From positions 62,001 to 126,000 of the forward strand of contig JAMXDE010000025.1 in the NCBI GenBank assembly GCA_026770025.1: a stretch of 64,000 nt of DNA, read 5' to 3'. Below are positions 1-64,000 of this stretch, piece after piece. Numbering within the stretch: position 1 is the stretch's first letter; each line of letters opens with the position of its first letter. Both the position numbers and the translations under genes were made by a program. The DNA is from Craspedostauros australis (Eukaryota > Bacillariophyta > Bacillariophyceae > Mastogloiales > Achnanthaceae). The notes below the pieces were generated by a model. It had not been told where the DNA came from. It saw only the letters and a program-made list of their open reading frames with translations, and ran no database searches.

Positions 1-475
1 TCTTGCCAAGGTGGTCCTTGGTGTCGAAATCGGCATGGATATGGCTGTCGCTGCGATTGAGGTGCAGAAAGTACTCAACCACATCCGTGTGTCGCTTTCT
101 ACACGCGTAATGCAGCGGCGTCCAACCGTTGTTGTTCTTCAGATTGATGTCGATGCTGGTGGCTGCGTTGGTTGTGCTGTTGTTGTGGATGGAACGAATC
201 AACGCATTGACCACGTCCCTGTAGCCCTTGCGGCAGGCCAGGTGGAGGGGTGTGTTGCCGTCGATATTTTGGATGTTGACGCACACATTGCCTGCGTCCA
301 GCCCCAGCAAACGCCAGATGATGTTTCTGCGCCCAAATTCGCAAGCCACATGCAGTGGAGTGTAGCCGTTGTAATCTTGAGCGCTGATCTGCTCGATGGT
401 ATCATCGGCTGCGATGAGTTCCTGCACTTTGGATACGTTGCCATAAAAGCAAGCCTTGTGGAGCTCATAGTCCAT
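1..475 (-). CDS. Ankyrin-repeat protein, 5' part (runs off the left edge)
   Basis: Reading the minus strand from the ATG at 475 gives about 158 codons open to the window edge. The protein starts MDYELHKACFYGNVSKVQEL and then shows three clear ankyrin units with the TPLH signature: NGYTPLHVACEFGR, DGNTPLHLACRKGYRDVV and NGWTPLHYACRKRHTDVV, each followed by a helix and an Asn/Asp-containing hairpin. Ankyrin repeats mediate protein-protein contacts; no catalytic domain is visible in this part, so the specific role is unknown. The frame stays open for several codons upstream without an earlier in-frame ATG nearby, which is why 475 is taken as the start. No signal peptide is seen. The 3' end lies outside the window. 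Confidence 0.85.
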   Translation of the reverse strand, partial: MDYELHKACFYGNVSKVQELIAADDTIEQISAQDYNGYTPLHVACEFGRRNIIWRLLGLDAGNVCVNIQNIDGNTPLHLACRKGYRDVVNALIRSIHNNSTTNAATSIDINLKNNNGWTPLHYACRKRHTDVVEYFLHLNRSDSHIHADFDTKDHLGK

Positions 476-1279
476 GTTGGATTCAGTTTGTTGCTGTACA
501 TGTGTGAGTGTGGAGGAGTGGCATTGTTGGAATTGGTATGCGGTCCCGTGACTGCGAACCCTTTGGGCAGACGAGCAAAGGACGCACAAGCAAACGGGAG
601 CAGGAGTATAGTAGAGTACACTCACTTTGTGACGACAGCCTCTCGTGAGGGTATGCTGCGAATTGAATTGATCATACGTACATGCAATTCAGATACCCCG
701 ATCCATGCAAGGAGCTGTTTTGAATCATCAATCGACACGACGGCACCATTCGATCTGACTTGAGCGACGCTGCAGAGTCTGTTGCTCTTTTGGATGTGGC
801 AAGGAGGTCGCACAGTTCTTGTTGGGTTCTCGAGTTTTTGAGCGAAGATCTGTATCTTCGACTAGTACGAACATGTTCCAAAACCACCAAGACCCCTCAT
901 GTGGGATCCAGAGTGGCACCCAGAGGGCAACTACAACCATCTCCGCGACAACTATCTATGCATCTATCTACGTGTACTCTATCTATTTGTGTCAGACACC
1001 AAACTTCACTGAGAGGGTCAAACGAGTGGAACATGAATGTGATGGAGGGAAGGTGTTCCACCCAACCGAGAGAATACGTCTGCAGCAACAGCACTGTTTC
1101 GTGGAAGAACCAAAATGAGAGCATCAAAGCCGACACGAATGACATTACATACTGAAGTCATGGGTTGCCTTCGCAAGAGCACACTGCTGGAAAGCTCAAG
1201 AATCATATTATATAACGAATGCAATTATGCTGTGGCTTTTCAATTACTCCGCGCTAAGGCCGACCAAGGCTTCGACGCA
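476..1279. other. Intergenic / flank between ankyrin gene and Copia-1a
   Basis: About 800 bp without a convincing gene; the short ORFs on both strands lack recognisable domains. It must hold the promoter of the ankyrin gene (reading left) and the downstream flank of the DUF6824 gene. Near the right end (about 1244-1272) the minus strand reads VEALVGLSAE then a stop, a diverged echo of the AEGLVNLRMK-stop end of the DUF6824 frame on the other side of Copia-1a. Confidence 0.5.
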
Positions 1280-1285
1280 ATCACT

Positions 1286-2080
1286 TGTTGGCAAGTTCCG
1301 CGCACGGTAACCTACGATCGTGGAAGATGGTGTTGGTTGATAGTCGTTCGTTTGCTATTTCATTACTTGGCTACTCCGATGCTCTCGGTGTACGCCCGTT
1401 CTCTTGCCCGATGCTCTCGGCGCTTCAATCTGTTTCGTAGATTCAGTCTCCGACTATGAGTCGGTACGCGAGATGCTCTCTCGCTCTTCTCTGTATTCTC
1501 TCTCTCTCTCAACATCGTGTACTCGTCGCACACGATACTCCGTGTTCAATACGTACTTCGTATTCGACACTCCGTTCATTCAGTACTGGCTTCTACTCCA
1601 TGAGTACTCGCCATTTGAAGTTCACCTTTCGTATCCATGATGCTGATGCCCTTCGGTCATCGGATCTTCACCTTCTGCTCTGACTTGGAGACAGATGTCG
1701 ACGTGGTGACATGATGACATCCTGTCGACGTCAGTAGGCGTCCTTCTGCTCTCCAGATGTCACGTTCCATTGGTGATGCAGCAGCCTGTCAGATGATATC
1801 GTCATCTGAGGTTTAGTTGGGAAGTACCTCGAGATTCTCTTGGTACCATTGATGGATGGACGGACGATCTTCCAATTCTCTCAGAAATCGTCATTTGCAA
1901 ATTTCCTCCAGAAATCTTGCCCCTTTTCGTGTGTTCCATTTCCCCTGTAATTCTGACGAATCACAGTATACTATCGACACGAATGTAGTTATACCGTCCA
2001 AGTGTGTATGAGAGAATAGCGGGTGAACGATGCACATATACTCGTACATCTCGACATATACTCACATATACATCTCGACA
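1286..2080 (-). repeat. Copia-1a 3' LTR (left copy)
   Basis: 795 bp, TGTTGGCAAG to CATCTCGACA on the plus strand. It contains a CT-rich microsatellite (about 1498-1511) and closely spaced TGACAT/GACGTC-type motifs around 1690-1730 that resemble bZIP/CRE sites and might act in the LTR promoter (inference). The same LTR recurs at 8432, 47727, 56149 and 63296, and inverted at 30701-46642. Confidence 0.95.
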
Positions 2081-2100
2081 CCCTTCCTATGTGCATTCGG

Positions 2101-5100
2101 TCATTCGAATGTTCTCGATGTGTCAAGGTACGACTTCTCGTGTTCACGTTGTAAGTCGGCCTTGATGTTCTTGGTGAATCCGTCGCTTGTGTTTTGCTCG
2201 GATTTGACGAAAATGATTTCGATGGTTTTGTTGATTACCATGTTCCTCACGTAGTGATGGCGCACGTCGATGTGCCGCGATCGTTGGGATGTTGATGGGT
2301 TCTTGGCGATGAAGATCGCTCCGATGTTGTCCACACGGACCTTGATCGGCGTCTTCACTGGGACGCCCACACTTTCGAGTAGCTGCACGACGAAGAAGAT
2401 CTCCTTTGCCGCTTCGGAAAGGGCAACGTATTCTGCTTCGGATGAACTGAGTGTGACGGCCTTCTGTGCCTTGGATCGCCAAAGGATTGGCACCTTGCAC
2501 AGGTATAGGATGAATCCCCCTACGCTGATTCTCGTGTTCTTGTCTCCTGCATATTCGCTATCGCAGAAGAGCTCCATGTCCCAGCCGTCGTCGTCTGGAC
2601 GTGCTGGATGGATCTTCAATCCATAGTCCTTTGTATCGATCACATACTTGATGATCCGATACATCTCCTTCATTGCGGCCTTGGTGGGCCCGATCAATAC
2701 CTTGGAGAGTTCCCTCACAGGGTTCGCGATATCTGGTCGCGAGTGCTTGATGAGGAAGAGTAGCATGCCGACGCCTCGGCGGTACTCGGCATGTTCTTCC
2801 GCTCCGACCTTCTGCAGTCCGTTATCTTCGGATGGTCGTACGATGATTTGACCCGGGGTTCCCGGTGTCCCATAGCGCTGCATTTTCTCAACCTTGGTTC
2901 CGAACTCTTCGATGAGATGTCGGATGAGATGTGGTTGACGCAATGTCGCTCTAGTCTTGTCATGGTTCAGTTCGATGTTGCAGCTAAGGTAGTCTCCGAG
3001 TCCACGCTCGATTGTCACCTTGAATTTGCTGCCTTGGATGTCCTTCAGGAATGTCTCCAGTGCCTTGGAGTCTCCGCAGCAGAAGCAATCGTCCACGTAG
3101 ATGGCCACGATCATGCTTCCTTCGTTCGTCTTCCTGTAGAACAGGCACGGGTCTGCCGCGCTCTGTTCGAAGTTGATATTCTTGAGGGTCGATACCAACA
3201 TCTTGAACCATTGCCTGGCGCTCTGCACAAGTCCGTAGATTGGCTTGTGTAGGGTCAGGGCTTCGTCTGGTTGATGATCCATCCCGTTGGGACAGTTCAT
3301 GTAGATCTCCTCGTCGAGGTCTCCATGTAGGAATGCCGTTACGACATCGACGAGTGCGCAGTCCATCTTCTTGATCAGCATGATCACCATCATGACTCGA
3401 TAGGTCACGTCGTGAATGACGGGTGAGTAGTGCTCTTGGAAATCCACTCCTGCGACTTGTGAATAGCCACATGCAACGAGCCGTGCTCGATGCGTGCCGT
3501 CACGCTTCAGCTTGAAGACCCATTTGCATTTGCAGCATCTGCGGCCGCGTGGAATGGCGTCTCGTTTGATCTTGCTGTACACTTTGCGTGTGTCCATGGA
3601 GTCGAACTCCTTCTTAATGGCTGCTCGATATCCCTTTCGATGGATAGGGTCTGGGTGATTGAAGGCTCCATCGAATGTTGTAGGTTCGATGTGCTTCTCT
3701 GGTTCTTTGTTCTCGTCCTGCATCGACAGTCCGATGTCGATCGCTGGTGATTCGGTAATGATTGCATTCATTCCGTACAGTCCTGTTGTGCTATAATGAG
3801 TGATCTCAATCTCTCCTTCATCTGCAATCTCTTCGTCATCTGTAGTTTCGTTGTTGGAGTCGTCGTTCTCCTCGTCGCTGAGTTCATCGCTGTCTTGGTT
3901 GGATGATGAATCGCTTTCATATCCTTCTTCCTTTCGACCTCGTTCGTTGTAGTCTGCGAGCTCACGCAGAGCTCTGGGAATGCTCTTCCCTGTACTCGGC
4001 TTGGGATTAGCTTCTCCCTTCCTGCCTCGTGCTTCGTGACGTCGGATCCTCTCCTTTCTGTCTATGTCACGTTTGCTTGGTTTACTCGGCGGAGATCTGG
4101 ATGGTGTACCATGTGTAGACCTCGCTGGTGTGTTCGGAGGAGTGACGCCTGTGTCATTGTCGGCTTCGTCGCCGGATGGTGTGATCTCGTCATCCTCATG
4201 ATTGGATTCGCTCCGATCTTCCTCGTCGTTATGGATTAGTTGAGTTACTACTCCATCGTCCTCATTGTCCTCATCGTCACTGTCTGATAGGATATAGTAT
4301 CTGTTGCTGTCAGCGAAAGATACTCTCTTCGCTTCCGATGTTTGACGCGTTGCCGTCCTTGGCGTTGCTCCCTTCCGTCCGATGGTCGTGAAGCCGTCTG
4401 CGTCCGTCGTTCCTGTTTCATTGGATACGTTCGGTGCTGGTGCCCAGCCACGGAACTGTCCGTATGATTGATTGAGCCACTTGATGTCGCGTGAGCAGAC
4501 GAGTGACTTGGTCGATGGTCTGTACATGTTGTAGACCCCTGATGCGTGTTGGTGTGCATATCCGATGAACACCATCTCTTCTCCTCTATTCTTGAGTTTA
4601 GCGGTGATCCCGCCGTAGGTAGTCTTCACAACACCCACCTCTCCGAAAGTGCGGAGTGCATCCGCGTACGGTGGATCATTGCCGAAGAATTGTCGATGTG
4701 GTGACTCCCTTTGATTCTTCGCTACGGTGATGTTGGCGATGGCGGTGGCAGTGCTAGCAGCTGCTGCCCACAGGCCATGCCTATACTCTTCGTCGAGCTG
4801 TGCTCCGTTGAGCATGGAGCGGATCTTGGTGTAGAGGTACGCGAACTTGCGTTCTACTCTACCGTTCTGTTGCGGTGTGTTCGATGCCGTGAATTCGAAT
4901 TTCACGTTGAGTCCTGCATCGATGAGAATATCCTGCGTGGATTTGTTCTCTCCGCTGTTGTCACCTCGGAAGATGATCTGTTGGTCACCAGTCTGTGACT
5001 TGATCGTCTGGACGAATCGTTTGATGTATCCTGGTTGATCACTTTTGTTCTTGAGAAAGAAACTCCAGCAGTGATCCGTGCAGTCGTCCACGATCAGGGT

Positions 5101-8100
5101 CCAGTAGCGTTTATCTCCGAAGCTTATGTGTTTAGTGTAACTAATGTCAATGAAGAGCCGTTCGCCGCGGCGAGTCGCTCTCGGAATGGTTGCCTTCGGA
5201 ATGTTCTTCACTCTTGCGTTCGCGACCGCGCAGTCGCGACATACCGGCATCTCGCCGATAATCTTCCATCCGTATTGAGCTGCCGTTCGCTTCATGGCCT
5301 CGAGTGGCGCGTGGCCGAGCATTCGATGCAAGCTCACCGCGCTGATCTCCTTGGATGGGTTCTTGACGAGGGCTGTGCAAGCCTTGTCGTCGTTCGTTGG
5401 CATGATGGGATGCATCTGCACTCCCGTGATGAATCCGTTGGCCGTGGGGAAGACTCGGTCGAATACGATCTTCGTTCCGGATCCGTTGATGATGTCCATC
5501 AGAATGCCGTTGCTACCAAGCTGGTAACCGTTGTACAGAGCCTTGTTCGTGGAGAAAAGGTTCACCGCCATTTTCGGTGTGTACTTCACATCATCAAGCC
5601 GGATGACGTGGCCAGTGTTGTCTCGTTGCTTGACCTTCAAGCGAATGGATCCCATTTTGGGAGAGTCCAGCTTCGTGCTGTCTCCCACTTGGACGAATGA
5701 CTTGATGTGCCGCACGTTGAAGAGAGCGGCGTCTGAATTGACGATGTGACACGAAGCTCCACTGTCGGCGAGCCAGGTGTCCTTGTTGACCTTGTCCTTG
5801 TGCTTGGTGCTCAGCTTGTGGAGCTGCTCCACGGCTGCCGCAGCTATTTCGTCGTCGAAGCTGCCGTCATCATCGTTTTCATGAATTCCATCTTCGTTGT
5901 ATGGGTTGTGATGTTCCTCGTCATCCATGTTGTCGGGTAGTTGTGCGTAGTCTGATGGAATCGTGCTGTTGCGATGTGATCCTGTGGCTGGATCGTAGGG
6001 GTTGACGCGTGGTCGTTCGCGTAAGAGTACGCGCATGCATCCTCCAAGGATGTAGTGTAGATCCGTCTCTGGGATCGTCTCTGTCTCGTTCGCTTCGAGT
6101 ATGCGGTTGATGACGACCGCGTTGACGAGAATCTCTTCAATTGATCTGAAGTTCTCGGATAGGATGGATCCCATCATGTTCACCCATATCGGTCTGAGTA
6201 CTCCTCGTTCGATTCCTGAGAACAGTTTCACTCCTGCTTCCATCACTGCATCGAAGATGAGTTGCTTCTGGATCACCAATGCTGTCTCTGTTGCATATGG
6301 GACGGTGTCATGACGATGGAGGTAATTGGATCTGTTGGGATCTTCGATTGGTGGGAAGTCGATATTCGCTGGATAGATGACACGCTCGTTTGGATTGAAG
6401 CTGTCGTCTGGATGATTGCCGTCCTCGGATTCGTCGCTGTCATCCTCGTCGAAGATGCCCGATCTGTTGTTCCCTGCCGCTGGAGGAGGTGGCGCCGCTG
6501 CGCGGTTCGTTCCGCCTTGGCCTTGGTTGATGAAGGTTCCCGTTCTCTCGTATCTCCCGATTTGGGGAGGAGGCATTTCGTCGCGATTCGCCTCGTCGTC
6601 TTCATCTGCGCCGTTCTCGTCGGCGTCGTCGTCGTCATCACTCATGGCCTCTTCGATGTCGCTATCGTTGGCCTCGTCGTCCATCTCAGCTTCGTCGCCG
6701 TATGAACCGATCAGGTCGTGCGCGTTGAAGCAGCATTCGTAGCTCACCTCGCGTCTTGGATCCACCTCGTGGATGATTGGCTCCTCGCTGAGCCACTCCG
6801 GGACGATCTCATCGTCCTGTACTTCGTCGTCACTTCCGACGCACTCGAAGTTATCGAAGAAGGAGTCTTCGATGTAGTCGTCGGACACCAACATGCAGAG
6901 CGGCATGTCCTTCGCAGAGAGTACCATCTCGTGCCCGCTCTTGTCGTGTCCTTCCGTAGCCGCGTTGGCTTGTTCGTTGTTCTTTTTGCTTTCGTTGAAC
7001 TTCTTCTTTCGGCACTCCGCCTCGCGATGTCCGAAGATGCCGCAGTAGTTGCACTTGCCCTTGAAGCCGCTTCCCTTGTTACGCTTTCCGTTCATTTTGT
7101 TGTTGTTGTTGTTGTTTTTCTTGTTGTTCGATTTCTTGCGTTCTGGACAATCGGCGGATCTATGGCCATACACGCCACAGTTGTGACAAGTACCCTTGAA
7201 GTTACCGGTGCTTGTGAAGCCGGTGTCGTTGCTCTTCGTGTTACTGTCTTGGAAGTCGTCGACGTATGCCTTGCCTCCTCTGTGAGTGGCGTATGCAGTA
7301 CGGAGTACTCCTCTGATCGTGTTGATGGTAACCAGTTCTGGATTGAACGTGAGTTGATGTTGGAAGTTCACGATGTGGGTTCTGTACTCGTTGCTCACCG
7401 TGCTGAGGATTTGCATGATCATTTCCTCGTCCGTGATTTCGTACTTGACATCATGGAGACGCGATCGTAGACTCTCGAGTTGCGTGATGTAGATGTCGGG
7501 GTCCGTGTCTCTCTTCATCTTTTCGTTGTTGAATTGGCGCTTGAGTTTGATCTTCGTCACCGCGTCGGATGGTCGGAACTTCTCCGCGAGAACGTTCCAC
7601 GCTGCGTGTGCGTCTCCTTCGGGGTAGTCGTCGGAGATGCACTGGTTGATGTACTGGATGGCTTGCTTGCCTTTTCCTTTCTCTGCATCCATCATGAGGA
7701 TCAGATCGCTGAAGCAGTCGCATCCCAGCTCGTAGATCTCTTCCATCGCTTCCTTGGCTTCACCGGCGGCTGCCGCGATCTCGCTCACTGTTGGCACCTT
7801 GGTCTTGCCCAACATCACGTCTCTCGTCTTCTGTGCACGAGCGTATGCCTTCGCTTGGGACTCCCATGCGCTGTAGTCTTCTTGTTCACCGCTGAACATC
7901 GGCGCCTTGATGCGTCGCTTGTTCACGTTGGCTGATGTCGCCATGTTGATTCGTTGTTTCGTTGTTGGTGCGCTCGCGCCCTTGATTTCCGTTTGTTTCT
8001 GTGTTGTCACTTTTTCGATTTTCGCCTGTTGTTGCGCGGAGATTGTTTTCGTCACAAATTCTCCTCCTGGTGGTGTCTCACTTTTACCACTTCGTTTGGC

Positions 8101-8349
8101 TGTGCGAATGCTCTCCGTCACACCAGTCTCCTCTTGCTTGTACGCCTTGAGGATACTCTCCTTCTCGCGGTGTAGCCTTGCAGACCGTTCCTCTTCGGTC
8201 TCGTCGATCGCGCTTGCGTCTGCGCCTGATAGGACAGTAGCCGCGGCTACTTCCTTCTCTTCTCGTGGTGGAGTCTCACTCGCACCTTCTTCTTGCTTGA
8301 TAGTCGGGTTGGACAGAGGGATGTCTCTCAATTCCTCTTCCTCGCTCAT
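2101..8349 (-). CDS. Copia-1a Gag-Pol polyprotein, intact (2082 aa)
   Basis: A single frame encodes Gag and Pol of a Ty1/Copia element, cleaved by its own protease into capsid, protease, integrase and RT-RNase H for cytoplasmic reverse transcription and nuclear integration. In order: N-terminal Gag; two CCHC zinc knuckles (CHNCGVYGHRSADC about residue 386, CNYCGIFGHREAEC about 432) flanking an Asn/Lys run; a long Asp/Glu-rich spacer; aspartic protease WLADSGASC (about 856); integrase HHCC finger (HRMLGH...CRDC, about 1010) and DDE core with RGDNSGE (about 1128) and NGRVERK; a second acidic linker; RT with AIYVDDCF (about 1750); RNase H with CDSEYAGD, SSSEAEYVAL and RHIDVRHH. At 2082 residues it is longer than typical Copia polyproteins because of the acidic linkers. 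No stop or frameshift is seen. The Met at 8349 is kept because Copia-1c begins identically. Confidence 0.96.
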   Translation of the reverse strand: MSEEEELRDIPLSNPTIKQEEGASETPPREEKEVAAATVLSGADASAIDETEEERSARLHREKESILKAYKQEETGVTESIRTAKRSGKSETPPGGEFVTKTISAQQQAKIEKVTTQKQTEIKGASAPTTKQRINMATSANVNKRRIKAPMFSGEQEDYSAWESQAKAYARAQKTRDVMLGKTKVPTVSEIAAAAGEAKEAMEEIYELGCDCFSDLILMMDAEKGKGKQAIQYINQCISDDYPEGDAHAAWNVLAEKFRPSDAVTKIKLKRQFNNEKMKRDTDPDIYITQLESLRSRLHDVKYEITDEEMIMQILSTVSNEYRTHIVNFQHQLTFNPELVTINTIRGVLRTAYATHRGGKAYVDDFQDSNTKSNDTGFTSTGNFKGTCHNCGVYGHRSADCPERKKSNNKKNNNNNNKMNGKRNKGSGFKGKCNYCGIFGHREAECRKKKFNESKKNNEQANAATEGHDKSGHEMVLSAKDMPLCMLVSDDYIEDSFFDNFECVGSDDEVQDDEIVPEWLSEEPIIHEVDPRREVSYECCFNAHDLIGSYGDEAEMDDEANDSDIEEAMSDDDDDADENGADEDDEANRDEMPPPQIGRYERTGTFINQGQGGTNRAAAPPPPAAGNNRSGIFDEDDSDESEDGNHPDDSFNPNERVIYPANIDFPPIEDPNRSNYLHRHDTVPYATETALVIQKQLIFDAVMEAGVKLFSGIERGVLRPIWVNMMGSILSENFRSIEEILVNAVVINRILEANETETIPETDLHYILGGCMRVLLRERPRVNPYDPATGSHRNSTIPSDYAQLPDNMDDEEHHNPYNEDGIHENDDDGSFDDEIAAAAVEQLHKLSTKHKDKVNKDTWLADSGASCHIVNSDAALFNVRHIKSFVQVGDSTKLDSPKMGSIRLKVKQRDNTGHVIRLDDVKYTPKMAVNLFSTNKALYNGYQLGSNGILMDIINGSGTKIVFDRVFPTANGFITGVQMHPIMPTNDDKACTALVKNPSKEISAVSLHRMLGHAPLEAMKRTAAQYGWKIIGEMPVCRDCAVANARVKNIPKATIPRATRRGERLFIDISYTKHISFGDKRYWTLIVDDCTDHCWSFFLKNKSDQPGYIKRFVQTIKSQTGDQQIIFRGDNSGENKSTQDILIDAGLNVKFEFTASNTPQQNGRVERKFAYLYTKIRSMLNGAQLDEEYRHGLWAAAASTATAIANITVAKNQRESPHRQFFGNDPPYADALRTFGEVGVVKTTYGGITAKLKNRGEEMVFIGYAHQHASGVYNMYRPSTKSLVCSRDIKWLNQSYGQFRGWAPAPNVSNETGTTDADGFTTIGRKGATPRTATRQTSEAKRVSFADSNRYYILSDSDDEDNEDDGVVTQLIHNDEEDRSESNHEDDEITPSGDEADNDTGVTPPNTPARSTHGTPSRSPPSKPSKRDIDRKERIRRHEARGRKGEANPKPSTGKSIPRALRELADYNERGRKEEGYESDSSSNQDSDELSDEENDDSNNETTDDEEIADEGEIEITHYSTTGLYGMNAIITESPAIDIGLSMQDENKEPEKHIEPTTFDGAFNHPDPIHRKGYRAAIKKEFDSMDTRKVYSKIKRDAIPRGRRCCKCKWVFKLKRDGTHRARLVACGYSQVAGVDFQEHYSPVIHDVTYRVMMVIMLIKKMDCALVDVVTAFLHGDLDEEIYMNCPNGMDHQPDEALTLHKPIYGLVQSARQWFKMLVSTLKNINFEQSAADPCLFYRKTNEGSMIVAIYVDDCFCCGDSKALETFLKDIQGSKFKVTIERGLGDYLSCNIELNHDKTRATLRQPHLIRHLIEEFGTKVEKMQRYGTPGTPGQIIVRPSEDNGLQKVGAEEHAEYRRGVGMLLFLIKHSRPDIANPVRELSKVLIGPTKAAMKEMYRIIKYVIDTKDYGLKIHPARPDDDGWDMELFCDSEYAGDKNTRISVGGFILYLCKVPILWRSKAQKAVTLSSSEAEYVALSEAAKEIFFVVQLLESVGVPVKTPIKVRVDNIGAIFIAKNPSTSQRSRHIDVRHHYVRNMVINKTIEIIFVKSEQNTSDGFTKNIKADLQREHEKSYLDTSRTFE

Positions 8350-8419
8350 TCAGTCTGCTGCTCTTGAATGATGTTCGTCTTCCTCGCACGATACGATTCG
8401 CGGGCTCGCCCTGATCTAT

Positions 8420-8431
8420 CGTTTATAAACG
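8420..8431 (-). other. 12-bp palindrome at primer-binding-site position (Copia-1a)
   Basis: CGTTTATAAACG lies directly inside the 5' LTR, where a tRNA-complementary primer-binding site is expected. It does not start with the usual TGG. The same palindrome is in Copia-1c (63284-63295) and, with one change, in Copia-1b (47715-47726). Confidence 0.8.
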
Positions 8432-9226
8432 TGTTGGCAAGTTCCGCGCACGGTAACCTACGATCGTGGAAGATGGTGTTGGTTGATAGTCGTTCGTTTG
8501 CTATTTCATTACTTGGCTACTCCGATGCTCTCGGTGTACGCCCGTTCTCTTGCCCGATGCTCTTGGCGCTTCAATCTGTTTCGTAGATTCAGTCTCCGAC
8601 TATGAGTCGGTACGCGAGATGCTCTCTCGCTCTTCTCTGTATTCTCTCTCTCTCTCAACATCGTGTACTCGTCGCACACGATACTCCGTGTTCAATACGT
8701 ACTTCGTATTCAACACTCCGTTCATTCAGTACTGGCTTCTACTCCATGAGTACTCGCCATTTGAAGTTCACCTTTCGTATCCATGATGCTGATGCCCTTC
8801 GGTCATCGGATCTTCACCTTCTGCTCTGACTTGGAGACAGATGTCGACGTGGTGACATGATGACATCCTGTCGACGTCAGTAGGCGTCCTTCTGCTCTCC
8901 AGATGTCACGTTCCATTGGTGATGCAGCAGCCTGTCAGATGATATCGTCATCTGAGGTTTAGTTGGGAAGTACCTCGAGATTCTCTTGGTACCATTGATG
9001 GATGGACGGACGATCTTCCAATTCTCTCAGAAATCGTCATTTGCAAATTTCCTCCAGAAATCTTGCCCCTTTTCGTGTGTTCCATTTCCCCTGTAATTCT
9101 GACGAATCACAGTATACTATCGACACGAATGTAGTTATACCGTCCAAGTGTGTATGAGAGAATAGCGGGTGAACGATGCACATATACTCGTACATCTCGA
9201 CATATACTCACATATACATCTCGACA
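8432..9226 (-). repeat. Copia-1a 5' LTR (right copy)
   Basis: 795 bp, same termini as the left copy, followed by the target duplication ATCACT at 9227-9232. As the sense-strand 5' LTR it should hold the promoter of the element. Confidence 0.95.
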
Positions 9227-9591
9227 ATCACTTCATTCTAAGGTTGACCAGGCCTTCGGCAGCAGCGGCTTCTTCTGAGATCTGCTTGCCGCTGGATGAT
9301 GCTCCAGCCTGCGAATCTTCCTCGCCGGCTTTCACAGCCTTTCCGCCCTTCTCCTTCTTCCGTCTATCGCGGAAGGCATGCCCCAGCTTCTCGGCCGCCC
9401 TCTCCTTGGAAACCTCGACCCAGATCCAAGTCCCGTCGGCGTCCTTCGTCTCTCTAGTCAGGAATCGTCTCCCCTAGGCCACCAATTCATCCACCACACC
9501 CGCGATGAATGGTCTTCGTTCGGTTCTAGCTGCCTTCTTGAAGAGGTGCTCGCGTTCTTTCACAAGAGAGTGCATGTATATGTTACCCGGA

Positions 9592-10272
9592 TGTTGGAAA
9601 TCCGGGGTTAGTGTTAGTAAGAACTAATTCGTTGTTAGATCGTACTATTCAGAACTGTGAGCTCATTCTCTTCAGCTCCTTTGCCTTTCGTTTCACATGT
9701 AGCATCTCTTGCAGCAGCACCGTGTTATACTGTTGCATTCATGCTCATCATCATCATGGATCATCGCTTGCATGCATGAGATCTCGTCCGCAGGCATCCT
9801 TGTCATGCATATCGTCATGCATATCCGAAGGCATTCTTGCCATGCACCTCGTCGTGCATATCCTTATTCTACATTCCCTCCGGTACGATTCCACAGTCTT
9901 GCGTTTCGCTCTTGATCTCTTGACACCAAACTTTACGATTGGTGTCATGATTGATGTCATGTTTGATGCCCTTTCTGAGTTGTTCTAGTCCGTGGGTGAC
10001 ACGTGCCATGATCTCCAGATGGGGTGATCATCAAAGGGTCGGTCATCATCTTCCTTCACATGATTTAGATGTCGTGGCCTTTTCTTGATACACAGAGGAC
10101 AGGCTTGTTTGCTTGGTAAGACTGGGGTCATTCCCGTGTGATTCGTGTCGTGGGTGGAATGGATAATATTCAATGGTGTGACGAATAATATCCAAAGGTG
10201 TGACAAATAATGTTGGGAGTTGCGGCAATCATGGGTATCTTTCCGACAGAGTCGTACCCTCGATTCCTGACA
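9592..10272 (-). repeat. Solo LTR, Copia-2 family, inside DUF6824 gene
   Basis: 681 bp, starts TGTTGGAAATCCGGGG and ends CGATTCCTGACA, flanked by the 6-bp duplication CCCGGA (9586-9591, 10273-10278). Its reverse complement matches the 5' LTR of Copia-2 (12621-13387) at both ends, so it lies in minus orientation. It holds short CATGCATATC repeats near 9800-9870 and repeated GTGTGACRAATAAT motifs near its right end. No internal region is left, as expected after LTR-LTR recombination. It interrupts the HPGN motif of the second DUF6824 domain. Confidence 0.9.
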
Positions 10273-12271
10273 CCCGGATGCTTGTGAAAGGTTCTGCTCC
10301 TGCCGAACAAAATGTCCGTCTCTCGCTCCGTGATCTTCTCCGGGGTGTCTTCGGGTGGCGCGACAGCGGGAGGTTCTGGTGCGGTCGGAGCCGCCGTCTT
10401 TGGCTGGTTGGCTGCCGCTGCTGGCGTCGGTGCTTGCGATTGGCCCGGTGCAGTGGACGCCGGCTGAAGTGCGTGGGTGGTTGAAGAATCGTTCGGCGTT
10501 CCGACCATACCAACCATCGGTAACTGTTGCTTCGGCAACTGAGTCGTGAGAGCAACATTCGTATATGCATTTGGAGCTGGCATCATTCCTTGTGGAGGCA
10601 TGGTGGGAGTATGCATCGTGCTCGCGTTTGCCATGTTTGCGTTCGGCATGGCTCCTTGCGCCATCGTTTGGTTGAATCCCAACCGCACTCCCCTTTCCAT
10701 AGCCATCGCCAAGGCCAGCTGCCTCCCTATTCGCATGCCCATCTGCTTGGCGACCATTGTCGGCGTTTGCACCTGTGCAGACGTCATAGGCACTTGCATG
10801 TTCTGCGTGAAATTTGGCGTGAGATTCCGTGGGAGCTGCATGTTTGGTGTGCCTTGGTTGAATGTTGTCGCTCCACCAACACCTCCTGTCATGAGGTTGG
10901 GAACGGTCCCAGCATTTGCTGGCATCATGACGGTATTGGGAGCAACGGCTGCGGTCAGTTTCGGTTGCGCGGCCGAAGCTGCATTTAGATTGGTTGGCAC
11001 CGTCATTCCACCGACCACATTCCCTCCCGCGATACTAGTCTGGAACGGGACGGCACCAGTGCCCTGAAAGCCAATGTTGTGAGGCATGGTGAAATTGGGG
11101 AGGCCACTGGCTGGACCTGCCAGGAGCTGCTGCGGCTGACCAAACGCTTGTAGGTTGGGTCTCGCCTGTTGCGCTTGCAGGTTCTGTGGCAACTGCGGGG
11201 CGTTCGGGATGATGCCTGTTGGCATTCCAGTCTGACCCATCTGCACGCCTCTTCCTTGGATTGACGCTTGTTGGTAGGCGGCAAAGGTTGGAGCTCGCGG
11301 ATGAGCCGGATATTGGGGGAAATTGGGAGAAGGCACAGCTCCGTATGGCCTTGGAGTCTGTGCTTGTGGGGCAATGGCACCGGCAGCAGAAGTAGTGAGC
11401 TGCGACGAAGTCGGGCCCGGGGTGACTTGGACAACTTGCACTTCGTCATCGTCAACGGCTGCTGCTTGCATCGCTGATGATGTTACTACTGGAGGAGCCG
11501 GAACTGTTGCGGGTGCGCTTGCCGGTGTCGCTCTTCGTTTGGCGGCTGGTTTGGCATCTTGGTCGCTGCCCGCACTGGTTTGGTGGCTGTTCGTGGTGGC
11601 AAGGCGCCCTTCGTCGCCTTCGTCCTCATCTTCATCTTCGTTGGCAACGGGCATGGCGGCAGTCTCAGGATTGTCTGCATTGTGTGGTGAACCAGATGGT
11701 CGTAACATGCTTCTCGCTCTCTTGGAAGCAACGCTGGTCGAAACAACATCGTTCTTGCCCTTGTTCTTGTTGGCTTTGATGATGATGCCATCCACCAGCT
11801 TGCCAACTTTGTTCTCGACTGTGTCCCAGTCGGCAAGCCGCCAGATCTCACACTTTTCCACCTGTTGGACGAATCGGATGCCGTTCTCTCTCACCTGCAT
11901 GGCCACCTTCATGCCAATATCACCCTTCTGCTTGTTGTTTCGCTTCGCGCCCAATTTTGCTACGCGCTCACTCACAAGCCTGCCGAATTTGAGGTTTCCG
12001 TGATGCTTCTGATGGTTCTGTCCCTTTCCAACAATGACGTCGGTCTGTCTCAGCAGCTCGATGCGGCGAGTGTACTCCATCGGATGCCCCTCAACCAGCT
12101 TGCGGCGCTCCAGGAACTTCTCGAATTCCCCGCGATTGAGCTGCATGGGAAGGTGCTCCTTCTTGCTTTGGCCTCTCTGCTTGAATGATCCGGCGTAGTC
12201 CTCGTCGAGGGGAAGGACGTGCACGGGGATGCCAAACGTCTTCAAGTGACCGACGCATATGGCATGGTTTC

Positions 12272-12474
12272 CTGCGATGTGATGTCGATTTGAAAGCAAA
12301 CAGCAGGGACAGCACGAACAAAGAACGATCAGTGAGTGAAGGTGTGCTTGAAATGAGCGGAAAGGTGAGAACATGGTTGCGCTTCAATCGAACGGATGCC
12401 TGTTCGAACTCTACGTGAATGGTTGAACGCTAAAGCATACATGAATACATGCATGCATGGGTAGATTGACTTAC
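12272..12474 (-). other. Spliceosomal intron of the DUF6824 gene (predicted)
   Basis: 203 bp on the minus strand with donor GTAAGT (12474-12469) and acceptor GCAG (ending 12272). Removing it joins TGT-G to GA-AAC and keeps the CRAL-TRIO-like frame open across the junction (ICGNHAICVG). The next exon begins at 12271. Confidence 0.75.
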
Positions 12475-12620
12475 CACAGATTGTTTGGATCCGGCAACGA
12501 GTGATCGGACTCAATCCCCACGCCATCAGGTTGGCCAATGGTTTCATTTGGAGCCCCTGGTAGCAGCAGTGGAAGCCCGTAATTCGGATGGGCATGGCGT
12601 TGAGAGCCTTGCACGTAGCC

Positions 12621-13387
12621 TGTTAGGAATTGAGGGTACGACTTTGTCGGAATACCCGTAATTGCCGCACCTCCCAACATTATTCGTCACAGCTTTGAAT
12701 ATTATTCGTCACATGTTCGGAGACTATTTGTCACACCTTTGTATACCATGCCATTATGACTATGACTAAGGATACGGACGTGATTGATACCTGTACTACC
12801 GCGAGGAGGGTAGTCTGTCCTCTGGTAATGTAAGAACGACACCTATGGCGGATCAGGAGGTCCCAATACCAAACCAACCATGGCAACCATGCAGACGACG
12901 ACGTCGATCAGAACAGCAGGCCGATGGGCAAGTGACGCACCCCCTTCAGAGGACAGCACGCGCCCCTCCTGCAGACAAGAACATCCGCAGGTTTGGAACA
13001 TCAGAAAGGAGCAGAACATCCGCAGGTTTGGAACATCACCAAGGCTGACATCGATCGTGGAACGATGGCGTCATGAGATCAACAACGAAAGCATATGATA
13101 GGCAAGCGCTCAGGACTGCAGATTCCTACCATGCAAGCGTAGACGGCTACGACGATGCAAAGGCAAGCAACAACGATGCCAAGACAAGGAAGCAAGAACA
13201 GAGCATGATGAATGGGGAAAGAAGCACCTAAGAACAACAGGACGCCCCGTGTCGCCACCGCGACAGATGCCTACCATGAAAAATGAAATCGGAAGAGAAA
13301 GTGAGATTGTGCTCACAGTTCTAAAACGGTACAGTTTCTAACAGCGGATTAGATTACAGTACTAACTTTAACCCCGGATTTCCAACA
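12621..13387 (+). repeat. Copia-2 5' LTR
   Basis: 767 bp, TGTTAGGAATTGAGGG to CCGGATTTCCAACA. It shares both ends with the solo LTRs at 9592-10272 and 15087-16010, which are in the opposite orientation. The first part has TATTCGTCACA-like repeats (12680-12745). A direct repeat of about 40 bp with the core CATCCGCAGGTTTGGAACAT lies at about 12980-13040. Confidence 0.88.
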
Positions 13388-13399
13388 CGTTTCGAAACG
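13388..13399 (+). other. 12-bp palindrome at primer-binding-site position (Copia-2)
   Basis: CGTTTCGAAACG starts at the first base after the 5' LTR and is 14 bp long if the last LTR base and base 13400 are counted. It has the same CGTTTNNAAACG form as the palindrome in Copia-1. Confidence 0.8.
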
Positions 13400-13467
13400 T
13401 TACGATTGAAATCCTACATTTCTACCATCATCAGCACAGCAACAAACATCCTATCACCATCATCACC

Positions 13468-15086
13468 ATGACATCCTTCCTAGGTAAGACTGATCGTTAC
13501 ATGATCATGTTCGACGGCAAGCGGTCCAGCTGGAAAGCTTGGAGTGCGAAGTTCCTGGCCCGTGCCAATCGCAAGGGCTACGGGGACTTGTATCTCAAGG
13601 ACATGAGTGATGTGATGGTGAAGGAGGAACCGTTTGACCTCTCCCCCTCTGCCCTCCTCATGGAAGGCAAGAAGAAGGAGGCCGAAGCCAAGAAGCCGAG
13701 TGACATGACTCCTGAAGAGGAGGCTGAGTACAAGAAGGCATTGGCGAAGTACGCGTTTGAAGAACTGACCATGGCTATTAGCCATGAGACCACCGAAGGC
13801 AATGTTGCCTTCATGGCTGTGTTGGGATGCAAGAGCAGTGCTTACGAGGGAGGAGACCCACGTAAGGCATGGAAGGCTCTTGAGCGTATCTACGAGCAGC
13901 GCACTGCGCCTATGAAGGCAAAGTTGTTGGCGCAGCTCAACGGGATGCGCATGAAGAAGGGAGAACACCCGGACACGTTCCTCACCGAGATGGAAGTACT
14001 CCGCGGACGTGTCTCCCACGCCGGCGTCGACTTGAACATGACGCAGTACCACATGCTCGTGCTTAACGCCCTTGCAAGGGACTACGAGATGGATGTGAAG
14101 CTCATCGAGCTCAAGTTCACCGGCATTGAAGACACGATGTCAATCGAAGACATCCGTGAAGCAGTGAGTGCCACCTACGATGCACGTCACATCAAGCAAG
14201 GAAGTAACCGCCGCGAGAGCGACACCAAAGAGGAAATGGCTCTCGCTGCCACCGGCGGTTTCAAGGGGTACTGCCGCAACTGCGGTGCCTACGGGCACAA
14301 GAAGGCGGACTGTCGCTCTCCCCCTAAGAACAAAAACAACAAGGCCTTGAAGAAGAAGAACAAGAGAGGAGACACCCCCGCCAAGAACAAGTTCAACGGA
14401 AACTGCAAGTACTGCGGTAAGAAGGGCACAATATCCTCGACTGCTTCAAGTTGAAAGCAGCGATGCGAGAAGCCGAGGCCACAAACGTAGCGACCGACGG
14501 CATGGAGGAGGAGACAGACGTCGCCCTCGTGATGGTCGAAGAACACATGTGGCGGACTACCGAAGACGATGTGGCAGGCTACGACTCCTTCGTTGAAGTT
14601 GACGAGGAGATGTGGTTGCCCTCCAACGAGAAGGCCAACGACGTTGCCCTAGCCATGATCGAGGAGCCCATCTGGTTACCCGAAGACGACAAGTCCATGG
14701 ATAGCACGGAGATGATGTGCTTCCTCACCAACGAGTTCGAAATTGATTCGACAGAGGTCAAAAATGTGACCAACCCAAGACTCGTGACCACCCAAGAAAT
14801 CGCGAACATCAAGAAAAACATGAGCAACGACTACGCCATGATGCCTCCCGAGGGATCAACCACCGAAGACCTCGCCCTCACGTCCACCGACGAAGAGATG
14901 ACCGACCAAGGAGGCGAAGCGCCAAACCAAGGTGCTGAATGGACGGCGGAAGAGTGGGCGGCCCATCACCCAGGGGTGTACGGTCACTACGGACCACCAC
15001 CGGTCGCAGCCGAGCGCATCAACCGCGAACTCTTCCCGTCCGACGACGAGACCACTGACGATGACGGGTTCTTCGAGGACGTCATC
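13468..15086 (+). pseudogene. Copia-2 Gag region, one frameshift
   Basis: Starts MTSFLGKTDRYMIMFDGKRS, a Copia Gag N-terminus with the W-x-x-W-type core. CCHC knuckle 1 is CRNCGAYGHKKADC (about 14274-14315). Knuckle 2 begins CKYCGKKG, but one base is missing near 14424, so the frame runs to a stop at 14454; in the neighbouring frame the knuckle completes as HNILDC and Gag goes on from 14430. An acidic spacer with repeated MVEE/MIEEP-WLP motifs follows until the frame is cut at 15086 by a solo LTR. The start codon is the first ATG after a short leader with CATCATCACCATC repeats. It would package the element RNA if intact. Confidence 0.88.
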
Positions 15087-16010
15087 TGTTGGAAATCCGG
15101 GGTACCCCAGTCTCTAGTAGTAGTCTCTGGTTACCTATTCATGTTATTGCATTGTTGGAACTGTGAGTACAACATCTTCATCACTTTCAATTCCATTTGC
15201 CAAAGCATACATAATCCACAGTAGCACACAGTCTTGCCCTTGCTCATGCAGTGCTGTCCTCCTGTTTCATCATGTCATGCAGCATGTACTCCATGTACAT
15301 CTCATCTTGCAGTATTGGTGCATCTCATCATACATCTCAGATATTCCATCTCCTGCCCTCTACCGATAGTTTCGTTAGCATAGACATCACCGAGTCGTAG
15401 GCATCACACAGATCAGTTCATTCGATCAGATCACGATTGCCCATTCGTCGCGGGAACACCTTGGTTGGGAGCTCATTCAGCTCCTCGACCATCAAACATC
15501 TCCGATCATCTCCGATCTTCTCCGATGCTTCTCATGTCGTTTCTGCTGGTTTCTTCGCCGATCACTTCACCGGCTTCTTGGATGTTCCTCATCTCAGGTT
15601 CGTTCACAGGCTATCTCACACTTCGTGACATTGGCCTTCCTCCAGTACTCTTTTCTCATTGGTGGCGACATGGGGGCCGTAGTCGATCGTATCGTGATGT
15701 TGGTCACGATTCCAACATCCCTGCCCCCTGCGACATACACGTGTGATTGGTATTCCTGCATTGAGGTCACGGACACCATAGTCCGGTTCGCATTCGGCAC
15801 GTGGCGTTCTCCACCACAAGACACGTGCAGCTCACATTTTCTGTCACAAAGATCCACAGGTGGGAGTTGCGGTAATGTATCATTTCATGACATTCGACTC
15901 CTGACTCTTGACTCATTGGAAGGTGCGGTAATGCATCATTCCACGATGCTCAACTCCGCACTCTTGGGAGGTGCGGCAATTAGGTGTTTCACAACACCCG
16001 ATTCCTGACA
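15087..16010 (-). repeat. Solo LTR, divergent Copia-2-like, inside Copia-2 gag
   Basis: 924 bp, TGTTGGAAATCCGGGG to ACCCGATTCCTGACA, with 6-bp duplication GTCATC (15081-15086, 16011-16016). The first 17 bp and the last stretch match the 9592-10272 LTR, and GGGAGTTGCGG/GGTGCGGCAAT motifs recur near the end. The middle differs, so it is a different subfamily with conserved termini. Contains CATCTCCGATC tandem repeats near 15500. Confidence 0.88.
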
Positions 16011-16016
16011 GTCATC

Positions 16017-17622
16017 TACGACGAAGATCTCGTCAGCACCGAAGAGGAGACCACCGACGAAGTAGCAATGGTGATCGGAGCGGAAGACATCTGCAGAGAG
16101 CCAGTCTTCTCGCTCTCCACCAACAAGTCTCCCATTGAGGAGTCGATCGAAGCAGCAGGACGCGCCCTGTACCAAGGATGGGCGTTGTGCCCACTATGCT
16201 TCAAGCAAGGGCACCTATACTCCTACTGCATCGATTGCCCTGCCAAGCCATTCCTCATCGACCTACCAGAAGGAGTAGACGTGGCAAAGCCAACAACCCA
16301 CAAGGAACGCGATCGTCGCCGCGTGATGCTTGCCAAGGAGGAGTCACTCGCACTCGCAGTGCGATACTCGTTGAGCAACGCCATGCCAGCAGACAGCGTG
16401 CGCTCCGAGCTTGCCCTGCTGTGCCTCAACACAGTGGAGGAGTACAGCTCAAGGGACAGACACACATGCATGGAGGCTTGCACCCTCTACTTCCTTCTGC
16501 GCGAGATCAGCATGATGACACCATTCAACATGATGAAGCACATGCCGTTCATCAACGAAAGGCTGGAGAGAGAGCAGTTGCCAGCCATCCACCATGGACT
16601 CATCGGAAGCCTGGCCTCGCATGGTGTACTCCAAGTCATGTGGAAGTACCACCCCGGCCAGCATGGAGTCCGCAACCATGAGGAGTCCCCTGAACTCCCC
16701 CTCTACAGCGAGAGAAACCCGCAACCAGACATGGCGATGGTGATCGGCGACATCGACGGTGTCGAAGAACGCCGCATCACGCTCGCCCCAGACCGCCATG
16801 AGGCAAACACTTGGTTGGGCGACTCAGGTGCCTCGTGCCACCTGACCAACAACAATGAGGGGATGACCAACGTGCGCGTGGCCGACCACTCCATCAAGAT
16901 CAGCAGCGGTCGCTACATCAAGGCAACAAAGGTAGGCGACAAGCGCATGGTGGTGATGCAAAAGAACGGGACCACAGCAACCATCTTGCTCAAGCACGTG
17001 AAGTTCGTGCCCAATTTGTGGGTGAACCTTCTCAGCATCAACAAAGCGCTTGAGAGTGGCTTCGACATCAGCAACCGCGGTGTTGTGATGAGCCTGGAGA
17101 AGCACGGACAACGTATTACGTTTGACCGGCTTATGGCTACCCACAGCGGCTACGTAAGCGGTGTTAACATGATCACTGTCCCTCACCCCCACGATCAAGC
17201 CAATGTTGGCGTGTCCACCCAGACCGCAGTGGACATCAACCAAATCCATAAAATATTAGGCCATGTTGACACTTACACGATCTCTCGCACAGCGGGACGA
17301 TACGGTTGGAACGTCACAGACAAATTGCATGCATGTGTGGACTGTGCCATTGGCAAACAAAGGCAGAAGGCCATGATGAAGAAACTCCAATCACGAGCGA
17401 AGGGGGTTGGTGATCGACTGTTCATTGACACATCAAGTGTCCAGACACACAGCTACGGACAAGGAAAGTATTGGCTCCTAGTCCTCGATGATTACAGTGA
17501 CTACTGCTGGAGCTATTTCCTGAAGGAGAAGAGTGAGGTTGGAACAAAAATGATTCTGTTGCTTAAGTGGCTCCACGCCAATCAGCAAACACGAGTGAAA
17601 ATTATCAGATGTGACAACGCAG
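16017..17622 (+). pseudogene. Copia-2 Gag tail, protease and first half of integrase
   Basis: Continues the Copia-2 frame (YDEDLVSTEEETTDE...). It carries a third CCHC box, CPLCFKQGHLYSYC (16188-16229), an aspartic protease with WLGDSGASCHLTN (about 16810), an integrase HHCC finger (HKILGH...CVDC, about 17250-17345), and the first catalytic region FIDTSSVQTHSYGQGKYW. At IIRCDNA the second catalytic Asp is present, and the frame is then cut by the Gypsy element at 17622. The rest of the integrase resumes at 28811 in frame. It shares organisation with Copia-1, including AGRYGWNV next to the finger where Copia-1 has AAQYGWKI. Confidence 0.9.
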
Positions 17623-18154
17623 TGCCCTAGACGGCTGGCTAGATAAACTATTGGTGACACAAGACCTAGACTTGTGCACAATAGATACTAGTCATGAATA
17701 AGTCACCCAAGCAATCACATTGTTAGTCTCACCTACGAGTCGTGTTAACAATCCATCCAGTCGGATCAGTCAAGATTCGAACTGAAGTCGGATTAGTCAA
17801 GACTCGAACTGAAGTCGTATCAGTCAAGACTCAAACTGAAGTCAGATGAGTCAAGATTCAATCGTAAAGAAATATTTGCATATGAGAAGACACTTCTTCA
17901 ACCAACCATTGACCTCCATTCAAAACAAGAAGGCTAATAGAATGCATGAATACGATTGACCAAGAGGTGCAAGCCGAATCATCTCGGGATGCATGAATCT
18001 GATCGACCAAGAGGTGCAGACAGCAGAAGAGAGAGAGAGAGCTCAAGTAATCATAATTTTTGGAATTACATCATCAACAACAACCTCAATCGTATCAAGT
18101 ACAAAATCAATCGTAGAAAAAAATACAACTTCAATCGTACGCCGGCATAAGGCA
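17623..18154 (+). repeat. Gypsy 5' LTR
   Basis: 532 bp. Around 17762-17865 it holds about four tandem units of some 26 bp with the core (T/C)AGTCAAGA-TC; one reads GATGAGTCAAG and so contains TGAGTCA, an AP-1/GCN4-type bZIP site, so these may be LTR promoter elements (inference). Confidence 0.93.
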
Positions 18155-18155
18155 C

Positions 18156-18167
18156 AGTGATATCACT
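18156..18167 (+). other. 12-bp palindrome at primer-binding-site position (Gypsy)
   Basis: AGTGATATCACT begins one base after the 5' LTR end. A perfect 12-bp palindrome is unexpected by chance at a fixed place, and there is no usual TGG-starting tRNA complement. Confidence 0.75.
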
Positions 18168-18201
18168 CCTTGCGGTTGAGCACCATCCAAGTCCAAGCAA
18201 G

Positions 18202-19067
18202 ATGAGCGAAGTCAAGTCAGGGCAGGAGCCTGTCCTCTATTGGGAGAGCCCAAAGGAGAAGAAGTACCCTCGAAGCATGTACCTCAAAATGGATGTCTAC
18301 GAAGATCCATCAGATCAGGGCAATACCGACACAGTGGAGACATCAGTCCTCAAGTTCAACGATGGGAGCGCAGAAGAATGGCTGAGGTTCCGCCGTGAGT
18401 TCGATACTCTCATGGCAGCAAAGAGAATGACCACTGCAGCACAGAAGATGATCCACCTCAACAACTTGTTGATGGGGGATGCGCAGAATCGATTTGCGAC
18501 AGCAGTGCAAGCAGTCAGTGGCAATACCACCTCAACAGCCAGCAGCAAGCTCCAAGAAGGACTTGATGCTGTGGGTGCTCCATTCTTTGGACACCCAACG
18601 AGTGCTTGGCGACGCCAGCGCAATTACATGCGCCAACATGCTTCATTCAAGCATGGTGAACTAGCAAGCTTCCGTGCTCGGCTATTGGAACTAAATCAGT
18701 ACCTTCCATTCATGCCCAAGCCAGGAGCTAATATTACACCAACGGCATTCCCAGACTTTGAGCTGGTCGAGATCTTGGACCGAGCAAGTCCAGAACAGTA
18801 CAGCCGTGCCCTACTCCAAAGTGGGTATCAGGTGTATGAGCACTCTTTTGAGGAGCTCTACCGTCGCCTCCTTGATGTGGCGAACAGCTGTCGCCCCTTC
18901 AAAAAGGGCAATGGCGCCAAGAAAGGCAAGCGTAACGCAAGCGACGAACGCAGTCGTGGAAGGCGCGGTAAACGTCTGAATAACGACAATAAACGCCAAA
19001 AATTCAGTCACGGCAAATCCATTCCCAAATGTGGGAGATGCGGCAGAATCGGACACGAAACCAGTGA
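18202..19067 (+). pseudogene. Gypsy Gag, 5' part (split by Copia-3a)
   Basis: Starts MSEVKSGQEPVLYWESPKEK; an ATG at 18157 in the same frame is passed over because it lies in the primer-binding region. It has a retrotransposon Gag core (about 18360-18880, WLRFRREFDTLMAAKR...), a Lys/Arg-rich tail and a zinc knuckle, CGRCGRIGHETS, which is cut by Copia-3a after the codon for Ser. The remaining Glu and last Cys lie at 24765 onward. Frame otherwise open. Role: capsid and RNA packaging. Confidence 0.9.
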
Positions 19068-19254
19068 TGTGCAGGTTTTTCACGTGACCGGAGGTGTTGG
19101 GGGGTGAAACCTGTCTGTTCTGAAAAATTATGACTGTGCGGAGCGGTCATTTGCTCAACGTGGATCCTACGCGTGGTTTGTGCGGTATCGTCTGTCCATC
19201 GACACTCATTGTTCGGATTCGGCCAGATTCGGGAATTGGCACTAAATCTGCACA
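19068..19254 (-). repeat. Copia-3a 3' LTR (left copy)
   Basis: 187 bp, very short for an LTR. Related diverged copies lie at 43802-43991 (190 bp) and, as a fragment, at 31114-31158. Confidence 0.94.
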
Positions 19255-19287
19255 CTCCCTCTTGTCGGTGGCACGGGCGGACCGCGC

Positions 19288-22200
19288 TTACCATCCCAAT
19301 AGTCGCAATCGCAGAGATTCGAATAACGGGCGTGCCAAGGGCTTGGTGAATATGTCAGCCATCTGGTCCAACGTGTCGACCTTCTCGATGGTGATGAGCC
19401 CTTTGCTGACGGCTTCACGGAAGTGATGGTATTTGACATTGATGTGCTTGGTACGAGGACGCATTCTGGGTGCGTTGGCGAGTTCGAGGGCACCGGAGTT
19501 GTCCTCAAATGCTGTGCAGTGAACTGTTGGTGGCGAAGTGTCGAATGACGATATGTGTTGCTTCATTTCGTTGATGAGGTGTATCATGGGTATAACCTCT
19601 CGTAGAGCTTGGCTGAGAGCTACATACTCGGCTTCTGTGGTGCTGAGTGTAACTTCTGTTTGCAGTTTGGAGTTCCATATGATGGGGAATCCTGCATACA
19701 GGACGACGTATCCAGTGCGACTTTTTGCCGTGTTGGGGTCGTTGTTGGCTTGTGCGAAGCCTCCTGCGAAATCTGCGTCAGCGTAGCAATGAATGGAGTC
19801 GTTGGTAGGTGAGATACGGAGTCCCTTATCCCGTGTGTGAGCGAGGTATCGTACAATCCGTTCGATGGCGTCTTCGTGTGACTTCATCGGATGAGCCATG
19901 AAGCGTGCACATTGATGGACTGCGAAGCAGATGTCAGGTCTCGTCGATCGTGTGAGGAAGTTGAGCATCCCCACAACCGATCGATAATCGAATCGTCGAG
20001 TGGCAGCGGGGCCACCGGTGTCTTTGTGTAGGAGCGGTTTGACGGCTGGCGTCGAATAGGTTCGTCCTGGTGCATTAGGATCGATCTTGGCTGCTCGTAT
20101 GATTCGGTCTATGAGTTGCGGTTGTGTGAGTGTGATGGTGTCATCAGTGCGTTGGATGTGAACGCCCAGATACTCACTCATGTTGCCTTCGTCGGTTAGC
20201 GTAAACCGTGCCTTGAGGCGCTCGATGATGTCATCGATCTCGTGTTTGTGTGGGCCAATGATGATGGCATCGTCAACGTACAGCAGAATGGATGTGTTGC
20301 CTTTGTAGAGAAGACATTCGTCGACTTGGCTTTGCCGGAATCCATGCTGCATCAGGCCGTCAACCACGTGTCGGTGCCATACCAAAGCTGCTTGCTTGGT
20401 GCCGTACAGATTCTTCTTGAGTTGGAGAACGTGAGACCTGCTGTCTCCGTCCACGTTGCACCCCTGAGGTACTTGCATGAAGATGTCGCATTCCACATCC
20501 GCTTGCGGGAACGCCAGAACGAAGTCGATTTGGCGAGTGTGCCAGCGCCGTTGGACGGCCATAGTGAGGAATGTCCGAATGGTGGACCATTGCACGACTG
20601 GAGCGAATGTTTCCCAGTAGTTGACACCATATTGTTGCTCTCCTCCATGCACGCATAGCCGTGCTTTCCACTTGTAGATCTCGCCGGTTGCGAGTCTGCG
20701 TTTGCGTTTGAATGACCAGACGGCTTTCAGGATCTTGTGCCCTTTTGGCACTTGATTGCGTTGCACGACCTCCCAATGCTGTCTGGACTGGTGGTCTTCA
20801 ATCTCTTTGTGCATTGCCTCGATGAATTTGTCGCGGTCGTTCTGCTTCTGCATCTGCCCCCAGTACATGGTGTCATCGTCAGCGAGCGTTGCTGCGAATG
20901 ACATGGGGTGCAGATCACCAGAGTTCATGTTGAGGATGTTGGATGCATGGAAGGATCGAGCTGTGTGCGTGTGGTATGATTGGAGTTGGAGTGTAAGCTG
21001 GTTGGTGTCTGCACGTTCTGTTGCGGATGGAGCGGATCGTGATGCGTTCTGCGTGGCGATGGCGCGTGTAGGCGTAGCTCCCTCTGAAGGCGAGCTTGCT
21101 GACTGTCTCGGAAGACGTTGCCTCGGAAGGCTGTGCCCCGGAAGGCTGGACCTCGGAAGGTTGTGCCTCGGAAGGCTGTGCAACTCGCGCTGCATGTCAA
21201 GCTGGAATGGCTTGGCGTCAGGTGCAGCGTTTGTGGTCCCTGGAGGACGCGTGCTTGCGGAAAGCTGGTGCTGAACAGCATGTGTGATGCGTTCGGAGCG
21301 CATCTGTTGCGAGGGCTTGGCTGGTTCATCAATGTGCGTGAGACGTTGCCACTGTGATGCGCCAGGACGCATTAGCGGGTTGGTCTTGACTGTTTGGAAC
21401 CTGTCGTCGAAGTTCAGATGGAACTGTGGCGAAATGTACCCTGTGTCGATCTTGAGAACGATAGGTACGCTGCTCGCATGTTCAGCTGACATGCCAAGGA
21501 AGATGGCGATGTTGGCGCGGCTGCTCCATTTGGGAACCTGAGATCCCTGTTGGAGTGCGGCCTTGAGGATGTATACAGGGCATCCAAATGTGTGAAAGTG
21601 TTGCATTGAGGGTCGGACCTCGATCTGCGCGAATCGCTGGAGTGGCGATATACCTCCCTCTCGAGCAGCGTTCCTTCGGATCTCGGAGGCGTAGCGCAGA
21701 GCATACGGCCACAGAGACGGATGAATGGCATCATGCCAATGGTGCTGCGCATGCAAGAGCATTGAGCGAGCGGACTCTTGGAGGTCGCGGATGCGTCGCT
21801 CGGCGACGCCATTCTGATGATGAGCGTTGACGCCACAGAATGTGATGGTTTGATTGGCTGATGCGACAGCTGTGCGGAACAGCTGCTCAGCGAATCCGCC
21901 GTTGTCGGCGTGGTAGTGGTGTATGCGGACACCGAAGGAGTGAGCATAGCGCTCGAAAGCCTGCTTGGCTTGCAGTGTGTCGGCACCAGACTGGGTGAGC
22001 TGCAAGTGAACGTAGTCAATACCGGAGTACTGATCGACGAACACTGTCGCGCATGTGTATCGCGACCAGGTGTGCGTGCCCTTTTGCTGCGGAAGCACCC
22101 CAGGTTGGCGAGAGACGATCTGATCGACCGACACGATGTGCCCTGGGAATCGCGCTCGCTTGACGACGCGTGTGATGCGATTTGGCTTGCGCCGGCGGAC

Positions 22201-23007
22201 GGCGTTGCCATAGATGCACCCAGAGCAGAGAGGGAACTCGGCCTTGGCCAAGTGCCGTGGTATGATTCCGTGTGATGCCATGTTGCGCAAGACACGGAAG
22301 GGAAGGTGCCCCAAGCGATGGTGCCACCGGAGTAGCTGTCCCTGTGCATCGGATGCACCAACAGGATGTGTTGCCGACTGATCGCGGACCAGTGTGTCGT
22401 TGTCTTGGAGAGGGTCGGGCCTCAATTCGGCGAGCTTGGGGTCTTCTTGAACCTCCATCATGTCGTCGGGGACGTCGGTGATGTTAAGAAGTTCAGGATC
22501 GCTTGAAGGACTGGAGGTAGCGAGGAATGCTGGCGCATGTCGCTTGGCGTGGATGACGGACATCAGAGGCAGGTTGGTGCCAGGATGATGGTAGACAGTG
22601 ACCTTGTGACGCGAAGAGCGCAGGACTGTGTGGTTGCCGTAAGTCGTGCAGGTACGCAGGTGCCTTCCATGATGATTGCGGGGACCTTGATCAGACCATT
22701 GCTGTGGACAGAACAGTCGAATACGAAGCCGTGGCGCGTAGTAAGCGTTGGCTATCTTTATCCGCAGTGGCTGGCCGTCATCATCGAGTATTGTCCAGGA
22801 TAATGTGCCCTTGGATTGAATGGGGATGGACCCTCCAACTCCTTGTATGGCCATGCCGTGGACTGGCTGAAGATCGTTGCTGAAGTCACCACGTTGTCCG
22901 GAGACTGTGGCCGACGTGCAGGTGTCAATTCCGATTGGCACATCACCCATCTGGTGCAATGTCGTCTGCATCGCGGAGATGCCTTGCAGTGCTGTGGCTG
23001 ATAACAT
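19288..23007 (-). CDS. Copia-3a Pol (protease, integrase, RT, RNase H; 1239 aa from first Met)
   Basis: Minus-strand Copia Pol. The protease region reads GIDTCTSATVSGQ, with D-T-C in place of the usual D-[ST]-G. The integrase finger is HHRLGH...CSGC (about 22310-22210), with the DDE core at VSVDQI, YHADNGGF and NGVAERRIRD. RT has LLYVDDAIIIG (about 20290), preceded by WETFAPVVQWSTIRTFL. RNase H shows CYADADFAGG, STTEAEYVAL, DNSGALELA and RTKHINVKYHHF. It ends PLFESLRLRLLGW, typical of Copia C-termini. The first Met (23007) is 24 bases after the Gag TGA with no stop between, so Pol is more likely made by readthrough as Gag-Pol. No internal breaks. Confidence 0.93.
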   Translation of the reverse strand: MLSATALQGISAMQTTLHQMGDVPIGIDTCTSATVSGQRGDFSNDLQPVHGMAIQGVGGSIPIQSKGTLSWTILDDDGQPLRIKIANAYYAPRLRIRLFCPQQWSDQGPRNHHGRHLRTCTTYGNHTVLRSSRHKVTVYHHPGTNLPLMSVIHAKRHAPAFLATSSPSSDPELLNITDVPDDMMEVQEDPKLAELRPDPLQDNDTLVRDQSATHPVGASDAQGQLLRWHHRLGHLPFRVLRNMASHGIIPRHLAKAEFPLCSGCIYGNAVRRRKPNRITRVVKRARFPGHIVSVDQIVSRQPGVLPQQKGTHTWSRYTCATVFVDQYSGIDYVHLQLTQSGADTLQAKQAFERYAHSFGVRIHHYHADNGGFAEQLFRTAVASANQTITFCGVNAHHQNGVAERRIRDLQESARSMLLHAQHHWHDAIHPSLWPYALRYASEIRRNAAREGGISPLQRFAQIEVRPSMQHFHTFGCPVYILKAALQQGSQVPKWSSRANIAIFLGMSAEHASSVPIVLKIDTGYISPQFHLNFDDRFQTVKTNPLMRPGASQWQRLTHIDEPAKPSQQMRSERITHAVQHQLSASTRPPGTTNAAPDAKPFQLDMQRELHSLPRHNLPRSSLPGHSLPRQRLPRQSASSPSEGATPTRAIATQNASRSAPSATERADTNQLTLQLQSYHTHTARSFHASNILNMNSGDLHPMSFAATLADDDTMYWGQMQKQNDRDKFIEAMHKEIEDHQSRQHWEVVQRNQVPKGHKILKAVWSFKRKRRLATGEIYKWKARLCVHGGEQQYGVNYWETFAPVVQWSTIRTFLTMAVQRRWHTRQIDFVLAFPQADVECDIFMQVPQGCNVDGDSRSHVLQLKKNLYGTKQAALVWHRHVVDGLMQHGFRQSQVDECLLYKGNTSILLYVDDAIIIGPHKHEIDDIIERLKARFTLTDEGNMSEYLGVHIQRTDDTITLTQPQLIDRIIRAAKIDPNAPGRTYSTPAVKPLLHKDTGGPAATRRFDYRSVVGMLNFLTRSTRPDICFAVHQCARFMAHPMKSHEDAIERIVRYLAHTRDKGLRISPTNDSIHCYADADFAGGFAQANNDPNTAKSRTGYVVLYAGFPIIWNSKLQTEVTLSTTEAEYVALSQALREVIPMIHLINEMKQHISSFDTSPPTVHCTAFEDNSGALELANAPRMRPRTKHINVKYHHFREAVSKGLITIEKVDTLDQMADIFTKPLARPLFESLRLRLLGW

Positions 23008-23031
23008 TGATTGGATGGGCGTGCCTTCATG

Positions 23032-23034
23032 TCA
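23032..23034 (-). promoter_or_regulatory. In-frame UGA between Copia-3a gag and pol (candidate readthrough stop)
   Basis: Sense sequence GAGAACTGACATGAAGG. The frame is open on both sides of this single TGA and the base after it is C, a leaky context. The same TGA at the same place survives in the diverged Copia-3b (32874-32876). Confidence 0.7.
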
Positions 23035-23037
23035 GTT

Positions 23038-24528
23038 CTCACTGACGTTTCCATCGCTGGGAGTGGAATGCTGGCTACTGTCATAGTGGCCATCACTGTC
23101 GTCGAAGTGGACGTGAGGAGCTGACTTGGCATGGACCTTGACGGATTTGGATGAGGACGATTTCTTGTCGTGCGGGCGCTTCTTCCCAGAGGAGTCAGCG
23201 TTCTTGCCGGATCGGGCGCGACAGTCGGATGTCTTGTGCTTGCCCCATGCCTTGTGGTTGTCACACCAGTGGAAGGTTGTTCCTTGGTGGACGAAGTGCT
23301 TGGGATCGTTGCCCTTTGGCGGATCGCGATTGGCGAGAGGGTGGTTGCCGCGCTTGTGGCGAGCTGTCCCTTTGTTGTCTTTCTTGTTGTTTGCTCGCTT
23401 GCCGGTTGCTTTGGTGAGCGAGGCTTTGAGCTGCTTCGTCTCGGCTCGGAGGGCGAGGAGCTGCTTGTCGCGGGAAAGGCGGTTCCATGTGCCGGCGTTG
23501 ACCAAGCTCTGGTACTTGGTTTCGGCGGTGTTCATGAGACTGACGTAGTCTGGAGTGCCGGAGTCGCTGCAGCGCTGGATGCGGTTGACGAACTCCTCAT
23601 TGTCTGCTGTGTTGTATGCAGTGATGAGTGCGAAGGTCACTTCGCTGCCGACTGCTTCGCCTTTGGACTGTAGAGTGAAGACTTGATTGCGAACGTGGTC
23701 GTTGAGCTTCTTGATGTCGTTGTCGAAGTCTTTGAGCTTCAATCGATGTAGATTCATACGGATGCTCGTGCTGAGGTCATCTGTGTCGATGCTGACATGA
23801 GAGAGGACGACGCGTAGGAGCGTTGGTCCATCCATGAGTCCGTTGATTTCGTATGTGCTGCGCTGTGGCAGGATGCGATTGACGAGGTTGGGGCTCAGCG
23901 AGTTGAGGATGGCGACACCTATGAGGTGCGCAGCTTGCTTCTCGACGCTGTCATTGATGTGACGCAATGTGGCACTGGTGCGCACATGGTCGATGGTGGT
24001 GAGTGGATAGTTGTCGAGGATGTTGTACATGCCTGTTGTTGTGGCGACTTGGAAGATGTCGATGCATTGCATCATCATCGCGCGAGTGCGAATGTTGGCG
24101 AGGAAGACGTTGATGTTCTCTGGAGCGCCTTCGAACTTGTCGTCGCTGAGCTTCTCTTGTGCTGTCTTGATGAGAGCAGCGCCTGTCTTGGTTGTTGGAT
24201 CGATGAGGGATCCATACGGTGTTACAGCGAACTGTGCTGGTTGCTGGTTGGCTGGCGGATTCGGATTGGCTTGGACGACTGGCTGTGCTGCTGCTGCTGC
24301 TTGGACTTGTGTTGCCACTTGCTGCTGGATGATTTGGACGAGCTGTGCCATGTTCAGAGCGATGGGCTGTCCTCCTGCTTGTGGCTGTTGCTGTGCTGCC
24401 TGTGGTTGCGCGGCTGCTTGTCCTGTAGGTGCAGTTGTAGCTGTGGCGTCGTTGGGTTGGTTGCCTTGATCCGCCATGGTCGCTCTTCGAGTTTCGTTGT
24501 TGTTGTTGTTTTTGGTGCGTGCGACCAA
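23038..24528 (-). CDS. Copia-3a Gag (498 aa)
   Basis: Starts MVARTKNNNNNETRRATMAD with a low-complexity Gln/Ala-rich N-terminus (residues about 30-90), then an alpha-helical Gag core of the UBN2/Copia type (about 120-330), a Lys-rich coiled region, and one variant zinc knuckle WCDNHKAWGKHKTSDC in which the second Cys is His (C-H-H-C), followed by a Ser/Lys/His-rich tail ending GNVSEN. The inner Met of MADQGN could be the real start. Stop TGA at 23034-23032. Confidence 0.9.
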
Positions 24529-24572
24529 ACGAAACGATCAGAGCGCGTGTTTCACGTTGCGCAGAGGAAGCG

Positions 24573-24759
24573 TGTGCAGGTTTTTCACGTGACCGGAGGT
24601 GTTGGGGGGTGAAACCTGTCTGTTCTGAAAAATTATGACTGTGCGGAGCGGTCATTTGCTCAACGTGGATCCTACGCGTGGTTTGTGCGGTATCGTCTGT
24701 CCATCGACACTCATTGTTCGGATTCGGCCAGATTCGGGAATTGGCACTAAATCTGCACA
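24573..24759 (-). repeat. Copia-3a 5' LTR (right copy)
   Basis: 187 bp, matches the left copy base for base as far as I compared. Inside the element it is followed (sense) by CGCTTCCTCTGCGC, with no palindrome of the kind seen in Copia-1 and -2. Confidence 0.94.
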
Positions 24760-24764
24760 AGTGA

Positions 24765-24852
24765 GTGCTGGAATGATCCGAAGAACGCAAGCCTCCGCCC
24801 AAGCGGTTGGCGCGTCCCGTCCGAAGACAAAAAAGGCTTCCAACAAGAGTGA
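24765..24852 (+). pseudogene. Gypsy Gag, 3' end
   Basis: After Copia-3a the Gag frame resumes as ECWNDPKNASLRPSG..., completing the CCHC knuckle (C-x2-C-x4-H-x4-C) split at 19067, and stops at TGA 24850-24852. It overlaps the start of the pol frame, which lies one base downstream (+1). Confidence 0.85.
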
Positions 24853-27800
24853 TGAGAACCTCAATGTGGTCTTGACCCAAGAGGTCTTTCATCAACTCGT
24901 CCGATCCTTACCAAGCAAGAGGAATCTGAAGAAGAAGCGTCGCATTGCCGATGTAGTTGATGAAAATGCCAACTACCTGCGTCAATTGAACCAGGACAAT
25001 AATGATAATCGCTCTAGTAGCAGTGCATCTACAGAATACTCAACGCCTACACACAAATGTGCAGCAATTTGCTATAGTCTAGCTAGCCGAAAGGCCAAGC
25101 GCAGTAAACATGACCATATGTCCACCGAAATTATTGGTGAAACGGTTGATAGCAAAGGCGAATTAGTGCAAATGCGTGTCCTGCTAGACTCTGGCACATC
25201 AAGCTGCCTGATACTGAGAAAGTATGCTCCTCGCACACTGAGACACAAAAGTGGACTCATGAAGTGGAAAACAATGGGCGGCAACTTCTATACGTCCAGC
25301 CTGGCCACGATCAACCTAGTGCTGCCTGAATTCCACCTACATAAGTCAATCCGTTGGACCATGCACGTTGATGAAACAACGCAAGTTGAGAATGCCCAAT
25401 ACGATATGATCGTGGGTACAGACTTGATGCATGAGCTCGGAATAGACTTGTCATTCTCAGATAACACAATGACATGGGATAATAGCACGATCCCAATGAA
25501 GAATCGTGGAGTGCTGACAAACAAGGAAGCACTCAACATCGCATACCATATAGCGATGCAGTCTACCCTGCTCAACAAAGCAGAAGATAGGCAGAAGCGA
25601 ATCATGGATGCTGACTACAGCGAGATAGAGCTGGATAAATACGTGTCCAAGCTGAGCCATCTCAGCGAAGTGCAACAACAAAAGCTGCTTGCAACACTCC
25701 AACATACACCAAAGACCTTCAAAGGAGGCCTGGGTACATTGAAGATCAGTCCAGTACATCTGGAACTCAAATCAAATGCAAAGCCATTCCATGGCAAAGC
25801 CTTTCCAGTGCCCAAAGCCTATGAGCGGGTAACAAAGAAGGAGAGCAAACGATTTGAGACGATCGGAGTGTGGGAGAAGTTCTCCAATAGTGACTGGGCT
25901 GCACCCAGCTTCATCCAGCCAAAGAAGACTGGAGATGTCCGAGTACTAACCGACTTTCGGGAGCTCAATAAGCACCTGAAACGGCGACCGTATCCGTTGC
26001 CAAAAATACAGGACATGCTCCAGAAGCTGGAACAGTTCAAGTACGCAACAGCATTCGACCTGTCAATGGGGTACTACCACATTCCATTAGATACCCCCAG
26101 CCAGAATTTGTGCACCACGGTATTACCGTGGGGAAAGTACAGATATAAAAAGCTGCCAATGGGTATATCCACAGCCCCTGACATATTCCAGCGCATCATG
26201 AATGAGCTGCTTGGAGACCTAGAATTCGTACTGGTCTACCTCGATGACATACTAGTCCTGTCGGATACAAATGACAGTGACGACGATCATCTGACAAAAT
26301 GTCATGCTGTACTCGCGCGTCTCCAAGATGCTGGGTTCGTTGTGAACCTGCGCAAGTCGTTCTTCATGATGAAAGAGCTGGACTACTTGGGTTACAAACT
26401 GACACAACGCGGCCTCGAGCCTCAGCCAAAGAAAGTGGAAGCGATACAGCGAGTGCTGCCGCCGTCGACAAAACGACAGCTGAGACGTTTCTTAGGCATG
26501 GTCAACTACTACCGCGATATGTGGAAGCGCAGGAGCCATGTGTTGGCCCCGCTTACCTCCCTCGCCGCCAAGAACATGAAATGGCACTGGGGCAAGACCC
26601 AACAGAAAGCCTTCAATGAAGCCAAACAAATGGTAATGCGAGAGGCAGCGCTTGCATACCCAGATTTTAATAAAGAGTTCCATGTGCACGCCGATGCGAG
26701 CGACTACCAACTTGGTGGCGTGATAGCACAGGAAGGAAGGCCACTGGCATTCTATACTCGTAAACTTAATGCCGCTCAAACGCGGTACACCACAGGAGAG
26801 AAGGAGCTTCTCAGCATAGTCGAAACGCTGAAAGCATTCAACAATATTCTCCTTGGTCAGCAAATAACAATACACACAGATCATCTCAATCTGTTGTACA
26901 AACCGCTATCCTCGAACAGACTCCAGAGGTGGCGAATCCTGCTGGAAGAATATGGGCCAAAAGTAGTCCATGTAAAGGGAGAAAACAACGTAGTAGCCGA
27001 TGCACTATCAAGACTCCCAATGGAACATCGTGACGACGATGTATTCAACACAAACGAAGACGAGAGTGTTCCACTTTCGTACATGTCAACACGGGAAACC
27101 GAAAATGAGGAATTCCCGATGAAACCAGCACTGGTCGAGAAGTACCAGAAAAAGGACAAATCGTTGCAACGAACAATAAAAAATAGTCCGGATGAAAAAT
27201 ACCAGACCAAAGAGGTCGAAGGAGTCCAACTTGTACATTACAAGGACAAGATATATGTACCAACAGAATTGCGCGCAAAAATAGCCAATTGGTACCACTA
27301 TTACTTAGTACACCCCGGGCAAACCCGGATGGAGGCAACCATTAGACAATTGTTCTACTGGCCAGGATTGAAAGCAGACATCGCTGACCGCTGTAAATCC
27401 TGTAAGCAATGCCAACTCTCTAAAAAGAACCGAAAGAAGTATGGTCACTTACCAGCAAAACAAGCTGAAGTCACCCCATGGGAAAGAGTCAACGTCGACC
27501 TCATTGGGCCATACACGATCATCACTCCATCCAAGAAGAAACATGAGATGAGAGCAATGACCATGATCGATCCAGCAACTGGATGGTTCGAAATAGCCGC
27601 AATTGGCCAACCAAACAGTGATGAAACCCAGAAGGCCTTTGATAGCCACTGGCTCGCACGATATCCACGACCCAGCCAATGCGGGTTCGATAATGGAAGC
27701 GAGTTCAAACTCCTGTTTTCTACGATGTGCGATAACTTCGGAATAAAGAAGAAAACCACAAGTAGCTACAACCCACAAGGGAATGCCATCGTAGAGCGAA

Positions 27801-28255
27801 TCCATCAAGTATTGGGCGATGCGTTCCGCACGTTCAAACTAGATGCGATGGAACATGAGGGTCCAGACCCTTGGGAGCCCTTCCTGACGGCAGTTGCCTA
27901 TGCAGTAAGGACCACGTACCACACCACACTCCAAGCAACCCCTGGACAATTGGTGTTTGGACGAGACATGCTCCTACCAGTCCGATTCAAAGTAGATTGG
28001 GCTCACATCGCAAAACGCAAACAGGATACTATCAATCGATCCAACCAAAGAGAAAACTCTCAAAGGATTGCACACCAATACAAAATTGGGGACAAAGTCC
28101 TAGTGACCAAGCCAGGCATCCTTCCAAAGATGGCACAGCCACGGGAAGGACCATACACCGTCAAGGACGTATTTACGAATGGCACACTCCTAGTACAGAA
28201 AGGGATAGTAACTGAACGCATCAACCTGCGTCGGATCATCCCATTCTTCGAGTAG
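24773..28255 (+). CDS. Gypsy Pol polyprotein (protease, RT, RNase H, integrase)
   Basis: Open from within the nested LTR; the first Met belonging to the Gypsy element is 24773 (MIRRTQASAQAV), overlapping gag by 80 bases in the +1 frame, so Pol is probably reached by +1 frameshifting or re-initiation. Protease LLDSGTSSC (about 25187). RT with DFRELNKHLKRRPYPLP and LVYLDDILVLSD (about 26230). RNase H HVHADASDYQLGG (about 26685). Integrase zinc finger HPGQTRM...CKSCKQC (about 27310-27415), DDE core VNVDLIGPY, GFDNGSEF and NAIVERIHQ. A C-terminal GPY-type module (REGPYTVKDV) follows and no chromodomain is seen. Ends RRIIPFFE. No stops. Synonymous sites are more AT-rich than in Copia-4. Confidence 0.95.
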   Translation: MIRRTQASAQAVGASRPKTKKASNKSDENLNVVLTQEVFHQLVRSLPSKRNLKKKRRIADVVDENANYLRQLNQDNNDNRSSSSASTEYSTPTHKCAAICYSLASRKAKRSKHDHMSTEIIGETVDSKGELVQMRVLLDSGTSSCLILRKYAPRTLRHKSGLMKWKTMGGNFYTSSLATINLVLPEFHLHKSIRWTMHVDETTQVENAQYDMIVGTDLMHELGIDLSFSDNTMTWDNSTIPMKNRGVLTNKEALNIAYHIAMQSTLLNKAEDRQKRIMDADYSEIELDKYVSKLSHLSEVQQQKLLATLQHTPKTFKGGLGTLKISPVHLELKSNAKPFHGKAFPVPKAYERVTKKESKRFETIGVWEKFSNSDWAAPSFIQPKKTGDVRVLTDFRELNKHLKRRPYPLPKIQDMLQKLEQFKYATAFDLSMGYYHIPLDTPSQNLCTTVLPWGKYRYKKLPMGISTAPDIFQRIMNELLGDLEFVLVYLDDILVLSDTNDSDDDHLTKCHAVLARLQDAGFVVNLRKSFFMMKELDYLGYKLTQRGLEPQPKKVEAIQRVLPPSTKRQLRRFLGMVNYYRDMWKRRSHVLAPLTSLAAKNMKWHWGKTQQKAFNEAKQMVMREAALAYPDFNKEFHVHADASDYQLGGVIAQEGRPLAFYTRKLNAAQTRYTTGEKELLSIVETLKAFNNILLGQQITIHTDHLNLLYKPLSSNRLQRWRILLEEYGPKVVHVKGENNVVADALSRLPMEHRDDDVFNTNEDESVPLSYMSTRETENEEFPMKPALVEKYQKKDKSLQRTIKNSPDEKYQTKEVEGVQLVHYKDKIYVPTELRAKIANWYHYYLVHPGQTRMEATIRQLFYWPGLKADIADRCKSCKQCQLSKKNRKKYGHLPAKQAEVTPWERVNVDLIGPYTIITPSKKKHEMRAMTMIDPATGWFEIAAIGQPNSDETQKAFDSHWLARYPRPSQCGFDNGSEFKLLFSTMCDNFGIKKKTTSSYNPQGNAIVERIHQVLGDAFRTFKLDAMEHEGPDPWEPFLTAVAYAVRTTYHTTLQATPGQLVFGRDMLLPVRFKVDWAHIAKRKQDTINRSNQRENSQRIAHQYKIGDKVLVTKPGILPKMAQPREGPYTVKDVFTNGTLLVQKGIVTERINLRRIIPFFE

Positions 28256-28273
28256 TGACCATCGGGAAGCAAG

Positions 28274-28805
28274 TGCCCTAGACGGCTGGCTAGATAAACT
28301 ATTGGTGACACAAGACCTAGACTTGTGCACAATAGATACTAGTCATGAATAAGTCACCCAAGCAATCACATTGTTAGTCTCACCTACGAGTCGTGTTAAC
28401 AATCCATCCAGTCGGATCAGTCAAGATTCGAACTGAAGTCGGATTAGTCAAGACTCGAACTGAAGTCGTATTAGTCAAGACTCAAACTGAAGTCAGATGA
28501 GTCAAGATTCAATCGTAAAGAAATATTTGCATATGAGAAGACACTTCTTCAACCAACCATTGACCTCCATTCAAAACAAGAAGGCTAATAGAATGCATGA
28601 ATACGATTGACCAAGAGGTGCAAGCCGAATCATCTCGGGATGCATGAATCTGATCGACCAAGAGGTGCAGACAGCAGAAGAGAGAGAGAGAGCTCAAGTA
28701 ATCATAATTTTTGGAATTACATCATCAACAACAACCTCAATCGTATCAAGTACAAAATCAATCGTAGAAAAAAATACAACTTCAATCGTACGCCGGCATA
28801 AGGCA
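28274..28805 (+). repeat. Gypsy 3' LTR
   Basis: 532 bp, one difference from the 5' LTR noted (GTATTAGTC against GTATCAGTC in the tandem-repeat zone). Followed by the duplication CGCAG. Confidence 0.93.
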
Positions 28806-28810
28806 CGCAG

Positions 28811-29522
28811 GAGAAAATTATTCTGCGGAGAAGCAACTGCTCGTCGCAGGGTTCGGTCCAACGTTCGAGTACACTGCAGCATCTACGCCGCAACAGAACG
28901 GTCGCGTGGAAAGAAAATTCGCCACGTTGTACGGGAAAGTCCGAGCCATGCTCAACCACACACACCTGCCTAAAAACGTCCGAGGAAAATTATGGGCCGA
29001 GGCGGCCAGAACCGCTACCCAACTGGAGAATATCATCGGGACGAAAACGAGAGAACCAGCATGCGTACTATTCAACAACCGGATCCCCACCTACGTGGAT
29101 GGATTGCGCGTTTTTGGAGAAATAGGCATGGTGTACATCGGCGGCCGCACGATAAAGGCGAAGCTGGACGACAGATCCAGACCAGCTATGTTCGTCGGAT
29201 ACGGCCAGTCACACGCGAAAGGAGTATATCGAATGCTGAACCTCGCAACAACTAAGATCCTAATCACGAGAGACATGACATGGATGAATCAGTCATATGG
29301 GCAATTCAGAGGTATCGAGAATGCCAACAGATCAATATTGATAGATCTGGAAGATGACGACTCTACATCGGGTATGAAGACTCGACACACGAGAGCAGCT
29401 TGGGAGCGACGATCGGAGACCATCAAAGGAATGGAGACCGACGACGCAGATCGCAGCAGCAGAGCCGGAGAGAAAGAGGATATAGAAGACGCTGCGCGAG
29501 GGCAAGATAGCTTGCTCCCTAC
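28811..29522 (+). pseudogene. Copia-2 integrase, second half, and linker
   Basis: Resumes the Copia-2 frame after the Gypsy insertion: GENYSAEKQLLVAGFGPTFE, then TPQQNGRVERKFATLYGKVR with the catalytic Glu, and the C-terminal integrase region (REPACVLFNN..., ITRDMTWMNQSYGQFRG), matching Copia-1 residue patterns closely. It passes into a charged linker and is cut by a Gypsy solo LTR after LLP. Confidence 0.9.
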
Positions 29523-30085
29523 TGCCCTAGACGGCTGGCTAGATAGACTATTGGTTACACAAGACCTAGACTTGTGCGCAATAGATACTAGTCATGAATA
29601 AGTCACCCAAGCAATCACATTGTCAGTCTCACCTACGAGTCATGTTAACAGTCAATCAAGACTGACGAGTCGTGAATCAAATTCAAGTCGGATTAGTCAA
29701 TACTCAAACTTAAGTCAGATGAGTCAAGAATCCAACTGGAAGTCTGATTAGTCAAGATTCAATCGTACGGAAATATTTGCATATGAGAAGACACTTCTTC
29801 AACCATTGACCTCCAACCAAAACGAGAAACCTAATAGAGAATGGCTTGGGTTGGGAGAAGTGCAAACCGAATCATCTCGAAATGCATGAATACGATTGAC
29901 CAAGAGGTGCAAACCAAATCATCTTGATATCCAATCGACCAAGAGGTGCAGACAGCAGAAGAGAGAGAGATAGCTCAAGTAATCATAAGTTTTGGAATTA
30001 CATCATCAACAACAACCTCAATCGTATCAAGTACAAAATCAATCGTAGAAAAAATACAACTTCAATCGTACGCCGGCATAAGGCA
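29523..30085 (+). repeat. Solo Gypsy LTR inside Copia-2
   Basis: 563 bp, TGCCCTAG to GCATAAGGCA, same orientation as the full Gypsy element. Perfect 5-bp duplication CCTAC (29518-29522, 30086-30090). It is about 30 bp longer than, and diverged from, the 532-bp LTRs, so it comes from another, older insertion. Confidence 0.92.
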
Positions 30086-30090
30086 CCTAC

Positions 30091-30700
30091 CCAAGGGGAA
30101 AATGAGTCGAACGATAATGACGGCGACGAATTCGGAAGGGACGATGAGGGGAGAGCAGATGAAGAGGACAAATATGAGCTGGAGCAGACCCCTATCGCAG
30201 AACCTGTGGCACGCGTACCGAGGATGCTGAGTGCTCTTGCAGGGTACAACAACGAACCCATCCCAGAGGAGGAGCGAGACCTCGAATCAAGTGATGAGTC
30301 AGAAGCAAACACAGATGAAGGGTACGAGACACCCCAAGAGACTATCACATCCCCATCGGACACAGGAGGACCCGACTTCCATGCGGACAGGTCAACATTC
30401 AACAGAGATATCGCAGGCATGATGATAGATACACCTCACGGAATGATGAGGTTCGACGATATCATCACTGCGGACCAAGCATTGAACAATGAACAAAATG
30501 AGGATGGGATGGAGCTAGCGAGCATCGCCATGCTACTGGACCCAACCACATTCGATGACTGCTGGGACCATGCGGACCCCAGTAAGAGAAAGAAATGGCG
30601 AGAAGCCATCAACAAGGAATTCTACGATATCCGTAAGGAAAGTATGGGAAAAGATCAAGAAGGACCAGATGCCGAAAGATCGGCGGTGCGTGAAGACCAA
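30091..30700 (+). pseudogene. Copia-2 linker and start of reverse transcriptase (truncated)
   Basis: Acidic linker (ENESNDNDGDEFGRDDEGRA...) leading to the conserved RT entry DPSKRKKWREAINKEFYDIR. An extra base near 30637 shifts the frame; in the next frame the sequence continues VWEKIKKDQMPKDRRCVKT, matching Copia-1. It stops at 30700 where a Copia-1-type LTR starts. No YVDD box is left. Confidence 0.87.
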
Positions 30701-30843
30701 TGTCGAGATGTACATGTGAGTATATGTCGAGATGTACGAGTATATGTGCATCGTTCACCTGTTATTCTCTCATACGCACTTGGACGGTATAACTACATTC
30801 GTGTCAATAGTATGCTGTGATTCGTCAGAATTACAGTGGAAAT
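30701..30843 (+). repeat. Copia-1-family LTR, first piece (plus orientation)
   Basis: Begins TGTCGAGATGTACATGTGAG, the sense start of the Copia-1 LTR. It runs to the target site AAT (30841-30843), where the DNA transposon enters. The LTR continues at 45273. Confidence 0.9.
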
Positions 30844-30869
30844 AGAGGACTTTCGCATTCTGTTCCCCC
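30844..30869 (+). repeat. Left terminal inverted repeat of DNA transposon
   Basis: 26 bp, exact reverse complement of 45247-45272. Its inner motif CATTCTGTTCCC recurs as a subterminal repeat near 30990-31003. Confidence 0.9.
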
Positions 30870-30952
30870 AGTCCCGAGCAGTCCCACGAGGGAGTCATAA
30901 CCTGATAGAGACACTTTTCAGGGGGCGGGATGCGAACTTCCCCCTCGGCGAG

Positions 30953-30997
30953 CAGAATATCATTCTGTTTAGGCGTCGTAAACAGAATGATATTCTG
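30953..30997. repeat. 19-bp perfect hairpin in transposon left arm
   Basis: Arms 30953-30971 and 30979-30997 are exact reverse complements around the 7-base loop GGCGTCG. Each arm contains ATTCTGTTTA, a relative of the TIR motif, so this may be a transposase-binding or foldback structure. Confidence 0.85.
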
Positions 30998-31113
30998 TTC
31001 CCACAGTCCCGGCAAAAGATACCAATTCCAGGTGCAAACCAACAACAGCCATTCATTTTGTTTTACCTCCAAAGTTTTGGTCGTGGTTGTTGTTGTCGTT
31101 GTCGTTGACTTTT

Positions 31114-31158
31114 TGTTCAGATTTAGTGCCAATTCACGAATCTGGCCGTATCCGAACG
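31114..31158 (+). repeat. Copia-3-family LTR fragment
   Basis: TGTTCAGATTTAGTGCCAATTC... matches about the first 45 bp of the sense Copia-3 LTR, then breaks at the next repeat. It may be the remnant 5' LTR of Copia-3b, but no matching target duplication is found. Confidence 0.65.
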
Positions 31159-32145
31159 AGCAAATTCACTAACCAGGTCGTTTTGGTGCCTGGCACGATG
31201 ATTGGATGACTGAAATGGTCGGCGTATCACTGCGACAGCATTGAAAATGTTAGTTTAGCCACGAAGTGTACACATCAACCATTTCCCTGTTGAACAGCGT
31301 AGAGTACTCTAGTTTATGATGTTGTCGATGAATCCTGTTGAGCAGAGGGTCGAATCAGCTATTCTCGATTGCATGCTGACATCGCCATTGGCATGTACCG
31401 ACCTTGGAATGGTCTACATCCAACTGCAAGGAGTTTCAGACTACATGTAGTCCCTTCCTGCGATACCGTTCGGTCACTGTGTGTACTGTGTTGGTAATAT
31501 GTGCATACAAAAGGTCAAGCATACTTGATTGTAACAACCCCACCACTCCAAGCACACTCCATGGGGTACAGCCACGAAGTTTGAGGTCTTGGATCCTTCT
31601 GGAAGGTACTCATACCGATGGATCTGGATATCATGGCGTCTTGTGTGTGGCAGTACTGTGAGCTATGCATCAAACGACATCTTGATCTGTAGATTTAAGT
31701 CCTTCCCACATGGATCTATCACTTTGAACTCAATATTCGTACACTTTGGAGGAGATTCAGAGGCATCGAAGTGTTGGATTGGAGTATGATTGACATTTTG
31801 TATGCACGCATGCTCAGAACGTTGTACAGCGCAATGCGTACCATTCAGTACTGCTTGGTATAAGCATCCATAGAATTGGATCCCTTCTAAACTGATCTAG
31901 GAATTCAAACTGGGTGACCGCACTTTTTGGAGTGTGCTTGGAGTTGTCCAGTTGATTGGATCTCTGAAAACGGCCTGTGCAATGCATTGGTATGCATATT
32001 GCTGTACAAGGTGATGCGTACCGTGCAGTCTTGTCCAATGCAGAACTGCGTGATATCAGCATCCATATATTTCGATAACTTCCAGACGGATCTACCACTG
32101 CAGGCTCCATGGCCGTACTCTTGGGAGTGCGCTTGGAGTGGTGCG
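31159..32145 (+). repeat. Subrepeat element R1, copy 1
   Basis: About 990 bp without coding potential. It starts near AAATTCACTAACCAGGTCG, shared with copy 2 at 54602-56148, and the two align over hundreds of bases (CACGATGATTGGATGACTGA, GATACCGTTCGGTCAC, CATACTTGATT). The second half holds diverged CACTCCA...GGATC..CATCTGGAAGG units in both orientations. The right boundary is approximate. Confidence 0.7.
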
Positions 32146-32159
32146 GTTGGTATCAAACT

Positions 32160-32876
32160 ACATTGGTTGAAGCTCAAAGACTTCAACAACAACATCAAGA
32201 AGCTGAACAACCACGTTCGCAACCAAGTCTTCACTCTCCAGTCCAAAGGCGAAACAGTTGGCTGCAAAGTCACCTTTGCACTCATCACTGCATAAAACAC
32301 ATCATACAATGAGGAGTTTGTCAGCCGCATCCAGCGCTGCAGCGACTGCGGTACTCCAGACTACATTAGTCTCATGAATACTGCTGAGACCAAGTACCAG
32401 AGCGTGGTCAATGCCAGCACATGGAACTGCCTTTCTTGCGACAAGCAGCTCCTTGCTCTCTGAGCCAAGACGAAGCAGCTCAAATCGTCACTCACCAAAT
32501 CATCCAGCAAGCAAGCAAACAACAAGAACGACAACCAAGAGACAGCTTGCCACAAGGCAGCAACCACCCTATTGCCAATCAAGATCCGCCAAAGGGAACC
32601 AACCCCAGGCACTTTGTCCACCAGGGAACCACCTTCCACTGGTGTGACAACCACAAGGCATGGGGCAAGCACAAGACATCCAACTGTCACACCTGATCTG
32701 GCAAGCATGCTGACTCCTCCGGGAAGAAGTGCTTGTATGACAAGAAATCGTCCTCATCCAAATCCGCCAAGGTACACACCAAGTCAGCTCCTCACGTCCA
32801 CTTCGACGACGGAAATGGAAACTTCAACAGTAGTCAGCATTCCGCTCCCAGAAATGGAAACATCAGCGAGAACTGA
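32160..32876 (+). pseudogene. Copia-3b Gag remnant
   Basis: Similar to the C-terminal half of Copia-3a Gag: LKLKDFNNNIKKLNNHVRNQ, ALITA then a stop, RIQRCSDCGTPDYISLMNTA, and the variant knuckle WCDNHKAWGKHKTSNC (near 32640). Several stops and shifts. It ends GNISEN then TGA at 32874-32876, as in Copia-3a. Confidence 0.85.
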
Positions 32877-32885
32877 CATGTCAGC

Positions 32886-33067
32886 ATGCCCATCCAGTCA
32901 ACGTTATCAGTCACAGAACTGCAAGGCACCTCTGCGATGCAGATGGCATTGCATCGGATGGGTGATATGCCAATCGGAATCAACACTTGCATGTTGGCCA
33001 CAGTCTCTGGACAATGCGGAAACTTCAACAACGATCTTCAACCTATCCATGGTATGACCATAGAAGG
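32886..33067 (+). pseudogene. Copia-3b Pol remnant, 5' end
   Basis: MPIQSTLSVTELQGTSAMQM... corresponds to the start of Copia-3a Pol, including the protease region (INTCMLATVSGQ, where Copia-3a has IDTCTSATVSGQ). Cut at 33067 by Copia-4 with duplication GAAGG (33063-33067). Confidence 0.86.
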
Positions 33068-33698
33068 TATTAGCGCACGCTAAATCTCTAACAATAGCGA
33101 CACCCGTCGACCAATCAGAAATCTTCACTTTTCTTACCTTTTCCGTTCCGAACGGAAATTTTGGTCGAAAATCCGTTGTGTCAGATTTGTGTCGCATTTC
33201 GCGTCGCAAGAATCGTTTTCCCTCAATCACAGATCCAAAAATGTCGCGGAAATTGATTTCTTGCCAAGATGAACCAATCTGTCCAATCAGGACAGACTTG
33301 GATCTTGGGTGTGACACGTGCGAATCTTGTCCTGACCTTCTCAAGTGAATACGATCAATCGTGTGATCGTACTACTAGCAACATCGTGAGAAGACGTAAT
33401 TCACAACACGGGCTATCGCGGTGTTTTGTTCATTGACTTTTGCACCTCATCTTCACGCAGTAACACGCACATTTGCCGTGTTGTCTCCGTGTTAATTTCA
33501 CTTGCAAATTGCATGAGACCTGTCATGTCTCTCTCATGCTCACAGTTCCAAGAAGACAATCTTGTGAGCTCGACAGCATTCCTACTACCATACGAATAAC
33601 ACAGTAAACAAACACTCTCCTCACCAACAACAACGACTTGATCACTCTACGTTCTCGGTGCGGTATCCTTCACACCCATCTACGATTACGTTCTAACA
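33068..33698 (+). repeat. Copia-4 5' LTR
   Basis: 631 bp with TA instead of TG at its 5' end. It contains a near-palindrome TTTCCGTTCCGAACGGAAA (about 33157-33175) and the hairpin TACGATCA-N6-TGATCGTA (about 33348-33369). Confidence 0.93.
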
Positions 33699-34018
33699 GA
33701 TTAACAGTCGCAAGCTTTCACCTACTGATTTGATTGCGTGACAATCCATCCATCCTTCATCTCTCGTCCATCCACGAGCGATCCCTTCACCTTCCATCAC
33801 GTGACGACGTGATTTCGGCTTTCCTTCGGCTTTCTTGCATTCGCAGAACGCCCTCCTTTCGGTTCCTCTGCTGAGTTCGGGCCTTCCCACTCAGCCATCC
33901 AAGACTTCCTGCAGCACCCTCCCGCACCAGAAGACGATTCAGTCAGTGCAACCCAGCCTCAGCTATCCCTCAGCCTCCAGCATCCGCATCCACTCTCTCC
34001 ATCCATCCATCGCCAATC

Positions 34019-37000
34019 ATGTCGACTCCTGAGATGGACCTCGCCACCTTGGATCACATCCTCGGTGTCATCGGCATTCCTTTGGACTCCACTCCTCGCG
34101 ACATCATCGCCCATGCGGACATCGTCAGCCCTCTTGACCTTGTCTCGCTCACCGAAGATGATCTTCGCAGCTTCCAACTTCGTGATGATACCGAAGATGG
34201 CGAAACCATCGTCGCCGTACTCGGAGTGAACCACATCCGCAAGATTCTCAACCTTGGCAAGTGGTATCTCACCCAAGCCATCCTCGACGACAACACCTGG
34301 AACGATCTCGATCGTACCTCGTTCATGGCGTTCACAGCTGAGCAGAACAACCCTTCCCTTCCGTCTTCGCACTCGCATTCGACTGCAAGCTCTCCCATTC
34401 CATCTCCGATGGGCATGGGCCACCACACCACTCCAGCATCCGCATTCCGTCCGGTACCTGAAGAACCTCCGCATGTGAACTTCGCATTCGATCCTTCGGC
34501 TTCGGTGCCTGATCCTGCCTACCCGCAACCGCCTGTGACTCCATCCGTGGAACCCTCTTCCAACTTCCAAGGTGTCCAAGCCATGGAGCTACCGGCTGAC
34601 TACGTCAAGGAGTTCAGCAAGGCAACCAAGCGAGAGAGTCTGTCGCTCCCAACACTGAAGGACGACAAGCACTTCCTCACCTTCATGCGGACCTTCGAGA
34701 CTCTTTCCTTCTCTCATGGACTCAACCACCATCTCGACATGGACTTCATGCCAGCACCCAAGGACGAGGCCTTCTTCGCGAGCCAGAATCGCTACCTCTT
34801 CGCCGTGCTCACTGAGCATGTCAAGACTTCCAAGAGTCGGCGCATCATCCGTGCCTACAAGAAGTCTTGCGATGGCCGTGCGGCCTACGCCGATCTCGTC
34901 GATAGCTACACCAGTGGCGTCGTCGGCGAGACTCTGTCCATCAAATACAGAGACACCATCGTCGCCTTCCGTCTGGACCAGACTTGGACCAAGACCCGCG
35001 AGCAATTCCTCGATGCTTGGGAAACCAAGCTCGACGACATCGAGGAGCTCGATGATGCATGCGTTGACGAAGCAGTCAAGCAGCAATGGCTGCGCACCGC
35101 CATCGGTCCCGATGTCGACCTGACTCGGGCCTACACCAACGTCAAGTCCAACTCTCGCCAACGTCACAAGCAATCTCGCGGCTTCATCAAGGTTGGTGTC
35201 TCCTTCGAAGACCTCCTCGAGTTCGTCCGCGATGAGGCGCAGTCCCTTGATGCCAACCAGCCTCGCACCACATCTCGGCGCAAAGTCAACAACGCCAAGA
35301 CCGGCGGCTCTGCTGGCAAAGGCAATGGCAAGGACTATGCCAAGGACGACCGCCGTTCCATTCCCAACGACGAATGGCGTGAGATGTCCAAGGATCAGCG
35401 TAAGGCTTTCCTTGAGGCCAAGGGCAAGTGGCGCAAGAACAAGGGCAAGGGCAAGGCTGACTCCCACCGAGCTGCCAACAACGCTGCCACATCTTCGGGT
35501 ACCACCGACACTCCTTCCGCAACCCCGCCTGCTGGCAACACGGACTCTTCCAAGGCTGGTGACCAGTCCACTGCCATCGATCGCCTTCTCGCACAGACCA
35601 AGTCCACCTCTTCGTCTGACGATACTCCTCAACTGGTCTACAAGGGCCAGACCTGGCGACTTGCCAACTCCACGGTGGTCCGGTACAGCTTCAACAAGCT
35701 TGTCAAGGACCACTCTGGCTCTCTCGTCGACAGCGGTGCCAATGGTGGCCTGGCTGGCGATGACGTCCTCGTTCTCTGCAAGACAGGACACACCGCCGAC
35801 GTCAGTGGCATTGGTGACTCTGCCATCGCCAACCTCGACATCGGTACGGTTGCCGGTCTCATCCAGACCACCGAAGGGCCCATCATTGGTAAATTCCACC
35901 AATACGCGCTCTACGGAAAGGGCAAGACCATCCATTCATCCAACCAGCTTGGTGCCTTCGGAATGGATGTCAACGAACGCCCACGGAATCTCCCTGGAGG
36001 TCGCCAGACCATCATCACACCAGGAGGCCACATCATCCCACTGGCCGTCCGGCAAGGCCTGTCCTACATGGACATGGCCAAGCCTACCCGCTCCGAACTC
36101 GACAAGTATCCACATGTCGACTTCACCGCGGACGACGAATGGGACCCTTCTTCCCTCGACCAGGAGATGAACCTCGACGACGTCGACGATGATGACGCCG
36201 CAGCACTCCAGCGCCGCGAGAACAACTCTACCGTTCTCACGGCCTACACTGGTGCTCGCCAAGCCGACATCGCTGATAATCCGGGCAGCATCATTGCCAC
36301 TCGCAAGCCTGCTGACTACGAGGCCCTCCGCCCCCACTTCGGCTGGATACCAGCTCGTCGCGTTCGCGACACTCTTCGGTGCACCTCCCAGTGGTACCGT
36401 ACCGCCGAGCGCTTCTCCATGCGCAAGCATTTCAAGTCTCGGTTCCCAGCGGCCAACGTCGACCGTCTCCATGAGACGGTTGCGATGGATACGCTCTTCT
36501 CCGATACCCCTGCTCACGACGACGGGGTTCCCGGCCATGGCGGCTGCACCATGCTTCAGGTGTACGTCGCCCTCGACTCTCGGTTCACGGCCGGCTTTCC
36601 CATGCCATCCGAGAGCCGCATCTCCGACACTCTCCGTGACTTCATCCGACGCCATGGGGCTCCTGATCTACTGATGTCCGACAATGCCAAGGCGCAGATC
36701 GGTAACAAGGTTATGGAGATCCTCCGGCAGTATCACATCCGTGATCACCAGAGTGAGCCGGAACATCAACACCAGAACGGCGCGGAACGCCGGATCCAGG
36801 ATATCAAACGCACAACCAACGGTGTAATGGATCGCACGGGTACTCCCGACCGCTTCTGGCTGATCTGCACGCTCTATGTGGTTGATCTCTTCAACCACAT
36901 CGCGCAGGTCACCGCTGGCTCCATCACCCCCCTTCAAGCCGCCTTCGGACAGCGACCGGACATCTCCAAGTTCCTGTCCTACCGATGGTGGCAGCCTGTC

Positions 37001-39601
37001 TACTACCGGGTTGACGACCCCACCTTCCCCAGCCAGTCCAAGGAGCGCAGTGGGCGCTGGGCCGGTCCCTGCCTGCACAAAGGCGATGATCTTACCTTCT
37101 GGGTCCTCGACGACGAGACCCAGCGACTTCTTCCTCGGTCTGCCATCCGACCTGCCGACGACTCTGCCACCCGCAATCTTCGTGCGGACTTCCCCTTCCC
37201 CATTGTTGGGGAGGACGATGGCTCTGATGCCATGAATGTGGCGAATGGGGAGCCAGACGACGACATCTCCGTCCCTCCTGACTCCGACCCCATCGTACAC
37301 TCCCTCGCCGATTCCATCCTGGCTGACCGCCGCGGCACAGACCCTGAAACAGTGGGGAATGCCAAGGTCCACATCCCGAAGTTCTCTCCCGAGGATCTCG
37401 TTGGGATGACCTTCATCCACGAAAAGGATGGCCAGCAAGTCAGAGCGGAGGTGGTGCAAAAGGTCAATGACCTTGACGCAGCCAACCACCAACGCATCAA
37501 GATGCTACTCGCACTGGCTGATGGGGAGATGCATGACCTCATCTCCTACGTTGAGCTCGCCGACATCATCGAACGGCAACAAGAGCACAGCGACGACCCC
37601 GACGCCAAGTGGGAGTTCGACTCCATCATCGGACACGAGGGTCCCCTCTCATCTTCCTCTCCCTCCTACAAGGGATCGAGCTTCAACGTCATCGTGAAAT
37701 GGGGAGACGGCTCCACCTCCACCGAACCCCTCTCCATCATGATTCAGGATGATCCTGTCTCTTGCGCTGCCTACGGCCGCCGCCACGAGCTGCTCGACGA
37801 GCCTGGCTGGAAGCGCCTCAAGCGCCTCGCCATCCGCACCAATCGTCTTGAGCGTCAGGTCTACAAATCCAAGACCTTCAACCATGCTCCCACCTTCCAG
37901 TTCGGTGTCCAAGTCCCTCGCAACCACAAGGAAGCGATGCGACTCGACGACAAGAACGGCAACACTCTCTGGGCCGATGCCGAGAAGAAAGAAATGGACC
38001 AACTCTTCGGGTACCATACCTTCAAGTCTCTCGGCAAAGGCGCCCCAGTCCCCTCCGGCTTCCAGAAGATCCGCCTCCAATGGGTCTACGCTGTGAAGCA
38101 TGACCTCCGCCACAAGGCGCGCTGCGTCGCTGGTGGTCATCTCACCGACCCCTGCAAGGATGCATCCTACGCAGGTGTGGTCAGTCTTCGCTCTCTCCGC
38201 CTCTCCCTCCTCGCTGGCGAACTCAACGGCATCCCAACCTGGGTTGGAGACATCGGCAATGCGTATCTTGAGGCCTTCACTCAAGAACGCATCTGCTTCA
38301 TCGCTGGCGATGAATTCGGTGACTTCGCTGGTCATACCATGCAGATAGTCAAGGCACTCTACGGCCTGCGCACATCGGGCGCCCGATTCCATGAGGCCCT
38401 CGCCGACACCCTTCGCGACATGGGTTTCCTCCAATGCCGCTCCGATCCCGACGTCTGGATGCGTGACGCCAACTCCCATTGGGAGTACGTCTGCGTCTAC
38501 GTCGATGATCTCACCGCGACGATGGCCGACCCCAAGGCCTTCTTCGACATCCTCTCTTCGAAGTACGGGTACCAGCTCAAGGGAGTTGGTCCTATCAAGT
38601 ACCATCTTGGTGCTGACTTCGGCCGTGATCCCGACGGCACTCTCAAGCTCTCCCCGCAATCCTACATCAAGCGGATGATGGAGAACTACGAGCGCATGTT
38701 CGGCGAGCTTCCCCGCAAGATCAGCTGCCCCCTCGACAAGGCCGACAGTCCCGAGCTTGACACCTCTTCCGAACTCAGCGAAACCGACAAGCGCAAGTTC
38801 ATGTCGCTCATCGGTGCACTCCAGTGGTGTATCTCCCTCGGACGGTTTGACATCTCTGTCGCCGTCATGACGCTGGCACGCTTCCGCTCAGCTCCTCGCC
38901 AAGGACATCTGGACCGCGCCAAGCGCATCTACGGGTATCTTCGAAAACACCCTGATGCCGCCATCCGCTTCCGCACTTGCGTTCCACGCTTCGATCTTCA
39001 CTACGAGGTTCCCAACCATGACTGGATCTACTCCGTCTATGGGAAGACCTCTGAGGAGATTCCGGACGACATCCCCGAGCCGAAAGGCAAACCCGTCCGA
39101 ACCACCACGTTCGTCGACGCCAACCTTCTCCACTGCCAAGTCACTGGCAGATCGGCCACCGGTGCACTCCATCTGGTCAACCAGACCCCCATCGAATGGT
39201 TCTCCAAGCGTCAGGGCACGGTTGAGACCGCCACCTACGGGTCCGAGTTCGTCGCTGCCCGTCAAGCTACGGAGCAGATCATCTCCCTCCGTCTTGCCCT
39301 TCGTGAAATGGGCATTCCGATCGACGGCCCCAGCTGGATGCTGGGCGACAACCAGTCCGTCATCACCTCCTCCACGGTCCCCAAGAGCATGCTCTCCAAG
39401 CGCCACAACGCACTGGCCTACCATCGCGTCCGGTCCGCTGTCGCCGCTGGCATCCTCTACTTCATCAAGATCCCCGGCACGCAGAACGTCGCCGACGTGA
39501 TGACGAAGTTCCTTCCATGGGCTGTCTTCTGGCCCCTCGTGAAGCCCATCCTCTTCTGGAAAGGACACACCGAGTCCTCTTCCCCGACCTACAAGACCTG
39601 A
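34019..39601 (+). CDS. Copia-4 Gag-Pol polyprotein, intact (1860 aa)
   Basis: Starts MSTPEMDLATLDHILGVIGI. The Gag part has a Pro/Ser-rich segment (about residues 105-185), a helical core and a Lys/Gly-rich tail but no CCHC knuckle. Protease SLVDSGANGGLAGDD (about 570). The integrase has the acid sequence AMDTLFSD (about 823), MSDNAKAQ (about 888) and NGAERRIQDIKR (about 920), but the region before it lacks a clear HHCC finger. An acidic linker follows. RT: QWVYAVKHDLRHKARCVAGG (about 1355), YGLRTSGARFHEAL, CVYVDDLTATM (about 1494). RNase H: FVDANLLHCQVTGRSATG, VETATYGSEFVAARQATEQI, LGDNQSVI. Ends VFWPLVKPILFWKG and a short tail. This belongs to a Copia branch distant from Copia-1, -2 and -3, shared with Copia-5. 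Markedly GC-rich third positions compared with its neighbours produce long false antisense ORFs. Confidence 0.95.
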   Translation: MSTPEMDLATLDHILGVIGIPLDSTPRDIIAHADIVSPLDLVSLTEDDLRSFQLRDDTEDGETIVAVLGVNHIRKILNLGKWYLTQAILDDNTWNDLDRTSFMAFTAEQNNPSLPSSHSHSTASSPIPSPMGMGHHTTPASAFRPVPEEPPHVNFAFDPSASVPDPAYPQPPVTPSVEPSSNFQGVQAMELPADYVKEFSKATKRESLSLPTLKDDKHFLTFMRTFETLSFSHGLNHHLDMDFMPAPKDEAFFASQNRYLFAVLTEHVKTSKSRRIIRAYKKSCDGRAAYADLVDSYTSGVVGETLSIKYRDTIVAFRLDQTWTKTREQFLDAWETKLDDIEELDDACVDEAVKQQWLRTAIGPDVDLTRAYTNVKSNSRQRHKQSRGFIKVGVSFEDLLEFVRDEAQSLDANQPRTTSRRKVNNAKTGGSAGKGNGKDYAKDDRRSIPNDEWREMSKDQRKAFLEAKGKWRKNKGKGKADSHRAANNAATSSGTTDTPSATPPAGNTDSSKAGDQSTAIDRLLAQTKSTSSSDDTPQLVYKGQTWRLANSTVVRYSFNKLVKDHSGSLVDSGANGGLAGDDVLVLCKTGHTADVSGIGDSAIANLDIGTVAGLIQTTEGPIIGKFHQYALYGKGKTIHSSNQLGAFGMDVNERPRNLPGGRQTIITPGGHIIPLAVRQGLSYMDMAKPTRSELDKYPHVDFTADDEWDPSSLDQEMNLDDVDDDDAAALQRRENNSTVLTAYTGARQADIADNPGSIIATRKPADYEALRPHFGWIPARRVRDTLRCTSQWYRTAERFSMRKHFKSRFPAANVDRLHETVAMDTLFSDTPAHDDGVPGHGGCTMLQVYVALDSRFTAGFPMPSESRISDTLRDFIRRHGAPDLLMSDNAKAQIGNKVMEILRQYHIRDHQSEPEHQHQNGAERRIQDIKRTTNGVMDRTGTPDRFWLICTLYVVDLFNHIAQVTAGSITPLQAAFGQRPDISKFLSYRWWQPVYYRVDDPTFPSQSKERSGRWAGPCLHKGDDLTFWVLDDETQRLLPRSAIRPADDSATRNLRADFPFPIVGEDDGSDAMNVANGEPDDDISVPPDSDPIVHSLADSILADRRGTDPETVGNAKVHIPKFSPEDLVGMTFIHEKDGQQVRAEVVQKVNDLDAANHQRIKMLLALADGEMHDLISYVELADIIERQQEHSDDPDAKWEFDSIIGHEGPLSSSSPSYKGSSFNVIVKWGDGSTSTEPLSIMIQDDPVSCAAYGRRHELLDEPGWKRLKRLAIRTNRLERQVYKSKTFNHAPTFQFGVQVPRNHKEAMRLDDKNGNTLWADAEKKEMDQLFGYHTFKSLGKGAPVPSGFQKIRLQWVYAVKHDLRHKARCVAGGHLTDPCKDASYAGVVSLRSLRLSLLAGELNGIPTWVGDIGNAYLEAFTQERICFIAGDEFGDFAGHTMQIVKALYGLRTSGARFHEALADTLRDMGFLQCRSDPDVWMRDANSHWEYVCVYVDDLTATMADPKAFFDILSSKYGYQLKGVGPIKYHLGADFGRDPDGTLKLSPQSYIKRMMENYERMFGELPRKISCPLDKADSPELDTSSELSETDKRKFMSLIGALQWCISLGRFDISVAVMTLARFRSAPRQGHLDRAKRIYGYLRKHPDAAIRFRTCVPRFDLHYEVPNHDWIYSVYGKTSEEIPDDIPEPKGKPVRTTTFVDANLLHCQVTGRSATGALHLVNQTPIEWFSKRQGTVETATYGSEFVAARQATEQIISLRLALREMGIPIDGPSWMLGDNQSVITSSTVPKSMLSKRHNALAYHRVRSAVAAGILYFIKIPGTQNVADVMTKFLPWAVFWPLVKPILFWKGHTESSSPTYKT

Positions 39602-39625
39602 ATGTCCGGGACACGCTTTGGGGAG

Positions 39626-40256
39626 TATTAGCGCACGCTAAATCTCTAACAATAGCGACACCCGTCGACCAATCAGAAATCTTCACTTTTCTTACCTTTT
39701 CCGTTCCGAACGGAAATTTTGGTCGAAAATCCGTTGTGTCAGATTTGTGTCGCATTTCGCGTCGCAAGAATCGTTTTCCCTCAATCACAGATCCAAAAAT
39801 GTCGCGGAAATTGATTTCTTGCCAAGATGAACCAATCTGTCCAATCAGGACAGACTTGGATCTTGGGTGTGACACGTGCGAATCTTGTCCTGACCTTCTC
39901 AAGTGAATACGATCAATCGTGTGATCGTACTACTAGCAACATCGTGAGAAGACGTAATTCACAACACGGGCTATCGCGGTGTTTTGTTCATTGACTTTTG
40001 CACCTCATCTTCACGCAGTAACACGCACATTTGCCGTGTTGTCTCCGTGTTAATTTCACTTGCAAATTGCATGAGACCTGTCATGTCTCTCTCATGCTCA
40101 CAGTTCCAAGAAGACAATCTTGTGAGCTCGACAGCATTCCTACTACCATACGAATAACACAGTAAACAAACACTCTCCTCACCAACAACAACGACTTGAT
40201 CACTCTACGTTCTCGGTGCGGTATCCTTCACACCCATCTACGATTACGTTCTAACA
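39626..40256 (+). repeat. Copia-4 3' LTR
   Basis: 631 bp, no difference from the 5' LTR noted over the parts compared. Followed by GAAGG. Confidence 0.93.
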
Positions 40257-40261
40257 GAAGG

Positions 40262-43200
40262 AGTTGGAGGGTCCATCCCCATCCAATCCAAGGGCACACT
40301 GTCATGGACAATACTTGACAATGATGGCAGGCCACTGCAGATTTAGATATCCAATGCTTACTACGCGCCACGGCTTCGCATCCATCTGTTCTGTCTGCAG
40401 CAATGGTCTGACCAAGGCCCTCACAATCACCACTGCAGGCACCTGCGTACCTGCACGACATACGGCAACTACACTGTCCTGCGCTCCTCACGTTGCAAGG
40501 TCACAGTATATCATCATCCAGGCACCAACCTGCCTTTGATGTCTGTCGCCAACACCAAGTGACATGCGCCAGCATTCCTCACTACTTCCAGTCCTCCAAG
40601 CAACTCTGAACTTCTCAACATCAACAATGTCCCCGATATCATGATGGAGGTTCACGAAGATCCCAAGCTTGCCAAGTTGAGGCCCGATCCTCTCCAAGAC
40701 AACAACACACTGGTCTGTGATCAGTTGGCAACACATCCTGTTGGTGCGTCTGACGCACAAGGACAGCTACTCCGGTGGCATCATCACTTGGGACACCTAC
40801 CCTTCCGTGTCTTGTGCAACATGGCGTCACACAGCATCATACCACGACACTTGGCCACGGCCAAGTTCCCTCTCTGCATCTATGGCAAAGCCGTCCGTCG
40901 GCACAGGCCAAACCATATCATGCACGTTGTCAAACGAGCGCGATTCCCAGGGCATATAGTGTCAGTCAACCAGATTTTCTCCTGCCAGCCTGGGGTACTT
41001 CCGCAGCAAAACGGCACGCACACCTGGTCGCGATACACATGCGTGACAGTGTTTGTTGATCAGTACCTTGGTATTGAGTACGTTCACTTGCAGCTCATCC
41101 AGTCTGGTGCCAACACACTGCAAGCCAATCAGGCTTTCGAGCGCTATGCTCACTCATTCGGTGTCTGCATACACCACTACCACCCCGACAAAGACAGATT
41201 CGCTGAGCAGCTGTTCCGCACGGCTGTCGCAGCAGCCAATCAAATCATCGCATTCTGTGGAGTCAATGCTCACCATCAGAATGGCGTCGCCGAGCGACGC
41301 ATCCGCGACCTCCAAGAGTCCACTTGCTCGATGCTCTTGCATTCGCAGCACCATTGGCCTGATGTCATCCATCCGTCTCTATGGCTGTATGCTCTGCGTT
41401 ACGCCTCTGAGATCCGAAGGAACGCTGCTCGAGAGGGAGGTATATCGCCACTCCAGCGATTCGCGCAGATCAAGGTCCAACCCTTGATGTAACACTTTCA
41501 CACATTTGGATGCCCTGTATACATCCGCAAGGCCGCACTGCAACAGGGATCCCAGGTTCCCAAGTGGAGCAGCCGAGCCAAACATTGCCATATTCCTTGG
41601 CATGTCAGCTGAACATGCAAGCAGCGTACCTATCGTTCTCAAGATCGACACAGGGTACATATCGCCACAGTTCAATCTGAACTTCGATGGCAGGTTCCAA
41701 ACGGTCAAGACCAACCCACTAATGCGTCCTGTCGCATCGCAGTGGCAGCGTCTCACACACATCGACGAACCAGCCGAGCCCTCGCAACAGATTCGCTCCG
41801 AATGCATCACACGTGCTGTTCAGCACCAGCTTTCCGCAAGCACGCGTCCTCCAGGGACCACACACGCTGCACCTGATGCCAAGCCATTCCAGCTTGACAT
41901 GCAGCACAAGATGCACGACCTTCCAAGGTCCAGCCTTCCAAGGCACAGTCTTCCAAGACAACCAGCAAGCTCACCTTCAGAGGGAGCTACGCCATCGCCA
42001 CACAGAACGCATCACGATCTGCTACATCCGCAACAGAATGTGCAGAGACCAACCAGACTACACTCCAACTCCAATCCTACCACACATACACTGCTCAATC
42101 CTTCCACGCATCTGACATCCTCAACATGAACTCGGGCGATCTGCACCCTATGTCATTCGCAGCAACACTCGCAGACGATGACACTATGTACTGGGGGCAA
42201 ATGCAGAAGCAGCATGACTGTGACAAATTCATTGAAGCAATGCACAAAGAGATCGAAGACCACCAATCCAGACAACATTGGGAGGTCATTCAACGCACTC
42301 GTGTGCCAAAAAGGCACAAGATCCTGAAAGCTGTCTGGTCATTCAAACGCAAATGCAGACTTGCAACCGGCGAGATCTACAAGTGGAAAGCACGGCTACG
42401 CGTGCATGGAGGAGAGCAACAATATGGTGTCAACTACTGGGAAACATTTGCACCTGTTGTGCAATGGTCCACCATCCAGACATTCCTCACCATGGCCGTC
42501 CAACAGCACTGGCACACTTGCCAAATCGACTTTTTGTTCTGGAGTTCCCACAAGCGGATGTGGAATGCGACATCTTCATGCAAGTACCTCAGGGGTGCAA
42601 CATGGACGGAGACAGCAGGTCTCACGTTCTCCAACTCAAGAAAAATCTGTACAGCACCAAGCAAGCAGCATTGGTATGGCATCGGCATGTGGTTGACAGC
42701 CTGATGCAGCATGGATTCCGGCAAAGCCAAGTTGACGAATGCCTTCTCTGCAAGGGCAACACATCCATTCTGCTGTACGTTGACGACACCATCATCATTG
42801 GCCCACGCAAACACGAGATCGATGACATCATCGAGCGCCTCAAGGCACGGTTCACACTAACCAACGAAGGCAACATGGATGATTATCTGGGCGTTCACAT
42901 CCAACGTACTGATGACACCATCACACTCTCACAACCGCAACTCATAGATCGAATCATACGAGCAGCCAAGATCGATCCTGACTCACCAGGACGAACCTAT
43001 TCGACGCCAGCCGTCAAACCGCTCCTATACAAGGACACTGGTGGCCCTGCTGCCACTTGGCGATTCGAATATCAGTCAGTTGTGGGGATGCTCAACTTCC
43101 TCACATGATCAACGAGACCTGATATCTGCTTCGCAGTCCATCAATGCGCACGCTTCATGGCTCATCCGATGAAGTCACACAAAGATGCCATCGAATGGAT

Positions 43201-43768
43201 TGTACGATACCTTGCTCACACATGGGATATGGGACTCCGCATCTCACCTACCCAATGACTCCATTCACTGCTATGCTGATGCAGACTTCGCAGGAGGCTT
43301 CACACAAGCCAACAACGACCCCAACACGGCAAAAGTCGTACCGGATATGTCATCCTGTATGCAGGATTCCCCATCATATGGAACTCCAAACTGCAAACAG
43401 AAGTCGCACTCAGCACCACAGAAGCCAAGTACGTGGCTCTCAGCCAAGCTCTATGAGAGGTTATACCCATCATACACCTCATCAACGAAATGAAGCAGCA
43501 CATATCGTCATTCGACACTTCTCTGCCAACAGTTCACTGCACAGCATTTGAGGACAACTCCGGTGCCCTCGAACTCGCAAACGCACCCAGAATGCGTCCT
43601 CGTACCAAACACATCAATGTCAAATACCATTACTTCCATGAAGCTGTCAGCAAAGGGCTCATCACCATCGAACAGGTCGACACGTTGGACCAGATGGCCG
43701 ATATATTCACCAAGCCCTTGGCACGTTCACTATTCAAATCTCTGCGATTGCGACTATTGGGATGGTAA
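40262..43768 (+). pseudogene. Copia-3b Pol remnant, main part
   Basis: Continues GVGGSIPIQSKGTLSWTILD with many lesions. Recognisable blocks: integrase finger WHHHLGHLPF, catalytic HQNGVAERRIRDLQES (about 41278), RT LLYVDDTIIIGPRKHE (about 42772), RNase H CYADADFAGGFTQANNDPNT (about 43270), DNSGALELANAPRMRPRTKH and the end SLRLRLLGW. The HADNGGF Asp motif has become HPDKDRF, so even this catalytic residue is lost. Not functional. Confidence 0.9.
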
Positions 43769-43801
43769 GCACGGTCCGCTCGTGCCACCGACAAGAGGGA
43801 G

Positions 43802-43991
43802 TGTGCAGATTAAGTGCCAATTCACGAATCTGGCCGAATCCGAACGATGATTGTCAATGGGCAGACGATACCGCACAAACGACGAGTAGGATCCACACTG
43901 AGCAAATGACCACCCTGCACGGACATAATTTTCAGAACAGATAGGTTTCACCCCATCTCCCACACTTCCGGTCACGTGAAAAACCTTCACA
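43802..43991 (+). repeat. Copia-3b 3' LTR
   Basis: 190 bp, TGTGCAGATTAAG to AACCTTCACA, a diverged copy of the 187-bp Copia-3a LTR. Confidence 0.88.
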
Positions 43992-44284
43992 AAGATTTGA
44001 TTGTGCAGAAATATTTGCATATGAGAAGACACTTCTTCAACCACTGACCTCCAACCAAAACAAGAAACCTGATAGAGAATGGCTTGGGTTTGAGAGAAGT
44101 GCAAACCGAATCATCTTGAAATACATGAATACGATCAACCAAGAGGTGCAGACAGCAGAAGAGAGAGAGAGAGAGATAGCTTAAGTAATCATATTTTGGT
44201 CTTACATCCACAACAACAACATCCATCATCATTAGCAAAACAACATCAATTGTATGAACATCAATCATCCGTCGGCATAAGGCA
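43992..44284 (+). repeat. Gypsy LTR fragment (3' half)
   Basis: Matches the Gypsy LTR from GAAATATTTGCATATGAGAA to the terminal GGCATAAGGCA. Its 5' half should lie left of Copia-3b but is absent, pointing to a deletion or rearrangement. Confidence 0.85.
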
Positions 44285-44901
44285 ACATGCCAATGATTGT
44301 TCTTAGCATAGTCGGCAAACCGAGGAAGAAACAATTCGATATTGCTCAGGTACGGTAAGGCAATGGCATAGAAGTAGGTGTAGAAAGTACAAACAATGCA
44401 GGAGATGCAGATGTTGTCCATACTTAATCTCAGTTCCATGTCACAGAAACGTCCACGATGTGCCAGACAGTACAGCATGAGCAGCAATCCCATTTCATAG
44501 GATACCAAGTATTGGTTCTTGACCTGAATGCATGCAGGGTCATTCTCACCAGACACTGCCTGGAACTTTGGCCAGAGACGGTCAGCCAAGCATTGGAGGT
44601 AGCATGCTTGGAAGCGGAAGTGAGGAATAGCTTCGGTGTCAGCCAATTCTAAGATGGCAATGTTTCTGTTCGTATACAAAGGAGGAGGACCCAATGGACG
44701 GAGATAGAGCTGCTGCATCTCTAGCACATGGCAGCCTAATGCAATAGCGTGACTGTAGTACTCCACAAGAATGGTGACACCAGTGTAGTTCAGACCCTGC
44801 ACATCAATCTGCGAAAGCTGATTCACAGCCTCGACAAATCGATCGTGGGCTTCTTGCAATGCCTGCCTCTCTGGAAGGGAGTTCCAAATACGCAGCACCA
44901 T
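44285..44901 (-). CDS. Unrecognised protein of the DNA transposon, 3'-truncated
   Basis: Minus-strand frame from Met 44901 (MVLRIWNSLPERQALQEAHD) with about 205 codons before it meets the Gypsy LTR fragment at 44284. I do not recognise the family. It is rich in Leu, Tyr and Cys with predicted helices (VEYYSHAIALGCHVLEMQQL, ACYLQCLADRLWPKFQAV, GLLLMLYCLAHRGRF), and a hydrophobic stretch near the end (ICISCIVCTFYTYFYAIALP) could be a membrane segment. No DDE or other transposase motif is visible. The frame has a TAG seven codons upstream of Met; a splice acceptor (CACTGTAG) lies there, so an earlier exon in 44920-45200 is possible. It is the only coding sequence that belongs to the transposon itself in this window, either a transposon gene or a captured host gene. 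Confidence 0.6.
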
Positions 44902-45246
44902 TAGAAAGAGAAGGACCAGCTACAGTGCGTGGAGAAAGGTTGTATATGCGAAAGCGTGGTGAACACGGAAGAATTGAAGAAACCACGAGTATAGCATCAA
45001 GTGCAGTGTGGAAGAAATCTGTCATGCAGGTACCAAAAACCGGAAGGAGGTGATGTGTCGACAGAGGCATCAGCAAATGTGATGTTCTTCAGCACGAATC
45101 AAACCGAACGTGACTAAATTAATCGCACAGTTTTGGCGCGAACGCAATATCGCTCGAGTTAATCCAAGCAGTATTCTGTCACGAATCAGTCCTGTGCGGT
45201 TTTCGTGCTCGAGATTCAATGCGAACCGCGACATGACACAGGGGCC
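44902..45246. other. Right arm of DNA transposon, non-coding or 5' exon
   Basis: About 345 bp between the unknown gene and the right TIR. It has short minus-strand coding-like frames (LSPRTVAGPSLSNGAAYLEL) that could be an upstream exon, and an AT-rich stretch near 45115 that could hold the promoter. No firm gene. Confidence 0.45.
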
Positions 45247-45272
45247 GGGGGAACAGAATGCGAAAGTCCTCT
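45247..45272 (-). repeat. Right terminal inverted repeat of DNA transposon
   Basis: 26 bp, exact reverse complement of the left end, followed by AAT (45273-45275). Confidence 0.9.
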
Positions 45273-45368
45273 AATGGAACACACGAAAATGAGCAGAATT
45301 TCTGGAGGAAATTTGCAATCGACGATTTCTGAGAGAATTAGAACATCGTCCGTCCATCCATCAATGGT
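45273..45368 (+). repeat. Copia-1-family LTR, middle piece
   Basis: AATGGAACACACGAAAATGA... continues the LTR begun at 30701, up to the site AATGGT (45363-45368) where another insert enters. Confidence 0.88.
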
Positions 45369-46076
45369 TGATAATCAGCAACTACACACAGGAAAAGGGC
45401 ACCAAACACTGCACTTACTACGCCGCCAGGGTGATCAATCCATCAGGTGGAGTTGGAGATGTTTGGTGTTCTTTGTTGTTCTAATAGGTTGTGTCCAATT
45501 GATGATTGAGTTTGGATTATGAGAACATGATCTCATCATTCCAAAGATGGTGCCTATTGCACGAGTTTCTAATGTGCTGCTCGATTACCTCGTGGTTTAT
45601 CTCGCAGTCTTTCCTAAAACATTGCCCAAGATGGCATGTTGATTTACACGATATCCCGTGTTATTCTTGCCCTTGGGTCTTTCTTCATCTCTCCTGGTCT
45701 TGCCTAATCTTGATCTCTGTTTGATCATATATGGATTGATCCGTCTACGTCGACGAGGTGCATGCATCACCTCTGACAATGTTGTTCTGGATCCTAAATG
45801 TTGTTGCCACGTGCTCAATGATGCATTTGGCATTGCTAGACAGGTCAGCATACCATGACTAAAATATAATCTCGATTCCGAGGATCACAATGACCGATCC
45901 TCTGACGTCATACGATGATGTCAGTGCCTACGTCAGGTTCGATGACTGTAGTGACTGAATCTCAATCGTGTAATCAAGACTCACTCGACTATACTCTCAA
46001 ATCGAGTCGAATCAAAAATAATGAATCATGTTTCAGTCATGGGAGATAGGTACCTAATTTCGATCTAGATGTTGAT
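45369..46076. mobile_element. 708-bp insertion of unknown family in the LTR
   Basis: Non-coding, TGATAATCAGC to CTAGATGTTGAT, flanked by the 6-bp duplication AATGGT (45363-45368, 46077-46082). The empty site is visible in the other Copia-1 LTRs. Length and the 6-bp duplication suggest a solo LTR of a Copia-1/2-like family, but the ends lack TG...CA and no second copy is seen here. It contains palindromic CATCGTATGACGTC-like motifs near 45905-45925. Confidence 0.65.
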
Positions 46077-46642
46077 AATGGTACCAAGAGAATCTCGAGG
46101 TACTTCCCAACTAAACCTCAGATGACGATATCATCTGACAGGTTGCTGCATCACCAATGGAACATGACATCTGGAGAGCAGAAGGACGCCTACTGGCATT
46201 GACAGGATGTCATCGTGTCACCATGTCGACATCTGTCTCCAAGTCAGAGCAAGAGGCGAAGATCCGATGACCGAAGGACATCAGGATCATGGATATGGGA
46301 GATGAACTTCAAATGGTAAGTACTCATGGAGTAGGAGCCAGTACTGAATGAACGGAGTGTTGAATGTGGAGTACGCATCGAACATGGAGTATCGTGCAGC
46401 ACGAAGTACACGATACTAAGACAAAGAGAGAGAGAATACAAAGAGCAGCGAGAGAGCATCTCGCACACCGACTCATAGTCAGAGACCAAATCTACAAAAC
46501 AGATTGAAGCGCCAAGATCATCTGGCAAGAGAACGGACACCGAGAGGATCGGAGTGCCAACGTAATGAAATAGCAAACGAACAACTATTAACCAACACCA
46601 TCTTCCACGATCGTAGGTTACCGTGAGCGTAACTTGCCAACA
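46077..46642 (+). repeat. Copia-1-family LTR, last piece
   Basis: AATGGTACCAAGAGAATCTC to ACTTGCCAACA, completing the plus-oriented LTR. Immediately after it comes antisense gag of Copia-1b rather than a target duplication. Confidence 0.88.
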
Positions 46643-47645
46643 ACTTTCAGGTTGAACGTGAGTTGGTGATGGAAGTTCACGATGTGAGTTTTGTATTCGT
46701 TGCTTACTGTGCTGAGGATCTGCATGATCATCTCCTCTTCGCTGATCGTGTATTCGACATCGTGGAGGCGGGAGCGTAGAAGCTCGAGCCATGTGATGTA
46801 GATGGCGGGGTCCATGTCTCTCTTCATCTTTTCATTGTTGAATTGACGCTTGAGTTTGATTTTGGTTGCTGCATCGGATGGTTGGAACTTCTCCGCGAGA
46901 ATGTTCCACACTTCATGTGGTAATCATCAGAGACGCACTGGTTGATGTATTGGATGGCCTGCTTGCCCTTTCCCTTCTCTGCGTCTATCATGAGGATTAG
47001 ATCGCTGAAGCAGTTGGCTGCCAGCTCATGGACTTCCTCCATCGACTCCTTGTCTTTTCCTCTGGCTTCTCCGATCTCACTCATCGTTGGGATCTTCGTC
47101 TTGCCCAACATCACATCTATTGTCTTCTGCGTACGCACATACGCCTTCGCTTGGGACTCCCAGGCATTGTAGTCCTCCTGACTACCACTGAACAACGGCG
47201 CCTTGATGCGTCGCTTGTTCATTTTGGCTGATGTCGCCATGTTGCTTCGTTGTTTTGTTGATGGTGCGCGCACGCTCCTGATTTCCGTTTGTTTCTGTGT
47301 GATGACTTTTTCAATTTTCGCTCATGTTTGCGCGGAGATGTGTTTCGTCACAAATTCTCCTCTGCGTGCCGTCTCACTTTTTCCGTGTTGCTTGGCTGTG
47401 CGAATGCTCTTCGTCACACCAGTCTCTTCTTGTTTGATCGCCTTGAGAATGCTCTTCTGCACGAATCATAGTCTCGCAAACCATTCCTCGTTGGTCTCAT
47501 TGGTTGTGCTTCCTTCTTCGTTAGAGAGGACAGTGGGCGCACCCACTTCCTTCTGCTGTTGAAGTCAAGTCTCACTCGCACCTTCTTCTTGCTTGATAGC
47601 CGGATTGGACAGAGGGATGTCTTTCAATTCCTCTTCCTTGCTCAT
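46643..47645 (-). pseudogene. Copia-1b Gag, truncated and decayed
   Basis: Minus strand from MS(K)EEEL (47645) with homology to the first 330 or so residues of Copia-1a Gag (KRRIKAPLFSGSQEDYNAWE, QAIQYINQCVSDDY, MIMQILSTVSNEYKTHIVNF). Frameshifts occur near 46920 and before 47290, and there are stops near 47560. Ends at LTFNLKV where the plus-oriented LTR begins. The rest of the element is lost. Confidence 0.88.
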
Positions 47646-47726
47646 TCAGCCTACTGCTCTTGAAGGATGTTGTCTCCCTCGTACGATCCAATCCTCAGGC
47701 TTGCCCTGATCTATCGTTTATAAACA

Positions 47727-48548
47727 TGTTGGCAAGTCTTGTGAACAGATACTTTGCGATTGTGGAAGACGGTATTGATTGTTACGATTATGTTTGCTAT
47801 TTCATTACATAGACACTCCAATCCTCTCAGTGTCTCTTGTTCTCTTGCCTGATGCTCTTGGCATGTCTCTCTTGTTGGTCTGACTATGAGTTGGTATGAA
47901 AGATCCTCTCCCGCTGTTGTTCATGCTCTCTCTCGCTCTCTCTCTCAATGTTGCCTATTCACACCATACAATATTCCGTACTTGACATGTACTCCGCATG
48001 CAGTACATACTCCGTCGTTTTGTTCTCTGTTGGCCCATTACTCTGTGAGTAGTCGCCAATACTCCCACACTGCATTCCTCCTTGCATACTCACGATCTTG
48101 ATGTCCCTTTAGTCATTGAATCTTTGCCTTCTTGATCTGATGTTGAGACGGATGTCGACATGGTGACACAATGGCATCTTGTCAACATCAGCTGTTGGTT
48201 CCATGGTCCTTCTGATTCCACATTCCATTGATGATGCAATGGTCTGGCAGATGATATTGTCATTTGAGGTTTAGTTGGGAAGTACATCAAGCTTCGCTCG
48301 ATGCCATACGTTTGCAGTGATGGATGGACGGACGATGTTCCTGATTCTCTCAGAAATCGTTGATTGCAAATTTCCTCCAGAAATTCTGCTCATTTTCATG
48401 TGTTCCATTTCCACTGTGATTTTGACCATCACAGCATACTATTGGCACTAATGTAGTTGTACCGTCCGTACATATATAAGAGAATAACGGGTGAACGATG
48501 CACATATACATGTACATCTTGACATGTACTCACATGTACATCTCGACA
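47727..48548 (-). repeat. Copia-1b 5' LTR
   Basis: 822 bp, TGTTGGCAAGTC to ACATCTCGACA, about 80 percent similar by eye to the Copia-1a LTR, so clearly older. The palindrome at 47715-47726 is CGTTTATAAACA, one base off. Confidence 0.88.
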
Positions 48549-48868
48549 GCCCGGTCGGCAGCAGCGACGTTGCGACCAAAAAGCACAATCCCTTCGTCAA
48601 CATCTACAAGGACGGCAAGGAGGATACCCTGCGGCGACAGATCCAGCGCACGAAGAACCGTGCCACCAACATCCTCCTCGAGAGCTCGCAAATCGACCAA
48701 ATGGAGGATGATGATCAAGGCCTGCGCGTGGACCAGCTGCTGCAGGAAACGGATGAGATCCTGGAGGAGGCCACCCTCGAGATCAAAAAGTCCGAACACA
48801 ATCGCAACAGCTGGCATATCCGCAAGGCCATCTCGCTGTGTGACGACGATGATCTTGACGAAGATTGA
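48549..48868 (+). pseudogene. Orphan coding fragment between Copia-1b and Copia-5
   Basis: About 105 codons open from the Copia-1b LTR: PVGSSDVATKKHNPFVNIYK, then a charged, probably coiled-coil region (RRQIQRTKNRATNILLESSQ..., QLLQETDEILEEATLEIKKS, HNRNSWHIRKAISL) and the acidic end DDDDLDED. The stop codon is the first three bases of the Copia-5 LTR (48866-48868), so both ends are set by transposons and the real gene was longer. GC-rich, with codon use unlike the adjacent LTRs. Family not recognised; probably a captured piece of a host exon. Confidence 0.6.
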
Positions 48869-49036
48869 CAATTCTCACAGAATTCCTTACTTCTTACTTC
48901 TCTACTAATCCTATTAGTCAAATACTGGTCGGGGGGCTGTCTTCGGACAGCACTCACAAATAAACAACAAGAGCTCCGACCAGGGCACGAAACAACGGGC
49001 CAATACATCTTTCGTAGTTACTTGCACTGTTTGACA
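48866..49036 (+). repeat. Copia-5 5' LTR
   Basis: 171 bp, TGACAATTCTCAC to CTGTTTGACA. The 3' boundary is set by TGACA-like ends and by GATTCAGAGTCGTGC following as a likely primer-binding region; only the first 20 bp can be checked against the second LTR. Confidence 0.75.
48936..48964 (+). terminator. UUCG hairpin and AATAAA signal in Copia-5 LTR
   Basis: GCTGTC-TTCG-GACAGC (48936-48951), a 6-bp stem closed by the extra-stable C(UUCG)G tetraloop, is followed 7 bases later by AATAAA (48959-48964). Probably the R-region polyadenylation structure. Confidence 0.65.
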
Positions 49037-49112
49037 GATTCAGAGTCGTGCTTACCAACACTGAGCAACACCCAACACCACATCACCTTTTACCATCGTA
49101 CGAGTTACCACC

Positions 49113-50510
49113 ATGGACCGGCCAACCAACATCAACACCTTCAACAAGATCATCCAAGAGCTGGTACAGCTCGATGACGAAGAGATGGCGTTCATCGGCG
49201 AGAAACTCGGGAGAATCGATCGTGTCATCCGCAACTCGGACGCCACCATCGTGGCGGCCTTGGCGCTCTCGCCAACGCTGTCATCAATCAACATCACCAA
49301 CATCCTGCGCATCTTCGCATACGCAAGGTCCAACACCATCACCGCACGCACCGATTGGGCAGCAATCGACTTGTTCAACGAAGCGAACAGCTACGAACCA
49401 CCGGAAGTCAGCACGCCAGTTGCGAACGCTGCTGCTCAAGTGCGATCGGAGATGGCGATCAGGGAGGCAGCCGCAGCAGCGGATGCCACTGGGACAGCGG
49501 GTCGCGAAATCACCGTCAGCTCACCGAGCCGCGCGAAACGCACCCCGCGATCACCACGAACCCCACGGACTCCATCAGGATGGAAGTTCGACAAGATCAG
49601 CATGCCGGAGGCACCCGAATTCACCGGGAACAACAGCGACTGGTATGACTGGAAGATCGCGTTCAAGCGACAGCTGGTTACATCCAGATACGCCGCGTAC
49701 CTCGATGTCGACAAGCCATCGCATTTCGCAGAGGACATCGACGCGCAGCTCTACACTGTCCTGCACACCAAGACAGAGAAGGGATGCGCGGCATTCATCG
49801 TGGAAGCACACGAACCGAACGGCCATGACACATACCAGGCGCTCATACGCAACTATGAATCCGTCGACCACAAAGCTGAGGCCATCGCAGAGGAAGAACA
49901 GAAGATCGCCGAACTCCGTTACGACGGATCAGAGCCATTCCCAGTATTCGTCAACGCTTTCTCCAAGTGCATCCGTGTCATGGAGCAGAACGGAAAGCAG
50001 ATGACCGACCAGCAGAAGATCGCGAAGTTCTTTCGCAACATCACCGACGACCGCTTCACAAGCGAGATGTCCAGATTCCGCAACACGGAACACTCCTTCA
50101 ACGCAATTCGTGAGGCGTTCATGCAACATGACGCGCTCCTCACGAAATCGGAAGGACACTACTCTCCCAAGCGCAACCGTCGCTACCAACAGAAGGACAC
50201 CAAGGATGACCGCAAGAGGCTGCGCGAATCCTCCAAGTGGGATCGCAAGGGCGCCGCATCGTTTCGGTTGCCGGACTCCGTCTTCCGTCGCATGCCGGTG
50301 AGCACTCAAGTGCTCCTCGTCGAAGCATCTCGTCACTTCCGCACCACTGGGAAACCAATCGATGAGGAAACCCTCAAGCGCAACAAGCCAACAGAGTACG
50401 CGCGCAACCTGGAGTTGCCCATGACCCAGCGAGGACCCAAGCGGCCTCGCACGGGCGATCACAAGACCGGACGACCTGGCACCCAAGGACCATGGAACGC
50501 CGGTTCTTGA
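49113..50510 (+). CDS. Copia-5 Gag (465 aa)
   Basis: Starts MDRPTNINTFNKIIQELVQL. The N-terminal helical domain (about 1-90) is unlike other Gags here; a Ser/Arg/Pro-rich linker (SPSRAKRTPRSPRTPRTPSG, about 150) leads to a Copia Gag core (MPEAPEFTGNNSDWYDWKIA, about 170-350) and a basic tail (PKRNRRYQQKDTKDDRKRLR). No zinc knuckle. It ends WNAGS then TGA at 50508-50510, after which the same frame stays open into pol. Confidence 0.9.
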   Translation: MDRPTNINTFNKIIQELVQLDDEEMAFIGEKLGRIDRVIRNSDATIVAALALSPTLSSINITNILRIFAYARSNTITARTDWAAIDLFNEANSYEPPEVSTPVANAAAQVRSEMAIREAAAAADATGTAGREITVSSPSRAKRTPRSPRTPRTPSGWKFDKISMPEAPEFTGNNSDWYDWKIAFKRQLVTSRYAAYLDVDKPSHFAEDIDAQLYTVLHTKTEKGCAAFIVEAHEPNGHDTYQALIRNYESVDHKAEAIAEEEQKIAELRYDGSEPFPVFVNAFSKCIRVMEQNGKQMTDQQKIAKFFRNITDDRFTSEMSRFRNTEHSFNAIREAFMQHDALLTKSEGHYSPKRNRRYQQKDTKDDRKRLRESSKWDRKGAASFRLPDSVFRRMPVSTQVLLVEASRHFRTTGKPIDEETLKRNKPTEYARNLELPMTQRGPKRPRTGDHKTGRPGTQGPWNAGS

Positions 50511-50516
50511 CAATCA
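50508..50516 (+). promoter_or_regulatory. UGA-CAA-UCA: candidate programmed readthrough between gag and pol
   Basis: The Gag stop TGA is followed by CAATCA, which fits the CARYYA context known from tobamovirus-type readthrough. The frame continues open for 26 codons to the first pol Met and then through all of pol. Confidence 0.75.
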
Positions 50517-53500
50517 AAGACGGGCACAACTCGCCGTCAGTCGGAGATTGTCATCCACCTCAAACCCCGCGACTGTAGGGGGGCGAGCGTGACGACCGCA
50601 GCGGGAATGCCCGGACGTGCACGTCCGGTGGCACCACAAGAGTCCCGTCCGTGCACAACCCACCCGACAGTGGAGCACTGCATCCGAAGGGCAAGAGTAA
50701 CGAACGATAGCCAAGGCTTTATCATCCTAGACTCAGGGGCGGACGGAGACATCGTTCATGCGTCGGGCTGGGAGGTGACCCACACACACCAACAAGAGTT
50801 TCGTGCCCGAGGGGCGACGATCAACTCACCAATCGAGACATTCCAGATGGTCGACGCCGTGGCAGCATACGAGCCCCCATCAGGCGGCGTGATCCTCATC
50901 AAAGCAAACTACGTGGCTCTCGACAAGCATCCACAGCAGACGGAATCACTGTTTAACACACATCATATGCGCGCGTCAGGACTGAACGTCTACGATCGCC
51001 TAATTGAACATCAGGGACAGCAGCGGGTCTCATCGGACGATATCAGCATACCACTGGAGAACCATGAAGGCAACACGCTCCGAATTCCCATCAGAAAGCC
51101 AACAGCCCACGAGATGGCGACGGCACGGCATATCATCATATGCGACAGACACCAGCGTCTACGACGCAATGCGGGTCGGGTCGATTTCAAGCGAATCTTC
51201 CGACACCTTCCACCACACGTGGTGGAGAAGACAATGGCGGCGTCCACTCAGCTGGCGGATACTCCGATCAAGGCAGAGTCAAGACTTATCCCGCGGCAGT
51301 ATCGAGCGCAGCGAGCAGGAGTGCTGCAACCCAACAGAATCGACGGCAGAGTTGATACGGACACGTTCTTCTCTACCGTCCAGTCCATCAGGCACTACAA
51401 GTGCTTTCAGCTATTCTCGCACAACCAATCGAAATTCATCTGGGCGAAGCCACTGAACCGCGAGGCCATGGCGCCAGGGGCGCTCACGGATTTCATCATC
51501 CGCGTCGGCGCTCCGGATCTGCTCGTATCAGACAATTCGCAGGTGCAATCGGGCAAGGCATGGAAAGCGGTCACATCCCGCTATCTGATCAAGCATCAGT
51601 TCACTGTGCCCATGAATCAGAACCAGAACCACGCAGAACGGGCGATCGGCGATGTCAAGCGGCATGCATACCAGCTTCTGTGGGCCGCATCGGCTCCACT
51701 ATCATTCTGGTGCTACGCTGTGCAGCACGCAATCGACGCATGGAATTACACGGCGAAGGCAAGCCTCCAATGGCGCACTCCAATCGAGATCCTTCGTGGC
51801 AACACTCCCGATATCTCGATGTTTCGCTTCACGTTCTTCCAACCCGTCTGGTTCTTCGAACCCATGACCAAATTTCCCAACCATCCATTCAAGCCAGGGT
51901 ACTTCCTTGGCATCGCATGGAACCACGGAGATCCATTCACCTACACTATATGGTCACCACGAGGCGACGACGTCACGAAGGGCACCGCGCTTGTGCGCAA
52001 CATCGTCAAGCCGCGTGTCGTCGAAGACGCCGTTCCTCCACGCATCACAGACGCGGAAATCAGCCGCATCGCTCAACTGGATATCATTCACACCACTACG
52101 CGCGGCGAATCCGGCGAACGCGCCAGGACCAAGACTTTGCCGGCGGAACTCGCTCGACAGGTCCGTGAGGCCATCGACGCGATTGCTGTGCAGTCAGGGG
52201 CGGCGGCGGGTCCACCGGAGCCGGAGACGCAGGAGGTCAGGGGCGTATCCGCTAACAACACGCCAGCAGGCACGGCTGACCGATGGTTCGGTCAACCAAA
52301 CATAATTCCCAACGACGGCGACATGCCGGAACATAATGCACACGGCGTCATCTCGGATGACGACGGCGACGCATCCACGGATAACATCTCTGAGGAGACC
52401 GATGACTCCGAAGTCACGGCGATGCCAGACCCTCCGGAGCACCGCTCTCAGGGGCGTGAGTCCTCTCTCATTGAGAGAGAGCATGACGAGCTGTTCCGAA
52501 ATCAGGTCGAAAACGAGAAATCTGACGACTTGGCAATCAACTCCATCCTCAGCCACGCATTCAGAGACGGACATCTACACTTCAACGTGCAATGGTCCAA
52601 TACTGAAACGCAATGGTTCCGATATGACGTGATCCGCGCCGACCATCCCGAAATGGTAGCACGATACATCATTGACAATGAACCACGACGCAACGGTCGA
52701 CACAATCGACAATCGCAAGTCCTACTCAAATGGGCGAAACATGCTCTGCGAGCCATCAGGCGTAGAATCAGACGAATCGAGCAAACTCGAGTCTTCACAA
52801 CGGATGAGAACAACAACATCATCATCATCAGACGAATCCGTCCAGGCAAGAAGAAGCCGAAACGAGATTACTTCGCCACTGTATATCAATACGGTGTCGA
52901 GGTCCCACGCAACATGAAGCATGCATTGCAACTGGATGAAGCCAACGGGGATCATCAATGGAGAGACGCAGCGAAGAAAGAGATCGACGCATTGATCGAA
53001 CTCGACTGCTTCACATTCCACCCACCGACATACCAACCACCAGCAGACTACCAGAGCACGAAACTCCGACTCATCTTCGCGGTCAAGCAAGATCTGCGAC
53101 GCAAGGGGCGCTTGGTAGCAGGCAGGCATCTCATCGAGCTGGCGGACAACATCCGAGTCTACTCATCAACTGTCAAGTCGACAAGCGTCCGCATCCTTGA
53201 TGCAATAGCAGATGCAAACAACCTGCAACAGCTATGTGGCGACGTCGGCAACGCATTCGTCAACGCGTACACCAATGAGAAGATCTACGCGACAGCAGGA
53301 AAGGCATTCGACGACAAAGAAGGACAGGTCATTGTGCTCAAGAAAGCACTGTACGGTCTTCAGTCGAGCGCTCAACGATTCCATGCACACTTCGCCAATA
53401 CTCTCTCATCAATGGGATTCACGCCATCCCGCCATGATCAAGATGTATGGATACAGCGCAGAGACAACTCTGGCTACGACTACATCTGCACCCACGTGGA

Positions 53501-54584
53501 CGACTTCAAGATAGTCGCCAAAGACCCAGATCAGTACATGAAAGCGATCCAACAAGTCTACACAGTCAAAGACATCGGACCGCCGAAGTACTATCTTGGC
53601 AATGATTATTCCAGGAACGCAAAAGGAAAATGGAGCGTCGGATGCGACAAATACATTTCCAATGCTCTGGACAAGATCGAACGGCTCCATGGGGAACTGC
53701 ATGACCAACATGTGCCCATGAAGAGCAAGGATCATCCGGAAACGGATGATACGCCACTACTAACACCTGACGAGCAACAGCAGTTCCAGCAGCTCATCGG
53801 CATGCTGAACTGGGTTGTACAGCTCGGACGTTTCGACGTCGCATTTGCCACCTCTTCTCTCTCACGTTTCACATCTACACCACGAAAAGGGCATCTCACG
53901 AGAGCACTTAAGATATGGGGATACCTCAAGAGCAAATCCACGCTGAGAACCATGATTGACTCAAAGCCCATCGTATTCGAGAACTTCAATCCAGAATCGC
54001 CCAACCCGGAGATGGTTGCACAGATGAAGGAAGAGTACCCCGAAGCGGCTGAGGACATTGACGATCAGGCACCGGCAGCGATATATCCTGAGATCCAGAT
54101 GTGTGCATTCGTCGATGCAGACCACGCTCACGATCTGGTCACGCGGAGATCGAACACCGGCATCATCATCTTCCTGGGGCGCACCCCTGTGCACTTCTCC
54201 AGCAAACGCCAGACATCAGTCGCGACATCAACATACGGAGCAGAATTCAACGCAATGCGCTCGGCAACCGAGGAAATCATTGCACTCCGATACACACTCC
54301 GATCTCTGGGAGTCACAGTCAAAGCGCCAACGATCACGTTCGGCGACAACAATGCAGTGATATCGAACACGACCATTGCAGACAGCTTGCTTCAAAAGAA
54401 GCACGTGGCAATCTCATTCCACAGAGTCCGCGAAGCGGTGGGAGCTGGAATCCTTGTCCCAGTCTATGTCCCATCGAAGCGGAACTTTGCAGATATGCTC
54501 ACGAAAGCACTGGCAAAGCCAGAACTCACATCATTTGTCACAACTCTGTTCTATGCAGGTCTACCTCGAGATCAAGGGGCGTGA
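50511..54584 (+). CDS. Copia-5 Pol (1331 aa from Met 50589)
   Basis: In frame with gag after the TGA; the first Met is 50589 (MTTAAGMPGRARPVAPQESR). Protease FIILDSGADGDIVHASGW (about 50720). The integrase has TDTFFSTVQ, LVSDNSQVQSG (about 51530) and NHAERAIGDVKRH (about 51630), but no HHCC finger; LPPHVVEKTMAAS stands where it is expected. Linker with Asp/Glu. RT: RLIFAVKQDLRRKGRLVAGR (about 53070), YGLQSSAQRFHAHF and CTHVDDFKIVA (53493-53520), with HVDD in place of YVDD. RNase H: CAFVDADHAHDLVTRRSNTG, STYGAEFNAMRSATEEIIAL, FGDNNAVI. Ends FADMLTKALAKPELTSF... Groups with Copia-4. No frameshift or internal stop. Confidence 0.93.
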   Translation, partial: QSKTGTTRRQSEIVIHLKPRDCRGASVTTAAGMPGRARPVAPQESRPCTTHPTVEHCIRRARVTNDSQGFIILDSGADGDIVHASGWEVTHTHQQEFRARGATINSPIETFQMVDAVAAYEPPSGGVILIKANYVALDKHPQQTESLFNTHHMRASGLNVYDRLIEHQGQQRVSSDDISIPLENHEGNTLRIPIRKPTAHEMATARHIIICDRHQRLRRNAGRVDFKRIFRHLPPHVVEKTMAASTQLADTPIKAESRLIPRQYRAQRAGVLQPNRIDGRVDTDTFFSTVQSIRHYKCFQLFSHNQSKFIWAKPLNREAMAPGALTDFIIRVGAPDLLVSDNSQVQSGKAWKAVTSRYLIKHQFTVPMNQNQNHAERAIGDVKRHAYQLLWAASAPLSFWCYAVQHAIDAWNYTAKASLQWRTPIEILRGNTPDISMFRFTFFQPVWFFEPMTKFPNHPFKPGYFLGIAWNHGDPFTYTIWSPRGDDVTKGTALVRNIVKPRVVEDAVPPRITDAEISRIAQLDIIHTTTRGESGERARTKTLPAELARQVREAIDAIAVQSGAAAGPPEPETQEVRGVSANNTPAGTADRWFGQPNIIPNDGDMPEHNAHGVISDDDGDASTDNISEETDDSEVTAMPDPPEHRSQGRESSLIEREHDELFRNQVENEKSDDLAINSILSHAFRDGHLHFNVQWSNTETQWFRYDVIRADHPEMVARYIIDNEPRRNGRHNRQSQVLLKWAKHALRAIRRRIRRIEQTRVFTTDENNNIIIIRRIRPGKKKPKRDYFATVYQYGVEVPRNMKHALQLDEANGDHQWRDAAKKEIDALIELDCFTFHPPTYQPPADYQSTKLRLIFAVKQDLRRKGRLVAGRHLIELADNIRVYSSTVKSTSVRILDAIADANNLQQLCGDVGNAFVNAYTNEKIYATAGKAFDDKEGQVIVLKKALYGLQSSAQRFHAHFANTLSSMGFTPSRHDQDVWIQRRDNSGYDYICTHVDDFKIVAKDPDQYMKAIQQVYTVKDIGPPKYYLGNDYSRNAKGKWSVGCDKYISNALDKIERLHGELHDQHVPMKSKDHPETDDTPLLTPDEQQQFQQLIGMLNWVVQLGRFDVAFATSSLSRFTSTPRKGHLTRALKIWGYLKSKSTLRTMIDSKPIVFENFNPESPNPEMVAQMKEEYPEAAEDIDDQAPAAIYPEIQMCAFVDADHAHDLVTRRSNTGIIIFLGRTPVHFSSKRQTSVATSTYGAEFNAMRSATEEIIALRYTLRSLGVTVKAPTITFGDNNAVISNTTIADSLLQKKHVAISFHRVREAVGAGILVPVYVPSKRNFADMLTKALAKPELTSFVTTLFYAGLPRDQGA

Positions 54585-54601
54585 CAATTCTCACAGAATT
54601 C
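54582..54601 (+). repeat. Copia-5 3' LTR, first 20 bp
   Basis: TGACAATTCTCACAGAATTC equals the start of the 5' LTR (48866-48885). The next bases differ because element R1 begins. Confidence 0.85.
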
Positions 54602-56148
54602 TTTGAGAAAATTCACTAACCAGGTCGTTTTGGAGGCCAAAGTCCACTAACCAGGTCGTTTTGGTGCCCGACACGATGATTGGATGACTGAAATGGCCGG
54701 CGTGTCTCTCCGACAACATCGAAAATATTAATTTAGCCGTGAAGTAAACACATCAACCGTGTCCCTGTCTAGTAGTGTAGAGTACTCCAGTTTTTGATGG
54801 TGTTGATGAATCCTGTTCTGCGGAAGACGAGGAGAGGGTTAAACCAACTATATTGCATACTGACATCGGTCATGGGCATGCACCTACCTTGGGACGGTCC
54901 AGATCCAGCTGCAACGAGTGATAAATCTCATATAGCCAGTTCTCATGATACCGTTCGGTCACGGTGTGTACTATGTTGGTCATATGTGCATACAAAATGT
55001 CAAGCATACTTGATTAAAACAACTCCACCACTCCGAGAACACCTCAGCGAGTACAGTCACGAAGTATGAGGTCTCCAGTCCATCTGGAAGGCATCCATAT
55101 CTGAGAATCTAGATATCATGTAGTGTGGGTGACGGTACTATGAGCTACGCACCATACTGTACAGTAGATTGTCAAAATGTGCATATAAAACGTCAATCGC
55201 AATGAAATCCAACCCGGCGAGCACTTACAACACACTCCAAAGGATCTGGTCACGAAGTATGAGGTCCTAGATCCATCTGGAAGGTATCCATATCTGGATG
55301 TGGAGATTGTGTGTGGTGTTGTGGGTGGCAGTACAACGAGGTACGCACCATACTGTACAGTAGATTGTCAAAATGCGCATAGAAAATGTCAATCGCAATG
55401 AAATCCAACCTGACGCGCACTTACAACACACTCCAAAGCGTCTGGCCACGAAGTATGAGGTCTCCAATCCATCTGGAAGGCATCCATATCTGGATGTGGA
55501 GATTTCGAGTGGTGCTGTGGGTGACAGTACTGCGAGCCACGCACCAAACTGCACAGTAGATTGTCAAAATGTGCATAGAAAACGTGAATCACAATCAAAT
55601 ACAACCCTGCGCGCACTTACAACACACTCCAAAGGATCTGGCCACGAAGAATTAGGTCCTAGATCCATCTAGAAGGTGTTCAAATCGATGGATCTAGACT
55701 TCAAGTGGAACATTGCGTCTTGTGAGGTAGATGGAGCACCGGACTGCCACCCACAGCACCACTCGAAATCTCCACATCCAGATTTGACTACCTTCCAGAT
55801 GGATCTAGGACCTAATTCTTCGTGGCCAGATCCTTTGGAGTGTGTTGTAAGTGCGCGTCAGGTTGGATTTCATTGCGATTGACATTTATTGGCACATATG
55901 GGCAATCTACTGTACAGTATGATGCGTAGCTCGCTGTACTGTCACCCACAGCACCGCTCGAAATCTAGATTCTCAGATTTGACTACCTTCCAGACGGATC
56001 TAAGACCTCATACTTCGTGACCAGATCCTTTGGAGTGTGTTGGAAGTGGGCGCCAGGTTGGATTTGATTGTGATTGACATTTTGTATGCACATATGACCA
56101 ACTCATTACAGACAGTGACCGAATGACAGAACATGAACTGACTAAATG
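54602..56148 (+). repeat. Subrepeat element R1, copy 2
   Basis: 1.5 kb, no coding potential. Start: two copies of CACTAACCAGGTCGTTTTGG (54614 and 54643). From about 55020 there are three direct units of about 196 bp, marked by CAGTAGATTGTCAAAATG at about 55156, 55354 and 55550, then at least two units inverted (GACATTTATTGGCACATATG near 55881, GACATTTTGTATGCACATAT near 56077). This makes a large imperfect foldback. A first copy is at 31159-32145. Cut on the right by Copia-1c. Confidence 0.8.
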
Positions 56149-56941
56149 TGTTGGCAAGTTCCGCGCACGGTAACCTACGATCGTGGAAGATGGTGTTGGT
56201 TGATAGTCGTTCGTTTGCTATTTCATTACTTGGCTACTCCGATGCTCTCGGTGTACGCCCGTTCTCTTGCCCGATGCTCTCGGCGCTTCAATCTGTTTCG
56301 TAGATTCGGTCTCCGACTATGAGTCGGTACGCGAGATGCTCTCTCGCTCTTCTCTGTATTCTCTCTCTCTCAACATCGTGTACTCGTCGCACACGATACT
56401 CCGTGTTCGATACGTACTCCGTATTCGACACTCCGTTCATTCAGTACTGGCTCCTACTCCATGAGTACTCGCCATTTGAAGTTCACCTTTCGTATCCATG
56501 ATGCCGATGTCGTTCGGTCATCGGATCTTCGCCTCCTGCTCTGACTTGGAGACAGATGTCGACGTGGTGACACGATGACATCCTGTCGACGTCAGTAGGC
56601 GTCCTTCTGCTCTCCAGATGTCACGTTCCATTGGTGATGCAGTGGTCTGTCAGATGATATCGTCATCTGAGGTTTAGTTGGGAAGTACCTCGAGATTCTC
56701 TTGGTACCATTGATGGATGGACGGACGATCTTCCAATTCTCTCAGAAATCGTCATTTGCAAATTTCCTCCAGAAATCTTGCCCCTTTTCGTGTGTTCCAT
56801 TTCCCCTGTAATTCTGACGAATCACAGTATACTATCGACACGAATGTAGTTATACCGTCCAAGTGCGTATGAGAGAATAACGGGTGAACGATGCACATAT
56901 ATTCGTACATCTCGACATATACTCACATGTACATCTCGACA
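56149..56941 (-). repeat. Copia-1c 3' LTR (left copy)
   Basis: 793 bp, 2 bp shorter than in Copia-1a because of one fewer CT in the microsatellite. About 20 substitutions against Copia-1a by eye. Confidence 0.94.
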
Positions 56942-56961
56942 CCCTTCCTATGTGCATTCGG

Positions 56962-59900
56962 TCATTCGAATGTTCTCGATGTGTCAAGGTACGACTTTTC
57001 GTGTTCGCGTTGTAAGTCGGCCTTGATGTTCTTGGTGAATCCGTCGCTTGTGTTTTGCTCGGATTTGACAAAAATTATCTCGATGGTTTTGTTGATTACC
57101 ATGTTCCTCACGTAGTGATGGCGCACGTCGATGTGCCGCGATCGTTGGGATGTTGATGGGTTCTTGGCGATGAAGATCGCTCCGATGTTGTCCACACGGA
57201 CCTTGATCGGTGTCTTCACTGGAACGCCCACACTTTCGAGTAGCTGCACGACGAAGAAGATCTCCTTTGCCGCTTCGGAAAGGGCAACGTATTCTGCTTC
57301 GGATGAGCTGAATGTGACAGCCTTCTGTGCCTTGGATCGCCAAAGGATTGGTACCTTGCACAGGTATAGGATGAATCCCCCTACGCTGATTCTCGTGTTC
57401 TTGTCTCCTGCATATTCGCTATCGCAAAAGAGCTCCATGTCCCAGCCGTCGTCTTCTGGATGCGCTGGATGGATCTTCAATCCATAGTCCTTTGTATCGA
57501 TCACATACTTGATAATCCGATACATCTCCTTCATTGCGGCCTTGGTGGGCCCGATCAATACCTTGGAGAGTTCCCTCACAGGGTTCGCGATATCTGGTCG
57601 CGAGTGCTTGATGAGGAAGAGTAGCATACCGACGCCTCGGCGGTATTCGGCATGTTCTTCCGCTCCGACCTTCTGCAGTCCGTTATCTTCGGATGGTCGT
57701 ACGATGATTTGACCTGGGGTTCCCGGTGTCCCATAACGTTGCATCTTCTCAACCTTGGTTCCGAACTCTTCGATGAGATGTCGGATGAGATGTGGTTGAC
57801 GCAATGTCGCTCTAGTCTTGTCGTGGTTCAGTTCAATGTTGCAGCTGAGGTAGTCTCCGAGTCCACGCTCGATTGTCACCTTGAATTTGCTGCCTTGGAT
57901 GTCCTTCAGGAATGTCTCCAGTGCCTTGGAGTCTCCACAGCAGAAGCAGTCGTCCACGTAGATGGCCACGATCATGCTTCCTTCGTTCGTCTTCCTGTAG
58001 AACAGGCACGGGTCTGCTGCGCTCTGTTCGAAGTTGATATTCTTGAGGGTCGATACCAACATCTTGAACCATTGCCTGGCGCTCTGCACTAGTCCGTAGA
58101 TTGGCTTGTGTAGGGTCAGGGCTTCGTCTGGTTGATGATCCATCCCGTTGGGACAGTTCATGTAGATCTCCTCGTCGAGGTCTCCGTGTAGGAATGCCGT
58201 TACGACATCGACGAGTGCGCAGTCCATCTTCTTGATCAGCATGATCACCATCATGACCCGATAGGTCACGTTGTGAATGACGGGTGAGTAGTGCTCTTGG
58301 AAATCCACTCCTGCGACTTGTGAATAGCCACATGCAACGAGTCGCGCTCGATGTGTGCCGTCACGCTTCAGCTTGAAGACCCATTTGCACTTGCAGCATC
58401 TGCGGCCGCGTGGAATGGCGTCTCGTTTGATCTTGCTGTACACTTTGCGTGTGTCCATGGAGTCGAACTCCTTCTTGATGGCTGCTCGATATCCCTTTCG
58501 ATGGATAGGGTCTGGATGATTGAAGGCTCCATCGAATGTTGTAGATTCGATGTGCTTCTCTGGTTCCTTGTTCTCGTCCTGCATCGACAGTCCGATGTCG
58601 ATCGCTGGTGATTCGGTAATGATTGCATTCATTCCGTACAGTCCTGTTGTGCTATAATGAGTGATCTCAATCTCTCCTTCATCTGCAATCTCTTCGTCAT
58701 CTGTAGTTTCGTTGTTGGAGTCGTCGATCATCTCGTCGCTGAGTTCATCACTGTCTTCGTTGGATGATGGATCGCTTTCATATCCTTCTTCCTTTCGACT
58801 TCGTTCGTTGTAGTCTGCGAGCTCACGCAGAGCTCTGGGAATGCTCTTCCCTGTAGTCGGTTTGGGATTAGCTTCTCCCTTCCTGCCTCGTGCTTCGTGA
58901 CGTCGGATCCTCTCCTTTCTATCTATATCACGTTTGCTTGGCTTACTCGGTGGAGGTCTGGATGGTGTACCATATGTAGACCTCGCTGGTGTGTTTGGAG
59001 GAGTGACGCCTGTGTCATCGTCGGCTTCGTCGCCGGATGGTGTGATCTCGTCATCCTCATGATTGGATTCGCTCCGATCTTCCTCGTCGTTATGGATTAG
59101 TTGAGTCACTACTCCATCGTCCTCATTATCCTGATCGTCGCTGTCCGATAGGATATAGTATCTGTTGCTGTTAGCGAAAGATACTCTCTTCGCTTCCGAT
59201 GTTTGACGCGTTGCCGTCCTTGGCGTTGCTCCCTTCCGTCCGATGGTTGTGAAGCCGTCTGCGTCCGTCGTTCCTGTTTCGTTGGATACGTTCGGTGCTG
59301 GTGCCCAGCCACGGAACTGTCCGTATGATTGGTTGAGCCACTTGATGTCGCGTGAGCAGACGAGTGACTTGGTCGATGGTCTGTACATGTTGTAGACCCC
59401 TGATGCATGTTGGTGTGCATATCCGATGAACACCATCTCTTCTCCTCTATTCTTGAGTTTCGCGGTGATCCCGCCGTAGGTAGTCTTCACAACACCCACC
59501 TCTCCGAAAGTGCGGAGTGCATCCGCGTATGGTGGATCGTTGCCGAAGAATTGTCGATGTGGTGACTCCTTTTGATTCTTCGCTACGGTGATGTTGGCGA
59601 TGGCGGTGGCAGTGCTAGCAGCTGCTGCCCATAGGCCATGCCTATACTCTTCGTCGAGCTGTGCTCCGTTGAGCATGGAGCGGATCTTGGTGTAGAGGTA
59701 CGCGAACTTGCGTTCTACTCTACCGTTCTGTTGCGGCGTGTTCGATGCCATGAATTCGAATTTCACGTTGAGTCCTGCATCGATGAGAATATCCTGCGTG
59801 GATTTGTTCTCTCCGCTGTTGTCACCTCGGAAGATGATCTGTTGGTCACCAGTCTGTGACTTGATCGTCTGGATGAATCGTTTGATGTATCCTGGTTGAT

Positions 59901-62900
59901 CACTTTTGTTCTTGAGAAAGAAACTCCAGCAGTGATCCGTGCAGTCGTCCACGATCAGGGTCCAGTAGCGTTTATCTCCGAAGCTTATGTGTTTAGTGTA
60001 ACTAATGTCAATGAAGAGTCGTTCGCCGCGGCGAGTTGCTCTCGGAATGGTCGCCTTCGGAATATTCTTCACTCTTGCGTTCGCGACCGCGCATTCGCGA
60101 CATACCGGCATCTCGCCGATAATCTTCCATCCGTATTGGGCGGCCGTTCGCTTCATGGCCTCGAGTGGCGCGTGGCCGAGCATTCGATGCAAGCTCACCG
60201 CGCTGATCTCCTTGGATGGGTTCTTGACGAGGGCTGTGCAAGCCTTGTCGTCGTCCGTTGGCATGATGGGATGCATCTGCACTCCCGTGATGAATCCGTT
60301 AGCCGTAGGGAAGACTCGGTCGAATACGATCTTCGTTCCGGATCCGTTGATGATGTCCATCAGAATGCCGTTGCTACCAAGCTGGTAACCGTTGTACAGA
60401 GCCTTGTTCGTGGAGAAAAGGTTCACCGCCATTTTCGGTGTGTACTTTACATCATCAAGCCGGATGACGTGGCCAGTGTTGTCTCGTTGCTTGACCTTCA
60501 AGCGAATGGATCCCATTTTGGGAGAGTCCAGCTTCGTGCTGTCTCCCACTTGGACGAAGGACTTGATGTGCCGCACGTTGAAGAGAGCGGCGTCTGAATT
60601 GACGATGTGACACGAAGCTCCACTGTCGGCGAGCCAGGTGTCCTTGTTGACCTTGTCCTTGTGCTTGGTGCTCAGCTTGTGGAGCTGCTCCACGGCTGCT
60701 GCAGCTGTATCGGTCATGACGTTGTCTTCGTCCTCTTCGTCGATGTGGACTCCATATTCGTTCCATGGATTCTCGTGATGTTCGTCGTCGGTCTCATCGG
60801 ATAGCTGCGCGTAGTCCGATGGAGTCGTGTTGCTTCGGTGTGATCCTGTGACTGGATCGTATGGGTGGACGCGTGATCGCTCTCGCAAGAGTACACGCAT
60901 ACATCCTCCAAGGATGTAGTGCAGATCCGTTTCTGGGATCGTTTCCGAGTCGTTGGCTTCCAGTATGTGGTTGATGACGATCGCGTTGGCAAGGATCTCT
61001 TCGATTGATCTGAAGTTCTCGGATAGGATGGATCCCATCATGTTCACCCATATCGGCATGAGTGCCCCTCGTGTGATTTCTGGGAACAGTCGCATCCCCG
61101 CTTCCATTACAGCGTCAAAGATGAGCTGCTTTTGGATTGTTAATGCCTTTGCTGTTGCGTCTGGTGTGACAGTGTGACGGAGTAGATAGTCGACACTGTT
61201 GGGATCCTCAATATCCGGGAAGTCGATATTCGCTGGATAGACGACACGCTCGTTTGGATTGAAGCTGTCGTCTGGATGATTGCCGTCCTCGGATTCGTCG
61301 CTGTCATCCTCGTCGAAGATGCCCGATCTGTTGTTCCCTGCCGCTGGAGGAGGTGGCGCCGCTGCGCGGTTCGTTCCGCCTTGGCCTTGATTGATGAAGG
61401 TTCCCGTTCTCTCGTGTCTCCCAACTTGAGGAGGAGGCATTTCGTCGCGGTTTGCCTCGTCGTCTTCATCTGCGCCGTCCTCGTCGGCGTCGTCGTCGTC
61501 GTCACTCATGGCCTCTTCGATGTCGCTATCGTTGGCCTCGTCGTCCATCTCAGCTTCGTCGCCGTATGAACAGATCAGGTCGTGCGCGTTGAAGCAGCAT
61601 TCGTAGCTCACCTCGCGTCTTGGATCCACCTCGTGGATGATTGGCTCCTCGCTGAGCCACTCCGGGACGATCTCATCGTCCTGTACTTCGTCGTCACTTC
61701 CGACGCACTCGAAGTTATCGAAGAAGGAGTCTTCGATGTAGTCGTCGGACACCAACATGCAGAGCGGCATGTCCTTCGCAGAGAGTACCATCTCGTGCCC
61801 GCTCTTGTCGTGTCCTTCCGTAGCCGCGTTGGCTTGTTCGTTGGCCTTCTTGCTCTCGTTGAACTTCTTCTTTCGGCACTCCGCCTCGCGATGTCCGAAG
61901 ATGCCGCAGTAGTTGCACTTGCCCTTGAAGCCGCTTCCCTTGTTACGCTTTCCGTTCATTTTGTTGTTGTTGTTGTTGTTTTTCTTGTTGTTCGATTTCT
62001 TGCGTTCTGGACAATCGGTGGATCTATGGCCATACACGCCACAGTTGTGACAAGTACCCTTGAAGTTACCGGTGCTTGTGAAGCCGGTGTCGTTGCTCTT
62101 CGTGTTACTGTCTTGGAAGTCGTCGACGTATGCCTTGCCTCCTCTGTGAGTGGCGTATGCAGTACGGAGTACTCCTCTGATCGTGTTGATGGTAACCAGT
62201 TCTGGATTGAACGTGAGTTGATGTTGGAAGTTCACGATGTGGGTTCTGTACTCGTTGCTCACCGTGCTGAGGATTTGCATGATCATTTCCTCGTCCGTGA
62301 TTTCGTACTTGACATCGTGGAGACGCGATCGTAGACTCTCGAGTTGCGTGATGTAGATATCGGGGTCCGAGTCTCTCTTCATCTTTTCGTTGTTGAATTG
62401 GCGCTTGAGTTTGATCTTCGTTACCGCGTCGGATGGTCGGAACTTCTCCGCGAGAACGTTCCACGCTGCGTGTGCGTCTCCTTCGGGGTAGTCGTCGGAG
62501 ATGCACTGGTTGATGTACTGGATGGCTTGCTTGCCTTTTCCTTTCTCTGCATCCATCATGAGGATCAGATCGCTGAAGCAGTCGCATCCCAGCTCGTAGA
62601 TCTCTTCCATCGCTTCCTTGGCTTCACCGTCGGCTGCCGCGATCTCGCTCATTGTTGGCACCTTGGTCTTGCCCAACATCACATCTCTCGTCTTCTGTGC
62701 ACGAGCGTATGCCTTCGCTTGGGACTCCCATGCGCTGTAGTCTTCTTGTTCACCGCTGAACATCGGCGCCTTGATGCGTCGCTTGTTCACGTTGGCTGAT
62801 GTCGCCATGTTGATTCGTTGTTTCGTTGTTGGTGCGCTCGCGCCCTTGATTTCCGTTTGTTTCTGTGTTGTCGATTCTTCGATTTTCGCTTGTTGTTTCG

Positions 62901-63213
62901 CGAGGGTTGATTTGCTCACAAATTCTCCTCCTGGTGGTGTCTCACTTTTACCACTCCGTTTGGCTGTGCGGATGTTCTCCGTCACACCAGTCTCCTCTTG
63001 CTTGTACGCCTTGAGGATACTCTCCTTCTCGCGGTGTAGCCTTGCAGACCGTTCCTCTTCGGTCTCGTCAATCGCGCTTGCGTCTGCGCCTGATAGGACA
63101 GTAGCCGCGGCTGCTTCCTTCTCTTCTCGTGGTGGAGTCTCGCTCGCACCTTCTTCTTGTTTGACAGTCGGGTTGGACAGAGGGATGTCTCTCAATTCCT
63201 CTTCCTCGCTCAT
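56962..63213 (-). CDS. Copia-1c Gag-Pol polyprotein, intact (2083 aa)
   Basis: Same domains as the Copia-1a product: zinc knuckles CHNCGVYGHRSTDC and CNYCGIFGHREAEC, protease WLADSGASC, integrase HRMLGH...CREC with RGDNSGE and NGRVERK, RT AIYVDDCFCCG, RNase H CDSEYAGD and FSSSEAEYVAL. Most of the chain is nearly identical to Copia-1a, but about 130 residues just before the protease (from IDFPDIEDPN to the TAAAAVEQ region) are much more different, and a short stretch near the N-terminus (SKSTLAKQQAKIEESTTQ against TKTISAQQQAKIEKVTTQ) also differs. No stop or frameshift, so potentially functional. Confidence 0.96.
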   Translation of the reverse strand: MSEEEELRDIPLSNPTVKQEEGASETPPREEKEAAAATVLSGADASAIDETEEERSARLHREKESILKAYKQEETGVTENIRTAKRSGKSETPPGGEFVSKSTLAKQQAKIEESTTQKQTEIKGASAPTTKQRINMATSANVNKRRIKAPMFSGEQEDYSAWESQAKAYARAQKTRDVMLGKTKVPTMSEIAAADGEAKEAMEEIYELGCDCFSDLILMMDAEKGKGKQAIQYINQCISDDYPEGDAHAAWNVLAEKFRPSDAVTKIKLKRQFNNEKMKRDSDPDIYITQLESLRSRLHDVKYEITDEEMIMQILSTVSNEYRTHIVNFQHQLTFNPELVTINTIRGVLRTAYATHRGGKAYVDDFQDSNTKSNDTGFTSTGNFKGTCHNCGVYGHRSTDCPERKKSNNKKNNNNNNKMNGKRNKGSGFKGKCNYCGIFGHREAECRKKKFNESKKANEQANAATEGHDKSGHEMVLSAKDMPLCMLVSDDYIEDSFFDNFECVGSDDEVQDDEIVPEWLSEEPIIHEVDPRREVSYECCFNAHDLICSYGDEAEMDDEANDSDIEEAMSDDDDDADEDGADEDDEANRDEMPPPQVGRHERTGTFINQGQGGTNRAAAPPPPAAGNNRSGIFDEDDSDESEDGNHPDDSFNPNERVVYPANIDFPDIEDPNSVDYLLRHTVTPDATAKALTIQKQLIFDAVMEAGMRLFPEITRGALMPIWVNMMGSILSENFRSIEEILANAIVINHILEANDSETIPETDLHYILGGCMRVLLRERSRVHPYDPVTGSHRSNTTPSDYAQLSDETDDEHHENPWNEYGVHIDEEDEDNVMTDTAAAAVEQLHKLSTKHKDKVNKDTWLADSGASCHIVNSDAALFNVRHIKSFVQVGDSTKLDSPKMGSIRLKVKQRDNTGHVIRLDDVKYTPKMAVNLFSTNKALYNGYQLGSNGILMDIINGSGTKIVFDRVFPTANGFITGVQMHPIMPTDDDKACTALVKNPSKEISAVSLHRMLGHAPLEAMKRTAAQYGWKIIGEMPVCRECAVANARVKNIPKATIPRATRRGERLFIDISYTKHISFGDKRYWTLIVDDCTDHCWSFFLKNKSDQPGYIKRFIQTIKSQTGDQQIIFRGDNSGENKSTQDILIDAGLNVKFEFMASNTPQQNGRVERKFAYLYTKIRSMLNGAQLDEEYRHGLWAAAASTATAIANITVAKNQKESPHRQFFGNDPPYADALRTFGEVGVVKTTYGGITAKLKNRGEEMVFIGYAHQHASGVYNMYRPSTKSLVCSRDIKWLNQSYGQFRGWAPAPNVSNETGTTDADGFTTIGRKGATPRTATRQTSEAKRVSFANSNRYYILSDSDDQDNEDDGVVTQLIHNDEEDRSESNHEDDEITPSGDEADDDTGVTPPNTPARSTYGTPSRPPPSKPSKRDIDRKERIRRHEARGRKGEANPKPTTGKSIPRALRELADYNERSRKEEGYESDPSSNEDSDELSDEMIDDSNNETTDDEEIADEGEIEITHYSTTGLYGMNAIITESPAIDIGLSMQDENKEPEKHIESTTFDGAFNHPDPIHRKGYRAAIKKEFDSMDTRKVYSKIKRDAIPRGRRCCKCKWVFKLKRDGTHRARLVACGYSQVAGVDFQEHYSPVIHNVTYRVMMVIMLIKKMDCALVDVVTAFLHGDLDEEIYMNCPNGMDHQPDEALTLHKPIYGLVQSARQWFKMLVSTLKNINFEQSAADPCLFYRKTNEGSMIVAIYVDDCFCCGDSKALETFLKDIQGSKFKVTIERGLGDYLSCNIELNHDKTRATLRQPHLIRHLIEEFGTKVEKMQRYGTPGTPGQIIVRPSEDNGLQKVGAEEHAEYRRGVGMLLFLIKHSRPDIANPVRELSKVLIGPTKAAMKEMYRIIKYVIDTKDYGLKIHPAHPEDDGWDMELFCDSEYAGDKNTRISVGGFILYLCKVPILWRSKAQKAVTFSSSEAEYVALSEAAKEIFFVVQLLESVGVPVKTPIKVRVDNIGAIFIAKNPSTSQRSRHIDVRHHYVRNMVINKTIEIIFVKSEQNTSDGFTKNIKADLQREHEKSYLDTSRTFE

Positions 63214-63283
63214 TCAGCTTGCTGCTCTTGAATGATGTTCGTCTTCCTCGCACGATACGATTCGCGGGCTCGCCCTGATCTAT

Positions 63284-63295
63284 CGTTTATAAACG
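63284..63295 (-). other. 12-bp palindrome at primer-binding-site position (Copia-1c)
   Basis: CGTTTATAAACG directly inside the 5' LTR, identical to Copia-1a. Confidence 0.8.
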
Positions 63296-64000
63296 TGTTG
63301 GCAAGTTCCGCGCACGGTAACCTACGATCGTGGAAGATGGTGTTGGTTGATAGTCGTTCGTTTGCTATTTCATTACTTGGCTACTCCGATGCTCTCGGTG
63401 TACGCCCGTTCTCTTGCCCGATGCTCTCGGCGCTTCAATCTGTTTCGTAGATTCGGTCTCCGACTATGAGTCGGTACGCGAGATGCTCTCTCGCTCTTCT
63501 CTGTATTCTCTCTCTCTCAACATCGTGTACTCGTCGCACACGATACTCCGTGTTCGATACGTACTCCGTATTCGACACTCCGTTCATTCAGTACTGGCTC
63601 CTACTCCATGAGTACTCGCCATTTGAAGTTCACCTTTCGTATCCATGATGCCAATGTCGTTCGGTCATCGGATCTTCGCCTCCTGCTCTGACTTGGAGAC
63701 AGATGTCGACGTGGTGACACGATGACATCCTGTCGACGTCAGTAGGCGTCCTTCTGCTCTCCAGATGTCACGTTCCATTGGTGATGCAGTGGTCTGTCAG
63801 ATGATATCGTCATCTGAGGTTTAGTTGGGAAGTACCTCGAGATTCTCTTGGTACCATTGATGGATGGACGGACGATCTTCCAATTCTCTCAGAAATCGTC
63901 ATTTGCAAATTTCCTCCAGAAATCTTGCCCCTTTTCGTGTGTTCCATTTCCCCTGTAATTCTGACGAATCACAGTATACTATCGACACGAATGTAGTTAT
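63296..64000 (-). repeat. Copia-1c 5' LTR (right copy, cut by window edge)
   Basis: First 705 bp of an expected 793; matches the left LTR with one difference noted. Confidence 0.93.

Follow-up and report, generated by a model that had tools for sequence, protein, structure and literature searches.

How can a retrotransposon make its polymerase when a stop codon stands between gag and pol in a single reading frame? The question is raised by an element lying in a 64,000-nucleotide stretch of the Craspedostauros australis genome (the window), in which gag ends at UGA and pol follows in the same frame. Judged from sequence, the question is best answered by programmed UGA readthrough of the kind seen in tobamoviruses, with a probability of roughly 0.7. 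The copy in the window comprises the following features:

48866..49036, plus strand: 5' LTR of about 170 bp (TGACAATTC...GTTTGACA), supported by LTR pairs at the matching place in other copies, with its end read by eye
49113..50510, plus strand: gag, an open frame of 465 codons and TGA, starting at ATG 49113
50508..50510, plus strand: in-frame UGA separating gag from pol
50511..50516, plus strand: CAATCA hexamer, which matches CARYYA
50511..54584, plus strand: pol, an open frame of 1357 codons and TGA
50589..50591, plus strand: GTG codon
50607..50609, plus strand: first in-frame ATG past the stop (codon 33), read in the sequence and, by alignment, not conserved
50730..50744, plus strand: protease motif DSGAD, from codon 74 after the stop, recognized by motif and alignment
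53040..53681, plus strand: reverse transcriptase domain RVT_2 (Pfam)
54582..54604, plus strand: beginning of a 3' LTR that is truncated here

The element is a Ty1/copia LTR retrotransposon. The gag frame is open from 49065 to its TGA, and the pol stop is formed by the first three bases of the 3' LTR, which matches the 5' LTR over 23 bp against 159–173 bp in the 12 other copies compared. Target-site duplications of 5 bp are readable in L001–L004, L006 and L017. The second half of pol contains an RVT_2-type reverse transcriptase (PF07727, E = 3.8e-18, 66.4 bits against a cut-off of 31.6), giving an observed domain order of DSGAD followed by reverse transcriptase, with positions 50511–52508 free of Pfam matches. 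A Pfam search of gag and the first half of pol gave no match, the resemblance of gag to Ty1 Gag p22 is very weak (E = 0.41), and two scans of viral contigs found no relatives. This anatomy is observed directly. It confirms the gag TGA, the hexamer and the open frame beyond them that were described in the earlier note, and corrects two of its figures: the first pol Met, placed 26 codons past the stop, is a GTG (at 50589), and the 1331 Pol residues counted from it are not borne out, the frame past the stop having 1357 codons.

In the proposed mechanism, most ribosomes would stop at the weak terminator UGA-CAAYCA and release Gag, while a small share would insert an amino acid at the UGA and continue in frame through a short linker to yield Gag-Pol, later to be cut by the element's own protease. 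Readthrough would set the Gag:Pol ratio, and the hexamer alone would apparently serve as the signal, as it does in tobamoviruses, with no structure downstream. What we infer here are the occurrence of readthrough, its rate and the tRNA that decodes the UGA.

Junctions were compared in 67 copies from this genome, judged to be a diatom's by its silicon transporters, and distributed over five tree subfamilies (A, 17; B, 7; C, 10; D, 18; E, 15). L067, which lacks a homologous junction, was left out of the count together with four rows (C11:1933843, C6:519098, C27:162175 and C15:1171) whose match begins no earlier than query codon 97 and which appear to be second fragments of copies already counted; the repeat copy counts are lower bounds. 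A stop codon is present at every junction (63 TGA, 4 TAA, no TAG and no sense codon), and the six bases after it are CAAYCA in 62, the adjoining triplet being CAA in 62 and AAA in 5. On the tree, the stop changed three times, from TGA to TAA and at or near tips, hexamer position 1 changed once, position 4 changed three times and only between T and C, and positions 2, 3, 5 and 6 never changed. The conservation that the earlier note proposed to test is observed across diverged subfamilies, with 27–35% of residues in B and D differing from the window copy over the first 230 codons. It had also been conceivable that most intact copies carry a sense codon at this site; all 12 copies with pol open for at least 1357 codons, which belong to subfamilies A, B and D, have TGA-CAAYCA. 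This is also the state of recently moved copies, as the two LTRs are fully identical (100%) in 8 of the 13 copies examined for this.

Loss of the hexamer is restricted to L059, L061, L062, L063 and L065, a single clade within subfamily E, and all five carry the pol frame change shared by 14 of the 15 copies of that subfamily. Because CAACCA is still present in 9 of the 14 frame-shifted copies, this loss is a weak control. The third bases of both hexamer codons are invariant at all 67 junctions and account for two of the three invariant sites among 19 third positions tested (about 0.02 by simple arithmetic, in a small test on related copies). Within the window the 9-mer TGACARYYA is not enriched (5 found against 6.28 expected), and of the 3846 stop triplets on its two strands, 7 precede a CARYYA. 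It is the placement and conservation of the TGA-hexamer that are unusual, not its frequency. CGG or CUA after UGA, as in the Type II signal with its stem-loop, is absent at the 67 junctions; of the Type I signal, CARYYA directly after the stop is present and the UAG of natural cases is absent (0/67).

Many copies are broken, as the frame change of subfamily E illustrates, and the stop could have been fixed by chance in an ancestor whose passive descendants are made with the Pol of other elements. This is most unlikely, as pol is still open in the 12 copies spread over A, B and D, and selection on a frame that lies beyond a plain stop requires some route to its translation. Representatives of A, B, D and E can be aligned over codons 1–73 past the stop with no gap. 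When one copy each of A, B and D was compared (three pairs, three overlapping stretches), pN/pS was lowest in frame 0 in all nine comparisons (0.42–0.74 against 0.78–2.10 in the other frames), and frame 0 alone lacked stops over the 73 codons. Constraint on codons 1–32 is weak (pN/pS 0.52–0.74 in five pairs). The frame right after the stop is, as a matter of direct observation, open and weakly constrained. In favour of readthrough, two deletions in subfamily C, of one and of two bases, compensate each other and bring 6 of 10 copies back into frame with the DSG triplets; against it, a G run about 23 codons past the stop has lost one or two bases in 12 of 33 aligned copies.

The same stretch bears on splicing, by which the stop would be taken out of a minor message that then encodes Gag-Pol. 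A search from 900 nt before to about 220 nt after the stop, in one copy each of A, B and D, returned three shared GT...AG pairs at least 40 nt apart that keep the frame across the stop, one shared acceptor ending in TAG. The candidates look weak, with shared donors GTCGCT/GTCGAC/GTCGCA and GTACGC/GTTCGC/GTTCGC, which we take to be poor fits to the donor consensus. The sequence that would be removed is moreover gap-free in these copies, has no frame-0 stops and shows pN/pS below 1, and splicing is accordingly regarded as very unlikely.

Alternatively, Pol could arise from its own message or by re-initiation (an internal promoter, an IRES or termination-reinitiation), with the UGA an ordinary gag terminator. 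The window copy has an ATG 32 codons past the stop, ahead of the protease, and re-initiation would be possible in most copies of C and E, where an ATG occupies codon 3 (10/10 and 9/15, respectively). In another copia group, the TGA is followed immediately by ATG in L081, L083, L086 and L087, and the Candida element Tca2 has a weak promoter at its junction (PMC2194720). The other subfamilies speak against this reading. At the site of the window copy's first ATG (50607), an alignment count gives ATG in 12 of the 17 A copies and GTG in 5, and the first ATG of B is codon 64 in 6 of 7 copies. In D, 16 of 18 copies have no in-frame ATG ahead of DSG (the first is codon 113 in 14 of these, and none occurs within 132 codons in 2), the exceptions being L040 (codon 34) and L048 (codon 64). 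Re-initiation at AUG is thus disfavoured in D, as no ATG precedes the protease motif in those 16 copies. Re-initiation or a separate message also leaves the conservation of CAAYCA and the absence of TAG unexplained, and is considered unlikely. The readthrough reading of the earlier note is in this way partly supported: intact copies have no sense codon at the junction, and on the sequence evidence readthrough is the best-supported mechanism. That the element family has kept a UGA followed by a leaky-stop signal known from plant viruses suggests a stop built to let ribosomes through occasionally.

Downstream nested RNA structure was considered as the signal and dropped from the explanation. Folded singly over +0 to +48, 5 of 10 copies reached z of −2 or lower (window copy −3.11), and the remaining five lay between −1.4 and +0.4. 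Conserved nested structure sought with RNAalifold at seven settings was no better than in column shuffles (z −1.4 to +1.6), with 22 to 194 of 200 shuffles reaching the result depending on the setting. The consensus of 31 rows is a 6-pair stem (−2.31 kcal/mol) that begins immediately ahead of the stop and ends about 90 nt past it; three of its pairs have changed on both sides, and 73 of 200 shuffles reach it. In subfamily A the stop lies within a perfect 8-bp inverted repeat. Across 29 distinct rows, this repeat and an inner 5-bp hairpin are 75.3% paired against 72.9% in row shuffles, with a covariation score of 0.125 against 0.082, and none of 500 shuffles reaches either measure. When slid by −3 the model is 66% paired but its covariation score is higher (0.151), and three base pairs of the repeat model are broken in 14, 18 and 19 of the 29 rows. 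One pair does covary well, between hexamer base 4 and the base 33 nt on (T-A 29, C-G 37, C-A 1; 3 and 4 changes on the tree). It was discounted because a single pair is no structure and because the two bases link Ser/Pro to Ile/Val codons.

Decoding of the UGA as selenocysteine would likewise carry ribosomes into pol. The genome has a tRNA-Sec match above the cut-off (76.6 bits); a control search gave matches in 14 of 14 genomes, above the cut-off in 5. No SECIS was found with Rfam at E ≤ 10 in window positions 48800–54900, or with Rfam in positions 6100–6800 of L001, a 3' end with a full LTR, although Rfam models may miss unusual SECIS elements. Selenocysteine is thus an extremely improbable explanation.

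By way of background, Tca2 is a copia-type element, and the stop of SIRE1 is a UAG in a CARYYA-like context. In-frame UGA between gag and pol is already known from Candida Tca2 (PMC2194720) and fission-yeast Tj1/Tosmo (PMC10085805); in the diatom element a conserved CAAYCA follows the UGA. Tca2 (pCal) of Candida albicans, with a single gag/pol frame split by UGA, is the closest architectural relative. Its stop bypass was deduced from Pol following the LTR promoter, and its junction carries a purine-rich spacer of 8 nt together with a proposed pseudoknot (PMC2194720), whereas the diatom element has a conserved CARYYA and no conserved nested structure was found in it. The 300-nt Tca2 junction gave no readthrough in an S. 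cerevisiae reporter in that account (PMC2194720), which counts against a readthrough explanation for the diatom element.

Tj1, Tosmo1-3 and Tcry1 are described as having an in-frame TGA between Gag and Pol within a strictly conserved 8-bp context, and Tj1 transposition as needing the stop (PMC10085805, by citation). These are Ty3/gypsy elements with the context GAA-TGA-CT, in contrast to the copia element and TGA-CAAYCA described here (PMC10085805). The soybean Ty1/copia element SIRE1 is described as using same-frame stop-codon suppression, as proposed here, but with the stop between pol and an env-like gene (PMC2829016; PMC2194720). Tobamovirus type I signals, UAG-CAR-YYA, place CARYYA directly after the stop as in the diatom element; natural cases are described as generally UAG, whereas the diatom stop is UGA and lies at a retrotransposon gag-pol junction (PMC3542737). 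In a human-cell reporter, readthrough with CARYYA is given as similar for UGA and UAG and much lower for UAA (PMC4132726). The CoDi elements are likewise diatom Ty1/copia; compared by description only, the accessible account names no stop codon, context or mechanism, unlike the TGA-CAAYCA here (PMC2806351). A literature search, covering mostly papers outside subscription, returned no UGA-CARYYA at a gag-pol junction and no stop readthrough in diatoms.

Two other copia groups in the genome have an in-frame UGA without CARYYA, so the UGA may be bypassed otherwise. At slightly less than even odds, the diatom copia clade controls Gag:Pol by structure-free UGA readthrough via the conserved CAAYCA, making natural use of the tobamovirus signal with UGA, and the occurrence of gag-UGA-pol in at least two distant copia lineages reflects a host UGA that is readily misread. 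If readthrough is real, stop-interrupted pol genes in diatom genomes may be intact, and the junction would offer a compact, testable signal in stramenopiles, a lineage remote from the plants, yeasts and animals on which knowledge of stop contexts is based. Natural variants for comparison are CAAUCA, CAACCA, AAACCA and TAA.

The genome that contains the window comprises 74.8 Mb in 90 contigs. The element under study is arranged as follows, codons of pol being counted from the first codon after the gag stop:

48866-54604, Ty1/copia LTR retrotransposon, with a 5' LTR of about 170 bp
ATG at 49113, gag, 465 codons
50508-50510, TGA, stop between gag and pol
pol frame, 1357 codons, phase identical to gag
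pol codon 74, protease motif DSGAD
53040-53681, RVT_2

The arrangement described in the earlier note, gag and pol in a single frame split by TGA, is confirmed by these coordinates. The first pol methionine it placed at 50589 is a GTG codon, and the earliest in-frame ATG lies at 50607. The 3' LTR of the window copy ends after approximately 23 bp (54582-54604), and its first three bases are the pol stop.

A DNA search of the genome returned 33 places, the window included, and a protein search 102 match rows. In all, 67 places were fetched besides the window; one (L067) was without a homologous junction and was left out. Together with that of the window copy this gives 67 junctions, which comprise 62 distinct sequences between positions -60 and +120. 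Five subfamilies were defined as groups on a tree:

Subfamily A, 17 copies: window, L001-L016
Subfamily B, 7 copies: L017-L022, L033
Subfamily C, 10 copies: L023-L030, L051, L066
Subfamily D, 18 copies: L034-L049, L052, L053
Subfamily E, 15 copies: L031, L032, L050, L054-L065

The element has moved recently, given the 100% identical LTR pairs in 8 of 13 compared copies of subfamilies A and B and the 5-bp target-site duplications readable in six of them. Two short contigs (C71 and C87) carry nine near-identical subfamily D copies, three with TAA in place of TGA, as if by segmental duplication.

The gag stop is TGA in 63 of the 67 junctions and TAA in four, with TAG and sense codons in none. It is followed by CAACCA in 33 junctions (30 behind TGA, three behind TAA), CAATCA in 29 (28 and one) and AAACCA in five. 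The TGA and tobamovirus-type hexamer pointed out in the earlier note hold as TGA-CAAYCA in all 12 copies with pol open for at least 1357 codons (six A, four B, two D), and pol is broken in all four TAA copies (L016, L038, L041 and L043). The third base of both hexamer codons is invariant in 67/67 junctions, invariant third positions amounting to 3 of the 19 tested; in the window element CAG is used more than CAA (50 and 37), TCA makes up 28 of 112 Ser codons and CCA 49 of 103 Pro codons. Six columns of the nine-base stop and hexamer block are invariant, compared with 12 of 63 other columns (Fisher p 0.006), or seven of nine when the five AAACCA copies are left out (p 0.0009), the p values serving as a guide only because the copies are related. 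Parsimony on the tree gives three changes of the stop, all from TGA to TAA and located at tips or close to them. Within the hexamer it gives one change at position 1, three at position 4, each between T and C, and none at the other four positions. At the pol stop, whose context derives from the LTR starts, subfamily A has TGA-CAATTC and subfamily B TGA-CAGCTT, each missing CARYYA by one base.

The five AAACCA copies form a single clade within subfamily E, in which 14 of 15 copies (L031, L032 and L054-L065) share a frame change near pol codon 100, and therefore probably multiplied with Pol supplied by other elements. The change to AAACCA is a weak natural control because the remaining nine frame-shifted copies retain CAACCA.

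The region behind the stop resembles a loose linker in which the reading frame still counts. Its first 73 codons contain no gaps when representatives from subfamilies A, B, D and E are aligned. When single copies from A, B and D are compared, frame 0 is the only stop-free frame there, and pN/pS is lowest in frame 0 in 9/9 comparisons of overlapping stretches. Constraint over codons 1-32 is weak, with pN/pS of 0.65-0.74 against 0.18-0.35 for the protease in the same pairs. Subfamily C lacks one or two bases from a G run about 23 codons past the stop and two further bases ahead of the DSG triplets; the deletions total three, returning the protease to frame, in six of ten copies (L023, L025 and L027-L030). 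A G is also missing from the same run in L008, L009, L015 and L022.

Re-initiation at an ATG downstream of the gag stop could work where an ATG stands at codon 3, in 10/10 C and 9/15 E copies, but is not a general answer given the ATG positions in A, B and D. The subfamily A ATG is GTG in 5 of 17 copies, and the first ATG of B is codon 64 in 6 of 7. Of the 18 D copies, 14 have it at codon 113 and two lack any ATG over 132 codons, in both cases past DSG at codon 74; it comes earlier in L040 (codon 34) and L048 (codon 64). Splicing across the gag stop could use three frame-preserving GT-AG pairs common to the single copies of A, B and D examined, although their donors look weak and the linker would be taken out. 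Decoding of UGA as selenocysteine would be served by the tRNA-Sec found in the genome, but a SECIS search of the element found none. The explanation left is readthrough governed by UGA together with the hexamer, which is likely. At the junction, no nested RNA folds were found beyond column shuffles. The fourth hexamer base (50514) covaries with the first base of an Ile/Val codon (50547), as T-A in 29 junctions, C-G in 37 and C-A in one; no conserved structure was found around the pair.

An in-frame UGA between gag and pol is already known, and the present element is a variant of it. In the portions of the sources consulted, Tca2 shares the in-frame UGA with this element, and its readthrough was absent in a junction reporter (PMC2194720); the gypsy elements Tj1 and kin have an in-frame UGA with conserved TGA context (PMC10085805); SIRE1 stop suppression is located between pol and env (PMC2829016); and a 2009 survey of diatom elements noted, without detail there, one stop or frameshift separating gag from pol (PMC2806351). 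Natural CARYYA cases are described as generally UAG (excerpt of PMC3542737), and UGA and UAG readthrough in this context as similar in human cells (excerpt of PMC4132726).

A related copia element in the window (33875-39601; 39% identical across 566 aa of RT-RNase H) carries gag and pol without interruption in 1908 codons of a single frame; the stop is therefore not shared by every relative. A more distant one, with 24% identity over 442 aligned positions, again has gag-TGA-pol in one frame:

19288-24537, minus strand, distant copia element
23032-23034, its TGA, in the context TGA-CATGAAGG

TGA-CATG was found in 13/13 junctions read of this group (the window and L068-L079, 12 of 21 other rows above 400 bits). 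Two pieces of one further copy of it (32877-33077 and 40233-41042) lie either side of 33875-39601, as if the latter had jumped into it. In a third group, TGA is followed by AT or AA in 8/8 junctions chosen from many match rows (L080-L087); in one of them an open gag frame was read upstream. The contexts in both groups depart from CARYYA; therefore UGA between gag and pol recurs among the copia elements of the genome, while the hexamer is a feature of the clade of the element studied here. ATG immediately follows TGA in L081, L083, L086 and L087, and re-initiation is possible in the third group. Its in-frame TGA comes after ...EEEY or EDF, and the start of the downstream frame resembles membrane-spanning segments by eye.

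Separately, the genome is identified as that of a diatom by the silicon transporter family PF03842, which gave 88 match rows in it (best E 4.2e-249), 32 covering at least 480 of 513 positions; a control search matched one of 14 genomes, with none over the cut-off. These rows are far above the numbers known for other diatoms.
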